Below, piece after piece: positions 1 to 45,512 of a stretch of 45,512 bases of DNA (position 1 is the stretch's first letter; each line of letters begins with the position of its first letter). The notes beneath the pieces are model-generated. The model did no database searches. It was given only the letters and a program-made list of their open reading frames with translations, and was not told the DNA's origin. Position numbers and translations under genes: made by a program. Origin of the DNA: Clostridia bacterium (GTDB lineage Bacteria; Bacillota; Clostridia; Oscillospirales; CAG-272); NCBI GenBank assembly GCA_017508195.1, contig JAFVZL010000027.1, positions 1-45,512 of the forward strand, written 5' to 3'.

Positions 1-88
1 CCCACTCTTTGGGTTCCAAAGGAACAACGTTATCTCCCACACACAAATGACTGCACAGAGTGAAAATTGCATTTGAATTTGAGTTCAT
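1..88 (-). CDS. Partial gene, probable DprA/Smf-like protein (N-terminus only)
   Basis: An ATG at 88 sits two bases past the stop of the RecQ-PRTase gene and has a clear AGGAGG site with good spacing (93-102 region). The frame stays open to the window edge, giving 29 residues. The readable part is a short hydrophobic helix (AIFTLCSHLCV) followed by PLEPKEW. From memory, DprA-like proteins of defence loci often begin with a similar helix followed by PLTPTEW, so I suggest a DprA/Smf-like product. That is an inference from very little sequence. Spacing and ribosome binding site make it certain to be the third gene of the operon, even if the product name is wrong. Confidence 0.5.
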   Translation of the reverse strand, partial: MNSNSNAIFTLCSHLCVGDNVVPLEPKEW

Positions 89-90
89 AT

Positions 91-2169
91 TTAATCCTCC
101 TTTTGACTGCTGTCTGCCAATGCAAATGGGTAAATCTCTCCACATCCGCCTTGACTCAAATAATAGCCGCAAGCTGTCAGTGTCCACCTTGAGTCCACAA
201 CATCATCAACAAGTAGCACCCTGTCAGGAACTTCCACTCCATCCAACAAGCTAAAGGAATGCATCGCATTACCACATTGATAAGAACTGTTTTGCATTTC
301 CTTTTGTTGACGTGTGTTACTTTTTTTCAAAAGCTCAACAAATGTCAGCCCAAGAGATTCTGCAAGCCGCTTTGAAAAATCAATAACAATATCGCTACGC
401 AGTGATGGCACACACGTTATGTATTTAATTTCTTTTTCATTCACAAGAGGTCTCAACACCTTTGCACTTTTTCCTACAAGCTCATCGCAAAAACGTTTTT
501 TAGGACTATACTTATCTCGCTTTACAAGCTCTCCATAACCGGGATCACCATATTTAGCTAAACACAGTCCGGGCTTATTAGGAACAGGAATTTTTTTATT
601 ACCGGTATATTCAGAATATACCCACATCTTTCTAGGCTCAATATCAAGGACCAAGCCGTTTATGTATGTTTCAGCAATATGGACTGATTCCGCCAAAGGC
701 GAGGAAGGAAGGATATCTTGTCCCAAACAATTCGAACAGTGTCCACACTCATAAGCACTATGATCGTCAAGGCATTCAACAACAAATTTACTGTAGCAAG
801 TAGTAGTTGTTGCAAGTTTCTTCATCTGCTCCATTTCTCTAACTCTTGTAGCAGTAACAGCATCATAATGTTCTTTATCGTAAACGAACGGTTTCGGGGT
901 GGCATAATACATCTGCTTTTCCTTTCTTATAAACCCATCATGCATCAAAAAAGAAATTGCCTTATCCAAACGAGCTTTTTTTATGTTCAAGGCAGAATTG
1001 ATTTGATACAGCTTCACCCCATCATTATTCGAAATGTATTCCATGATATCTGCGGCTTCCCTTTCGCTGGGAAATGCCGTATTTATGAAATAGTTCAATA
1101 TATCCTCATCCTCTTTGCCAAACATCAAAAACGTATATGCCCTGTCAATATTTCTTCCGGCACGTCCAATCTGCTGGTAATAAGAAACTATATTAGAGGG
1201 CATTTGATAATGTATTACAAAGGCAATATCCCCCTTGTCATACCCCATACCAAGTTTTATTGTTGCAACAATAGCTTTTATTTCGTTTCTTCTGAATTTT
1301 TCCTCAATGTCTTTGTTTAAGAATGCTCCATCTTCACCATCTCTTGAATAATATGCCTCTGCATTTATTCCGTTCTTCTTCAAAAAATCACTTAAATAAT
1401 CGCAATCTCTCTGTGTTAAACAATATATAATACCACTGCCGGGAAGCTTATTTATATTTTCAAGTATCCAAGCATATCTCGTAATTCTATCGGGCATCTC
1501 AAGAACCTGTATGGACAGAGATTCTCTTGTAAGAGGTCCTCTTGAAACAAATACATTGTTTCCTAGTTGTTTTTCAAGATCACTTACTACCCTATCGTTA
1601 GCTGTAGCTGTTGTAGCTAATATCGGCACTGTAGTAGGCAGTGAAGAAATAACACTTTTCAAATTACCATACTCGAGTCTAAAATCGTGCCCCCAGTCAG
1701 ATATGCAGTGCGCTTCATCAATAACAAAAAGCCCTATTTTAATATTTTTCAGCCTTTTTTGAACCTCATCACTAAAGAGCGTCTCTGGTGTTACAAGAAT
1801 AAGATCAAGTTCATCGTTTCCTAGAGAATCCAAAATCTCCGATCGTCTATCTTTAACGGTGCTATTTAAAACATCGCATCGCAACCCCATTTTTGTAGCC
1901 GCTTCAATTTGGTTCTCCATTAGCACAAGGAGAGGACTAACCACCATAGTAACTCCCTTATTCTCTTTGCGCATCAACTTAGTACAAACAAAATAAACAA
2001 GACTTTTTCCCCAACCCGTACGCTGAACTACAAGAACTCTTTTTCGAGTCATTGTTGCTTCGATAGCTTCATATTGACCATCTCGGAACTTTGCGCTTGG
2101 ACCATAAAGTCCTTTTATTATTTGATCTGCTTGTTCATATATCAAAGTTTTTGTTACTTCTACCCCCAT
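91..2169 (-). CDS. RecQ-family DNA helicase fused to a C-terminal phosphoribosyltransferase domain
   Basis: 692 aa. The N-terminal ~350 residues are a superfamily 2 RecQ helicase core. Walker A is TGWGKS (about 51-56; canonical RecQ has GGGKS), the DEAH box is at 151-154 and is followed by CISDWGHDFR, and motif VI reads QQIGRAGR. A winged-helix-like region and a zinc-binding Cys cluster ending ECGHCSNC (about residue 480) follow. The last ~170 residues form a ComF-like type I phosphoribosyltransferase with the PRPP loop LLVDDVVDSRWT (about 652-663). No HRDC domain is visible. The gene lies 19 bp after the AlbA_2 regulator and immediately before the probable DprA-like gene, so the three are co-transcribed. 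Ordinary housekeeping RecQ lacks the PRTase domain, so a DNA-repair role alone is unlikely; a defence or stress role is inferred. Confidence 0.9.
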   Translation of the reverse strand: MGVEVTKTLIYEQADQIIKGLYGPSAKFRDGQYEAIEATMTRKRVLVVQRTGWGKSLVYFVCTKLMRKENKGVTMVVSPLLVLMENQIEAATKMGLRCDVLNSTVKDRRSEILDSLGNDELDLILVTPETLFSDEVQKRLKNIKIGLFVIDEAHCISDWGHDFRLEYGNLKSVISSLPTTVPILATTATANDRVVSDLEKQLGNNVFVSRGPLTRESLSIQVLEMPDRITRYAWILENINKLPGSGIIYCLTQRDCDYLSDFLKKNGINAEAYYSRDGEDGAFLNKDIEEKFRRNEIKAIVATIKLGMGYDKGDIAFVIHYQMPSNIVSYYQQIGRAGRNIDRAYTFLMFGKEDEDILNYFINTAFPSEREAADIMEYISNNDGVKLYQINSALNIKKARLDKAISFLMHDGFIRKEKQMYYATPKPFVYDKEHYDAVTATRVREMEQMKKLATTTTCYSKFVVECLDDHSAYECGHCSNCLGQDILPSSPLAESVHIAETYINGLVLDIEPRKMWVYSEYTGNKKIPVPNKPGLCLAKYGDPGYGELVKRDKYSPKKRFCDELVGKSAKVLRPLVNEKEIKYITCVPSLRSDIVIDFSKRLAESLGLTFVELLKKSNTRQQKEMQNSSYQCGNAMHSFSLLDGVEVPDRVLLVDDVVDSRWTLTACGYYLSQGGCGEIYPFALADSSQKED

Positions 2170-2188
2170 TTTAGTCCCCCGTATCTTT

Positions 2189-3475
2189 TTATACTAATTT
2201 ATACTTCGTTTTATTTCCGTTTCCGACCTTTATAATCAAGCCTTTATCGAGTAGTGCTGCAATCGTAACTATTGCGGTTGTTTGTGAAAAGCCAAGCGCC
2301 TTTTGAATTTCAGGACGAGACTTAATTCCCTCTTTCAGCACAGATAACACACCTTGCTCGTTTTCGGTCAACTCAACCTTTGTTTCCTTCACCGCCGCGT
2401 TTGTATTAGGCAACGTAATCTTAAATGCGTTATCGGATATTTCTATATGAGGCTCAAGACCGTATTCCTTGTAAGCTTCCATAATTTTGGGCATACCCGT
2501 ACCGTAAGCCTCAATCAAATGCAAACGATAGAACACATCTGCAAGCTTTTTGTTTCGAGCAATTGAAATACCAAGCAAAATATCACTTTGCGAAATGCCG
2601 CGTGCAAGTCCACCTATAGAAACAAATTCTATTCTGTTATCAAAAATACTGATCAGTGTGCTTGCGGAAAAGCTATATTCTCTGTGTACAATGGCATTTA
2701 ACAAAGCCTCTCTGATAGCCTCTGTCGGATATGCTCTTTTTTCAACACGGTATAGACCTTCCGTATGTGCATGCGTGTGATTGAATTGATCTATAAACTG
2801 ATACGCGTCGTTAAGCTGCTTTAACAACGAACCGCAAAATTCTCGCCTATCCTTAAATACCGTCTTTTGCTTGCCTTCAAAAACTGCAATTTTTACAGTA
2901 TGGGTGCACTGATCGGAAAGTAACAATGCAAGATTGGTATACGTTCCGTCCTCGCCAATCAAGCCAAGACTTCTCTTCTGCGCTTCACCGAAAGGAATTT
3001 GCTTATTTTCAAAAACAATATTTGCTTCATTGAAGGTTAATTCCTGAATAAGCGAGCGCGCCTCCTCATTGCTATCACCGGCAGTCTCACGTATCATTGA
3101 GAGAATTGCGCTCTCAGAAGCAGGAACGGATGAGGCCCCATGTCTCACATATACACCTTCCGGACGAATGCCTTTAGCCGCCAAATAATAAGGACGGGCA
3201 GTACCACGATTAACGGTGATTTTTACAACCTTCTTATCTTGAACGGTTTCTACAGAAACATCGCAAAACATTGCAAGATCCGGCTTGATCGCATCTCGGA
3301 TCACGTTTGACACCTGTAGCATAACTCCGTCAATATTATTGACCTCAACAGCATTGCCGTCATCGTCAATTCCGATATAAAGATTTCCGCCATCGGTATT
3401 TGCGAAAGCAACAAGCGTCTTTTTTATATCCTCAACATATTCTCTTTTAAACTCGGTATTCTTATCTTCCAACAT
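2189..3475 (-). CDS. AlbA_2 (Schlafen-type) ATP-binding transcriptional regulator
   Basis: 428 aa. The N-terminus holds the AlbA_2/Schlafen nucleic-acid-binding fold (E-FK near residue 8, then VAFANTDGGNLYIGIDDDG at about 22-40). The middle has the degenerate GHKL-like region of this family (EAIREALLNAIVHREY, about 250-265; GTGMPKIMEAY, about 330). A C-terminal winged helix (about 365-428) ends GLIIKVGNGNKTKYKLV. Such proteins are commonly regulators in mobile or defence operons. It is the first gene of the AT-rich operon, with GGAGGT seven bases before the ATG and a strong promoter upstream. Paired near-palindromic repeats at the transcription start suggest it represses its own operon. Its exact ligand is unknown. 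Confidence 0.88.
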   Translation of the reverse strand: MLEDKNTEFKREYVEDIKKTLVAFANTDGGNLYIGIDDDGNAVEVNNIDGVMLQVSNVIRDAIKPDLAMFCDVSVETVQDKKVVKITVNRGTARPYYLAAKGIRPEGVYVRHGASSVPASESAILSMIRETAGDSNEEARSLIQELTFNEANIVFENKQIPFGEAQKRSLGLIGEDGTYTNLALLLSDQCTHTVKIAVFEGKQKTVFKDRREFCGSLLKQLNDAYQFIDQFNHTHAHTEGLYRVEKRAYPTEAIREALLNAIVHREYSFSASTLISIFDNRIEFVSIGGLARGISQSDILLGISIARNKKLADVFYRLHLIEAYGTGMPKIMEAYKEYGLEPHIEISDNAFKITLPNTNAAVKETKVELTENEQGVLSVLKEGIKSRPEIQKALGFSQTTAIVTIAALLDKGLIIKVGNGNKTKYKLV

Positions 3476-3492
3476 ATTTTACCTCCAATTTT

Positions 3493-3543
3493 GTTACTAA
3501 CGGTTACTAACGATAGTATATCAGTTATTAGAGTTACTGTCAA
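3493..3543 (-). promoter_or_regulatory. Promoter and putative operator of the AlbA_2-RecQ operon
   Basis: On the minus strand a near-consensus sigma-70/A promoter reads TTGACA (3538-3543), 17 bp, TATACT (3515-3520). Two copies of the 9-mer GTTACTAAC (3493-3501 and 3503-3511) follow with a 10-bp period, and a partial copy (GTTACT) lies in the spacer near 3533. The 9-mer is a palindrome except for its centre. The copies cover the expected transcription start, which fits an operator bound by the first gene's product. Confidence 0.75.
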
Positions 3544-3620
3544 TAGATTCTATTAAATTATCTCCATTTTTCGTCGACCTTTTTCGTCGGTTTTTGCGCC
3601 CCAAATTTTGGGATCGGCAA

Positions 3621-3676
3621 ATAAAAAAAGCAAGCCCTGCGTATCTCTAAAAACGGATGCACAGGGCTTAATTTTT
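3621..3676. terminator. Hairpin with T-runs on both sides, in a 490-bp gene-free stretch
   Basis: AAGCCCTG (3632-3639) pairs with CAGGGCTT (3662-3669). The loop is long (22 nt). T-runs follow on both strands (TTTTT on plus, TTTTTTT on minus), so it could end transcription from either side. It lies in the gene-free region 3476-3967. Besides this hairpin and the operon promoter, I see only short direct repeats of CACTAG (3779-3794) and a small GCATATT/AATATGC hairpin near 3860-3882. Confidence 0.45.
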
Positions 3677-3967
3677 GACCACATTCTTGACCATAGTGCG
3701 GAGTGGACTACATGAAAACAGTAGTACACGAGAGCACGAAAATGTACGGTTTAGTTGACAGAATAGTAATAAAAAGCACTAGATGACACTAGAAAAACAT
3801 AAAAATCGCCATTGGGATAATATCGGTCAAAGGTTCAAGAATTTGCGGTAATACAAACGAGCATATTTCGATGAATATGCTATACCGCTATCGGCTATCT
3901 GCGAGTTGTTCGCGACATAAGAGCGTTATCTTGCGCTCATGCGGAGCCTTATCATGCGAGTGCAAAG

Positions 3968-4708
3968 TCACTCGTCTTTTTTTCTCATCGAAAGCGCGAG
4001 GTAAAGCGCGTAAGAGCCCGTTATTACGGTGAGTAAAAGTGCTGTAAGTATACGCATCTCGGCGGTTGCGCTTGCCTCGTTCGCAAAGGCGCTGAGTGCG
4101 TTGAATATGCCGTGAGCGGCAATACACACGAGCAGGCTCTCGGATTTGTAATACATCAGAACGAACATAAAGCCCGCAGCAGTAGCGTATACCACCTGCA
4201 ACAGATTCGGAAGCAATTCGGCTCCCGATCCGTTTATCAGATTGATGATATGACCGATACCGAACGTCAGGCTCGACACGATGACGGCAGCCCTCACATT
4301 GTCCTTTCGCATCGCATCAAAAAGAAGACCGCGGAAGATGACCTCCTCGAGAAAGCCTACACAAAGCATTGCCAAAATATAAAGAACCGTTTCTAGTGCG
4401 CCATAATTCAAGGCTGTACCGTACCAAAGATTGGCACTCAGCATAACGAGGATAGGGAGGTAGTAGAGCATCGATCTTGCCGACGCCTTGGGTAAGCAAA
4501 TACCATGCTCGGCAAAAAGTCCGAATTTCTTTAAGAATATGAGCAGCACTGCCGAAAGAATGATCCCTACGGCAAGGGTTATCGATTTGTCAACGCCGAT
4601 CAGCAGAGAGAGTGCATCCCCTACGGACATCAGCACGCAATACGCGATGATCCAAGTCACGGCAAACCATATTTTGCTTTTATCGTATAGCTTCTTTAAG
4701 GCATTCAT
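3968..4708 (-). CDS. CPBP-family intramembrane metalloprotease (CAAX protease/Abi type)
   Basis: 246 aa, multipass membrane protein with about seven hydrophobic segments. The three CPBP motifs are present: EEVIFR (E121, E122, R126), FGIGH (H153) and HGIFN (H199, N203), which form the intramembrane metal site. Family members cleave prenylated or other membrane substrates, and in Firmicutes several act in bacteriocin self-immunity. No bacteriocin gene is adjacent, so the substrate is unknown. AGGAGC precedes the ATG by seven bases. It is a single-gene unit with its own promoter, on the non-acquired-looking side of the 3.5-3.9 kb junction. Confidence 0.9.
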   Translation of the reverse strand: MNALKKLYDKSKIWFAVTWIIAYCVLMSVGDALSLLIGVDKSITLAVGIILSAVLLIFLKKFGLFAEHGICLPKASARSMLYYLPILVMLSANLWYGTALNYGALETVLYILAMLCVGFLEEVIFRGLLFDAMRKDNVRAAVIVSSLTFGIGHIINLINGSGAELLPNLLQVVYATAAGFMFVLMYYKSESLLVCIAAHGIFNALSAFANEASATAEMRILTALLLTVITGSYALYLALSMRKKDE

Positions 4709-4802
4709 TACTTAAGCTCCTGTTTGCGTTGTAATTAGTCGCGGGATCTTAGAAAAATCTGCGAATAATCAGTGTATATCTTCCTATCGCTAAGAACCGT
4801 TG

Positions 4803-4840
4803 TATATTACTAATATAACATAGCTCACAGCAGATATCAA
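4803..4840 (-). promoter_or_regulatory. Promoter of the CPBP protease gene with a palindrome over the -10 box
   Basis: Minus strand: TTGATA (4835-4840), 17 bp, TATATT (4812-4817). A 15-bp palindrome, TATATTACTAATATA (4803-4817), covers the -10 and the start region and could be a repressor site. Confidence 0.55.
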
Positions 4841-4950
4841 CAAAATTCAGTAGGTTTTTTTAATCTGCGTGCAGGTGTATTGCGATACTATCCGTTCCCG
4901 AAATAAGCTTGTACGGTATATTGCCTCTACTCAGCTCTTAATGCGCTCTA

Positions 4951-4979
4951 TTGACAACACCCGAAAAATACTGTAAAAT
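4951..4979 (+). promoter_or_regulatory. Promoter of the etfB-etfA-lctD operon
   Basis: TTGACA (4951-4956), 17 bp, TAAAAT (4974-4979). It lies about 70 bp before the etfB start. The rest of 4709-5048 holds only this and the divergent CPBP promoter. Confidence 0.7.
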
Positions 4980-5048
4980 GTATATGTTCGACAAAAAACA
5001 GGCGGCGAAGTCTGCGCCTCCCTTTTGTCCGTCCGAAAGGAGATTAAA

Positions 5049-5837
5049 ATGAAAATTCTCGTTTGTATCAAGCAGGTGCCGGGATCGAGCAACGTTCAGG
5101 TCGACCCCGTGACCGGTGTTCTTATCCGCAGCGGCATTCAGAATAAGATGAATCCCTACGATCTTTACGGTATAGAGGTTGCTCTCACGCTCAAGGAAAG
5201 ATACGGCGGAGAAGTCGAGCTTATAACCATGGGACCCCCTCCTGCGAAGGCGGTCATACTCGAGGCCGTTGCAATGGGTGCCGATCGCGGAACCGTTCTT
5301 TCCGACAGAAAGTTCGCGGGCGCTGACGTGCTTGCTACGGCATATACCATTTCTCAGGGCATAAAAAAGTGCGGAGAATACGACCTTATCATCTGCGGAA
5401 AGCAGACGACCGACGGTGATACCGCACAGGTCGGAGCAGAGGTCGCGGAATATCTTGGACTGCCCAACATATCCAACGTCTGCTCGGTAGACGAGGTGAA
5501 GGACGGCAGACTATACGTGACCGCCGCACTCGATAACAAGACCGTAAAAGAGAGCGTTTCTCTCCCCTGCCTTATCTCGGTCGACGGTGATATAAACACA
5601 CCGAGGCTTCCCTCGTACAAGGTAAAGCGTTCGCTTACCGATGACGTTGTTTCCTTCCTTTCGTTTGCAGATTTTTCGGATCAGGATCCGAATCACTACG
5701 GTCTGAATGGATCCGCAACGCAGGTTGAGCGCATCTTCCCACCCGAGAAAAACACCGAAAAGCACACTGTATCGGGAAATGCAGACGAGCAGGCAGCCGA
5801 GCTTTGTGCGCTTATCTCAAAGCTGAAGCTGATATAA
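5049..5837 (+). CDS. lctB: Electron transfer flavoprotein beta subunit (lactate dehydrogenase-linked)
   Basis: 262 aa. It opens MKILVCIKQVPGS and carries the EtfB signature GKQTTDGDTAQVG (about 115-127). EtfB binds the bifurcating FAD or AMP and pairs with EtfA. The start is set at 5049, because AAAGGAG lies seven bases upstream; an in-frame upstream start at 5025 would place the Shine-Dalgarno site inside the gene. It is followed after 10 bp by an EtfA with an extra iron-sulfur domain and then by a GlcD-type dehydrogenase. This order matches the lctBCD lactate dehydrogenase/Etf complex of Acetobacterium woodii, which couples lactate oxidation on NAD+ to use of reduced ferredoxin. Confidence 0.85.
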   Translation: MKILVCIKQVPGSSNVQVDPVTGVLIRSGIQNKMNPYDLYGIEVALTLKERYGGEVELITMGPPPAKAVILEAVAMGADRGTVLSDRKFAGADVLATAYTISQGIKKCGEYDLIICGKQTTDGDTAQVGAEVAEYLGLPNISNVCSVDEVKDGRLYVTAALDNKTVKESVSLPCLISVDGDINTPRLPSYKVKRSLTDDVVSFLSFADFSDQDPNHYGLNGSATQVERIFPPEKNTEKHTVSGNADEQAAELCALISKLKLI

Positions 5838-5847
5838 GGAGGTCACC

Positions 5848-7041
5848 ATGGGAAAACTAGTTATTAATCAGTCACTCGTAAATGCAAGCAATGCCGAGAG
5901 CATCACTAAGCTCTGCCCCTTTGGCGCAATCTCCTACGAAAACGGAGCTCTCTCGATCTCCGCGGCTTGTAAAATGTGTAAGCTCTGCGCAAAAAAAAGC
6001 GGAGGAGTCGTCACCTACGAGGAGGAGGCAGTAGCAGAGATAGACAAATCTCTCTGGCGCGGCATCCTCGTATACGCAGACTGCCAGGGCGGTACTATAC
6101 ATAAGGTCACACTCGAGCTCTGCGGCAAGGCAAGAGAGCTTGCCAAGGTCACGGGACACCCCGTATATGCCCTGCTCATCGGTGAAAATGCAGCCGAGCA
6201 GGCAAAGGAGCTGCTCTACTACGGAGTCGATAAGGTGTTCGTCTACGATGACGAGGCATTCCGCGATTTCAGGATCGAGCCCTATGCTGCAGCATTCTAC
6301 GATTTTATCGAGAAAATAAAGCCCTCGTCTATTCTTGTCGGAGCGACCGAGCTCGGACGTCAGCTCGCACCCCGTGTTGCGGCAAGATGCCGCTCGGGAC
6401 TCACAGCAGACTGCACGGTGCTCGAGATGAAGGAGAATACCGATCTCATTCAGATACGCCCCGCCTTCGGTGGAAATATCATGGCGCAGATCATCTCGCC
6501 CGCGACAAGACCGCAGTTCTGCACAGTCAGATACAAGATATTCAACGAGCCCCCTCGCGCATCCGAGCCATCGGGCGAAATCGTTCGCATGGAAGTCACT
6601 GAGAAAATGAAGAAAAGCGAGATAGAGGTGCTCGAAACCAACAAAAAGCAAACAGATGTTGACATTTCCGAGGCTGACGTCATTGTTGCAGTCGGCAGAG
6701 GCGCACAAACCGAAGCGCTCCGCGCACAGGCAGAGGAGCTTGCTTCCCTGCTCGGCGGTATGGTCGCCTGCACCCGCCCGCTGGTAGAATCCAACCTTTT
6801 TGATCCTAAGCGTCAGATAGGTCTCTCGGGAAGAACCGTAAAGCCGAAGTTCATCATTTGTCTTGGAATCTCGGGTGCGGTACAGTTTGCCGCCGGAATG
6901 AAATCCTCCGCTTGCATCGTTGCCGTGAATAACGATAGCTCCGCGCCCATCTTTGACATTGCACACTATTGCGTCGTAGGTGACGTCGCAGAGATCCTCC
7001 CCCGTATTATCAAGAACATCAAGGAGGCAAAAAATGTATAA
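5848..7041 (+). CDS. lctC: Electron transfer flavoprotein alpha subunit with N-terminal 4Fe-4S domain
   Basis: 397 aa, longer than a plain EtfA. The first ~60 residues carry C23 in LCPFGAI and C41, C44 and C47 in CKMCKLC. These four ligands suit one [4Fe-4S] cluster, as in the ferredoxin-like extension of LctC. The EtfA body follows and ends with the FAD-binding signature [12 protein letters not shown], then [14 protein letters not shown] (about 320-375). It starts at a TAAGGAGG site that overlaps the etfB stop. Its end overlaps lctD by 8 bp, so translation is coupled. The cluster probably passes ferredoxin electrons to the flavins. Confidence 0.88.
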
Positions 7042-8428
7042 TAAGGTACTCGATACAGATATTGCCGCCCTTAAGGCAATAGTCGGTGAGTTTATGGTTC
7101 AGGTCGGTGACGAGATATCCGAGGACTACGGTCATGACGAGCTCGGCGGAATCATAAGCATGCCCGAGGTTTTGGTGCGTGCATCCTCCACCGAGGAAAT
7201 TTCCGCTATTATGAAGCATGCATATGCAAGATGTATACCGGTCACCGTCAGAGGAAGCGGCACGGGGCTTGTCGGTGCGGCCGTTGCGCTGCACGGCGGT
7301 ATACTTCTCGAAACCGGAAGAATGAACAAGATACTAGAGCTTGACCGCGAGAATCTTACAGTCACGGTTCAGCCCGGTGTGCTCCTTATGGAGCTTGCTG
7401 CATTTGCCGAGGAGAACGATTTTCTCTATCCCCCGGATCCCGGTGAAAAATCCGCTACAATCGGTGGCAACATATCCACCAACGCAGGCGGTATGCGCGC
7501 AGTAAAATACGGTGTAACGCGCGACTACGTGCGTGCGCTCACGGTAGTTCTCCCGAACGGTGAAATACTCAACCTCGGTGCGAAGGTTGCCAAAAACAGC
7601 TCGGGCTATTCCCTCAAAGACCTTATAATAGGTTCAGAGGGCACGCTTGCCATCATTACAGAAGCGGTGCTGAAGCTCGTTCCGCTTCCTAAGGTATCAG
7701 TCAGCCTTCTCGTTCCCTTTCCCGACATGAAGTCGGCTATCGAGGCTGTCCCTCACATTATCCGCTCGAAGGTTATCCCGACGGCTATCGAATATATGTC
7801 GCGCGATACCATTCTCTTTTCGGAAAGCTACCTCGGTAAGAAATTTCCCGACACGAAAAACGATGCATACATCCTCCTGACCTTTGACGGTGCAACCGAC
7901 GCTCAGGTAGAGGCGGATATGAAGATCGTGGCAGACCTCTGCCTCGAGATCGGTGCTCTCGATGCCTACATCGTAGACACCGAGGAGAGAAAAAAGTCGG
8001 TATGGAGCGCAAGAGGCGCATTCCTCGAAGCGATCAAGGCATCGACGACCGAGATGGACGAGTGCGACGTCGTAGTACCCGTAAACAAGGTCGACTACTT
8101 CATCAAATTCACGCACGCTCTTGCCGATGAGCTCGGCATCCGCATCCCAAGCTTCGGCCACGCGGGAGACGGAAACCTGCATATTTACGTATGCCGTGAC
8201 GGTCTCGACGAGGAAAGTTGGAAGAAGAAGCTCGCCGAAGCCTTTGACAGAATGTATAAGACCGCAGAGGAGATTGGCGGACTCGTCTCAGGTGAGCACG
8301 GAATAGGATACGCAAAGCGCGAATTCTTAAAGCGCCAGTACGGAGAGACCCCGATAGCACTGATGCAGGGTATCAAGCGCGCCTTTGATGAAAAGAACAT
8401 TCTGAACCCCGGAAAGATCTGCTATTAA
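7034..8428 (+). CDS. lctD: FAD-linked D-lactate/glycolate-type dehydrogenase (LctD/GlcD family)
   Basis: 464 aa. The N-terminal PCMH-type FAD domain contains [11 protein letters not shown] (about 72-82) and [15 protein letters not shown] (about 134-148). The C-terminal FAD-oxidase domain contains [14 protein letters not shown] (about 374-387) and [14 protein letters not shown]. The AAGGAGG at 7021-7027 chooses the ATG at 7034, inside the end of the Etf alpha gene. With the two Etf subunits it would form a lactate dehydrogenase that reduces NAD+ at the cost of reduced ferredoxin. Lactate is inferred from the gene order; another 2-hydroxyacid is possible. No lactate permease is adjacent. A strong terminator follows. 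Confidence 0.87.
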
Positions 8429-8470
8429 GCATCAATAACCCCAATTAAGTAAATAAAGGTTGTCAAAAAA

Positions 8471-8511
8471 GACTGCCGAGTGCGTTTTTTCGCACCCGGC
8501 AGTCTTTTTTT
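8471..8511 (+). terminator. Rho-independent terminator of the lct operon
   Basis: A 14-bp stem with one mismatch (8471-8484 with 8491-8504), loop TTTTTT, and seven T after the stem. Confidence 0.9.
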
Positions 8512-8524
8512 GCTATTGATACTT

Positions 8525-8576
8525 TTAAACGCGACATCACCTGAATAGGCAGATTCAAGGGAGAAGCGTCGCCTTT
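8525..8576. repeat. Degenerate copy of the 9-kb structured repeat head
   Basis: GACATCACCTGAATAGGCAG and the following GGGAGAAGCGTCG match the head of the two better repeats at 8898 and 9253, with several substitutions. It marks the left end of a ~960-bp gene-free repeat block. Confidence 0.55.
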
Positions 8577-8580
8577 AAAT

Positions 8581-8700
8581 AATGAAATCCCGCGACCTTC
8601 AGTCGCGCGAAGAAATCTTCACTGCGTTCAGAAGAAATCCGCCTTCAGCGGAAGAAGTCGAAAACTTCGTTTTCGGTTAGAATTAAATCCACCCACCGCC
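8581..8700. repeat. Hairpin chain: small stem-loops joined by AATGAARTC-like linkers
   Basis: Successive stem-loops: CGCGAC/GTCGCG with loop CTTCA (8591-8607), a weak CTTC/GAAG element, CCGC/GCGG with loop CTTCA (8639-8651), and CGAAAAC/GTTTTCG with loop TTC. Each is preceded by a linker of the form (A)ATGAAATC, AAGAAATC or AAGAAGTC. A second chain of the same design lies at 11780. The function is unknown. Confidence 0.6.
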
Positions 8701-8901
8701 GCAGCGATTTCATCCGCCTAAGTTCTTACGCAACTGATGAGCTTTGCGAAGCAAATTCGTTTTGTCCTCAAAACGCTCATCTGTTGCACTGCGCGTAGCA
8801 GATAGCCGGATAACTACACACTAGGATAGCGCATGTACCTCCGTTAGGTGGATTTAATTGAAAACACCACCGGTGTTTTCTAGGTCTCACCAAATATGAC
8901 A

Positions 8902-9256
8902 TCCCGGGGATAGGCAGATTTCGGGGAGAAGCGTCGTTCTTCAAGGCGTGAGGCGTACATTTAGATTTAGTAATTAGCTGAACAAACTAATGGGTAATCC
9001 GATTATTCGGATCGAATTGGATCAAGGCTCCAATTCGCCATTTGTTTGCCCCGCGCTTCGAGGTGCTCGCTTTGTAGCTGTTGGCGCGCGGTGTACGTCG
9101 AGCCCCCGAAACGGCGGTAGAAAAAGTCGATCAAATTGGAAGAAAACCGTAGGTTTTCAACCTTAGCTTATACAGTGTCAAAGGTGTGCTAATAGTTATG
9201 CCTTCTTTAGAGCACTTATAAAACTACCCGACTTTTTCGGTCTCGCCAAATATGAC
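8902..9256. repeat. Structured intergenic repeat, copy A (355 bp, with a loop insertion)
   Basis: It starts after AAATATGACA and reads CGGGGATAGGCAG, then TTTCGGGG (8920s), which can pair with CCCCGAAA (9103-9111). Inside are two further hairpins. It shares more than 60 bp of head, a middle and a ~45-bp tail with copy B, almost identically. In copy A the inner GTAC...GTAC hairpin loop holds about 134 extra bases (8959-9092), and these contain their own ATCCG/CGGAT and GAATTGGA/TCCAATTC hairpins. The tail has GAAAACC/GGTTTTC. It ends with GACTTTTTCGG, which can pair with AGAAAAAGTC. Confidence 0.7.
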
Positions 9257-9483
9257 ATCTCGGGGATAGGCAGATTTCGGGGAGAAGCGTCGTTCTTCAA
9301 GGCGTGAGGCGTACAAGGGTACGTCGAGCCCCCGAAACGGCGGTAGAAAAAGTCGATCAAATCAGAAGAAAACCGTAGGTTTTCAACCTTAGCTTATACA
9401 GTGTCAAGGATATGCGATTAACTTTGCTTTCTACAAAGCATTTTAAATACATCCCGACTTTTTCGGTCTCACAAAATATGACA
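9257..9483. repeat. Structured intergenic repeat, copy B (227 bp)
   Basis: This is the compact form of copy A. Head TCGGGGATAGGCAG; outer stem TTTCGGGG (9275-9282) with CCCCGAAA (9330-9337); inner hairpins GAAG/CTTC and CGTAC/GTACG with a 4-base loop; then GAAAACC/GGTTTTC and the closing GACTTTTTCGGTCTC. Three copies of GGTCTC(A/G)C(A/C)AAATATGACA, at 8884, 9240 and 9466, mark the unit borders. No ORF of note lies inside, and I do not recognise the family. Confidence 0.7.
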
Positions 9484-9493
9484 GACCCGAAAA

Positions 9494-10705
9494 CTACTTC
9501 TGGGGTTTGTAGAGCTCAAGCCTCTTATACATCGCCAGCCTTTTACCGCTCTGCTTATAGCTCTCAACAACGTTGGCACTTCTCTGCCCCGTTATGCGCC
9601 TCCAGAGGAAACGAAGCGGGAAGAATATCCAGCCCACGGGATATAGCAGTATACACCACTTTGCAGCCGGCCAATGCTGCCTTATATAGTTGTTAATGAA
9701 GCGGAAGGCGCGCACTATACGGGATTTTTCTCCCGCGGTCGCCTTGTAGTCGGCAATGAATACTGTCTCGAAGCTGCGCTCCTTATCTCTCTGACCGAAG
9801 TTTCCTCCGCGCGCAATATCCTCGAGCAGAGCATCTGCTACGTCATAGTCATCGCCCATCCATGCCTTGTGTGGCATGCCGAGATATTTCACCGCAGCGA
9901 GTGCGATCGCCTGACCTAGGCGCCAGAGTCCAACTCTCTTAAGTCTTTTTTCAAATGTATCGACAAATTCTTCATTCGAGAACGAGTTCACGAACACCGC
10001 CCAGTCGCAAAGGTGGCGTAAGCCGACGCCTATCGGCATCAGATGCATCTGGAAGTGCGTCAGAATAATAAAGCCGTGATGGAAATCAGAAGGTAGCTTA
10101 TACTCACCGTAATCATCCTTGACGGTGGTAGCACTCTCACACAGATCCGACCAATATTCGAGGAATATCGGCTTCATTTTTTCATCGGGGATCGCAATAG
10201 GAGCAAAGTGCAGCTCCATATACAGCTTTCCTCGCTCCAGAATGTCGTGATGCTCACTGTCGGTGTGCTCTAGTGTAAAGCCGTCCGACTTGAACACCTC
10301 GCGTGCGCGCTCCAGATGCTCGGGAGCAACATAGAAGTCCACGTCACCCATGCTCCTTAAAATCGGATCGGGATAGTAGCGCGCGGATGCGACGCCCTTG
10401 ATAACCGAATAGGAGATACCGTTTTCGCTCATAAGTCGGTGAAGGTAGCTGTGTCCGCGATAGCAAGCGAGATTGACCTCCTCGCACCTCTTAAGATACT
10501 TTTTTATCACCGCCGTTGTTGCAACGCCTATCGGCAGCTCGTCAATATTCTGAAAAGCAATAAGAGGCATCGACTGTGATATGCTCTCCTTAAGCACCTC
10601 GCTCCAGTCGATCTCGGAGGGTACATCGACGGGCATCCCGAAGAGGTTATGCCCGATAAGATTAAGCATCGCGCTCTGCTCTTCGCTTATATTTATTTTA
10701 TTCAC
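9494..10705 (-). CDS. Nucleotidyltransferase-like family protein (NTP_transf_5 type)
   Basis: 403 aa. The core is VIKGVASARYYPDP (about 102-115) followed by RSMGDVDFYV (about 117-126), where G-DVD carries the two metal-binding Asp residues of a nucleotidyltransferase fold. The rest is helical, with an amphipathic and basic C-terminus. The start is a GTG at 10705 with GGAGGTG eight bases before it. A longer frame begins at 10774, but that part is overlain by the promoter, so the long start is unlikely. Relatives often sit in polysaccharide or peptide-modification loci; none is visible here and the substrate is unknown. It is a monocistronic gene, divergent from the amidohydrolase. Confidence 0.75.
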   Translation of the reverse strand: MNKINISEEQSAMLNLIGHNLFGMPVDVPSEIDWSEVLKESISQSMPLIAFQNIDELPIGVATTAVIKKYLKRCEEVNLACYRGHSYLHRLMSENGISYSVIKGVASARYYPDPILRSMGDVDFYVAPEHLERAREVFKSDGFTLEHTDSEHHDILERGKLYMELHFAPIAIPDEKMKPIFLEYWSDLCESATTVKDDYGEYKLPSDFHHGFIILTHFQMHLMPIGVGLRHLCDWAVFVNSFSNEEFVDTFEKRLKRVGLWRLGQAIALAAVKYLGMPHKAWMGDDYDVADALLEDIARGGNFGQRDKERSFETVFIADYKATAGEKSRIVRAFRFINNYIRQHWPAAKWCILLYPVGWIFFPLRFLWRRITGQRSANVVESYKQSGKRLAMYKRLELYKPQK

Positions 10706-10745
10706 GGGCAACACCTCCGTTTTTTCTTCATTCGCTGATATTTTT

Positions 10746-10774
10746 ATTATATCATCGTCATATAGAAAATGCAA
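10746..10774 (-). promoter_or_regulatory. Promoter of the nucleotidyltransferase gene
   Basis: Minus strand: TTGCAT (10769-10774), 17 bp, TATAAT (10746-10751). Its position inside the longest frame supports the GTG start at 10705. Confidence 0.7.
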
Positions 10775-10803
10775 TGATAATACAAAAAAGAGCTTCTTTT
10801 TAG

Positions 10804-10832
10804 TTGACTTTTATTATCTGATGTGCTAGTAT
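10804..10832 (+). promoter_or_regulatory. Promoter of the amidohydrolase gene
   Basis: TTGACT (10804-10809), 17 bp, TAGTAT (10827-10832). It is back to back with the nucleotidyltransferase promoter. Confidence 0.6.
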
Positions 10833-10900
10833 ATTTCTATCAAATACGGGGATAAACCTTAAAGAGAGGAATACCCCGACGCAGAAAACCGAACGAGGAC

Positions 10901-10924
10901 ATGGCAAACGCCGGCATCAAGTAG
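10901..10924 (+). CDS. Possible 7-codon leader peptide
   Basis: ATG at 10901 with GAGGAC upstream encodes MANAGIK and stops one base before the amidohydrolase ATG. The amidohydrolase has no good ribosome binding site of its own, so its translation may depend on reading this leader. It may equally be chance. Confidence 0.3.
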   Translation: MANAGIK

Positions 10925-10925
10925 C

Positions 10926-11717
10926 ATGGAGATAATAGACGCACACGCACACATTTACCCGGAAAAAATAGCAGCAAAGGCAACGAGCACCATCGGTGTC
11001 TTTTACGATATAGAGATGGAAATGCCTGCCGGCACGGCAGAAAGACTCATTGAGGACGGTACACGGGCAGGCATAAGCCGATACGTCGTACACTCGGTTG
11101 CAACCACCGCACACCAGGTGCGCTCGATCAACGATTTCATCAAGCGTGAGGTCGATGCTCATCCCGAGTTTATCGGATTTATTACGCTGCATCAGGACCT
11201 CAGCTACGAAGAGATAGTAAACGAGGTCGATATTGCTATTGAAAACGGAATGCACGGCATAAAGCTGCATCCCGATTTTCAGAAGTTCAATATAGACGAT
11301 GAGGTTGCCGAAAAATTCTACCGCGCGGCAGAGGGTAAGCTCCCCATCCTCTTGCATATGGGTGACGACAGATATGAATACTCTAAGCCCTACCGCCTTG
11401 TAAATATGGCTAAGAAGTACCCCCGTGTCAACTTTATCGCAGCGCACTTCGGTGGTTACAAGTGCTGGGAGGATTCTCCTCTTTACAAGGGGCTCGACAA
11501 TATTTACTTCGATACCTGCTCATCGCTCCCCTTCATCACCCCCGAGCACGCAAAGAGCCTTATCGATATGTTCGGTGCGGACAGGTTCTTCTTCGCTACC
11601 GATTTCCCGATGTGGGATGCCAAGACCGAGCTCGAAAGGTTTAATAAAATACCTCTCAGCGACAAAGAAAGAGAAATGATATTAAGCAAAAATATCAAGA
11701 GGCTTTTAGGAATTTAA
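10926..11717 (+). CDS. Amidohydrolase-2 family TIM-barrel metal-dependent hydrolase/decarboxylase
   Basis: 263 aa. The metal-site residues of the family are visible: DAHAH (about 5-9), the strand GIKLHPD (about 114-120), LLHMGD (about 142-147), AAHFGG (about 174-179) and ATDFPMW (about 222-228). The family includes decarboxylases (ACMSD/resorcylate type) and hydrolases. The sequence does not say which, and no pathway partner is adjacent. ATG 10926 has no clear Shine-Dalgarno site, but a 7-codon frame ends just before it. A perfect terminator hairpin follows. Confidence 0.82.
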   Translation: MEIIDAHAHIYPEKIAAKATSTIGVFYDIEMEMPAGTAERLIEDGTRAGISRYVVHSVATTAHQVRSINDFIKREVDAHPEFIGFITLHQDLSYEEIVNEVDIAIENGMHGIKLHPDFQKFNIDDEVAEKFYRAAEGKLPILLHMGDDRYEYSKPYRLVNMAKKYPRVNFIAAHFGGYKCWEDSPLYKGLDNIYFDTCSSLPFITPEHAKSLIDMFGADRFFFATDFPMWDAKTELERFNKIPLSDKEREMILSKNIKRLLGI

Positions 11718-11728
11718 TAAAAAAAAAA

Positions 11729-11771
11729 GACCGATTATGTAAACTTTTCGTTACATAATCGGTCTTTTTTT
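11729..11771. terminator. Bidirectional terminator between amidohydrolase and ilvE operon
   Basis: A perfect 14-bp stem (11729-11742 with 11751-11764), 8-base loop, T7 after it on plus and A9 before it, so it can also end the minus-strand ilvE transcript. Confidence 0.9.
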
Positions 11772-11779
11772 ATCCTTGT

Positions 11780-11866
11780 AATGAAGTCCTGAAATGAATT
11801 TCAGAATGAAGTCACGATGTGATGAATTCCGATCTCATCGGATGATGTCCGGGCTTTTGCCTAAGC
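11780..11866. repeat. Second hairpin chain with AATGAAGTC linkers
   Basis: CTGAAAT/ATTTCAG, TCAC/GTGA and CCGAT/ATCGG stem-loops are separated by AATGAAGTC, AATGAAGTC, ATGAATTC and ATGATGTC. It has the same design as the chain at 8581-8700 and lies just downstream of ilvE. Confidence 0.6.
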
Positions 11867-11872
11867 AAATGC

Positions 11873-12895
11873 TTATATTTCCACGATCCAGCCCTCGGGT
11901 GCCTCGAGACGACCCATCTGAATACCTGTGAGAGTATCGTAGAGCTTCTTGGTTACGGGGCCCATCTCGGTCATACCCGCCGGGAAGCAGATTTCGCGGC
12001 CGTGGTCCACGATCTTGCCGACGGGAGAGATAACTGCGGCAGTACCGCAGAGTCCGCACTCTGCAAAGCTGTCGAGCTCATCCTTATGGATAACTCTCTC
12101 TTCAGCATCAAGACCGAGATAATCACGCGCAACGGTCATGAGCGAGCGACGTGTGATGGAAGGAAGGATGCTGTCCGACTTAGGAGTAACGACACCGCCG
12201 TCCTTAGTGACGAAGAGCACGTTTGCTCCGCCCGTCTCCTCTATGGTGGTGTGAGTTGCAGCATCGAGATAGATATTCTCATCATATCCGAGCTCGTGCG
12301 CCTCAACGATGTTGTAAAGGCTCATCGCGTAGTTAAGACCCGCCTTGATATGACCGGTTCCGTGAGGAGCCGCACGGTCAAGATCCGAAAGTCTTACGGT
12401 AAGGGGTCTGACACCGCCCTTGAAGTAGGGACCTACGGGAGTGACGAGGATACGGAACTGATACTCGGTTGCGGGCTTAACGCCTATAACCGCATTCGTA
12501 CCCATCATGTAGGGTCTGATATAAAGAGTAGCACCCGAGCCGAAGGGGGGGACGTAAGCGGCGTTTGCCTTTACTACCTTCTTTACCGCCTCGATGAACT
12601 TATCCTCGGGATATACGGGCATCTTAAGTCTTTCTGCCGACTCAGCCATACGCTTCGCGTTGAGGTCGGGGCGGAAGCAGACTATTCTGCCGTCCTCGGT
12701 GGTATACGCCTTAAGACCCTCGAAGCAGGTCTGCGCGTACTGGAATACGCACGCACACTCGTTGAGAGTTACGGTGTGATCTGCGGTGAGAGCACCGTCA
12801 TCCCACTTACCGTCCTTATAGTTGGAAACAAAGCTGAAGTCGGTCTCCATATATCCGAAGCCGAGCGATGCCCAATCAATATTTTTCTTTTCCAT
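11873..12895 (-). CDS. ilvE: Branched-chain amino acid aminotransferase
   Basis: 340 aa, PLP fold type IV. The PLP lysine is in GHIKAGLNYAMSLYN (about K184), and the EETGGAN motif and a C-terminal FPAGMTEMGPV region are present. It interconverts branched-chain 2-oxoacids and Val/Ile/Leu using glutamate. GGAG lies six bases before the ATG at 12895. A second in-frame ATG at 12907 has no site, so 12895 is preferred. It is the last gene of the minus-strand run that begins at the T-box at 21.2 kb, directly after the oxidoreductase subunits that make or use the same 2-oxoacids. Confidence 0.93.
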   Translation of the reverse strand: MEKKNIDWASLGFGYMETDFSFVSNYKDGKWDDGALTADHTVTLNECACVFQYAQTCFEGLKAYTTEDGRIVCFRPDLNAKRMAESAERLKMPVYPEDKFIEAVKKVVKANAAYVPPFGSGATLYIRPYMMGTNAVIGVKPATEYQFRILVTPVGPYFKGGVRPLTVRLSDLDRAAPHGTGHIKAGLNYAMSLYNIVEAHELGYDENIYLDAATHTTIEETGGANVLFVTKDGGVVTPKSDSILPSITRRSLMTVARDYLGLDAEERVIHKDELDSFAECGLCGTAAVISPVGKIVDHGREICFPAGMTEMGPVTKKLYDTLTGIQMGRLEAPEGWIVEI

Positions 12896-12917
12896 AATCT
12901 TCTCCATTTTATAAAGC

Positions 12918-12941
12918 CCACCGCGGAAGCATCCGCGGTGG
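12918..12941 (-). other. Intercistronic hairpin before ilvE
   Basis: A perfect 10-bp stem, CCACCGCGGA with TCCGCGGTGG, and a 4-base loop. On the minus strand it is followed by GCTTTATAAAATG without a clean T-run, so it may be an mRNA-processing or partial-attenuation site rather than a full terminator. Confidence 0.5.
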
Positions 12942-12950
12942 TATGAAATT

Positions 12951-13490
12951 TTATTTTTTGTAATCCTTGCCGAGTGAGAGAGCCTTCATATTAAGCTCCT
13001 TGAGTGCCGCCTTCTTCGGGGGGACGAGCTTCTCGACCACCTCGGCTACACCGTCAAAGGAGAGCTCGGGGTTGTTTTCAAGAAGGTGACCCACGATGAT
13101 CATGTTGGCAAGAGAGCTGATGCCCTCGTCCTTCGCCATCTGAGTCGCAGGGATGTAGAACACCTCAACGTCATCGCGCTCCACCTTAGCACTTATAAGA
13201 GAGGAGTCAACGTAGATCTGACCGCCGCTTACAACCGAATTCACATACTTCTCAAGAGAAGGAAGGTTCATCGCGATAAGAACGTCGGGCGTGGTTATAA
13301 TAGGTGAGCCTACGGGAGTATCCGAGAGGATAACGTTACAGTTTGCGGTACCGCCGCGCATCTCGGGGCCGTACGAGGGCAGCCAGGATACCTGAAGCTC
13401 CTCGGTAAGTCCTTTATATGCAAGGAATTTACCCGAGAAGAGTATTCCCTGTCCGCCGAAGCCTGCAATAAGGATCTGTGTCGTTTTCAT
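12951..13490 (-). CDS. vorC: 2-oxoacid:ferredoxin oxidoreductase gamma subunit (VOR/KOR type)
   Basis: 179 aa. It opens QILIAGFGGQGILFSGK and has LPSYGPEMRGGTANCNV (about 37-53), the gamma-subunit signatures of the four-subunit ketoisovalerate/2-oxoglutarate class. GGAGG precedes ATG 13490, and the beta-subunit stop ends one base before it. It works with the alpha, beta and ferredoxin subunits upstream. The branched-chain assignment rests on the neighbouring ilvE and acyl-CoA synthetases; 2-oxoglutarate remains possible. Confidence 0.88.
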   Translation of the reverse strand: MKTTQILIAGFGGQGILFSGKFLAYKGLTEELQVSWLPSYGPEMRGGTANCNVILSDTPVGSPIITTPDVLIAMNLPSLEKYVNSVVSGGQIYVDSSLISAKVERDDVEVFYIPATQMAKDEGISSLANMIIVGHLLENNPELSFDGVAEVVEKLVPPKKAALKELNMKALSLGKDYKK

Positions 13491-13491
13491 A

Positions 13492-14244
13492 TCACTTATC
13501 CTCCCCTGCACTTCTGTCCTTGTATACGCCGATAGGATAGTAAGGAAGCATATCGCTCTCTACCCACTCGAGCGCCGCCTTAGGAGTCATTCCCCAGTTG
13601 GTGGGACAAGCGGATACTACCTCTACAAGAGAGAAGCCCTTGCCCGCAATCTGGTTCTCGAACGCCTTCTTGATAGCCTTCTTCGCATTCTTTACGTTCT
13701 TTACGTTGTTTACCGCAACGCGCGCGACGTACTCGGGACCCTCGAGAGTAGCGAGCATCTCGCTGACGCGGATGGGCCAACCGCAATGGTTTACGTCACG
13801 GCCGTAGGGTGAGGTCTGAGTGACCTGACCGGGAAGGCTCGTAGGAGCCATCTGACCGCCCGTCATACCGTAGATCGCGTTGTTTACGAAAATTACGGTA
13901 ATATTCTCGTTTCTTGCGGCAGAGTGTACGGTCTCCGCCATACCGATGGATGCAAGGTCTCCGTCACCCTGATAGGTGAATACCACGTTGTCGGGACGGC
14001 AACGCTTTATACCCGTTGCAACAGCGGGTGCTCTGCCGTGAGGAGCCTCTATCATATCGCAGGAGAAGTAATCGTACGCCATAACGGCACAGCCAACGGG
14101 TGCGACACCGATAGCCTTACCCTCGATGCCAAGCTCATCCATGACCTCAGCGACGAGGCGGTGAATAATACCGTGAGGGCATCCGGGACAGTAATGGAAG
14201 GGTGCGTCCGTCAGGGACTTGGGTTTTTCAAATACTACAGCCAT
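13492..14244 (-). CDS. vorA: 2-oxoacid:ferredoxin oxidoreductase beta subunit, TPP-binding
   Basis: 250 aa. [13 protein letters not shown] (about 17-29) and the TPP/Mg motif GDGDLASIG (about 94-102), followed by [13 protein letters not shown], identify the beta subunit. It cleaves or forms the C-C bond of the 2-oxoacid with TPP. The enzyme is reversible: oxidative decarboxylation gives acyl-CoA plus reduced ferredoxin, and reductive carboxylation gives the 2-oxoacid. It lies 5 bp after the alpha subunit and is coupled to gamma. Confidence 0.9.
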
Positions 14245-14249
14245 TATTC

Positions 14250-15305
14250 TTACTCTCCTTTCATAGCATTACGGATAGATGCAAGGATCTCGTCGGGAGA
14301 CGGGATCATACCGCCTGTGCGGTTGCAAAGATATACGGGCTTCTGGCACTTGGTAGCGAGCTTAACGTCCTCGATCATCTGACCCATGCTAAGCTCCACG
14401 GAGATAAATGCCTTAGCCTTATCAGCAGCCTCAAAGGCTGCGTTCGGGAAGGGCCAGAGAGTAATGGGACGGATAAGACCGACCTTGATGCCCTCGGCTC
14501 TCGCCATTGCTACTGCGTTCTTGGCAACGCGGGATGCGATACCGAATGCAACGACACAGATCTCGGCATCGTCCATCATGTAATCCTCCCACATAGCCTC
14601 ATTCTTTTCGATCTCGGCGTACTTCTCGTAGCGCTCGAAGTTCTTTCTTTCAAGCTCGTCGGGCTTAAGATAAAGCGAGTTGACTACGTTATGCTTGCGC
14701 TTGCACTCTGTTCCGGTAAGCGCCCAGGGCTTCTCGTAGGTCGTGATCTCCGCATCCTCAAAGGTAATGGGCTCCATCATCTGACCGATGGTTCCGTCAG
14801 CGAGGATCATAGAGGTCATGCGGTACTTGTCTGCAAGATCAAAGCCCTTGATAGTAAGGCTCGCCATCTCCTGTACCGATGCGGGTGCGAGAACTATCAT
14901 GCGGTAGTCGCCGTGTCCGCCGCCCTTGGTAGCCTGGAAATAATCCGACTGAGAGGGCTGGATACCGCCGAGACCGGGGCCGCCTCTCTGAACGTTTACA
15001 ACGAGTGCGGGAACGTCGGAGCCCGCTATGTAGCTGAGTCCCTCTGCCTTAAGAGATATTCCGGGGCTCGAGGACGAGGTCATAACGCGCATACCCGCTG
15101 CGGCCGCACCGTAGACCATGTTAATAGAAGCTATCTCGCTCTCAGCCTGAAGGAACACACCGCCGATCTTGGGCATCTTCTTTGCCATATAAGCGGCAAT
15201 CTCGGTCTGAGGAGTGATGGGATAACCAAAGTAGTGTCGGCAACCTGCTCTGATCGCAGCCTCTGCAATAGCCTCGTTGCCCTTCATCAATATTCTTTCT
15301 GCCAT
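14250..15305 (-). CDS. vorB: 2-oxoacid:ferredoxin oxidoreductase alpha subunit (3-methyl-2-oxobutanoate type)
   Basis: 351 aa. The motif [17 protein letters not shown] (about 24-40) and [18 protein letters not shown] (about 103-120) are typical of VorB/KorA. AAGGAGG lies seven bases before ATG 15305. A longer open frame to 15467 only reads through the ferredoxin gene in another frame. It lies between the ferredoxin subunit (10 bp upstream) and beta (5 bp downstream). Substrate specificity cannot be read from the motifs; the operon points to branched-chain 2-oxoacids. Confidence 0.9.
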
Positions 15306-15315
15306 AACTGCCTCC

Positions 15316-15522
15316 TTATTTCTCAACCGTGATAATGCAGTCGGGACACATGGTCGCGCAGAACGCGCAGCCGATGCACTTTTCCTCATCCTGCATATAA
15401 GCAGGAGAATAGCCCTTCTGATTGAGCTTATCCTCTGCAATTGCCAGACACTTCTTCGGGCAGGCATCGACGCAGAGTCCGCAGCCCTTACACATGTCCG
15501 TATTGAATGTAACCTTTGCCAT
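15316..15522 (-). CDS. vorD: 2x[4Fe-4S] ferredoxin, delta subunit of the oxidoreductase
   Basis: 68 aa with two clusters: CKGCGLCVDACP (11-22) and CIGCAFCATMCP (49-60). It passes electrons between the TPP site and free ferredoxin. A strong AAGGAGG precedes it, and it lies 11 bp after the P-loop ATPase gene. Confidence 0.93.
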   Translation of the reverse strand: MAKVTFNTDMCKGCGLCVDACPKKCLAIAEDKLNQKGYSPAYMQDEEKCIGCAFCATMCPDCIITVEK

Positions 15523-15533
15523 TTGTTTCCTCC

Positions 15534-16226
15534 TTATTTAAGGCCTGCCGTGACATTTGTGTCCGGTAAGTCGAAAATTTTCTTCTGAAGCTTCATCGGG
15601 AATACCTGAAGCCCGTCAAGCTCACGCGCCACCGACTCCTCCGCCGTGTGCATCCAGACCTCGAGCCCCGTCGTCTTTGAAAGACGGTCTACAAAGTCGA
15701 GCGACTCAATAATCGTGTCGCGCGTTGTTTCGGGACCGAGGTTCGAGTTGTTGACTATACAGGTAAAGCTTATGCCTGCGGCAGCCTCGATCTCTTTCAT
15801 TATCTCGACCGTATCCTCTACTGTCGAAGTAAGCGGACGGTGGCAATTCACCACGAACGCCATACGGTAATTATTCTCCGCCTTTATTGCTCCCGCATAT
15901 CTTCCGAGAGCGTAGGCGCCTCTGTCATCACCGCCGATATCCATGACACCGTACCCCGACTTATCCTGCACCAGACTATAGCTCTCTGCCGGCAATGCGG
16001 GAAGATCCACGTTACTGTTGGCATACTGAGGGGAAATCAGGCGGATGCCCGCCTCGTTAAGCTCCCTCTCGCTGTCCTTGGTGCGGAAATAGGGATTGAC
16101 TATGTCTAAATCTGCGATCGTGACCTTTTTACCCATTCTTGCAAGATACAGCGCGTAGTTGACGGCAATATTCGTCTTTCCGCTGCCGTAGTGACCTGCA
16201 AACAGGGTCAATCTCTTATGTTCCAT
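15534..16226 (-). CDS. P-loop ATPase of the MinD/ParA/CobQ type within the VOR operon
   Basis: 230 aa. Walker A is AGHYGSGKTN (about 10-19) and ADLDIVNPYFRTKDSE (about 38-53) is the deviant switch region. VMDIGGDDRGAYALGRY (about 94-110) is Walker B-like, and a VVNCHRPLT strand follows. No membrane segment. Its role is not known. It may help assemble or activate the iron-sulfur oxidoreductase, as other MinD-like proteins do for Fe-S enzymes, but that is inference. It lies 38 bp after the acyl-CoA synthetase and 11 bp before the ferredoxin subunit, so it is part of the same transcript. Confidence 0.78.
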   Translation of the reverse strand: MEHKRLTLFAGHYGSGKTNIAVNYALYLARMGKKVTIADLDIVNPYFRTKDSERELNEAGIRLISPQYANSNVDLPALPAESYSLVQDKSGYGVMDIGGDDRGAYALGRYAGAIKAENNYRMAFVVNCHRPLTSTVEDTVEIMKEIEAAAGISFTCIVNNSNLGPETTRDTIIESLDFVDRLSKTTGLEVWMHTAEESVARELDGLQVFPMKLQKKIFDLPDTNVTAGLK

Positions 16227-16264
16227 AATGTTCTCTTTATAAATTCGGCAGAGCCGAACGCGCC

Positions 16265-18544
16265 TTAAAGCTGCTTTCTTATGATCTTACCGCTTGTGGT
16301 CTTGGGAAGACTGTCACGGAATTCAACGATCCTCGGATACTTATAGGGCGCAGTCTTTGATTTAACGTAATTCTGAATTTCTTTTTTAAGCTCATCGGTG
16401 CCCTCGGTGTCACTCACGAGCACTATGCTCGCCTTAACGACCTGACCTCTGATCTCATCGGGCGCGGCAGATACACCGCACTCAAGCACGTAGGGCAGCT
16501 CCATGATAACGTTCTCGATCTCAAACGGACCGATACGGTATCCCGAGGACTTGATAACGTCATCCGCACGTCCGACGTACCAGAGGAATCCGTCCTCGTC
16601 CATCCACGCAACGTCACCGGTATGGTAGAAGCCGTCGCGCCAGGTCTCGGCTGTGACCTCCTCGTTAGCATCGTACGCATACGCGAGACCGCAGGGCAGA
16701 CCCTCCGAAATATCTATACAGATCTCTCCGCTCTCACCGCGCGCGACCTCCTCGCCCTCGGTATTAAGCAGATGCACCTTGTAAAGCGGCACGGGCTTAC
16801 CCATAGATCCGAGCTTGTGGCTTCCGCCCGAAAGGTTACCGATGATGAGCGTGCTCTCGGACTGACCGAAGCCCTCCATTATCTTAAGACCCGTATGCTT
16901 TTCAAACTGACGGAATACCTCGGGATTAAGCGCCTCGCCGGCAGTAGATGCGTGCTCTATCGATGAGAGATCGAATCTCGAAAGATCCTGTTTGATAAGC
17001 ATTCTGTACATAGTAGGCGGTGCGCAGAAGGTAGTTATGCCGTATTTTGCAAACAAAGGTAGTATTTTTTCGGGGTTAAACCTGTCAAAATCGTATACGA
17101 AGTTTGCCGCCTCGCACAGCCACTGACCGTAAAGCTTACCCCACAGAGCCTTAGCCCATCCGGTATCGGATATGGTGAAGTGAAGTCCCTCGGGGTTGAC
17201 CTGATGCCAATATTTAGCGGTTATGAAGTGACCGAGCGGATACTTGTAGTTGTGCGCGGCTATCTTCGGATATCCCGAAGTACCCGAGGTGAAGAACATC
17301 AGCATCGGATCGCTGCCGGAGGGTGTATCCTCGGATCTTGCAAAGTGGCTGCTGTACATTCCGTACTCGTCGTCGAAGCTGTGCCAGCCCTCACGCTCAC
17401 CGCCCACGAGGATCTTGTATTCCAGCCCCGGACAGTCCTTTGCAGCACCGTCAACCGACGCCGCAACCTCACCGTCAGCGGTACAGAGGATAGCCCTTAC
17501 GCGTCCCGCCTCAAAGCGGTATCTGAAGTCCTTTTCAAGAAGCTGATTAGGTGCGGGGATAGCAATTGCACCAAGCTTATGTAAACCAAGGATAGCGAAC
17601 CAGAACTGATAATGGCGCTTAAGCACGAGCATTACCCTGTCGCCTCTCTTGATTCCGAGAGCCTTGAAATAGTTAGCCGCCCTCGCTGACTCCTTCTTCA
17701 TATCACGGAAGGTAAAGCGTCTTTCGACACCGTCCTCGCTGACGTGGAGCATAGCAAGCTTATCCGGCTTGCGTCTGCCGAGCGCGTCAACAACGTCGAA
17801 CGCGAAGTTGAACTTCTCCTCGTTTTTAAATTCTATACCCGTAAGAACACCGTTCTCAACGGTAGGTATAATGAAGTCCTGATAAATACGGCGCTCGGTA
17901 TCCTCACCGTGCTTTCTCGTAGCAACCGAAAGCTCTGCCGCAGCCTCTCCCTCTCTTGCCGCCTGATTGCGTAATACGATGGCATAGAAGGTGCAGTCCT
18001 TCCCGTTCACCGCTATCATACCGTGCGGTGTGCCGGAATCGTAATAGATACAGTCGCCGGGATTAAGTATCTCGGTGTGCTCGCCTATACGGATCTTCAT
18101 CTGACCGCTGATAACGATATCGCACTCCTGTCCCTCGTGAGTAACAAGATCGATGTCATCCTCGTTGCCGTTATAGTTGAGCTCCATATAAAGCGGAAGC
18201 GCGATACGGTTACGGAAGCCCGAGGCAAGGTTGAAGCCTATCATATTGTGAGCTTCCTCGATCCTCTGTCCGTCACCCTTACGGGTAAGGGCGTATGATC
18301 GGAGCTTGGGGCTCTTACCCTCAAGCAGGTCACCCATATCGACACCGAAGCTTAAGGTGCAGTGATAGAGGAAGGCGATGCTCAGATTGCGATTGCCCGC
18401 CTCGCACTGCTCATACTCGTGTACACTGGTACCGGTACGGGATGCCATCTCCTCGACGGACAGCCCCGTGACAAGACGCAGCTCCTTGATACGGGCGGCG
18501 ATCTGCTTTATTTTGTTTTCCATTTCATTAATAACCGGTTTCAC
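16265..18544 (-). CDS. HTH-cupin-acyl-CoA synthetase fusion, copy 1
   Basis: 759 aa with three parts. An XRE-type helix-turn-helix (about 10-75) is followed by a cupin (about 115-190, TPHGMIAVNGKDC) and a full AMP-forming acyl-CoA synthetase of the medium-chain (MACS) type. The synthetase has FTSGTSGYPK (about 408-417), FYHTGD (about 640), GRADDVIKSSGYRIGPFEIE, and the catalytic K753 in TTSGKIIRKQL. It should activate a short or branched carboxylic acid to acyl-CoA with ATP and CoA, and may also bind DNA and a small ligand. GTG 18544 has AGAGGT upstream and an own promoter with an inverted repeat. It is about 65% identical by eye to copy 2 upstream, a tandem duplication. Confidence 0.9.
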   Translation of the reverse strand: MKPVINEMENKIKQIAARIKELRLVTGLSVEEMASRTGTSVHEYEQCEAGNRNLSIAFLYHCTLSFGVDMGDLLEGKSPKLRSYALTRKGDGQRIEEAHNMIGFNLASGFRNRIALPLYMELNYNGNEDDIDLVTHEGQECDIVISGQMKIRIGEHTEILNPGDCIYYDSGTPHGMIAVNGKDCTFYAIVLRNQAAREGEAAAELSVATRKHGEDTERRIYQDFIIPTVENGVLTGIEFKNEEKFNFAFDVVDALGRRKPDKLAMLHVSEDGVERRFTFRDMKKESARAANYFKALGIKRGDRVMLVLKRHYQFWFAILGLHKLGAIAIPAPNQLLEKDFRYRFEAGRVRAILCTADGEVAASVDGAAKDCPGLEYKILVGGEREGWHSFDDEYGMYSSHFARSEDTPSGSDPMLMFFTSGTSGYPKIAAHNYKYPLGHFITAKYWHQVNPEGLHFTISDTGWAKALWGKLYGQWLCEAANFVYDFDRFNPEKILPLFAKYGITTFCAPPTMYRMLIKQDLSRFDLSSIEHASTAGEALNPEVFRQFEKHTGLKIMEGFGQSESTLIIGNLSGGSHKLGSMGKPVPLYKVHLLNTEGEEVARGESGEICIDISEGLPCGLAYAYDANEEVTAETWRDGFYHTGDVAWMDEDGFLWYVGRADDVIKSSGYRIGPFEIENVIMELPYVLECGVSAAPDEIRGQVVKASIVLVSDTEGTDELKKEIQNYVKSKTAPYKYPRIVEFRDSLPKTTSGKIIRKQL

Positions 18545-18561
18545 AGCATACCTCTTTATAT

Positions 18562-18608
18562 TTTACTAAGTAAAGACTATTATATAAAACTTTACTTGCG
18601 TTTGTCAA
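18562..18608 (-). promoter_or_regulatory. Internal promoter of synthetase copy 1 with an inverted-repeat operator
   Basis: Minus strand: TTGACA (18603-18608), 18 bp, TATAAT (18579-18584). AAGTAAAG (18568-18575) and CTTTACTT (18590-18597) form an inverted repeat around the -10 box. The left arm is also part of the palindrome TTTACTAAGTAAA (18562-18574). It is a good candidate site for the HTH domains of the two fusion proteins. Confidence 0.7.
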
Positions 18609-18653
18609 TATTCTACGGTGAATTTCGACCTTTTTCCTAAATATCGAGCCTTA

Positions 18654-20921
18654 TCAGAGCTTATTTCTCATAATCTTGCCGCTGATCGTCTTGGGAAGAT
18701 CCTTACGGAACTCGACTATTCTCGGATACTTGTAAGGTGCGGTGTGTGCCTTGACGTAGTTCTGAATCTCTTTCTTAAGCTCGTCTGTGCCCTCTGTACC
18801 GGGAACGAGAACGATACAAGCCTTGACCACCTGACCTCTTACCTCATCGGGTGCCGCGCAGACACCGCACTCGAGGACGTAAGGCAGCTCCATGATAGTC
18901 GACTCTATCTCGAACGGGCCTATACGGTAGCCCGAGGACTTGATAACGTCATCCGCACGGCCGACGTACCAGTAATATCCGTCCTCATCGCGCCACGCGA
19001 GGTCTCCCGTATGGTACATTCCGTCGTGCCATACGTTCTTGGTAGCCTCATCGTTACGGTAATAACCGAGGAACACTCCGGGTGAGGTTCTCGGGCTGGT
19101 TCTGATAACGATCTCGCCGTTCACACCGTCTGCTACGGGGTTGCCGTCGGTATCGACGAGGTCTATGCCGTATCCGGGAACGGGCTTACCCATAGCACCG
19201 GGCTTAAGCTGTGTGCCGACGAGGTTGGCGATGCCGAGTGTCATCTCGGTCTGACCGAAGCCCTCTGCAATACGCAGTCCCGTCGATTTCTCAAACTGAT
19301 AGAACACCTCGGGATTAAGCGCCTCGCCTGCGGTGGTCGCGTGTCTTATCGAGGAAAGGTCGTACTGACTTATATCCTGCTTGATAAGCATTCTGTACAT
19401 AGTGGGAGGAGCGCAGAAGGTCGTGATGCCGTACTTAGCGAACATCGGAAGTATCTTCTGCGAATCAAATCTGTCGAAGTCATAGGTAAATACAGCACCC
19501 TCGCACAGCCACTGACCGTAGAGCTTACCCCACAGAGCCTTACCCCATCCCGTCTCGGAGATAGTGAAGTGGAGTCCGTCCTGCTGGCAAAGGTGCCAGT
19601 ATTTTGCGGTTACAAAATGACCAAGCGCATACTTATAAGAGTGCATCGCCATCTTGGGATATCCCGTGGTGCCCGAGGTAAAGAGCATAAGCATAGGATC
19701 GTTTCCGCACGGAGCATCCGCCTCACGAACGTACCTGCGGCTGAAGAGACCGTACTCATTGTCATAATCGTGCCAACCCTCGCGCTCGCCGCCGACGAGT
19801 ATCTTCTTTAGCGAAAGACCGCTCTTTTTCTCGGCAAGCTCCACCTGACGGGCGGTATCACCGTCAGCGGTGCAAAGTATCGCGCTGACGCCGGCTGCCT
19901 CGAATCGGTATGTAAAATCGTGCTCGAGGAGCTGATTTGTCGCGGGGATAGCGATAGCACCCAGCTTATGTAATCCGAGGATAGCAAACCAGAACTGATA
20001 ATGACGCTTAAGAACGAGCATTACCCTGTCGCCCCGTCTGATGCCGAGCGACTTGAAGTAGTTCGCGCTCTGCGAGGACGCATCCTTCATATCCTTAAAT
20101 GTAAATCTGCGCTCGGTCATATCGTTCGCGACGTGGACCATAGCGAGCTTCTCGGGATTCTTGCGCGCTATCGCATCGACCGTATCAAATGCGAAGTTAT
20201 ATTCATCCTCGTGGCTGAACTCAACGTCGACGAGCGCACCGTTCTCATCCTCAATCGGCTTGACGAATTTCTCGCAAAGCAGGGGTGCCTCAACGACCTT
20301 GTGCTCCATAGAGCCGATAAACATAGGCTGGTCAGTGCTGTCGCTCGCCATGATCATAGCAAGGAACACGCAATCCTTACCGTCAACGGCTATCATACCG
20401 TGAGGCGTCGAGGACTTGAAGAAGATGCTGTCACCCTCGCGGAGCACCTCCTCGCGGTCACCGACGCGGATACGCATAGAGCCCTTGATAACAAGGTCAA
20501 ACTCCTGTCCCGAGTGCGTTACCGTGCTGATAGGAAGCTTCTGGAGCTCCTCGGAATATTCATAGGTTACCCAATAGGGCGTAGCAAGCTTTTTACGGAA
20601 CAGCGGCGCCATATCCTGAATGGTGATACCGTCCTCGCTCGCGGTGGTAAGACCCTCCCCCTTGCGTGTCACGGTATATCCGCTCAGCTTCGCACTGTGT
20701 CCCTCAAGAATATCTGTGATCTCAATACCGCACACCTTCGCGCACTTATGCATGAAGGTAAATGGAAGGTCGACCTTACCCGACTCGTAGGATACGTAGG
20801 TCTCTTCCGTAATTTCGGTAAGAGCCGCCATTTCGGCGGTAGTGTATCCGAGTATTTCGCGCAGCTCGCGAATTCGTAAGGCTATACGCTGGAGCTGGTT
20901 GTTGTCGGTTTGGTTTGTCAT
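18654..20921 (-). CDS. HTH-cupin-acyl-CoA synthetase fusion, copy 2, first gene after the T-box
   Basis: 755 aa with the same three-domain order as copy 1. HTH (about 10-70, ending GIEITDILEG), cupin (about 115-185, STPHGMIAVDGKDC), and MACS-type synthetase with FTSGTTGYPK (about 412-421), YHTGDLAWRDEDG, GRADDVIKSSGYRIGPFEIE and catalytic K749 in TISGKIMRNKL. AAGGAGG lies seven bases before the ATG. It is the first gene downstream of a minus-strand T-box leader, so its expression should rise when a tRNA (read as Ile) is uncharged. The HTH and cupin make it a possible self-regulating enzyme. The substrate is inferred to be a branched-chain acid from the downstream genes. Confidence 0.9.
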   Translation of the reverse strand: MTNQTDNNQLQRIALRIRELREILGYTTAEMAALTEITEETYVSYESGKVDLPFTFMHKCAKVCGIEITDILEGHSAKLSGYTVTRKGEGLTTASEDGITIQDMAPLFRKKLATPYWVTYEYSEELQKLPISTVTHSGQEFDLVIKGSMRIRVGDREEVLREGDSIFFKSSTPHGMIAVDGKDCVFLAMIMASDSTDQPMFIGSMEHKVVEAPLLCEKFVKPIEDENGALVDVEFSHEDEYNFAFDTVDAIARKNPEKLAMVHVANDMTERRFTFKDMKDASSQSANYFKSLGIRRGDRVMLVLKRHYQFWFAILGLHKLGAIAIPATNQLLEHDFTYRFEAAGVSAILCTADGDTARQVELAEKKSGLSLKKILVGGEREGWHDYDNEYGLFSRRYVREADAPCGNDPMLMLFTSGTTGYPKMAMHSYKYALGHFVTAKYWHLCQQDGLHFTISETGWGKALWGKLYGQWLCEGAVFTYDFDRFDSQKILPMFAKYGITTFCAPPTMYRMLIKQDISQYDLSSIRHATTAGEALNPEVFYQFEKSTGLRIAEGFGQTEMTLGIANLVGTQLKPGAMGKPVPGYGIDLVDTDGNPVADGVNGEIVIRTSPRTSPGVFLGYYRNDEATKNVWHDGMYHTGDLAWRDEDGYYWYVGRADDVIKSSGYRIGPFEIESTIMELPYVLECGVCAAPDEVRGQVVKACIVLVPGTEGTDELKKEIQNYVKAHTAPYKYPRIVEFRKDLPKTISGKIMRNKL

Positions 20922-20979
20922 AATTGTTTCCTCCTTGATCGGTAAAATCTCTAAAAAACGGGAAAGACCCGATAAAAAA

Positions 20980-21230
20980 CAAAAAACGCCTCAAGAAAAG
21001 TAATTCTTGAGACGAGTAAATATACCCGCGGTACCACTCAATTTGCGCAACGCGCCACTTCAGACTCTATCAAGTCCTACCCCTTAACGCGGGGGAACGA
21101 AAGGCCCTGGCTCAGGCTCGGACCTTCAACTCGGAAGTGATGGGTAACATGGCTATAAGCTATCGGCTCACACCAACCGCCGACTCTCTGCAAGCTCCTT
21201 CACCGTACCGTCTTCGTCACAGTTTTTATG
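20980..21230 (-). ncRNA. T-box leader (riboswitch), specifier read as ATC (isoleucine)
   Basis: Minus strand. Stem I contains GCAGAGAGTCGGCGGTTGG. The T-box sequence AGTGGTACCGCGGG is at 21025-21038, and a terminator follows (stem 20987-20997 with 21004-21014, then T6). Aligning the 3' side of stem I to the common pattern (triplet + ACTTCYGAG) gives ATC before ACTTCCGAG, an Ile codon. The element itself is certain; the specifier is inference. It controls the synthetase-VOR-ilvE run. Confidence 0.9.
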
Positions 21231-21235
21231 AACTT

Positions 21236-21264
21236 ATTCTATCACAACTTTTTCTAAATGTCAA
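21236..21264 (-). promoter_or_regulatory. Promoter of the minus-strand T-box operon
   Basis: Minus strand: TTGACA (21259-21264), 17 bp, TAGAAT (21236-21241). Confidence 0.75.
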
Positions 21265-21360
21265 ACACTTTTTTGCCGTCAAATTACCCAAAGATATAAA
21301 ATGTGAGGTCGTATTTTTGATTAGTTTGCACAAATATCGCATTTTTTCTAAATTTCCATC

Positions 21361-21391
21361 TTGACAAACGAGTGCTTTAGTGTTTTAATAT
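21361..21391 (+). promoter_or_regulatory. Promoter of the plus-strand T-box operon
   Basis: TTGACA (21361-21366) followed by TTTAAT at 17 bp or TAATAT at 19 bp. The start is expected near 21398, just before the T-box stem I. Confidence 0.55.
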
Positions 21392-21399
21392 ACTCATTA

Positions 21400-21675
21400 A
21401 TAAAGCCATTTTCAAAGACAATGACGGAAACTACCCCCTTTTCGGATGCTGCAGAGAGTCGGCGGTTGGTGCGAGCCGATGCGGACGGTTGGGTGTTCTT
21501 CTTCCCGAGTCGGTCTTGTCAAAGCGTGAGCGAGTAATGAGACACGGGTGCTCCCGTTACAGAGTACGACCTTGTTTGAGGTTTAAAGTGATTTCCCTTT
21601 TGGGGGATAATCAGGGTGGTACCGCGAATTGAATTTTCGTCCCTGAGCCGTACAGACGGACTCGGGGGCTTTTTA
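21400..21675 (+). ncRNA. T-box leader (riboswitch), specifier tentatively CTT (leucine)
   Basis: The stem I base pairs GACAA (21418-21422) with TTGTC (21515-21519). The distal part GCAGAGAGTCGGCGGTTGG is shared with the divergent T-box. T-box AGGGTGGTACCGCG is at 21613-21626 and a terminator stem with T5 ends near 21674. Aligned on GAG with the other leader, the specifier is CTT before CTTCCCGAG. The usual purine after the specifier is missing, so Leu is only tentative. Confidence 0.9.
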
Positions 21676-21701
21676 TTTGTTATAATGAAAGGAAGAAAAA
21701 A

Positions 21702-23105
21702 ATGAGAGAGATCAGAATCAGCGATGCAACCATGAAGCAGATCTCGGAGGACTTCAGCCTGTCCTTCAAGGAGAAGATCGAGTTTGCGAAGCTACTTGAC
21801 CGACTCGGAGTCGACGTGATCGAGCTCGAGGGAATAAGCAATGCTCGCATTGATTCTCTACGCATCAAATCTATCGCGCAGGCAGTCAGCGAAAGCATAG
21901 TTGCCGTTCCCGTAGACTTCACCGACGGGAGCATTGAGAGCACCTGGTGCGCGCTGAAGCAGGCGAAGCTCCCAAGACTTCAGGTTATAGCACCCACGAG
22001 CTCGGTGCAGATAGAATATCTCTTTCATAAAAAGCCCGATGCAGTCATCGCGGCAATAAAGGATGCCGTATCCGGGTGCGCGGCACTCTGCCCCGACGTT
22101 GAGTTCATCGCAGGCGATGCTACTCGCAGCGAGCAGAGCTTCCTCACTCTCGCGCTTAAGACGGCTATCGAGGCGGGCGCATCCACCGTTACGCTTTCGG
22201 ATACTGCGGGCACGATGTTCCCTGACGAGCTCTCCGCGTTCATACGCGCACAGTATGATGCTCTCCCCGAGCTCAAGAGCGTAACGCTCGGAATCTGTAC
22301 CTCGAACGCCATCTCGATGGCAGACGCCTGTGCGATAGCAGCAGTAACCGGCGGCGCGGGACAGATCACGGCGGCGGCATATCCCATAGATCACGCATCC
22401 GTTGCTAACCTTGCGCGCATTTTCGCGGCAAAGGCAGACACACTCTCGGCAGGATGCAGGATCAACACGGCAGAGCTCGGCAGACTGATCGGAAAAATTG
22501 AACGCATCTGTAACCCCGTAAAAAGAGATGCATCCTACGCTGCGGCAGATAACGAGGACGGTGTATACCTTACCGCCCACGATAATGCCGAGGCTGTCGC
22601 TATGGCGGTCACCAAGCTTGGCTACGACCTTTCCGAAGAGGATAACCTGAAGGTTTATAACGCATTCTTGGAGATAGCAGCAAAAAAAGAGCGCGTAGGG
22701 CTTAAGGAGCTCGACGCCATCGTCGCATCCTCTGCGATGCAGGTCCCCTCGACCTACAAGCTCGACACCTACGTTATTACCTCGGGTAATACCATATCCG
22801 CTACCGCACATATCAAGCTCTCGAAGAACGGTAAGCCCGTCGAGGGAGTATATATCGGAGACGGCTCCATAGATGCCGCCTTCCAGGCAATAGAAAAGAT
22901 AACGGGCTGCCACTACGAGCTCGACGATTTCCAGCTCCAGGCGGTCACTGAGGGCAGAGAGGCCATGGGACAGACCGTGGTCAAGCTCCGCTCGGGCGCG
23001 AGAGTTTACTCGGGTCGCGGTATCTCCACTGACATCGTAGGTGCAGGAATACAGGCTTACCTGAGCGCGCTTAACAAAATCATATATGAGGAGGAAGCAG
23101 AATGA
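21702..23105 (+). CDS. LeuA/homocitrate-synthase-like protein lacking the HxH metal motif
   Basis: 467 aa. The N-terminal TIM barrel resembles 2-isopropylmalate synthase: RISDATMKQ replaces RDGxQ, and GDATRSEQSFL matches the EDATR region. Where LeuA proteins have HCHND, this one reads ICTSNA (about residue 206), so both metal-binding His are gone. The C-terminal ~110 residues (from about 350) look like the LeuA allosteric leucine-binding domain (GAGIQAYLSALNKI at the end). It follows a T-box leader after AAGGAAG and overlaps the next gene by ATGA. It may be a synthase with changed chemistry or a non-catalytic leucine sensor; I cannot decide. The family call is sound, the reaction is not. Confidence 0.75.
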   Translation: MREIRISDATMKQISEDFSLSFKEKIEFAKLLDRLGVDVIELEGISNARIDSLRIKSIAQAVSESIVAVPVDFTDGSIESTWCALKQAKLPRLQVIAPTSSVQIEYLFHKKPDAVIAAIKDAVSGCAALCPDVEFIAGDATRSEQSFLTLALKTAIEAGASTVTLSDTAGTMFPDELSAFIRAQYDALPELKSVTLGICTSNAISMADACAIAAVTGGAGQITAAAYPIDHASVANLARIFAAKADTLSAGCRINTAELGRLIGKIERICNPVKRDASYAAADNEDGVYLTAHDNAEAVAMAVTKLGYDLSEEDNLKVYNAFLEIAAKKERVGLKELDAIVASSAMQVPSTYKLDTYVITSGNTISATAHIKLSKNGKPVEGVYIGDGSIDAAFQAIEKITGCHYELDDFQLQAVTEGREAMGQTVVKLRSGARVYSGRGISTDIVGAGIQAYLSALNKIIYEEEAE

Positions 23106-25612
23106 AGCTCTCCTTTTCCACACGAGGATGGCCGGGTCTCTCGTTTGACGAGATGATAGATACGGCTATCGACATGGGCTTCTCGGGTGTAGAGGTCTAT
23201 AATCTCCACGCCTTTGCCGATCTTACCGACAAGGGCGCGCCCTTCCATAAATATAATACCGCGGCTACCGCGCGTACGCTCCGCGATAAGCAGCTCACCA
23301 TTCCCTGCTTTGATACCTCGATCGATATTTCATCGGCAGAGGGCAGCGTTGATACTGTATCCGGGCTTATCGAGATAGCGCACAACGCCCACGTTCCCTA
23401 CGTTGTAGTCTGCGCTCTTTCGGATAACGAGGACAGAGTCTATTCTACCCTCTCGGCACTTCTCCCGATAGCGGAGTCGCTCGACGTGAGCGTGCTTGTA
23501 AAGACGAGCGGAATATATTCCGACACCGCGAGGCTCAGGGATATGCTCGACCGCTTTGCGAGTGATAACCTTGCCGTGCTTTGGGACGTCCATCACCCTT
23601 ACAGGGATAAGGGCGAGTCGGGAGACGATACCATAAAGAACCTCGGATGCTATGTAAAGCACGTTCATATGCGCGATTCAGACGACACGGGTGCCTACCA
23701 GCTTATCGGTGAGGGTACTATGCCCATCGATGACGTTATGCGCGCACTCTCATCCGTAAACTACGATAATTTTATCTCACTCGAGTGGAAGCCCGAGTGG
23801 CTCGAGGACTTAAAGGACCCCGAGATCATCTTTCCCTACTTCGTAAACTATATGTCGAGATTCACCTCGACAAGGGATATGAAAAAGAAGCTTTACTTTA
23901 ACCATGACGGCACGGGACAGTACGTCTGGAAAAAGGATGAGCTTATCGACCTGACCTTCTCCGAGGTGCTCGACCGCGTTGCAGACGAGTTCCCCGATCA
24001 GTACTGCTTCAAGTACACGACCCTCGACTACACCCGTACCTATGCAGAATTCCGCGAGGACGTTGACCGCTTCGCAAGAGCGCTCGTTTCGCTCGGTGTC
24101 AAGGCGGGCTCAAAGGTCGCTGTATGGGCTACCAACCTGCCTGCGTGGTATATCACGTTCTGGGCTACGACGAAGCTCGGTGCGGTGCTCGTAACCGTTA
24201 ACACAGCGTATAAGATACACGAGGCGGAATACCTGCTCCGTCAGTCCGATACTCACACGCTCGTCATGATCGACAGCTGCCTTGACTCGAACTATAAGGA
24301 GATAATCAACACTCTCTGCCCCGAGATAAAGGATACGAAGCCGGGAGAGCCTCTGCACTCGAAAAGACTTCCCTTCTTACGCAATGTTATCACCGTCGGC
24401 TTCAAGCAGCCGGGATGCCTCACCTTTGACGAGGCTATGGCAAGATACAAGCTCGTCAGCAAGGAGCAGGTCGCGAGAATGGCGGCAGCCGTACGCCCGA
24501 GCGACGTATGCAATATGCAGTACACCTCGGGTACCACAGGCTTCCCGAAGGGAGTAATGCTCACTCACTACAACGTAGTGAATAACGGAAAGTGTATCGG
24601 AGACCGAATGGGTCTTTCGACCGCGGACCGTATGATGATACACGTTCCTATGTTCCACTGCTTCGGAATGACACTTTCGATGACCTCGTCGATGACCCAC
24701 GGAACGACTATGTGTCCGATGCCCTACTTCTCGGCAAAATCCTCTCTCGCGTGCATCAATCAGGAGAAGATAACCTGCTTCAACGGTGTACCTACGATGT
24801 TCATCGCGATGTTCAACCACCCGAACTACCGCTCGACCGACTTCTCGCATATGAGAACCGGTATCATGGCAGGTGCGGGATGCCCTCCCGAGCTTATGCG
24901 CCGTGCGGCAAGACCCGACGAGATGAATATGACGGGTATAGTCAGCGTATACGGTCAGACCGAGTGTGCACCGGGTAACACCATGAGCTCCTGGACCGAC
25001 TCTCTTGAGGTAAGGACAGAGACCGTCGGCTACGCCTTCCCCCACGTGCGCTGCAAGATAGTAGACCCCGAGACGGGCGAGGAGGTCGGCCCCGGAGTGA
25101 ACGGCGAGTTCTGTGCAAAGGGCTACAACACCATGAAGGGCTACTACAAGATGCCTATGGCGACCAAGGGCACGATAGACGAGGACGGATGGCTCCACTC
25201 GGGAGACCTCGCCTCGCGTGACGAGGACGGAAATTACAGAATTACCGGCAGACTCAAGGATATGATCATCCGAGGCGGTGAGAATATCTACCCGAAGGAG
25301 ATAGAGGAATTCATCTACACCCACCCCGCAGTAAAAGACGTGCAGGTCATCGGTGTGCCCGATAAGAAGTACGGCGAGGAGATAATGGCTTGCATTATCT
25401 TAAAGGAGCCGGGCAGTATCACAGAGAGCGAGATGATCGAGTACATCAAGGCGAGCATGGCACGCCATAAGGTGCCTAAGTATATCGAGTTCGTCACAAG
25501 CTTCCCGATGAACGCAGCGGGTAAGATCCTCAAATACAAGATGAGAGAGGATGCGGCAGCCCGTCTCGGTCTTGTGGGCGACGGCTCGGACACCGCCTCA
25601 CCCGGTAAATAA
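23102..25612 (+). CDS. Fusion of xylose-isomerase-like TIM barrel with fatty-acyl-CoA synthetase
   Basis: 836 aa. Residues 1 to about 255 form an AP-endonuclease-2/sugar-isomerase-type TIM barrel (KLSFSTRGWPGLSFDEM, LWDVHHPYRDKG, VKHVHMRD, SLEWKPEW with the expected acidic and His metal ligands). From about 285 to the end is a FadD-like AMP-forming acyl-CoA synthetase: QYTSGTTGFPKGVMLTH (about 472-488), YGQTECAPGNT, WLHSGDLASRDEDG, GGENIYPKEIEEF, and catalytic Lys in AAGKILKYK (about 807). The ATGA overlap with the LeuA-like gene couples translation. I know of no standard enzyme with this domain order. The frame is open throughout, so it is a real fusion in this sequence and not two genes. 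Confidence 0.85.
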   Translation: MKLSFSTRGWPGLSFDEMIDTAIDMGFSGVEVYNLHAFADLTDKGAPFHKYNTAATARTLRDKQLTIPCFDTSIDISSAEGSVDTVSGLIEIAHNAHVPYVVVCALSDNEDRVYSTLSALLPIAESLDVSVLVKTSGIYSDTARLRDMLDRFASDNLAVLWDVHHPYRDKGESGDDTIKNLGCYVKHVHMRDSDDTGAYQLIGEGTMPIDDVMRALSSVNYDNFISLEWKPEWLEDLKDPEIIFPYFVNYMSRFTSTRDMKKKLYFNHDGTGQYVWKKDELIDLTFSEVLDRVADEFPDQYCFKYTTLDYTRTYAEFREDVDRFARALVSLGVKAGSKVAVWATNLPAWYITFWATTKLGAVLVTVNTAYKIHEAEYLLRQSDTHTLVMIDSCLDSNYKEIINTLCPEIKDTKPGEPLHSKRLPFLRNVITVGFKQPGCLTFDEAMARYKLVSKEQVARMAAAVRPSDVCNMQYTSGTTGFPKGVMLTHYNVVNNGKCIGDRMGLSTADRMMIHVPMFHCFGMTLSMTSSMTHGTTMCPMPYFSAKSSLACINQEKITCFNGVPTMFIAMFNHPNYRSTDFSHMRTGIMAGAGCPPELMRRAARPDEMNMTGIVSVYGQTECAPGNTMSSWTDSLEVRTETVGYAFPHVRCKIVDPETGEEVGPGVNGEFCAKGYNTMKGYYKMPMATKGTIDEDGWLHSGDLASRDEDGNYRITGRLKDMIIRGGENIYPKEIEEFIYTHPAVKDVQVIGVPDKKYGEEIMACIILKEPGSITESEMIEYIKASMARHKVPKYIEFVTSFPMNAAGKILKYKMREDAAARLGLVGDGSDTASPGK

Positions 25613-25619
25613 CAAAGAA

Positions 25620-25653
25620 GGCAGCACGGACCCGTTTCTCGATCAGTGCTGCC
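25620..25653 (+). other. Intercistronic hairpin before the serine hydrolase
   Basis: GGCAGCAC pairs with GTGCTGCC over an 18-base loop, with no T-run after it. A good GGGAG site follows for the next gene, so the transcript probably continues. Confidence 0.4.
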
Positions 25654-25677
25654 AATTCTTCCGAAGGGAGCAAAGAT

Positions 25678-27060
25678 ATGAATATACTTGAAAAGCTCTC
25701 TCAAGAGCTCAAAAAATACTGCGTAAGATTACACGGGGCGGCACTTATATCAGGCGGCGAGGTAGTCGACGAGATATATCTGCCCCCGTATACAAGAGAT
25801 ACCAAAACAAGGCTCTACTCGACAACGAAATCGGTCGCGGCAATAGCAATCGGCAAGCTTGTCGGTGAGGGGAGAATATCCCTTGACGATAAGGTGACCG
25901 ATATCTTTAAGAGCCGCTTCGATATGACCGACGTGCATCCGCTCTTAAAGGAGCAGACCGTAAGGCAGATGCTGACGATGACGACCGTATACTCGAAGCC
26001 CACCTATGACGCAAATACGCGCGAGTGGCTCGCATCTTATTTTAAAGCAGAGCCAACGCACCCCGCAGGTACTCTCTGGCACTATGACAGCTGCGGCAGC
26101 TATGTCATCGGTGCTATCACAAAACTCGTCACGGGTATGGACTTTATCGAATATCTGCGCCCAGAATTCGACGAGATAGGCGTGAGCGAGGGAATATACT
26201 GCCTCGAGGGTCCCGACGGTGAGGCGTGGGCATCCTCGGGCTTCATAGCAACGACAGAGGACCTCGGCAGAATTGCTTACCTCATGTTAAAGCGCGGCAA
26301 GTGGGGTGATAAGCAGCTTATCCCCGAGGACTTTGCCATAGATGCAATATCACCACTGGTCACAAACACCGACAGAGCAATATTCTCGCGCTACGATTGC
26401 GGTTACGGCTATCAGATATGGTCGCACCCGGGCGGTGCCTTTGCGTTCAGGGGACTGGGCGGACAGATAGCTATCGGATATCCCGGAAGAGACCTTGTCT
26501 TCGTCTGCACCTCAGACACCTCGGGTAACCACAACGCATACGATGATATATTCAGAACAGTCGAGGAAATAGTGCTCCCGCACTTCCCCATCACAAACGA
26601 AGCCGAGCACGAGCAAATGCTTCCGAAGCCCGTAAACAGCAACGTATATAGCGAGATTGTAAACAAAACTTATATTTTAAACGATAATCCGCTGAACATC
26701 GAAGCTATCAGCTTTGAGGATAAGAACGGAGCATCAGTACTGAATTACACCAAAGGCGGCAAGTCCTACACGCTCCCCTTCACCGTCGGCAAGGAATCCC
26801 TCACCGTCTTTCCCGAGGGCTATCACGCACACCGTCTCTTTGATAAAAGCGAGAGCCTAAGATACAGGTGCTCGGTAAGTGCAGAATGGACGGAACCGCA
26901 AAAGCTTCGCATAAGAGTGTGGGCAGAGGACATTTACGTTGGTAATATGACCATGGTATTTGCCTTCCGTGAGGACGGTATGATAGCGCTCAAGGCTGAT
27001 AAAAACGCGCAGTTCTTTTTCGATGATTTTTCGGGTGTCGCATACGGCAGATCAAAATAA
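25678..27060 (+). CDS. Serine hydrolase of the beta-lactamase class C/esterase family
   Basis: 460 aa. The catalytic SxxK is STTK (S48, K51), followed by WHYDSCGSYVIGA (about 138-150), where Y-x-S replaces the usual Y-x-N. A C-terminal beta-rich domain (about 320-460) follows the hydrolase core. No signal peptide, so it is cytoplasmic. Members are esterases, peptidases or amidases, and the substrate here is not evident. GGGAG lies seven bases before the ATG, 65 bp after the fusion synthetase. With no promoter seen between them, it is probably the third gene of the Leu T-box operon. A terminator follows. Confidence 0.82.
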   Translation: MNILEKLSQELKKYCVRLHGAALISGGEVVDEIYLPPYTRDTKTRLYSTTKSVAAIAIGKLVGEGRISLDDKVTDIFKSRFDMTDVHPLLKEQTVRQMLTMTTVYSKPTYDANTREWLASYFKAEPTHPAGTLWHYDSCGSYVIGAITKLVTGMDFIEYLRPEFDEIGVSEGIYCLEGPDGEAWASSGFIATTEDLGRIAYLMLKRGKWGDKQLIPEDFAIDAISPLVTNTDRAIFSRYDCGYGYQIWSHPGGAFAFRGLGGQIAIGYPGRDLVFVCTSDTSGNHNAYDDIFRTVEEIVLPHFPITNEAEHEQMLPKPVNSNVYSEIVNKTYILNDNPLNIEAISFEDKNGASVLNYTKGGKSYTLPFTVGKESLTVFPEGYHAHRLFDKSESLRYRCSVSAEWTEPQKLRIRVWAEDIYVGNMTMVFAFREDGMIALKADKNAQFFFDDFSGVAYGRSK

Positions 27061-27110
27061 TGCTCTGTCCGACATGCCCGTGCCTAACCGCTATTCTATT
27101 ATTAATTAAA

Positions 27111-27146
27111 ACGGAGATACCGCAAAGGGCGGTATCTCCGTTTTTT
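27111..27146 (+). terminator. Rho-independent terminator of the plus-strand T-box operon
   Basis: A 13-bp perfect stem (27111-27123 with 27129-27141), then T6. The preceding AAAA also lets it work for the minus-strand GH3 transcript. Confidence 0.9.
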
Positions 27147-27204
27147 CTGCCAAAGCGGCAATTTATCTATAAAAAGCTGCGAAAACCCGACACGGGTGCT
27201 CGGT

Positions 27205-29220
27205 TTAGTGTACCACGAATGTCACCTGCTCGCTCGCAGGGAGAGATATATCGACTCTTGCCTTAAGTCTGATATCACGCGACGAGGAGCCGACAAGGAT
27301 CTCGAAAGCACCGTTTTCAACGTACCATTTTTTCTGGAAAACGCTGTAATACGCAAATGCGCGCTCGGCGAGCTTGAGCTCAACTCTCTTACTCTCACCG
27401 GGTGCAAGCTCGATCTTCGCAAAGCCCTTAAGCTCCTTCTCGGGTCTTGATACCGCGGAGAATACATCCTTGACGTAAAGCTCCGCTACCTCCTTCGCGG
27501 TTATATCCGACTTGTTCGTTACCGTGAAGGATACGGTATAATCCGTCTCGCTATGCTTCTTTACCGTCATATCGCTATACTCGAACTCGGCGTACGAAAG
27601 GCCGAATCCGAACGGGAATCTTACGTTCTTTTTATAGCTGTCGTAGTACCTGTATCCCACGAACACACCCTCGGTGTATCTGTCCACGAAGCCGTTGCCG
27701 CGATAGGATCCCGTAGGAGTATCCTCGAGGCACATAGGGAAGGTCTCGGCAAGCTTACCCGAGGGAGAGACTTTACCGCAAAGCACGCGTGCGGTCGCCT
27801 CCTGTATTCCCTCTCCGCCGTATCCGATATAAAGAAGCGCCTTTACCCTGTCTATCCACGGGGAAACGTCGATAGCACTTCCCGAATAAAGCACGATGAC
27901 AACGTTCTCGTTCACATCAGCCGTTTCAACGATAATATCCTCCATGCTCTTGGGGAGTCTAAGCGAGGTTCTGTCCGCATCCTCGAACTCTATCGTTGCG
28001 TCGGTGCCGAAGCTCAGCACTACCGTATCGGCATCGTATGCCGTATAGGGAACTCGGTTACCCGCTACCACCTTGCCGTTAGTTCTGAAAATACTCTTTT
28101 CTGTAAGAATGGTCACCGCATCACCGAGGATGTCCTTTATCTCGTCACCGAGATGGCGTATCTCGTAATCCGTCTGTATGGTCGACGATCCGCCACCGCC
28201 TATTGCGGGGGACTTCGCGCCCGAGCCGCTTACATGTATCTTACCCGATTTAAGAGGAAGTATGCCGTCCTCGTTCTTGAGAAGTACTATACCCTCCTCG
28301 GCTATCTCTCTCGCGATCTCGTGTCTTTGCTCGTGCGTCCTCTTGACACTTCCGTTCCTTCTCGACTCCCGAGCCTTTTCCATAAGCTCGACAAGTCTTG
28401 TTACCTCGGCATCAATGGTTTCTATACTGAGCTCTCCCGCCTCGTAAGCGCGCATCACCTGACCGTAGGCATCGGTTCTGAAGGGCATCTCAACGTCCAG
28501 CCCCGCCCTGTGTGCTCTGCCGCTCTCTCTTACACCGTACCAGTCGGACATAACCACACCGCCGAAGCCGAACTCATTACGAAGAATATTCATAAGATAC
28601 TCGTTCTCGGATGCGTAAATACCGTTTATGGGATTGTACGAGGTCATAAGACAGCCCGGCTTACCCTCAAGCGCAAGCTCAAACGGTGTCAGATATATTT
28701 CTCTCAGTGTTCTTTCATCTACCTCGCTCGACTGATAATCCCTGTCGTACTCGCGGTTGTTCGCACAATAGTGCTTCACGCAGGCGCTGACGCCGCGGCT
28801 CTCGGCACCCTCGATAAAGGCTCTGCCCATAGTACCCGAAAGATATGGGTCCTCGGAAAAATACTCGAAGTTTCTTCCGCATAAGGGCGTGCGCTTGATA
28901 TTAACGCCGGGGCCGAGGAGCACGTCCTTTCCGTACTCAACGAACTCGTCGGCAATGGTCTCACCGTCAAGCCTTGCAAGCTCGGTATTCCAGGTGTTGG
29001 CGACTACGGCAAGCGAGGGCATCGCGGTAGACGAAAATCTCTCCCTCGATACTATCTTTCCGTTTTCCATTGTATATATCACGCGGCGGCAGCCGTGAGG
29101 TCCGTCGTGCATCTCGAGCTCGGGGAGCTTACCGTCAAGGGAGTCGAGTCTCCACCATTCCTTTCCCGTGAGAAGCGTTACCTTTTCTTCAATGCTAAGC
29201 TTTTTAATATCAAATTTCAT
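27205..29220 (-). CDS. Glycoside hydrolase family 3 beta-glycosidase
   Basis: 671 aa. The N-terminal (beta/alpha)8 domain has KHYCANNRE (about 149-157) and the nucleophile D226 in GVVMSDWYGV. The second domain holds the GGGGSSTIQ loop, and a fibronectin-III-like C-terminus follows (from about 550). No signal peptide, so it acts on sugars brought into the cell, probably beta-glucosides or xylosides. AAAAGGAGGATG precedes the ATG. It is divergent from an AraC-type regulator 114 bp away, which probably controls it. Confidence 0.93.
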   Translation of the reverse strand: MKFDIKKLSIEEKVTLLTGKEWWRLDSLDGKLPELEMHDGPHGCRRVIYTMENGKIVSRERFSSTAMPSLAVVANTWNTELARLDGETIADEFVEYGKDVLLGPGVNIKRTPLCGRNFEYFSEDPYLSGTMGRAFIEGAESRGVSACVKHYCANNREYDRDYQSSEVDERTLREIYLTPFELALEGKPGCLMTSYNPINGIYASENEYLMNILRNEFGFGGVVMSDWYGVRESGRAHRAGLDVEMPFRTDAYGQVMRAYEAGELSIETIDAEVTRLVELMEKARESRRNGSVKRTHEQRHEIAREIAEEGIVLLKNEDGILPLKSGKIHVSGSGAKSPAIGGGGSSTIQTDYEIRHLGDEIKDILGDAVTILTEKSIFRTNGKVVAGNRVPYTAYDADTVVLSFGTDATIEFEDADRTSLRLPKSMEDIIVETADVNENVVIVLYSGSAIDVSPWIDRVKALLYIGYGGEGIQEATARVLCGKVSPSGKLAETFPMCLEDTPTGSYRGNGFVDRYTEGVFVGYRYYDSYKKNVRFPFGFGLSYAEFEYSDMTVKKHSETDYTVSFTVTNKSDITAKEVAELYVKDVFSAVSRPEKELKGFAKIELAPGESKRVELKLAERAFAYYSVFQKKWYVENGAFEILVGSSSRDIRLKARVDISLPASEQVTFVVH

Positions 29221-29287
29221 AGGAACATCCTCCTTTTCCTGTTTTCATTTTATCACACGCCTACACTCAGAAAAACACAAAAAGACC

Positions 29288-29315
29288 TTGATTTACTCTC
29301 AAAATATGATATAAT
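29288..29315 (+). promoter_or_regulatory. Promoter of the AraC-type regulator gene
   Basis: TTGATT (29288-29293), 16 bp, TATAAT (29310-29315), 18 bp before the start codon. Confidence 0.6.
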
Positions 29316-29333
29316 TGTCATGAGGTGAAGAAA

Positions 29334-30116
29334 ATGAATGCATTTTACGAAACACACAGAGACGACGCGGCAGAGATACATACGAAGCGTAACGGTAACC
29401 ATACCTACCCCTCGCACTTTCACAGAAGCATCGAGCTTTTTATAATAAAGCGCGGAAATTATTCGCTTACCGTAAACGGTATTACCCACGAGATGACAGA
29501 CGGCAGTGTCGCCTTTATTGATTGCTTTGACGTACACTCGTACGAGATGCACTCTGAGCAGGGGGACGACTGCGTTATACTCATCCCCTTTTCTCACGTC
29601 TACAGATTCAATTCGGTACGCGAGAGCACGCGCATAAGGTCGAGCATTATAAAGGACAGTGAGCTGTCCTCAAGGCTTCTCGCGCTTGCAGACGGCTTTC
29701 TGATAGACGAAAGCGACACGAACGTAAGAGCAAGCACGGCAGAGCTTATGCTGTCGCTCATCCTCGGAAGGCTCGAGCCCGGTGAGGAGCGCGAGCGAGG
29801 TGAGGCTCAGCTGGTAAGAAGCATGCTCACTTATATTCAGGATAATTTCAAAAGAGAGATAACACGCGCTGACATCGCGCGCACACTCGGATACTCACCC
29901 GAGCACGTATCGCGCATATTTCATAAATACCTCGGCCGCTCGCTGAAGGATTACATAAATTCCCTGAGGATCGAATATATAGATTATGAAAGATCTCTCG
30001 AGGGAGCACCCACGCTTACCGAGCTTATATACAAGGCGGGATTTGGCAGTGAGCAGACCTATTACAGAGCAAAAAAGAAGGAGAATCGAGAGATTGTTTC
30101 CCGATCCTCCACTTAA
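29334..30116 (+). CDS. AraC-family transcriptional regulator (cupin sensor)
   Basis: 260 aa. The N-terminal cupin-like arm contains YPSHFHRSIELFIIKRG (about 25-41), typical of sugar-binding AraC regulators. The two C-terminal HTH motifs are ADIARTLGYSPEHVSRIF (about 182-199) and the region ending GFGSEQTYYRAKKK (about 240). ATG 29334 has AGGTGA six bases before it; an upstream GTG at 29325 lies within that site and is rejected. It probably activates the divergent GH3 gene in response to a sugar. Confidence 0.9.
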   Translation: MNAFYETHRDDAAEIHTKRNGNHTYPSHFHRSIELFIIKRGNYSLTVNGITHEMTDGSVAFIDCFDVHSYEMHSEQGDDCVILIPFSHVYRFNSVRESTRIRSSIIKDSELSSRLLALADGFLIDESDTNVRASTAELMLSLILGRLEPGEERERGEAQLVRSMLTYIQDNFKREITRADIARTLGYSPEHVSRIFHKYLGRSLKDYINSLRIEYIDYERSLEGAPTLTELIYKAGFGSEQTYYRAKKKENREIVSRSST

Positions 30117-30244
30117 TATTATAACGTCTTATATCATCGCGCATAACGACCGCGTGCATACGCATACAAGACCTTCGCTCCGTGAAAGCTTCACGCGCCC
30201 GACGGGCTGAAATCTGCTTTGTGAAATCCTCGCGTTTTCAAAGG

Positions 30245-30823
30245 CTAAGCTTCATCACTCCGCGCCTCTGCGCGTGCGGCAAGATAGCTTTCCCTTCCGA
30301 TGTCGTAGAGGTTATTTCCATCGCTGTCTATTACAACTACCACGGGGAAATCCTCTACCTCGAGGAGCCTTATTGCCTCGGCACCGAGGTCGTCATAGGC
30401 TACTACCTTGCTCGACCTTATGCACCTTGAAAGAAGGGCGCCGCATCCGCCTATCGCGCCGAAGTATACCGCACCGTGCTCCTTCATGGCTTCAACCACC
30501 TCTGCTCCGCGCTTGCCCTTGCCTATCATTCCCGTCTGTCCGAGCGAAATGAGGGTGGGGCTGTACGCATCCATACGGTAAGAGGTGGTGGGCCCTGCCG
30601 AGCCTATTACCTGTCCCGGTCTTTCGGGAGTTGGGCCAACGAAATATATAACGCTGTTCTCAATGTCTATCGGGAGCTTCTCGCCCCTTGAAACAAGCTC
30701 GCACAGTCTTTTGTGCGCCGCATCTCTCGCGGTATAGATCTTTCCCGATATAAGACAGCTGTCGCCTGCCCTCAGAGCTCTCGCATCCTCCCTCGTAAGG
30801 GGAGCTTTTATTTTTATAGCCAT
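30245..30823 (-). CDS. fumB: Class I fumarate hydratase beta subunit
   Basis: 192 aa. The beta-subunit/C-terminal domain motifs GPTPERPGQVIGSAGPTTSYRMD (about 63-85), GKGKRG and FGAIGGCGALLSR are present. With the alpha subunit it forms the oxygen-sensitive [4Fe-4S] fumarase that interconverts fumarate and malate. Its ATG overlaps the alpha stop by one base. Close relatives include L-tartrate dehydratase, but fumarase is the usual case for this pairing. Only 128 bp without a gene separates it from the AraC gene. Confidence 0.9.
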   Translation of the reverse strand: MAIKIKAPLTREDARALRAGDSCLISGKIYTARDAAHKRLCELVSRGEKLPIDIENSVIYFVGPTPERPGQVIGSAGPTTSYRMDAYSPTLISLGQTGMIGKGKRGAEVVEAMKEHGAVYFGAIGGCGALLSRCIRSSKVVAYDDLGAEAIRLLEVEDFPVVVVIDSDGNNLYDIGRESYLAARAEARSDEA

Positions 30824-31662
30824 CAGAGCACCTCCGTCTTATGCCTTGTAACGTGACAGTTGATATTGACCGCAACGGGAAGACCCGCAATGTGTGTCGG
30901 GAACTTCTCGATATTCACGGCTAGAGCCGTGGTGCGTCCTCCAAAGCCCTGAGGACCGATGCCGAGAGCGTTTATCCTCTCGAGCAGCTCATCCTCAAGA
31001 GCCGCGTAATAGGGGTCGGAGTTTCGCTCGTCAACGGGGCGAAGCAGCGCGCACTTTGCAAGGTATGCAGCCTTATCAAAGGTACCGCCGATGCCGACAC
31101 CGACAACGATGGGGGGACAGGGGTTAGGACCCGCCTCAAGAACGGTGCGGATAACGAACTCCTTCACTCCCTCGACTCCGTCAGAGGGTCTGAGCATCGC
31201 GATTTTCGACATATTTTCACTGCCGAAGCCCTTCGGAGCAACGGTTATCTCGAGCTTGTCGCCGGGCACTATATCGTAGTAGATCATAGCAGGGGTGTTG
31301 TCGCCCGTATTGACTCTGTCAAGAGGATCGCGCACAACGCTCTTTCTCAGATATCCCTCGGTGTAGCCCTGACGGACACCCTCGTTCACCGCACGGGTGA
31401 GATCTCCGTCAATGTGAACGTCCTGGCCTATCTTCAAAAATACGCAGGCGACGCCCGTATCCTGGCAGACGGGACAATCGTTCTCGTCTGCTATCTCATA
31501 ATTTTCAATTATACGGCCGAGTATCTCCTTTGCGCCCTGCCACTCTTCCCTCTCATAGCAGGAAGAAATGCAATTCTTTATATCATCGGTAAGATGGCAG
31601 TTTGCCTCTATGCACAGCCTTTTGACTGTCTCGGTCACTGCCGTAGCCTTGATTTCTTTCAT
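30823..31662 (-). CDS. fumA: Class I fumarate hydratase alpha subunit
   Basis: 279 aa. The cluster ligands are in CPVCQDTGV (about 62-70), NPCPPIVVGVGIGG (about 180-193) and YLAKCALLRPV (about 199-209). AAGGA lies seven bases before the ATG. First gene of a two-gene operon with fumB. The upstream 186 bp hold no clear consensus promoter but are AT-rich, and the operon must start there because the large gene set to the right ends at a terminator. Confidence 0.92.
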   Translation of the reverse strand: MKEIKATAVTETVKRLCIEANCHLTDDIKNCISSCYEREEWQGAKEILGRIIENYEIADENDCPVCQDTGVACVFLKIGQDVHIDGDLTRAVNEGVRQGYTEGYLRKSVVRDPLDRVNTGDNTPAMIYYDIVPGDKLEITVAPKGFGSENMSKIAMLRPSDGVEGVKEFVIRTVLEAGPNPCPPIVVGVGIGGTFDKAAYLAKCALLRPVDERNSDPYYAALEDELLERINALGIGPQGFGGRTTALAVNIEKFPTHIAGLPVAVNINCHVTRHKTEVL

Positions 31663-31800
31663 ATATGTATCCTTATTTCCTTAATCCAAACGGGGAGATA
31701 AATAGCCTTTAAACTCCATGATATCCATCGAAAAAACAGGTAAATTCAAACAATCGTTTACAATTATGCGTTTTTCAGTTACCTTACAAGAAAAAAGACA

Positions 31801-31844
31801 AAAGCTTAACGAGGGCAGCCCTGACGGGCAGCCCTCGCTCTTTT
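31801..31844. terminator. Terminator at the end of the large membrane-scaffold operon
   Basis: CGAGGGC-A-GCCC pairs with GGGC-A-GCCCTCG (31810-31836), loop TGAC, with CAAAAG/CTTTTG arms outside and a T-rich stretch on the minus side. It lies directly after the last gene of the large operon and ahead of fumA. Confidence 0.7.
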
Positions 31845-31848
31845 GCTA

Positions 31849-33609
31849 TCAGCGCTGAATAGCGAACTCGATGTCAGAGGCGATTCTGTCGCCCTCCTCA
31901 TAGAGCTTCTCATACTCAACGTAATCGTTAACGAGACCGTCAACGACCTTCTTTGCCTCGGCAAGAGCCTTGGCATTCATCTCTTTGATCTGTTTTCTCT
32001 TAGCCTTGTTGCTGAAGAGCTTGTAGATCGCGTAGATGCACGCTACGGGAGCACCTATAAGGAGTACAACTCCGAGGAGTCCGAGCAGCGAATCAAGACC
32101 GCCCTCAAACACTATGAACAGCGGCAGAAGATTAAGCACGAGTCCGACTACGGCAAATACGACTGCAAGAGTAAAGCCGACCTTAACAGGGGTGTCCTTG
32201 ATAAGCGAGAGCTGATACTTCTCGCGGTCTGCATAGAACTGCTCGACCTTCTTGTGCTCGCGATCGCGCTGCTTGAAGTTGAAGTTCGTTGCGTACTCTC
32301 TGATGGTTACGGGATGGGTATCGGAGATGTTCTTGCGATATTCTGCGAAGTATCTCTTTGCAGCCTCGAGGATCACGTCCTTCATGAGGTAGAACATATT
32401 GCATCTTGCAACGTCGTTGATATCCGTCTCGGGTGCGACGAAGAGCCAGTTAAGACACTCAACGGTAAGGTTGAGGGCAGTCTCCTGATGCTCGTGATAT
32501 TTGTTGAACGCCTCGCTTGCCGCTCCGATATCTCCAACGTTCTTGATGATGAACTCGTTGTACTCTATCTCGTCGGTATAGGTCTTCTCCTTCTTGTCGG
32601 GAGTCTCAAGCAGCTCTGCTATAAACTTCTCAACATAGAGGTAGCCCTTATTTCTCGTGGCGTTGTTGGTAGTCTCGACAAAGTCGAGGATTGCCGCGTT
32701 ATCCTTAGCCATGGTAAGAGTAGTAGCCATGGTGGAATAATCTCTTACATAGTTGCGTAAGAAGTTGAACACGAACTTGTTAGAGGAATTGCACTGAACG
32801 AGATGTGCCTTAACGAAGTTTACTACCTCGTCCTTGTCGTTCATCTCGAGAGAGTTCTCGTACTCCTCACGAAGATAGCTCGTGATCTCGGCGGTGAGAG
32901 GATCGGATGCATCCTCTCTGAGGTTGGTCGCATGTAAGAGAAGAAGAATAAAGCGTGCGTCGTTACCGGTCTTGTCAAGCTTTCTGAAGCACTGGAACCA
33001 CTTGAGAGTGGCATCCTTTCTGCCCATAAGCATATTGAATGACATGAAGAACAGCACGGTCTGCTTCTCGTCGAGCTCGAGCGCAAGACCGATAGCACGG
33101 TTTGCCGCCTCCTGCTCGTCGCTTCTCCAATGCATAATTGCCAGCATCGCTGCCGACAGCCAGAAATCAGGCGACTGAAGGTGCTCCTTCTCTACCGCCT
33201 TATAGATCGTCTCGGGCTTGACCATTTCAAGATTGACATTGTCAATGAATGCACGAACGATCTTTCTTACCATTCTGAAATTCTGGAATTCAAAATAGAG
33301 CTTATTGTTGAGATCGCGGATCTTCTTGTTCGCGGTCTCTATATTCTTAAAGCCCTGATAAAGCACGCTGATATGATCCTGCTCGTCGGATATCGTCTCG
33401 AGCACCTGTTCGGAATGCGCGATGATATTGGCAGAGGACTCAAGCGTGCTGGTCGCTCTGTTTCTCGTTCTTACGAGCGAGTTGGTAGCAGAGTTGACCG
33501 AATTAAGCAGGGCATTTAACTCACTTCTCATCTGAGCGTTCTCGCGCTCAAGCTGTGAGCACTCGCTCTCGAGTGAGCTGATTGCACTTCTTAATGAACT
33601 CGCGTCCAT
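31849..33609 (-). CDS. Coiled-coil/helical-repeat/two-TM protein, paralog C (last operon gene)
   Basis: 586 aa. An N-terminal coiled coil (about 5-130, with serine- and glutamate-rich heptads) leads into an alpha-helical, TPR-like middle. Two TM helices follow (about 463-480 and 500-525), then a short cytoplasmic helix (KRKQIKEMNAKALAEAKK). It shares with paralogs A and B the segment FWLSAAMLAIMHWRSDEQ, then ANRAIGLALELDEKQ, then LFF. AAGGAGG lies nine bases before ATG 33609; the frame reaches back to 33636 but that start has no site. The preceding gene's TAG ends one base before the ATG. The family is not one I recognise. The TM hairpin suggests a membrane scaffold or anchor subunit. Confidence 0.75.
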   Translation of the reverse strand: MDASSLRSAISSLESECSQLERENAQMRSELNALLNSVNSATNSLVRTRNRATSTLESSANIIAHSEQVLETISDEQDHISVLYQGFKNIETANKKIRDLNNKLYFEFQNFRMVRKIVRAFIDNVNLEMVKPETIYKAVEKEHLQSPDFWLSAAMLAIMHWRSDEQEAANRAIGLALELDEKQTVLFFMSFNMLMGRKDATLKWFQCFRKLDKTGNDARFILLLLHATNLREDASDPLTAEITSYLREEYENSLEMNDKDEVVNFVKAHLVQCNSSNKFVFNFLRNYVRDYSTMATTLTMAKDNAAILDFVETTNNATRNKGYLYVEKFIAELLETPDKKEKTYTDEIEYNEFIIKNVGDIGAASEAFNKYHEHQETALNLTVECLNWLFVAPETDINDVARCNMFYLMKDVILEAAKRYFAEYRKNISDTHPVTIREYATNFNFKQRDREHKKVEQFYADREKYQLSLIKDTPVKVGFTLAVVFAVVGLVLNLLPLFIVFEGGLDSLLGLLGVVLLIGAPVACIYAIYKLFSNKAKRKQIKEMNAKALAEAKKVVDGLVNDYVEYEKLYEEGDRIASDIEFAIQR

Positions 33610-33610
33610 T

Positions 33611-35122
33611 CTAATTTCCCTCCTTCTTTGAAACACTTATTGCCTTGTCGCGTCCCCACTCGCGGCAATCTTCCACAAGCTCGGGGTTGCTCTTGGCAAT
33701 CGGTACAATACTTTGTATTTGTGATAGGATCTTCTCAATAGTAATCTCAATATCGGGATGAACTATGATCTGCTGTGCAACCTCCTTTATTGCCATCTCG
33801 ATGTCGGAATAGCTGTAGCCGTCCGTCACCGCGACGATGCTCGCGACGTCCTCGTCCGAGAGCGTCATATGGAGCGACTTCTCGCAATAAAGTCTGACAG
33901 TATCCGCACGCTCGCACTCCGTAGGCAGATCTGCGAAGAATATCTCCGAGAATCTTCCCTTTCTGAATAGCTCGGGCGGGAGCTTGCGCACGTTGTTTGC
34001 GGTTGCAACGAGGAATACTCTCGAATGAGATTCCTGAAGCCAGAATAAGAACTGTCCGAGAACACGGTTGCCCGTATCGTTTGAGGTATCCGAGGTGGAG
34101 AGCATCTTCTCGATCTCGTCGATCCAGATAACGCAGGGAGAGACGTTGTCGATGAAGTCGAGTGCCTCGCGCATCTTGCGCTCACTCTCACCCATCCACT
34201 TGTCAAACAGGTTACCTATATCGAACTTGTAGAGGGGCAGACCCCACTCCTTCGCGATCATCTTCGAACAGAAGGACTTTCCGCAGCCGGGAACACCCGA
34301 GAGCAGAATACCCTTAGGAACCTTCAGCTCGAACTTGTCGAGCACGGCATCGGTTGCAAAGAACACCTTTCGCTTGGAAACGAGCCACTCCTTGAGGTTT
34401 TCCATACCCGAGACCCGTATTTCACGGGGCAGAGCTACCTTCTGAACAGCACAGAGGTCACCGAAGAGCCTGTCTTTTTTCTTGGCAAGCTCGGTTATAC
34501 CCTCGCGGTACAGACCGTTCTTCGATATTATCTCAGCAGACAGAATATTCTGCAGCTGTATCTCCGAAAGACCCTTCAGGACGGTAGCAACGTAGGATAT
34601 GTCAGCCTCGGTCCACTCGACTCTGAACATACGCTTGTACTGCTCGATGAACTCGTCTATCATAGCGGCGATCTCGTCGTGGTTCGGATAATCGAGCTTG
34701 GTAAATACTCCAAGCGCGCTGAGGCGCGACCAGATGGGATCCGCGGTTATGATGATAACAGACGAGCTGCTCTCGCGTGCAAGGTATATAAGGTTAAGAA
34801 GCTCTCTTGAATATGCGTTATCGTTCTCGATACGGGTAATGTCACCGATAGCGAAGATGTTATTCCTCGACTTCTTGAACTTATTCATTGCATATTCCAG
34901 CGGATCGTGATCGATATCCGAGCTCGAGTGCGCGCTCTGGCTGCCTATGGTAGCGAGCTGCCTTGCCTCGGTATAGTAATCGAAGGAGATCCTGTTCTCT
35001 GTGGCAAGCTCGAAAAGCATCTTTTCCGCGCGCTCGCGCTCGCCCGATTCAATAACGATGAAGGGCGTCCTTGCCTTTATGTATATAAGCAGTTCCTCTT
35101 TTGCGCGATGGTAGTTGCTCAC
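33611..35122 (-). CDS. Ycf46-like AAA+ ATPase
   Basis: 503 aa. The N-terminal ~200 residues are a degenerate ATPase-like domain (KARTPFIVIESGERERAEKM). The C-terminal AAA+ domain has Walker A GVPGCGKS (276-283), Walker B VIWIDEIE (331-338), sensor ATANN, and the arginine-finger region LFRKGRF. The order and wording (WIDEIEKM, GQFLFWLQESHSRVFLVATANN) match the cyanobacterial/plastid Ycf46 family. GTG 35122 has AGAGGTG six bases before it, which overlaps the upstream stop; longer ATG starts lack a site. Such ATPases remodel protein complexes; here the partners are probably the three TM paralogs that flank it. Confidence 0.85.
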   Translation of the reverse strand: MSNYHRAKEELLIYIKARTPFIVIESGERERAEKMLFELATENRISFDYYTEARQLATIGSQSAHSSSDIDHDPLEYAMNKFKKSRNNIFAIGDITRIENDNAYSRELLNLIYLARESSSSVIIITADPIWSRLSALGVFTKLDYPNHDEIAAMIDEFIEQYKRMFRVEWTEADISYVATVLKGLSEIQLQNILSAEIISKNGLYREGITELAKKKDRLFGDLCAVQKVALPREIRVSGMENLKEWLVSKRKVFFATDAVLDKFELKVPKGILLSGVPGCGKSFCSKMIAKEWGLPLYKFDIGNLFDKWMGESERKMREALDFIDNVSPCVIWIDEIEKMLSTSDTSNDTGNRVLGQFLFWLQESHSRVFLVATANNVRKLPPELFRKGRFSEIFFADLPTECERADTVRLYCEKSLHMTLSDEDVASIVAVTDGYSYSDIEMAIKEVAQQIIVHPDIEITIEKILSQIQSIVPIAKSNPELVEDCREWGRDKAISVSKKEGN

Positions 35123-35127
35123 TTTCG

Positions 35128-35637
35128 TCACCTCTTGCCTTCTCTCATAATTCGTTTTAAATTCATGGACAGTCCGCACATAGAACAACCGTAGCTCTCA
35201 GCCTTCTCGAAATATTTAAGCAGCTCACTGTTGAAGCTATCTATTTTTTCCTCGAGCTGAGATGCGAGATCATCCCTGTACTTTGCATCTAAAAAAACTA
35301 AGTTGCGGAAGAAAAACAGGTTTCGGTACATCGTATTGTAACGTCTTATTGTCAAAAGCAGGTATTCTCCGTTGGCCTCATCGGTGTACTGCTGTACGAG
35401 AGCCGAGAGCTTCGCGAAGAATTTTCCTATCTGAGCCTCGATGAATTCAGCGAGCCTCGATTTGAAATCCGCAAGGTAATACTTAGCGTCCTCGAGAGAG
35501 CCGCCCTCGAGCATCTTGCTTTTTTCCTTGCCGATGAAGGTCGATGAGGTATCGAGCTCCGTTACCCACTCCTTATAAAACGCGGGATATACCGCCTCTT
35601 TTTTTACGATTGCTCTTTTTTTAAATGCAAATATCAT
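35128..35637 (-). CDS. Conserved-context 169-aa helical protein with C-terminal CxxC
   Basis: Mostly helical, Lys/Glu-rich, with aromatic-rich helices (RYNTMYRNLFFFRNLVFLD, about 105-123) and a C-terminal GCSMCGLSMNLKRIMREGKR that could bind a metal or form a disulfide. No membrane segment. Its ATG follows the 57-aa gene's stop by two bases with no own Shine-Dalgarno, so translation is coupled. It sits between the small gene and the AAA+ ATPase. I do not recognise the family; it may be an adaptor for the ATPase. Confidence 0.65.
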   Translation of the reverse strand: MIFAFKKRAIVKKEAVYPAFYKEWVTELDTSSTFIGKEKSKMLEGGSLEDAKYYLADFKSRLAEFIEAQIGKFFAKLSALVQQYTDEANGEYLLLTIRRYNTMYRNLFFFRNLVFLDAKYRDDLASQLEEKIDSFNSELLKYFEKAESYGCSMCGLSMNLKRIMREGKR

Positions 35638-35639
35638 GA

Positions 35640-35813
35640 TTACTTAAGGAAGCCCTGGGGAGGCTCAAGACTCCACTTGGGGAGCTTCTTGTTCATTTCC
35701 TTGAGTTTTTCTTCGTTAGGATCGAGCTGCTCATCCTCAGCGTAGCTGTCGATGAGGTTCTGATCAATACCCATATCCATCATTTCCATGTTTTCATTCA
35801 TATTTTCAGACAT
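35640..35813 (-). CDS. 57-aa small protein with conserved-looking C-terminal KWSLEPP tail
   Basis: ATG 35813 has GAGG eight bases before it; stop TAA at 35640-35642. The N-terminus is Met/Asn/Glu-rich (SENMNENMEMMDMGIDQN), the middle is acidic, and the C-terminus is KKLPKWSLEPPQGFLK. It is too short for a standard ORF cutoff. It lies between paralog B and the 169-aa protein with tight spacing on both sides, and codon use is normal, so it is very likely real. It could be a ligand peptide for the helical proteins or for the ATPase. The function is unknown. Confidence 0.75.
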   Translation of the reverse strand: MSENMNENMEMMDMGIDQNLIDSYAEDEQLDPNEEKLKEMNKKLPKWSLEPPQGFLK

Positions 35814-35847
35814 TGTATTATCCTCTTTCTTTCATCAAAATTTAGAA

Positions 35848-37491
35848 TTAAAGATGCTCAATAAGGTTGAAGAGCTTGTTCTTGTTCGAGATGTTCTCGA
35901 AGTATGTCTTTCTTATGCTTGCGAGCTCTGCGAAGCAGCCCGAAAGAAGTGCAAGCTTCTCTTTTACCATCTTCCTGAACTTGCCGCCTGCGGTAAGGCA
36001 ACGTACAACGAGGATAATGGCAAGAATTGCAGCTACGCCGAAGAGGCCGTAGGAGAGATAAGTGCCGAGCTCCTCCATCATACCGGTTGCAAGGAGGGTA
36101 ATACCCGCGACAAGTGCAAGCACGAAGCCAACGAGCATCTTGATGTTGGTGTTGTTGAAGTACATGGTCCTGTACTTGTTCTCTTCAAGGTGCTCCTTGA
36201 ACTTGGTCTCGTGAGTGTAAGCATCCTCGCCGTCACTCTCGCAGGACCAGTCGTCGATGGTGATGGTATACTTGGTGGGGAAGCTCTCCTCCATATCGCC
36301 AGACCATCTCTCGAGCGCCTCGGTGAACCATACTCTGGAATTCTGAAGTGCGAACTTACGAACGTGAACGTCGATCTCGTCGGAGCCCTTGTAAACTACC
36401 CAGTCGAGAAGCTTGCGTCCGATGCTCTGAGTCTGATTACGCACTCTCATGCGCTCAGCAAACTGAGCCTCTGCAACCTCGACGTCTCCGCCGCTGTCAA
36501 CGATGAGCTGGAAGTACTCGCGCTGGTTCTTGATCTCCTGCTCTTCCTCGTCGTAGTTGGTGATAAGATCGTTGATAATGATGTCGATTCTCTTCTTGTA
36601 TTCGGAAGCGTTCTGTACGATAGCCTCAACGTCGAGCGACTCAACGAGTGCGATGAGGGGAGCGTACTTGAAGCTCTCGAGGTAAGGTGCCTTAAGCTCT
36701 GCTGCGTTGTCGCAGTACTTCATAAGGTGAGGGCAGGAGAAGCCCTGTCTTACCTGGATGTTGGCAATGTACTTCTCGTAGTCTCTTACGAGCTCCTCGG
36801 AGAGGTCCTCGTCGAGATTGATCTGCTTGATCCACTCGTCAACAACGGACTGTACCTCGAACTCGATGGACTTATCTACGCCGAATACGCCGTTGATGTA
36901 AGCCTGAATAAGTACGGAGGTCTCGTCCTGGATCTCGGTGGGAACGACCGATCTGAAGTAGGACATAAGCCAAGCCTTTGCGGGCTCGAGTCTGCCGAAT
37001 CTGAGGTTAACAAGACAGAAGAACAGATTTGCCTTCATCTCGTTGGTATGTACCGCCTCGGATACAGCGTTGTTAGCAAGAGCCTTGCTGTCGTTTACCC
37101 ATGCGCTGAGCGCGATGAGTGCGAAGGAGAGCCAATATCTCGAGCTTGTGATCCAAAGCTCCTCGGACAGCTCCTCGATGGTCGAGTTACGGCAGAGGTT
37201 GATATCAAACTCCTTAACTACGCCGCTGACTGTCTTTCTTACCTTAATATTGGACTCGAACTTCTCTCTGATAACCTGATCAAGTCTGAGAATGTTCTCA
37301 GTTGCGGCCTGCATCTGCTCGTCCTTGATCATCTTTTCCTTGAAATTATGGATCTTTCCTAAAGCAGTTTCCGCATTTCTTCTGGCGGTCTCGGTCTCTT
37401 GATCGATAACGTTGATTCTCGAGTCAACCTGAGATGTAAAGCCGCCAATGACTGAATTCAATTCATTAATTATTGATTGCGCGCTACTCAT
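35848..37491 (-). CDS. Coiled-coil/helical-repeat/two-TM protein, paralog B
   Basis: 547 aa. Same layout as paralogs A and C: N-terminal coiled coil (about 1-110), helical middle, a short beta segment TKYTITIDDWSCE (about 388), two TM helices (about 428-450 and 458-482), and a C-terminal helix. The shared signature is RYWLSFALIALSAWVNDSK, then ANNAVSEAV, then LFFCLVNLRFGR. The previous gene's TGA ends two bases before ATG 37491, and GAGGAG overlaps that stop. A GTG two codons earlier lies inside the site and is rejected. Not recognised as a named family. Confidence 0.75.
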   Translation of the reverse strand: MSSAQSIINELNSVIGGFTSQVDSRINVIDQETETARRNAETALGKIHNFKEKMIKDEQMQAATENILRLDQVIREKFESNIKVRKTVSGVVKEFDINLCRNSTIEELSEELWITSSRYWLSFALIALSAWVNDSKALANNAVSEAVHTNEMKANLFFCLVNLRFGRLEPAKAWLMSYFRSVVPTEIQDETSVLIQAYINGVFGVDKSIEFEVQSVVDEWIKQINLDEDLSEELVRDYEKYIANIQVRQGFSCPHLMKYCDNAAELKAPYLESFKYAPLIALVESLDVEAIVQNASEYKKRIDIIINDLITNYDEEEQEIKNQREYFQLIVDSGGDVEVAEAQFAERMRVRNQTQSIGRKLLDWVVYKGSDEIDVHVRKFALQNSRVWFTEALERWSGDMEESFPTKYTITIDDWSCESDGEDAYTHETKFKEHLEENKYRTMYFNNTNIKMLVGFVLALVAGITLLATGMMEELGTYLSYGLFGVAAILAIILVVRCLTAGGKFRKMVKEKLALLSGCFAELASIRKTYFENISNKNKLFNLIEHL

Positions 37492-37493
37492 TT

Positions 37494-39284
37494 TCACTCC
37501 TCCTCGCTAATCTTAAACTTGTTTAATACCTCGTACAGTACCGCACTCTCTGCGTCTGCCTCGGTGTACTGCTTGCGCCATTCCTGTATCGCCTTGATAA
37601 CACCCTGAAGTCTTTCAAGCGACTGATTCATAAGCTCTGTCACCTTTGCACCCACACTGCGCCTCTTGAAGATGAGCCAGATGAGGAAGCCGACGCCGCC
37701 TATGAAGGAGACAACGAACAGTACGATAAGCCATACCGGCCAACCGCCCTCGGAATTCATGGTGAATACCGATGCGATAATGCTGATAAGCCACAGAGCG
37801 AAGAAGCCTATGGTAACACCCGTGAGGATCTTAACGCCCTTGTTCTGGGAGATGAAGCGGTTGCGATTCTTCTTGTAGTAATCGCGCATCTGAAGTGCAG
37901 CCTTCTCAGGCGCCTTCTCGTCTACTGTTACCTTGCAGGTATCGATGGTAACCTCGTGAGTATCCTTAACGGTAGACTGATACTGCTTTCTGAACTGCTC
38001 AAACGCCTTCTGCAGACTGTCTACAAGGAAGGATACGGCAAACTTACGCACGCGGAGGTCTACGCCGTCACCCGATGCGGGGAGCGCGATCTTCAGCATA
38101 AGGTCGCCGAGGGACTGTGACTTACGGGGAGCATACTTGAGCTGATGCATCTTGTTTGCCGCCTCGACGTCACCGCGTGCCTTAAGAACCATATCATAGT
38201 AGTCCATGCTCTTTATGATATCGAACTCTGCCTCGTCGTACATGTTGATAAGATCGTAAAGAACGTTCTGTATTCTGTCCGAAAGGCTGGCAGGTGCAGA
38301 GCTGTCCTCATTGTACAGCTCGTCAAAGTATTTAGCGAACTCAGAGTTCTTTTCTGCGTCGGAGAGAGCGTTGATAAGCTGTCTGTAATCTCCGCAGGTC
38401 CTCTGAAGCTCTACGAACTCGTCAGCCGCCTTGTGAACGTAAGCGGATATGTACTCGAGTGCGTAGGAAACGGTCTTCTTGTCGTAGCCAAGGTTGGTAT
38501 TGCGTATCTCTTGAAGAAGCTCGTTGAACTTCTCGCGAATTCTTGCCTTGAACTCGGGGTTGGTACCGCAGATATTGTACAGGTAGACCTGAAGGAGAAT
38601 ACTCATTTCATCTCCTACGTTGTTAACGTCGATCTCCTGGATATAGAGCTCGTACCACTTCTCCGCAGCCTCGTGTCTGCCGAAGCTGAGGTTGATAAGA
38701 AGGAAGAAGAGCATGCTCTTGTGCTTATCTATGCTAAGCGCCTTTGCAACAGCTCTGTCCGCTGCCTCCTTCTCGTCACTCACCCAAAGCATCGTTGCCA
38801 TAATGCAGTGTGAGATCCAATAGTCTGCGTTCTGAAGATAATTCTTCTCTACCGTGAGTCTGAGACGCTCGTTGCTGACGATATTCTTATCCATACCGAC
38901 AACGTATCCGAGAGTAACTCTTCTGAGGGTCTGGTAAAGACCGAAGTTCTTCTGGTAATCATTGTTCAACTGTGTGAGCTTCTTTGATGCGGTGCTGATG
39001 TTTTTGATGATAAAGTACTTCTTCGACAAGTCGTCGATCTCGATCTCTACCGCCTTAACAAGATTGGCAACCTCTGTCACTGCCTCAGACGATACAGCGA
39101 GCCTCGGCACGATGTAGCGTTGAACAGCGGCACCTCTCTCAATCAGCTCAACGGTCGCGTTCATGGAAAAATTCAACTCAGCGACCAACTGGTTGTACTC
39201 GTTCACGAGATTGTTTCTGCGTGCTACAAGTCGGTTGTACTCATTAGTCAATCGTTGCAGTTCTTCATATTCTTCCTGATCCAT
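37494..39284 (-). CDS. Coiled-coil/helical-repeat/two-TM protein, paralog A
   Basis: 596 aa. N-terminal coiled coil (about 1-110), helical middle, a beta segment DTHEVTIDTCKVTV (about 432), two TM helices (about 478-500 and 510-535, GWPVWLIVLFVVSFIGG), and a C-terminal helix that ends EVLNKFKISEEE. The shared signature is DYWISHCIMATMLWVSDEKE, then ADRAVAKALSIDKHKS, then LFFLLINLSFGR. AAGGAGGTC lies eight bases before the ATG. The middle of all three paralogs has a TPR-like rhythm but no exact TPR consensus. The gene directly follows the zinc-ribbon protein and precedes paralog B by three bases. Confidence 0.75.
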   Translation of the reverse strand: MDQEEYEELQRLTNEYNRLVARRNNLVNEYNQLVAELNFSMNATVELIERGAAVQRYIVPRLAVSSEAVTEVANLVKAVEIEIDDLSKKYFIIKNISTASKKLTQLNNDYQKNFGLYQTLRRVTLGYVVGMDKNIVSNERLRLTVEKNYLQNADYWISHCIMATMLWVSDEKEAADRAVAKALSIDKHKSMLFFLLINLSFGRHEAAEKWYELYIQEIDVNNVGDEMSILLQVYLYNICGTNPEFKARIREKFNELLQEIRNTNLGYDKKTVSYALEYISAYVHKAADEFVELQRTCGDYRQLINALSDAEKNSEFAKYFDELYNEDSSAPASLSDRIQNVLYDLINMYDEAEFDIIKSMDYYDMVLKARGDVEAANKMHQLKYAPRKSQSLGDLMLKIALPASGDGVDLRVRKFAVSFLVDSLQKAFEQFRKQYQSTVKDTHEVTIDTCKVTVDEKAPEKAALQMRDYYKKNRNRFISQNKGVKILTGVTIGFFALWLISIIASVFTMNSEGGWPVWLIVLFVVSFIGGVGFLIWLIFKRRSVGAKVTELMNQSLERLQGVIKAIQEWRKQYTEADAESAVLYEVLNKFKISEEE

Positions 39285-39327
39285 TGATTTGACCTCCTTT
39301 TTTCTTTTTTTATTTTGAGTTTTTGCG

Positions 39328-41310
39328 TTACCACTTAAAATCGTTTGCTACCTGGCTGACCTTTGCGGGAAGCTTATCCTTATAAAGCTCGACGAACTTC
39401 TGAATCTTAAGCTTCTTGCGTTCCGCAGGGAGCTCCACGGGAAGATCGAGCCTCATTCTGATGTTCTTCATCGCCTTCAGCGTCTCCTGAGTCACGAACG
39501 CATCGTCCGGACCCGCGAGCAGGTATACGTGTCCGAGCGTGCCTGTTACGGCAATGCCCGCGACGTTTACGTTAAAGGTAGCGGTTTTAAGATCATCACG
39601 GCACGCCGCAAGATATCTCGGAGCGTTGATAGCCTTACCCGAGGATGGCTCCGTGACGCGCATGATGTACTTAACGAGATTATTTCCGCCTATTGAGAAC
39701 GAGCCCTTTGTCGCAAGCTCTGCAACGAAGGTGTTGTACTTCGAGGGGTCGGAAAGTGCACTGAGATACTGATCGAAGGTCGTGGGGAGAGCTCTTGCGC
39801 CCACCGCATTAAACTTGGTCAGCACCTCCTTCGAGTGTATCTCAGAGAAGTTGCAAAGATAAGCACTGAAGGATTTAGGATCGGGATTAAGCTTGAAGCC
39901 GAGGAAGATGCTTATTATCTTCTCTCTGGTCTTGGCGGGGTCGATCCTCGTTACGAGATATTTTGAGAACAGATCCGAGTAAAGGCTTACGTGCGTTGCC
40001 TTGCCGAGAAGCATGGTCACGAACTCGTCCTTATATTCACCGTCAGCGGTATAAGCGAGAACGTATCTTTCGACCACCGCGAGCTGAACGCTCTCGACTC
40101 TCGTGAGAAGCACCTCAAGAAGATCGCGTCTGTACTCGTACTCTCCGGGATTTTCAAGCAGGCAATACGCGAGAAGTCTGTCGATATTCTTGCCCGAAAT
40201 CTTGAAGTTTGACAACATCTGTTTGCATTTAGCAAGCTTAACGTCGTCATCCTGAGCAGATTTCAGAAGCGGGAGCACGGTCTCGCAGGTGATCTCGAAG
40301 ATCGAGTTTGAGCTGAACAGCGCCTTGAAGCCAACCTCTGAGATCTCGGGATCCTCGCACTCGAGGATACACCAGTCGAGGATGACCTTCGCCGTCGCCT
40401 CGTCGAGTCTTTTTGATGCAAGTGCGCCAAATACGCGCCTTGCCTTCTCTACGTCGGTGCAGCTCGAGCACACCTTACTGATAACGGGGGCTGTGTTGAA
40501 GCCTACCTTGTGCGATACAGCCGTGAGGAATACGTCTACCACGCAGGACTGATCCGTCGTACCCTGGAAATAGGTGTCGAAGAGCTTCGAGTAGTCCGTA
40601 TCGGGGTTGCCCTTCGAGAGAAGCGCGTCGATATGCTCGCTCTTCTTCGGGCTGTCGGGATAGCTGTTAAGAACGGTGGATATACCGAATCTGACAGCAT
40701 CCGTCGTAATCTTGCCGAGAAGTATATCGGCATCCTCTACTCTGCCGTCCCTTAAGACGACTCCGAGCAGGAATTTCACGACGTTAGGATTGTAAACGTC
40801 CTCTATATCGAGGATGTTGTAGATGCAGGCAAGTCTGTCCCTTGCACCGATACTGCCGTATACAACGGCAAGGATACCGAGAAGGTCTGCCGAGTCGAGG
40901 AAGTCGTAGAGGATATGCTCCTCGTTCTCGATCTCCTCAAACTCGCGGGCAAGTCTCTGACGGAGAAGATTTACCTTAGAAAGCTCCTGCTGACGGTCCT
41001 TCGAGAAGAAGGACTTGATAAGAGATACCGCGATGCTTGCTATAAGAGTTCCTACGAAGGAGTGATTTATCTTCTCACACTCGAGAAGGTCTCTCTCGGC
41101 TCCCTGGAAATCGAGCGAGGCTACGCGGGAGAGAGTCGAGCGCACAAGGTCGTTGATACCTGCAAGACCGTCGATCTGCACCTTGTTGAAGCGCAGCTCC
41201 CTCTCGTATATCTTACCGCAGTACGGGCATTCCCAATACTTTTCCTTCTTGTTATAAACAAGACCGCCCTGACAATCCTGACATCGCTGTTGTGTAAAAT
41301 GCTCTGCCAT
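39328..41310 (-). CDS. Zinc-ribbon protein with a long alpha-helical repeat body (YdjG-like position)
   Basis: 660 aa. An N-terminal zinc ribbon, CQDC (10-13) and CPYC (28-31), opens the protein. The rest is about 600 residues of alpha-helical repeats of HEAT/ARM type, without a membrane segment (one weakly hydrophobic patch near 90-110). The C-terminal domain has FNVNVAGIAVTGTLGHVYLL (about 577). CGGAGTG precedes the ATG. In B. subtilis the ydjG-ydjH-ydjI genes have a zinc ribbon, a membrane protein and an SPFH/zinc-ribbon protein, which matches the three-gene order here. The helical body is far longer than in YdjG, so this is a resemblance in layout, not an identification. Confidence 0.7.
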   Translation of the reverse strand: MAEHFTQQRCQDCQGGLVYNKKEKYWECPYCGKIYERELRFNKVQIDGLAGINDLVRSTLSRVASLDFQGAERDLLECEKINHSFVGTLIASIAVSLIKSFFSKDRQQELSKVNLLRQRLAREFEEIENEEHILYDFLDSADLLGILAVVYGSIGARDRLACIYNILDIEDVYNPNVVKFLLGVVLRDGRVEDADILLGKITTDAVRFGISTVLNSYPDSPKKSEHIDALLSKGNPDTDYSKLFDTYFQGTTDQSCVVDVFLTAVSHKVGFNTAPVISKVCSSCTDVEKARRVFGALASKRLDEATAKVILDWCILECEDPEISEVGFKALFSSNSIFEITCETVLPLLKSAQDDDVKLAKCKQMLSNFKISGKNIDRLLAYCLLENPGEYEYRRDLLEVLLTRVESVQLAVVERYVLAYTADGEYKDEFVTMLLGKATHVSLYSDLFSKYLVTRIDPAKTREKIISIFLGFKLNPDPKSFSAYLCNFSEIHSKEVLTKFNAVGARALPTTFDQYLSALSDPSKYNTFVAELATKGSFSIGGNNLVKYIMRVTEPSSGKAINAPRYLAACRDDLKTATFNVNVAGIAVTGTLGHVYLLAGPDDAFVTQETLKAMKNIRMRLDLPVELPAERKKLKIQKFVELYKDKLPAKVSQVANDFKW

Positions 41311-41333
41311 TTAAATATTCACTCCGTGATGTC

Positions 41334-42068
41334 TTATTTGGAATCTGCGAGACGCTTATTTCTCTTGGAAATAGCAAGCTGAGTTTTAACAATGGTGGTA
41401 GCGGCAGACGCATTGTCGCCGTTTGCTACGTGTACCTCAAGCTCTGCGATGAGATCCTTGATTGAAAGATCGAGATCTGCAACGACCTCGCTGGTCATGG
41501 GATCGGAGTAACGGATATCCTCTGCGAGGCGGTTAAGCTTAGCCTTGAGCTCGCCGTCGGTAACGGACTCTGCAAGAACCTCAACGTCGGTAACGAGGTT
41601 GCGGATCTGAAGGACAGAGTGCTTGATGTGCTGGTCGATCTGCTGTACAACGGACTTATGGGTAAGGCTGATGATAAACGCAGCGATGTAAAGACCGAGC
41701 ACGATGACCTCGAGCACGAACATGACCATAAAGGGAACGTCAACGCCGCAAGCAACGAGGATCATGAACGCAAGCGAGAGAACGAAGGTCACACCGAGGT
41801 AGAACAGAGATATGCTGAAGAGGTTAAATCCGAAGAATATAGCCTCTGCACCGTCCTCAAACCTACCCATTACAAGCGAGACGACCTGCATTGCGGCAGA
41901 GATCATAACGAACGCATAAGCGAACCAGAATACGAGTCTCATATTGTCGGTCGCAAACTGGCTGGGCTTGAATATCGAGAATATTACAAGATTAAAGAGT
42001 GCAACGATTATAAGATAAACAATGACGGTAGAAATAACCGCTTTTCTTCCAAGCTTCATGGGTTTCAT
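41334..42068 (-). CDS. Four-TM membrane protein with cytoplasmic helical tail (YdjH-like)
   Basis: 244 aa. Four TM helices (about 10-31, 46-67, 76-106 and 112-136) are followed by a soluble helical tail (about 145-244) with many acidic and leucine residues. AGGAGG lies eight bases before the ATG. It lies between the SPFH protein gene (15 bp) and the zinc-ribbon protein gene (23 bp). By position and topology it resembles B. subtilis YdjH, where the membrane protein partners an SPFH protein. The tail could bind the SPFH protein or the zinc-ribbon body. Confidence 0.75.
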   Translation of the reverse strand: MKPMKLGRKAVISTVIVYLIIVALFNLVIFSIFKPSQFATDNMRLVFWFAYAFVMISAAMQVVSLVMGRFEDGAEAIFFGFNLFSISLFYLGVTFVLSLAFMILVACGVDVPFMVMFVLEVIVLGLYIAAFIISLTHKSVVQQIDQHIKHSVLQIRNLVTDVEVLAESVTDGELKAKLNRLAEDIRYSDPMTSEVVADLDLSIKDLIAELEVHVANGDNASAATTIVKTQLAISKRNKRLADSK

Positions 42069-42083
42069 TTGCTATTCCTCCTA

Positions 42084-43310
42084 TTACTTAAGTCTGGTTC
42101 CGCAGTTAGAGCAGAAGGCAGCGTTGCCATCCACCTCTGCGCCGCAGCCGGGACACATATTCTTGGTCTCAACGCGGGTACCGCAGCTCGAGCAGAACTT
42201 AGCACCGGGGTTAAGACGCGCACCGCAATTCATGCAGAAGCCGCCGCCTGCGGGGGCTGTCTGAGGAGCTGCCTGAGGTGCTGCCTGAGGCTGATAGCCT
42301 CCGTTAAGGAAATCGTTTACGTTAAGCGACTTTCCGCTGTCCTGAGTATTTACGGTTCTAGGAATAACGGGCTCTGCCTGCTGAGGCACACCGCCGCCCA
42401 TCTGGTTATCCATACCGCCGAACACACTGTTCGAGATGGAGCCCATTGCGGCACCCATGCCTGCGCCCATTCCGGCGCCCATGCCCATGCCCATGCCGAC
42501 GCCCATCATGTTGCCTGCCATACCCTCGTTGGATGCAGCGGCCTGAAGGACCTCGTACATTCTCTCCTTATCCCAGGTCGTACCCTCAGCGACACGTCCT
42601 GCGCTTCTCTGCTTAGCAGCCTGAAGCTCGTTGTAATCCTCTCTAGGAACGTCGATGGTCTCGATGTTGAAGAAGAGGAGCTCAAGGCCGTAGCTGTCGA
42701 AGATAGGCTGAAGCTGCTGCATAACGAGCTCAGCGATATCGTAGATCTTCGCGTTCATGATGAAGAAGCTTACCGAGCCGAGGATCATGATCTTGGATAT
42801 GTAATCCTTAACTCTTGCCGAAATAATACCTCTGAGGTTGCCAATCAGATCCTGGTTTGTGAAGGTCTCCTTGTTACCTACGAACTTGAGAAGGAACTTT
42901 CTCGAGTCTACTATCTTGATAGCCATCGTTCCGCAGCATCCTACGTGGAGGAAGATGTTGTAGACGGGATCGTCTACTGCAATAGCACCCTGAGTTCCCC
43001 ACTTGAGCTCGAGCTGATGTACCTTATTAACGAAGTATACGCTGCAGGGGAAGGGGTTCTTTGTGGTGAGCCTCTCGTACTGCTCCTTGAGCATAGGAAT
43101 ATTTGCAGTGATGAGAGTGTGTCTGCCCGCCTTGAAGAGGTCGAGTGCGTTACCGTTTGCGAACAGTATAGCCTCATGGAACTCGTCTACTATAAGCTGA
43201 GAGCCGGCGTTAATGCCTTCGTCTCCGTAGATTGAGTATTCCTTACCGGTGTCGTGCCATACCAGCGCGTCCTCGGGACCGGCAAACTTGATGGTTTCAA
43301 CAATTGCCAT
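42084..43310 (-). CDS. SPFH-domain protein with C-terminal double zinc ribbon (YdjI-like)
   Basis: 408 aa. An SPFH/virion-core-type domain (about 1-240) is followed by a Gly/Met-rich linker (GVGMGMGMGAGMGAGMGAA, about 275-293) and a Pro/Gln linker. Two zinc ribbons end the protein: CMNC...CSSC (about 357-374) and CPGC...CSNC (about 387-404). Related bacterial proteins form oligomers at membranes and respond to membrane stress; B. subtilis ydjI is in the sigma-W pspA operon. AAGGAG precedes the ATG. It probably forms the scaffold core of this operon, with the four-TM protein as its membrane partner. Confidence 0.9.
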   Translation of the reverse strand: MAIVETIKFAGPEDALVWHDTGKEYSIYGDEGINAGSQLIVDEFHEAILFANGNALDLFKAGRHTLITANIPMLKEQYERLTTKNPFPCSVYFVNKVHQLELKWGTQGAIAVDDPVYNIFLHVGCCGTMAIKIVDSRKFLLKFVGNKETFTNQDLIGNLRGIISARVKDYISKIMILGSVSFFIMNAKIYDIAELVMQQLQPIFDSYGLELLFFNIETIDVPREDYNELQAAKQRSAGRVAEGTTWDKERMYEVLQAAASNEGMAGNMMGVGMGMGMGAGMGAGMGAAMGSISNSVFGGMDNQMGGGVPQQAEPVIPRTVNTQDSGKSLNVNDFLNGGYQPQAAPQAAPQTAPAGGGFCMNCGARLNPGAKFCSSCGTRVETKNMCPGCGAEVDGNAAFCSNCGTRLK

Positions 43311-43379
43311 TTTGAATTCTCCTTTTTGGATATTTATTTGTTTTCTTTTGCGAATTAAAGCCGATGTTAAATTCCGTAA

Positions 43380-43739
43380 TCAGTTTCTTCTTCCGCCGCG
43401 GAACTCCTCGAGAAGCTTCTCGAAGCTTATTATCGAGCCTGCAACGAGCTTTTCTCCCGTCTCGTCGATAAGCATATGAAGTCCGCCCCTCTTGGGATTC
43501 CAATAATAGAGGAGAGCGTCCTCCGCTATCTCCTTCGAGCAGCCCTTAAGCGTCTCGGTATCCACACCGAGTATCTCGGACGCTGCCGCGTCAAGCTCTT
43601 CCCTTGTCATATTCCACTTGACGTCTTCCTCGTCGCACTCTCCGAAGATGGCATCAACGTCCTCGGGGGCAAGCTCGGGGTTGGTGTCCTCGGTAAGAAG
43701 CTTTTCTTCCTCGGTATTCTGAATATTCTTATCTTCCAT
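43380..43739 (-). CDS. 119-aa acidic protein coupled to the papain-fold gene
   Basis: ATG 43739 overlaps the papain-fold gene's stop (TAATG), with GGAGA seven bases upstream. The N-terminal 45 residues are acidic (EEEKLLTEDTNPELAPEDVD). A compact alpha/beta part follows (about 50-119, EDALLYYWNPKRGGLHMLID) and the end is basic (FRGGRRN). Not recognised. In polymorphic toxin loci a small acidic gene right after a toxin is often its immunity protein, so an inhibitor of the papain-fold domain is possible. An adaptor to the SPFH protein is equally possible. Confidence 0.6.
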   Translation of the reverse strand: MEDKNIQNTEEEKLLTEDTNPELAPEDVDAIFGECDEEDVKWNMTREELDAAASEILGVDTETLKGCSKEIAEDALLYYWNPKRGGLHMLIDETGEKLVAGSIISFEKLLEEFRGGRRN

Positions 43740-44632
43740 TACCAATCTCCTCTCTTAACGCTCATTTCCCAATTGACCACGTTGCCGTAATCGGGCGGCC
43801 AATCCGTGACCGTACCCGACTGACCGTCGACACAGTATACCTTGCCGTCACGGCAGATGGCGTTAAACCAGTGACCGGGGCCCTCGGCTCTGTCGATACC
43901 TATTATGGCGTGCGCACCGTCACCCTGAGCAAGCAGTCTTGCCTCGATCTCCGAGGGAGACATGGGCACCTGCTCCATGCCCGTAAGGGCTTCCATCTCA
44001 TCGTTATAGCCGATGTTGACCGCACTTGCGACCGCACCCGTGTCACCGTATTCAAGCCTTCTGTAAAGATTGTAGGCACAGGAGCCGCAGTTATTACAGT
44101 AGGGTGAAGTATAGTCGTAGGGATCGAAGTTCGGGTTTATCTCGTGTATCCAATCCTCGATGTTGGTGTGATCCATAACCACGTCGGTGTGGACCGTATT
44201 CACCTCGGGATACGCCTCGGCAGCTATCTTTGACCAGTTCGGCTCCTCTGCCGAATCGGAATCGAATATCTCCGAATCCATAAGAGGACGCTCGAAGTGG
44301 TATTCCTCGGAGGCTGCCTCCTCCTTTATATCACTCGTCGAATCGTTATCCGAGAAGATATCCGACGAATTAAAGTCATTCACCTTGAGGTCATCTATCG
44401 AGAAGGCATCCTCCTCGAGGGTAAAGGCAAAAGCGTCGGACGCGCCGACCTCGGCCTGATAAAGCTCCTCGAAAAGCTCGTTGTCCTCAGCAAGCTTCTC
44501 TAAGAACTCCTTGTTAGACTCCTCTATCATTTCGGAGAAGTCCATATCCTTGATCTCGCGGCTGTCGCCCGAGACCTTCTCTTCGGAAAATTCACCGTCT
44601 GAGGTGAACTCGCCGTACTTGTTAAAGGCCAT
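43739..44632 (-). CDS. Protein with C-terminal papain-like (Tox-PL type) domain
   Basis: 297 aa. The N-terminal ~170 residues are acidic and probably disordered (many Asp/Glu/Ser). The C-terminal domain has the papain-fold toxin pattern: INPNF (about 165-169), NNCGSCAYNLYRRLE (C182 and C185), GPGHWFNAI (H254) and VDGQSGTV (D269), giving a likely Cys-His-Asp triad. GGGAG lies seven bases before ATG 44632. An in-frame reading back to 44896 only crosses the upstream gene. Related domains are peptidases or glutamine deamidases in polymorphic toxins. No signal peptide, no WXG or LXG head, so it may act inside the cell. Confidence 0.75.
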   Translation of the reverse strand: MAFNKYGEFTSDGEFSEEKVSGDSREIKDMDFSEMIEESNKEFLEKLAEDNELFEELYQAEVGASDAFAFTLEEDAFSIDDLKVNDFNSSDIFSDNDSTSDIKEEAASEEYHFERPLMDSEIFDSDSAEEPNWSKIAAEAYPEVNTVHTDVVMDHTNIEDWIHEINPNFDPYDYTSPYCNNCGSCAYNLYRRLEYGDTGAVASAVNIGYNDEMEALTGMEQVPMSPSEIEARLLAQGDGAHAIIGIDRAEGPGHWFNAICRDGKVYCVDGQSGTVTDWPPDYGNVVNWEMSVKRGDW

Positions 44633-44651
44633 AGTATTTCTCCCTTCTCGC

Positions 44652-45512
44652 TTATTTTTTACCGGTATCGTTACCGTCTTCCTTGTCATCCTCAGAGGGG
44701 CGGTAGCCATATCCCTCGAAGCCCTCGGGCGGATCTCCAACAAGAGGATCGGGCTCGGTCTCATCCATGTACTTCTGGAGATTGATCCTGTTCTGCTCCT
44801 CCTGGTCCTTGACCCTTCCGTCAGCCCACTCTCCCATAGCGTCAAGATAATTCTCGAGGAACTCAATTCTGGCAGCATAGGGGTCAACGGGTGCATCGGT
44901 ACTGATAGAATCGGGCTCTGACATAGTAACCTCTATATTCTGCCCATCATCCACCTTGTAGTCCGCCGGCACCGAATCCGCGGGTATGGTTATAGTGATG
45001 CCGCCATCGGTCTTTCCGTTCAGGAAATCATCGAGTTGCGCATCTATCTGCGCCTCTATCGAGCCTTCCGGATGAGCGGGAGCCTCGTACTCCTGTACTA
45101 TCTCGGTCTGATTAATATTTTCCGCCGCCTGCTGCGCGTTGTAATTAGATACCTCAACCGCCGCACCGAGTGTACTGATCGCAAGTCCTACGGATGCGAT
45201 CGGCTTCAGCACCTTCGATACAAATGGATTCTTCTCGCTCTTGTCTTTATCACCGTCGGATTTATCCGACTGCTCTTCGGCATCCTCGGCAGGCTTCTCT
45301 AAGGCATCCTCCTCAAGTCCTATGTCCTCGAGCTGCTCCTCATCGCTCTGCTCCTCGAGCTTTATCTCCTCGTCCTCGTCAAGTCCTATATCCTCGAGGT
45401 CCTTTTCATCATCCTGCTCCTCGAGCTTAATCTCCTCGTCCTCATTGAGCTCTATATCGTCGTGATCTACATCGTCTTCTTCGTATTCACGACCGTCATC
45501 ACCATCATCATC
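44652..45512 (-). CDS. Acidic repeat membrane protein, N-terminus beyond the window (partial)
   Basis: The frame is open to the window edge (100 codons past the GTG at 45212, with no stop), so 287 residues are visible and the true start lies outside. The visible N-terminal part is almost all Asp/Glu with a 22-residue repeat (EEIKLEEQ-DE--LEDIGL). A Lys/Asp linker and one hydrophobic helix follow (PIASVGLAISTLGAAVEV, about 20 residues). The C-terminal part is acidic, Pro-rich and soluble (DPPEGFEGYGYRPSEDD). The GTG at 45212 has no ribosome binding site and is not the start. One TM segment suggests a membrane-anchored protein. The stop lies 19 bp before the papain-fold gene. Confidence 0.75.
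   Translation of the reverse strand, partial: DDDGDDGREYEEDDVDHDDIELNEDEEIKLEEQDDEKDLEDIGLDEDEEIKLEEQSDEEQLEDIGLEEDALEKPAEDAEEQSDKSDGDKDKSEKNPFVSKVLKPIASVGLAISTLGAAVEVSNYNAQQAAENINQTEIVQEYEAPAHPEGSIEAQIDAQLDDFLNGKTDGGITITIPADSVPADYKVDDGQNIEVTMSEPDSISTDAPVDPYAARIEFLENYLDAMGEWADGRVKDQEEQNRINLQKYMDETEPDPLVGDPPEGFEGYGYRPSEDDKEDGNDTGKK
45315..45447 (-). repeat. 66-bp in-frame tandem repeat coding an acidic 22-aa unit
   Basis: CTGCTCCTCGAGCTT recurs at 45348 and 45414, and AAGTCCTAT at 45315 and 45381, in each case 66 bp apart. The period is exactly 22 codons, so the repeat keeps the frame of the acidic protein. Confidence 0.8.

What the first reader, a model, noticed from the sequence alone, without database searches (positions are those of the whole stretch)
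31801..45512. Twelve-gene membrane-scaffold/AAA+ operon of unknown function
Seen: twelve genes on one strand with short gaps or overlaps (largest 69 bp), ending at a hairpin at 31.8 kb. They encode an SPFH/double zinc-ribbon protein, a four-TM protein, a zinc-ribbon helical-repeat protein, three paralogous coiled-coil/two-TM proteins, a Ycf46-like AAA+ ATPase, three small proteins, a papain-fold protein and an acidic repeat membrane protein. Known: B. subtilis ydjG-ydjH-ydjI has the zinc ribbon/membrane/SPFH trio in the sigma-W pspA operon. Inference: this is an enlarged version in which an ATPase and three scaffold paralogs build a membrane assembly, possibly with a papain-fold effector. I know of no named system with this full set.
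Basis: partly seen in the sequence, partly recalled or inferred. Interest (0 to 1): 0.85.

Follow-up and report, generated by a model that had tools for sequence, protein, structure and literature searches.

The report
Toxin-loaded membrane machine of Clostridia
A set of membrane and motor-protein genes that stays together in scattered Clostridia sometimes carries a swappable peptidase with its own matched small partner gene, which looks like a previously undescribed way for bacteria to deploy toxins.

Summary
The operon is real: 12 same-strand genes, largest gap 69 bp, ending at a strong terminator hairpin. It runs off the contig; its likely start, on another contig, adds a HerA-type pumping ATPase.

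A nine-gene core (SPFH, 4TM, zinc-ribbon protein, three paralogs, microprotein, helical protein, Ycf46-like AAA+) keeps its order in 17 of 19 further loci as far as contigs reach; one lacks SPFH, one lacks the AAA+ and helical genes. Each paralog forms its own clade.

Seven of the 19 carry a cassette: HerA, acidic-leader peptidase, small 3' gene. Full-length HerA occurs in those 7 genomes and in none of the other 12. The peptidase ends are of three unrelated types, and the small gene changes with the type in 10 of 10 loci. One peptidase domain searched in 127 genomes gave one strong hit, with acidic leader and matching small gene, near an SPFH-HerA locus.

This is the signature of polymorphic toxin-immunity pairs without a known secretion signal. 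Export by HerA and the core is inference. My paper searches found no description.

The parts
44652..45512 (-). g01: 3' part of an acidic-repeat protein with one TM peak; its 5' part probably lies on contig C31 of the same genome
   Evidence: Open at the contig end; C31 starts with the last 13 bases of the window, in the same reading frame; pieces not joined
43739..44632 (-). g02: acidic leader plus C-terminal papain-fold domain (Gln_amidase), putative toxin
   Evidence: PF15644 1.1e-7, over its cut-off; Cys and His motifs shared with L062 and L064
43380..43739 (-). g03: small protein that goes with the papain type, putative immunity protein
   Evidence: Among the 10 loci its relatives lie only behind papain-type peptidases
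42084..43310 (-). g04: SPFH domain plus double zinc ribbon
   Evidence: PF13421 1.2e-33, PF12773 3.9e-11
41334..42068 (-). g05: multi-TM protein of the core
   Evidence: Three hydropathy peaks; orthologs in the same place
39328..41310 (-). g06: long zinc-ribbon protein of the core (ZnRep)
   Evidence: CxxC pairs by eye; orthologs in the same place
37494..39284 (-). g07: CC1, paralog with two TM peaks
   Evidence: Own clade, support 100/98; TM peaks
35848..37497 (-). g08: CC2, paralog of CC1
   Evidence: Own clade, support 100/100; almost all-helical model with a long N-terminal helix, pLDDT 77
35640..35813 (-). 57-aa microprotein with a W-S-L-E-P-P motif near its C-terminus
   Evidence: Same motif, with a one-letter change in L071 and L075, in the 18 relatives examined
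35128..35637 (-). g09: helical protein, divergent member of the s165 family
   Evidence: Position and alignment, 13-20% identity; helical bundle, pLDDT 87
33611..35122 (-). g10: AAA+ ATPase with an N-terminal extension, Ycf46-like (name recalled)
   Evidence: PF00004 7.3e-31; 52-53% identity to two relatives
31849..33609 (-). g11: CC3, paralog of CC1
   Evidence: Own clade, support 100/100
31780..31846 (-). Intrinsic terminator of the operon
   Evidence: Fold -34.2 kcal/mol, z -3.7, U-tract

Best explanation
The operon is a nine-gene membrane and AAA+ machine of Clostridia loaded with a polymorphic-toxin cassette. Shown: the core gene order is conserved with two exceptions in 19 loci; the cassette (HerA-type pumping ATPase, acidic-leader peptidase, small type-specific gene) comes and goes as a unit; the peptidase ends are exchanged between close relatives while HerA and the core stay alike. 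Inferred: the peptidase is a toxin and the small 3' gene its immunity protein. Inferred with less certainty: the long acidic, presumably disordered leader is the signal by which HerA engages the toxin at a platform of SPFH, multi-TM and zinc-ribbon proteins, the paralogs (with the AAA+ in most cases) remodel or open that platform, and the toxin leaves the cell towards competitors. In the window the cassette sits at the 5' end of the operon, with its HerA gene on contig C31.
For: Core order in 17 of 19 loci as far as contigs reach; the four relatives first found are among these 19. Each paralog slot is one clade (supports 100/98, 100/100, 100/100). Peptidase classes and small-gene classes by BLAST give the same partition of 10 loci (3 papain, 4 HExxH, 3 C39-like; chance under shuffled labels 0.0005, relatedness not counted). 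L062 and L065: HerA 83%, CC2 88%, peptidase ends 18% in the global alignment and no BLAST match. L065 and G493: HerA 41%, peptidase end 60%, small gene 42%. Acidic part 29-38% D+E in 9 of 9 proteins measured. The HExxH end searched in 127 genomes gave 1 strong hit, G292, with acidic leader and same-type small gene (47%), about 6 kb from a block of SPFH, 4TM-like, zinc-ribbon and HerA genes. PF15644 resembles Tox-PL1, mostly a toxin in polymorphic systems (passages of PMC3482391; that the two are the same domain is recalled). HerA belongs to the FtsK/HerA pumping family (PF01935).
Against: No export signal of a known kind was found, and nothing shows that the protein leaves the cell. In 11 of 18 loci with the interval in view the cassette is absent, so the core has a role without it. 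The cassette locus L079 has no AAA+ or s165 gene between CC2 and CC3, and its genome gave no AAA+ ortholog at 1e-60, so the AAA+ is not always needed. HerA-toxin sets occur without the AAA+/paralog part (G493, G292), and HerA without a toxin in the stretch read (G491). All three types are peptidase-like, so the small gene could be a substrate rather than an inhibitor. HExxH and C39 assignments rest on motifs and Pfam hits below cut-off. The link of C31 to the window is a 13-base, low-complexity overlap plus context.
Confidence: 0.5

Rival explanations
1. Intracellular defence or cell-suicide system: the membrane machine senses damage or infection, HerA assembles and switches on the peptidase inside the same cell, and the small gene is the peptidase's substrate or regulator.
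For: ATPase parts resemble those of defence systems (PADLOC mad8 1.3e-17 and HerA 5.5e-13 for the G548 HerA; IetA 9.5e-30 for the window AAA+); a one-paralog-form protein matches LeoBC at 1.1e-6; a TIR domain protein sits beside HerA in G493; the AAA+/paralog part alone is on a satellite phage record and plasmids; no secretion signal; a neighbouring substrate would also change with the peptidase type.
Against: Unrelated peptidase ends exchanged on similar leaders and HerA proteins, each with its own partner, is the pattern of polymorphic toxins; effectors of defence systems known to me do not usually carry a type-specific partner (recalled). Matches to PADLOC other than the ATPase modules are weak.
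Confidence: 0.28
2. Envelope-stress platform like B. subtilis pspA-ydjGHI: SPFH, membrane and zinc-ribbon proteins recruit a membrane-repair scaffold (here the paralogs in place of PspA), with the AAA+ recycling it; the cassette is an unrelated passenger.
For: SPFH protein YdjI with YdjG/H localises PspA to the membrane (abstract of PMC8581546); the core occurs without the cassette in 11 of 18 loci.
Against: The cassette is found at the same joint in 7 loci, and HerA keeps company with SPFH outside this core in G493 and G292, which a random passenger would not do. No PspA-type hit.
Confidence: 0.15
3. C31 is not the upstream continuation and the window operon has no HerA of its own.
For: The overlap is only 13 low-complexity bases.
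Against: It is the only HerA match in the genome, followed by an acidic gene that runs off the contig in the frame with which the window begins; the relative L068 is broken in the same kind of repeat with HerA on the other contig.
Confidence: 0.08

Closest known systems
Polymorphic toxin systems (Zhang et al. 2012, PMC3482391)
   Same: Variable C-terminal toxin-like domain on a shared kind of N-terminal part, with a type-matched small gene just downstream; papain-fold type PF15644
   Different: Leader is a long acidic stretch; no WXG/LXG, PrsW, SpvB, VgrG, MuF or PVC-metallopeptidase family among the Pfam hits of nine peptidase proteins scanned whole and one in part; tied to HerA and SPFH
Type VII secretion (FtsK/HerA ATPase EssC/YukBA)
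   Same: FtsK/HerA-family ATPase beside toxin-like genes in Bacillota
   Different: HerA protein with no TM peak; no WXG100 or EssC hit among the operon proteins
B. subtilis pspA-ydjGHI (abstract of PMC8581546, passages of PMC9239133)
   Same: SPFH protein plus membrane and zinc-ribbon partners in one operon
   Different: No PspA hit; AAA+, three paralogs, HerA and peptidase added; no sequence comparison run
HerA-based and IetAS anti-phage systems (PADLOC)
   Same: HerA ATPase near an effector; AAA module similar to IetA (9.5e-30)
   Different: Clear matches confined to the ATPase modules; effector, partner gene and membrane parts differ
Ycf46 AAA+ family (name and resemblance recalled)
   Same: N-terminal domain followed by an AAA module; PHROG 8638 over nearly the full length (4.6e-92)
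   Different: No paper on its function stood out in the 9 listed; in the loci read here it lies beside the paralogs

Membership tests
Polymorphic toxin system | C-terminal toxin-like domains that vary between close relatives | tested here: met
   Three types on cores whose CC2 is 77-88% alike (L062, L064, L065, L067, L068)
Polymorphic toxin system | Type-specific immunity gene directly downstream | tested here: inconclusive
   Type-specific partner in 10 of 10 loci; neutralisation not testable
Polymorphic toxin system | N-terminal domain of a known secretion route | tested here: not met
   No such Pfam family in 9 peptidase proteins scanned whole (window; L062 and L067 as L037 and L051; L064, L065, L078, L079, G493, G292); L068 scanned only at its C-terminal end
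Polymorphic toxin system | Toxic activity | not testable with these tools
   Needs expression tests
HerA/FtsK pumping ATPases | HerA central domain | tested here: met
   PF01935 2.2e-10 (window genome) and 1.2e-5 (G548), over cut-off; G114 copy just under it
SPFH/band 7 | SPFH domain | tested here: met
   PF13421 1.2e-33
pspA-ydjGHI envelope-stress operon | PspA/IM30 protein | tested here: not met
   No PspA family among Pfam hits of 11 of the 12 operon proteins
Type VII secretion | WXG100 protein and EssC-type ATPase | tested here: not met
   Not among Pfam or NCBIfam hits of the operon proteins; rest of the genome not searched
IetAS or other PADLOC system | Matches to the other components of the system | tested here: not met
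   Clear matches only in the AAA and HerA ATPase modules; LeoBC 1.1e-6 to a one-paralog-form protein is the best other hit

The most novel reading that the evidence does not exclude
A new bacterial toxin-deployment machine: a HerA motor pumps toxins with long acidic leaders through a membrane platform made of an SPFH protein, multi-TM and zinc-ribbon proteins, with three membrane-anchored paralogs usually worked by a Ycf46-like AAA+ ATPase. The toxins are exchangeable peptidases, each guarded by its own immunity protein.
Probability: 0.33. Interest if true: 0.93.

Novelty: new variant of a known kind. Interest (0 to 1): 0.73.

Why it matters
If the export reading holds, this is a route not among the secretory systems listed for polymorphic toxins in the 2012 survey (abstract and passages of PMC3482391), and it gives Ycf46-like AAA+ proteins and bacterial SPFH proteins a concrete job. 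Even without export it defines a compact membrane machine for which I found no description, with a simpler relative that occurs in several phyla. It offers ready tests: three peptidase-partner pairs, and natural loci with and without the cassette.
Full report
What is in the window. Twelve genes lie on the - strand between 45512 and 31849, with short gaps or overlaps, largest 69 bp. They end at a strong hairpin with a U-tract (-34.2 kcal/mol, z -3.7). Promoter-like sites in the stretch are fewer than in shuffles. Pfam names the SPFH/double zinc ribbon protein, the AAA+ ATPase and a papain-fold domain (PF15644); the other proteins scanned have no family above its cut-off (CC3; the microprotein was not scanned). 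NCBIfam gives no hit over a cut-off. PADLOC gives IetA-like matches to the AAA module and weak ones elsewhere.

The contig ends inside the operon. The window is the whole contig C15 of a 54-contig genome. A search of this genome with a relative's HerA protein found one match, on contig C31, whose gene ends 457 bases from the contig's edge. There HerA (893 aa) is followed by an acidic gene that runs off the contig. The first 13 bases of C31 equal the last 13 of the window, and the reading frames agree. I compared the ends and did not join them. Upstream of HerA on C31 is a 275-bp gap and then a cyclophilin-like gene (name by eye), so HerA is probably the first gene of the operon.

The core is conserved but rare. 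In the family sample, 2 of 195 other genomes hold a full-length ortholog of the AAA+ protein (54 and 52% identity), and a third a partial one; the other matches of that search are generic AAA hits (189 of 196 genomes matched something). Profile searches with CC2 gave 5 of 393 other genomes in the order sample, 2 with the large form and 3 with a one-paralog form, and 2 of 397 others in the phylum sample, one of the one-paralog form and one very weak. A pattern scan of a collection of 84,980 species with five CC2 sequences gave 19 loci, among them Hungatella hathewayi WAL-18680.

Order and exceptions. The order SPFH, 4TM, ZnRep, CC1, CC2, microprotein, s165, AAA+, CC3 is kept as far as the contig or stretch reaches in 17 of the 19 loci. 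L066 shows no SPFH gene on the operon's strand before its 4TM gene. L079 has neither s165 nor AAA+ between CC2 and CC3, and its genome gave no AAA+ ortholog at 1e-60, whereas L064, L073 and L076 genomes did; the L076 genome's copy has one stop inside. L073, L074 and L076 are cut by contig ends, and L065 has an insertion between AAA+ and CC3. A tree of 61 proteins puts the CC1, CC2 and CC3 slots and the one-paralog form each on one side of a strongly supported branch. The window's proteins split off first in each slot, on long branches and with modest support inside the CC1 and CC2 slots.

The microprotein. Between CC2 and s165 there is a small gene that ends in a W-S-L-E-P-P motif in the window and, with one letter changed in L071 and L075, in the 18 relatives examined; L076 ends before it. 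A similar motif ends a small protein of the one-paralog form, for example in G309, G371 and Fusobacterium. It seems to be a constant part of the paralog/AAA+ module.

The one-paralog form. Paralog, small protein, helical protein and AAA+ occur without SPFH, in the stretches read, in Clostridia (G309, G371), in G738 of the phylum sample, in Fusobacterium vincentii (a 2.1-Mb record labelled plasmid), Comamonas and Komagataeibacter plasmids and at the end of the record of Streptococcus satellite phage Javan368. G482 has a membrane and a zinc-ribbon gene added. One IMG/VR contig encodes the paralog (neighbourhood not read). A record's end may contain host DNA, so carriage by the satellite is likely and not certain.

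The cassette. In 18 of the 19 relatives the ZnRep-CC1 interval or its right-hand part is in view. Seven have HerA, an acidic-leader peptidase and a small gene there (L062, L064, L065, L067, L068, L078, L079); 11 have 0-83 bp. The 19th, L074, is cut. A whole-genome search found full-length HerA (over 1100 bits) in exactly those 7 genomes and in none of the other 12; G985 (L074) has only a distant one of 227 bits, and G990 a distant one besides its own. By hand the chance of such a split is 1 in 50,388 if the genomes were independent, which they are not. In L068 the assembly breaks in the acidic repeats, with SPFH-4TM-ZnRep-HerA-acidic on the other contig, much as in the window. In the window the cassette stands before SPFH and carries an extra acidic protein with a TM peak.

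Swapping. The peptidase ends are of three types: papain PF15644 (window, L062, L064), HExxH with a shared downstream glutamate (L065, L078, G493, G292; Pfam hits below cut-off) and C39-like (L067, L068, L079; below cut-off). BLAST clusters of the ends and of the small genes are the same partition of the 10 loci. L062 and L065 are 83% alike in HerA and 88% in CC2, yet differ wholly in peptidase end and partner; L065 shares its end and partner with G493, whose HerA is 41% alike. This is the polymorphic-toxin pattern described in PMC3482391 (passages seen).

A check by search. A profile of the HExxH end was run on 127 genomes of the order. It gave one strong hit (248.6 bits) and two weak ones (25-29 bits), neither of which has the HELWH motif; one is a Glu/Gln-rich repeat protein. 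The strong hit, in G292, is a 564-aa acidic-leader protein followed by the same type of small gene (47%), about 6 kb from SPFH, a 4TM-like gene (31 bits), a zinc-ribbon gene and HerA, which had been found earlier by HerA alone. In G493 the order is SPFH, a TIR/zinc-ribbon/TM protein, HerA, two further proteins, HExxH protein, small gene. Full-length HerA of this kind (over 700 bits) is in 5 of the 394 order genomes, the own one included. G491 has HerA with a zinc-ribbon gene and no toxin in the stretch read, which speaks against HerA being only for toxins. So SPFH or zinc-ribbon genes are HerA's usual company, and the AAA+/paralog core is an addition in one lineage.

How it most likely works. 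Shown: conserved core, optional cassette, exchanged ends with matched partners. Inferred: the peptidases are toxins and the partners immunity proteins. More tentative: HerA, a pumping ATPase, engages the acidic leader at an SPFH-organised membrane site and drives the toxin out; the paralogs and, where present, the AAA+ remodel or gate that site. L079 shows that the AAA+ can be missing beside a cassette, so I lowered this step from 0.45 to 0.40. The model of CC2 (pLDDT 77) is almost all helical and matches no solved fold clearly; g09 is a helical bundle. The main rival keeps the peptidase inside the cell as a defence or suicide effector, with the small gene as substrate or regulator.

What is known. 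SPFH protein YdjI, with YdjG/H, localises PspA to the membrane (abstract of PMC8581546; passages of PMC9239133). PMC7159879 (passages) names SPFH and HerA only in its references. Searches for HerA, SPFH, Ycf46, polymorphic toxin and related words listed no paper whose title or abstract start describes this set. The library holds open-licence papers only, so a description elsewhere is possible.

Noticed in passing
window 21005-21229 (-) and 21412-21647 (+): Two T-box leaders pointing away from each other, above the Rfam gathering score.
   Followed up: no
L126 9674-14257: The one-paralog/AAA+ operon lies at the end of the record of Streptococcus satellite phage Javan368, a possible accessory or defence cargo.
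   Followed up: partly
L123 1106-5629: The same small operon on a Komagataeibacter nataicola plasmid, between an IS3 transposase gene and a recombinase gene.
   Followed up: no
L079 9971-13822: A cassette-bearing locus whose core has lost, or never had, the s165 and AAA+ genes; no AAA+ ortholog in its genome at 1e-60.
   Followed up: partly
L154 (G987:C60:5690-7189): The AAA+ match in the genome of L076 has one in-frame TGA, so that copy may be broken.
   Followed up: no
L114 8072-13321, L139 274-5502, L142 7316-11705: A second HerA group (about 1000 aa) followed each time by a hydrophobic Ser/Gly-rich protein of 235-262 aa and a protein of 172-182 aa; looks like another HerA-based system.
   Followed up: no
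L125 8545-15033: Priestia megaterium plasmid HerA relative followed by an 1135-aa protein of tandem acidic repeats.
   Followed up: no
L111 12970-14748: A zinc-ribbon (by eye), TIR and TPR protein sits between SPFH and HerA in G493.
   Followed up: partly
L065 13871-15494: An IS110-like transposase frame (named by eye) sits between the AAA+ and CC3 genes.
   Followed up: no
window 30245-31662 (-): Two genes just downstream look like the two subunits of a class I fumarase (by eye, not searched).
   Followed up: no
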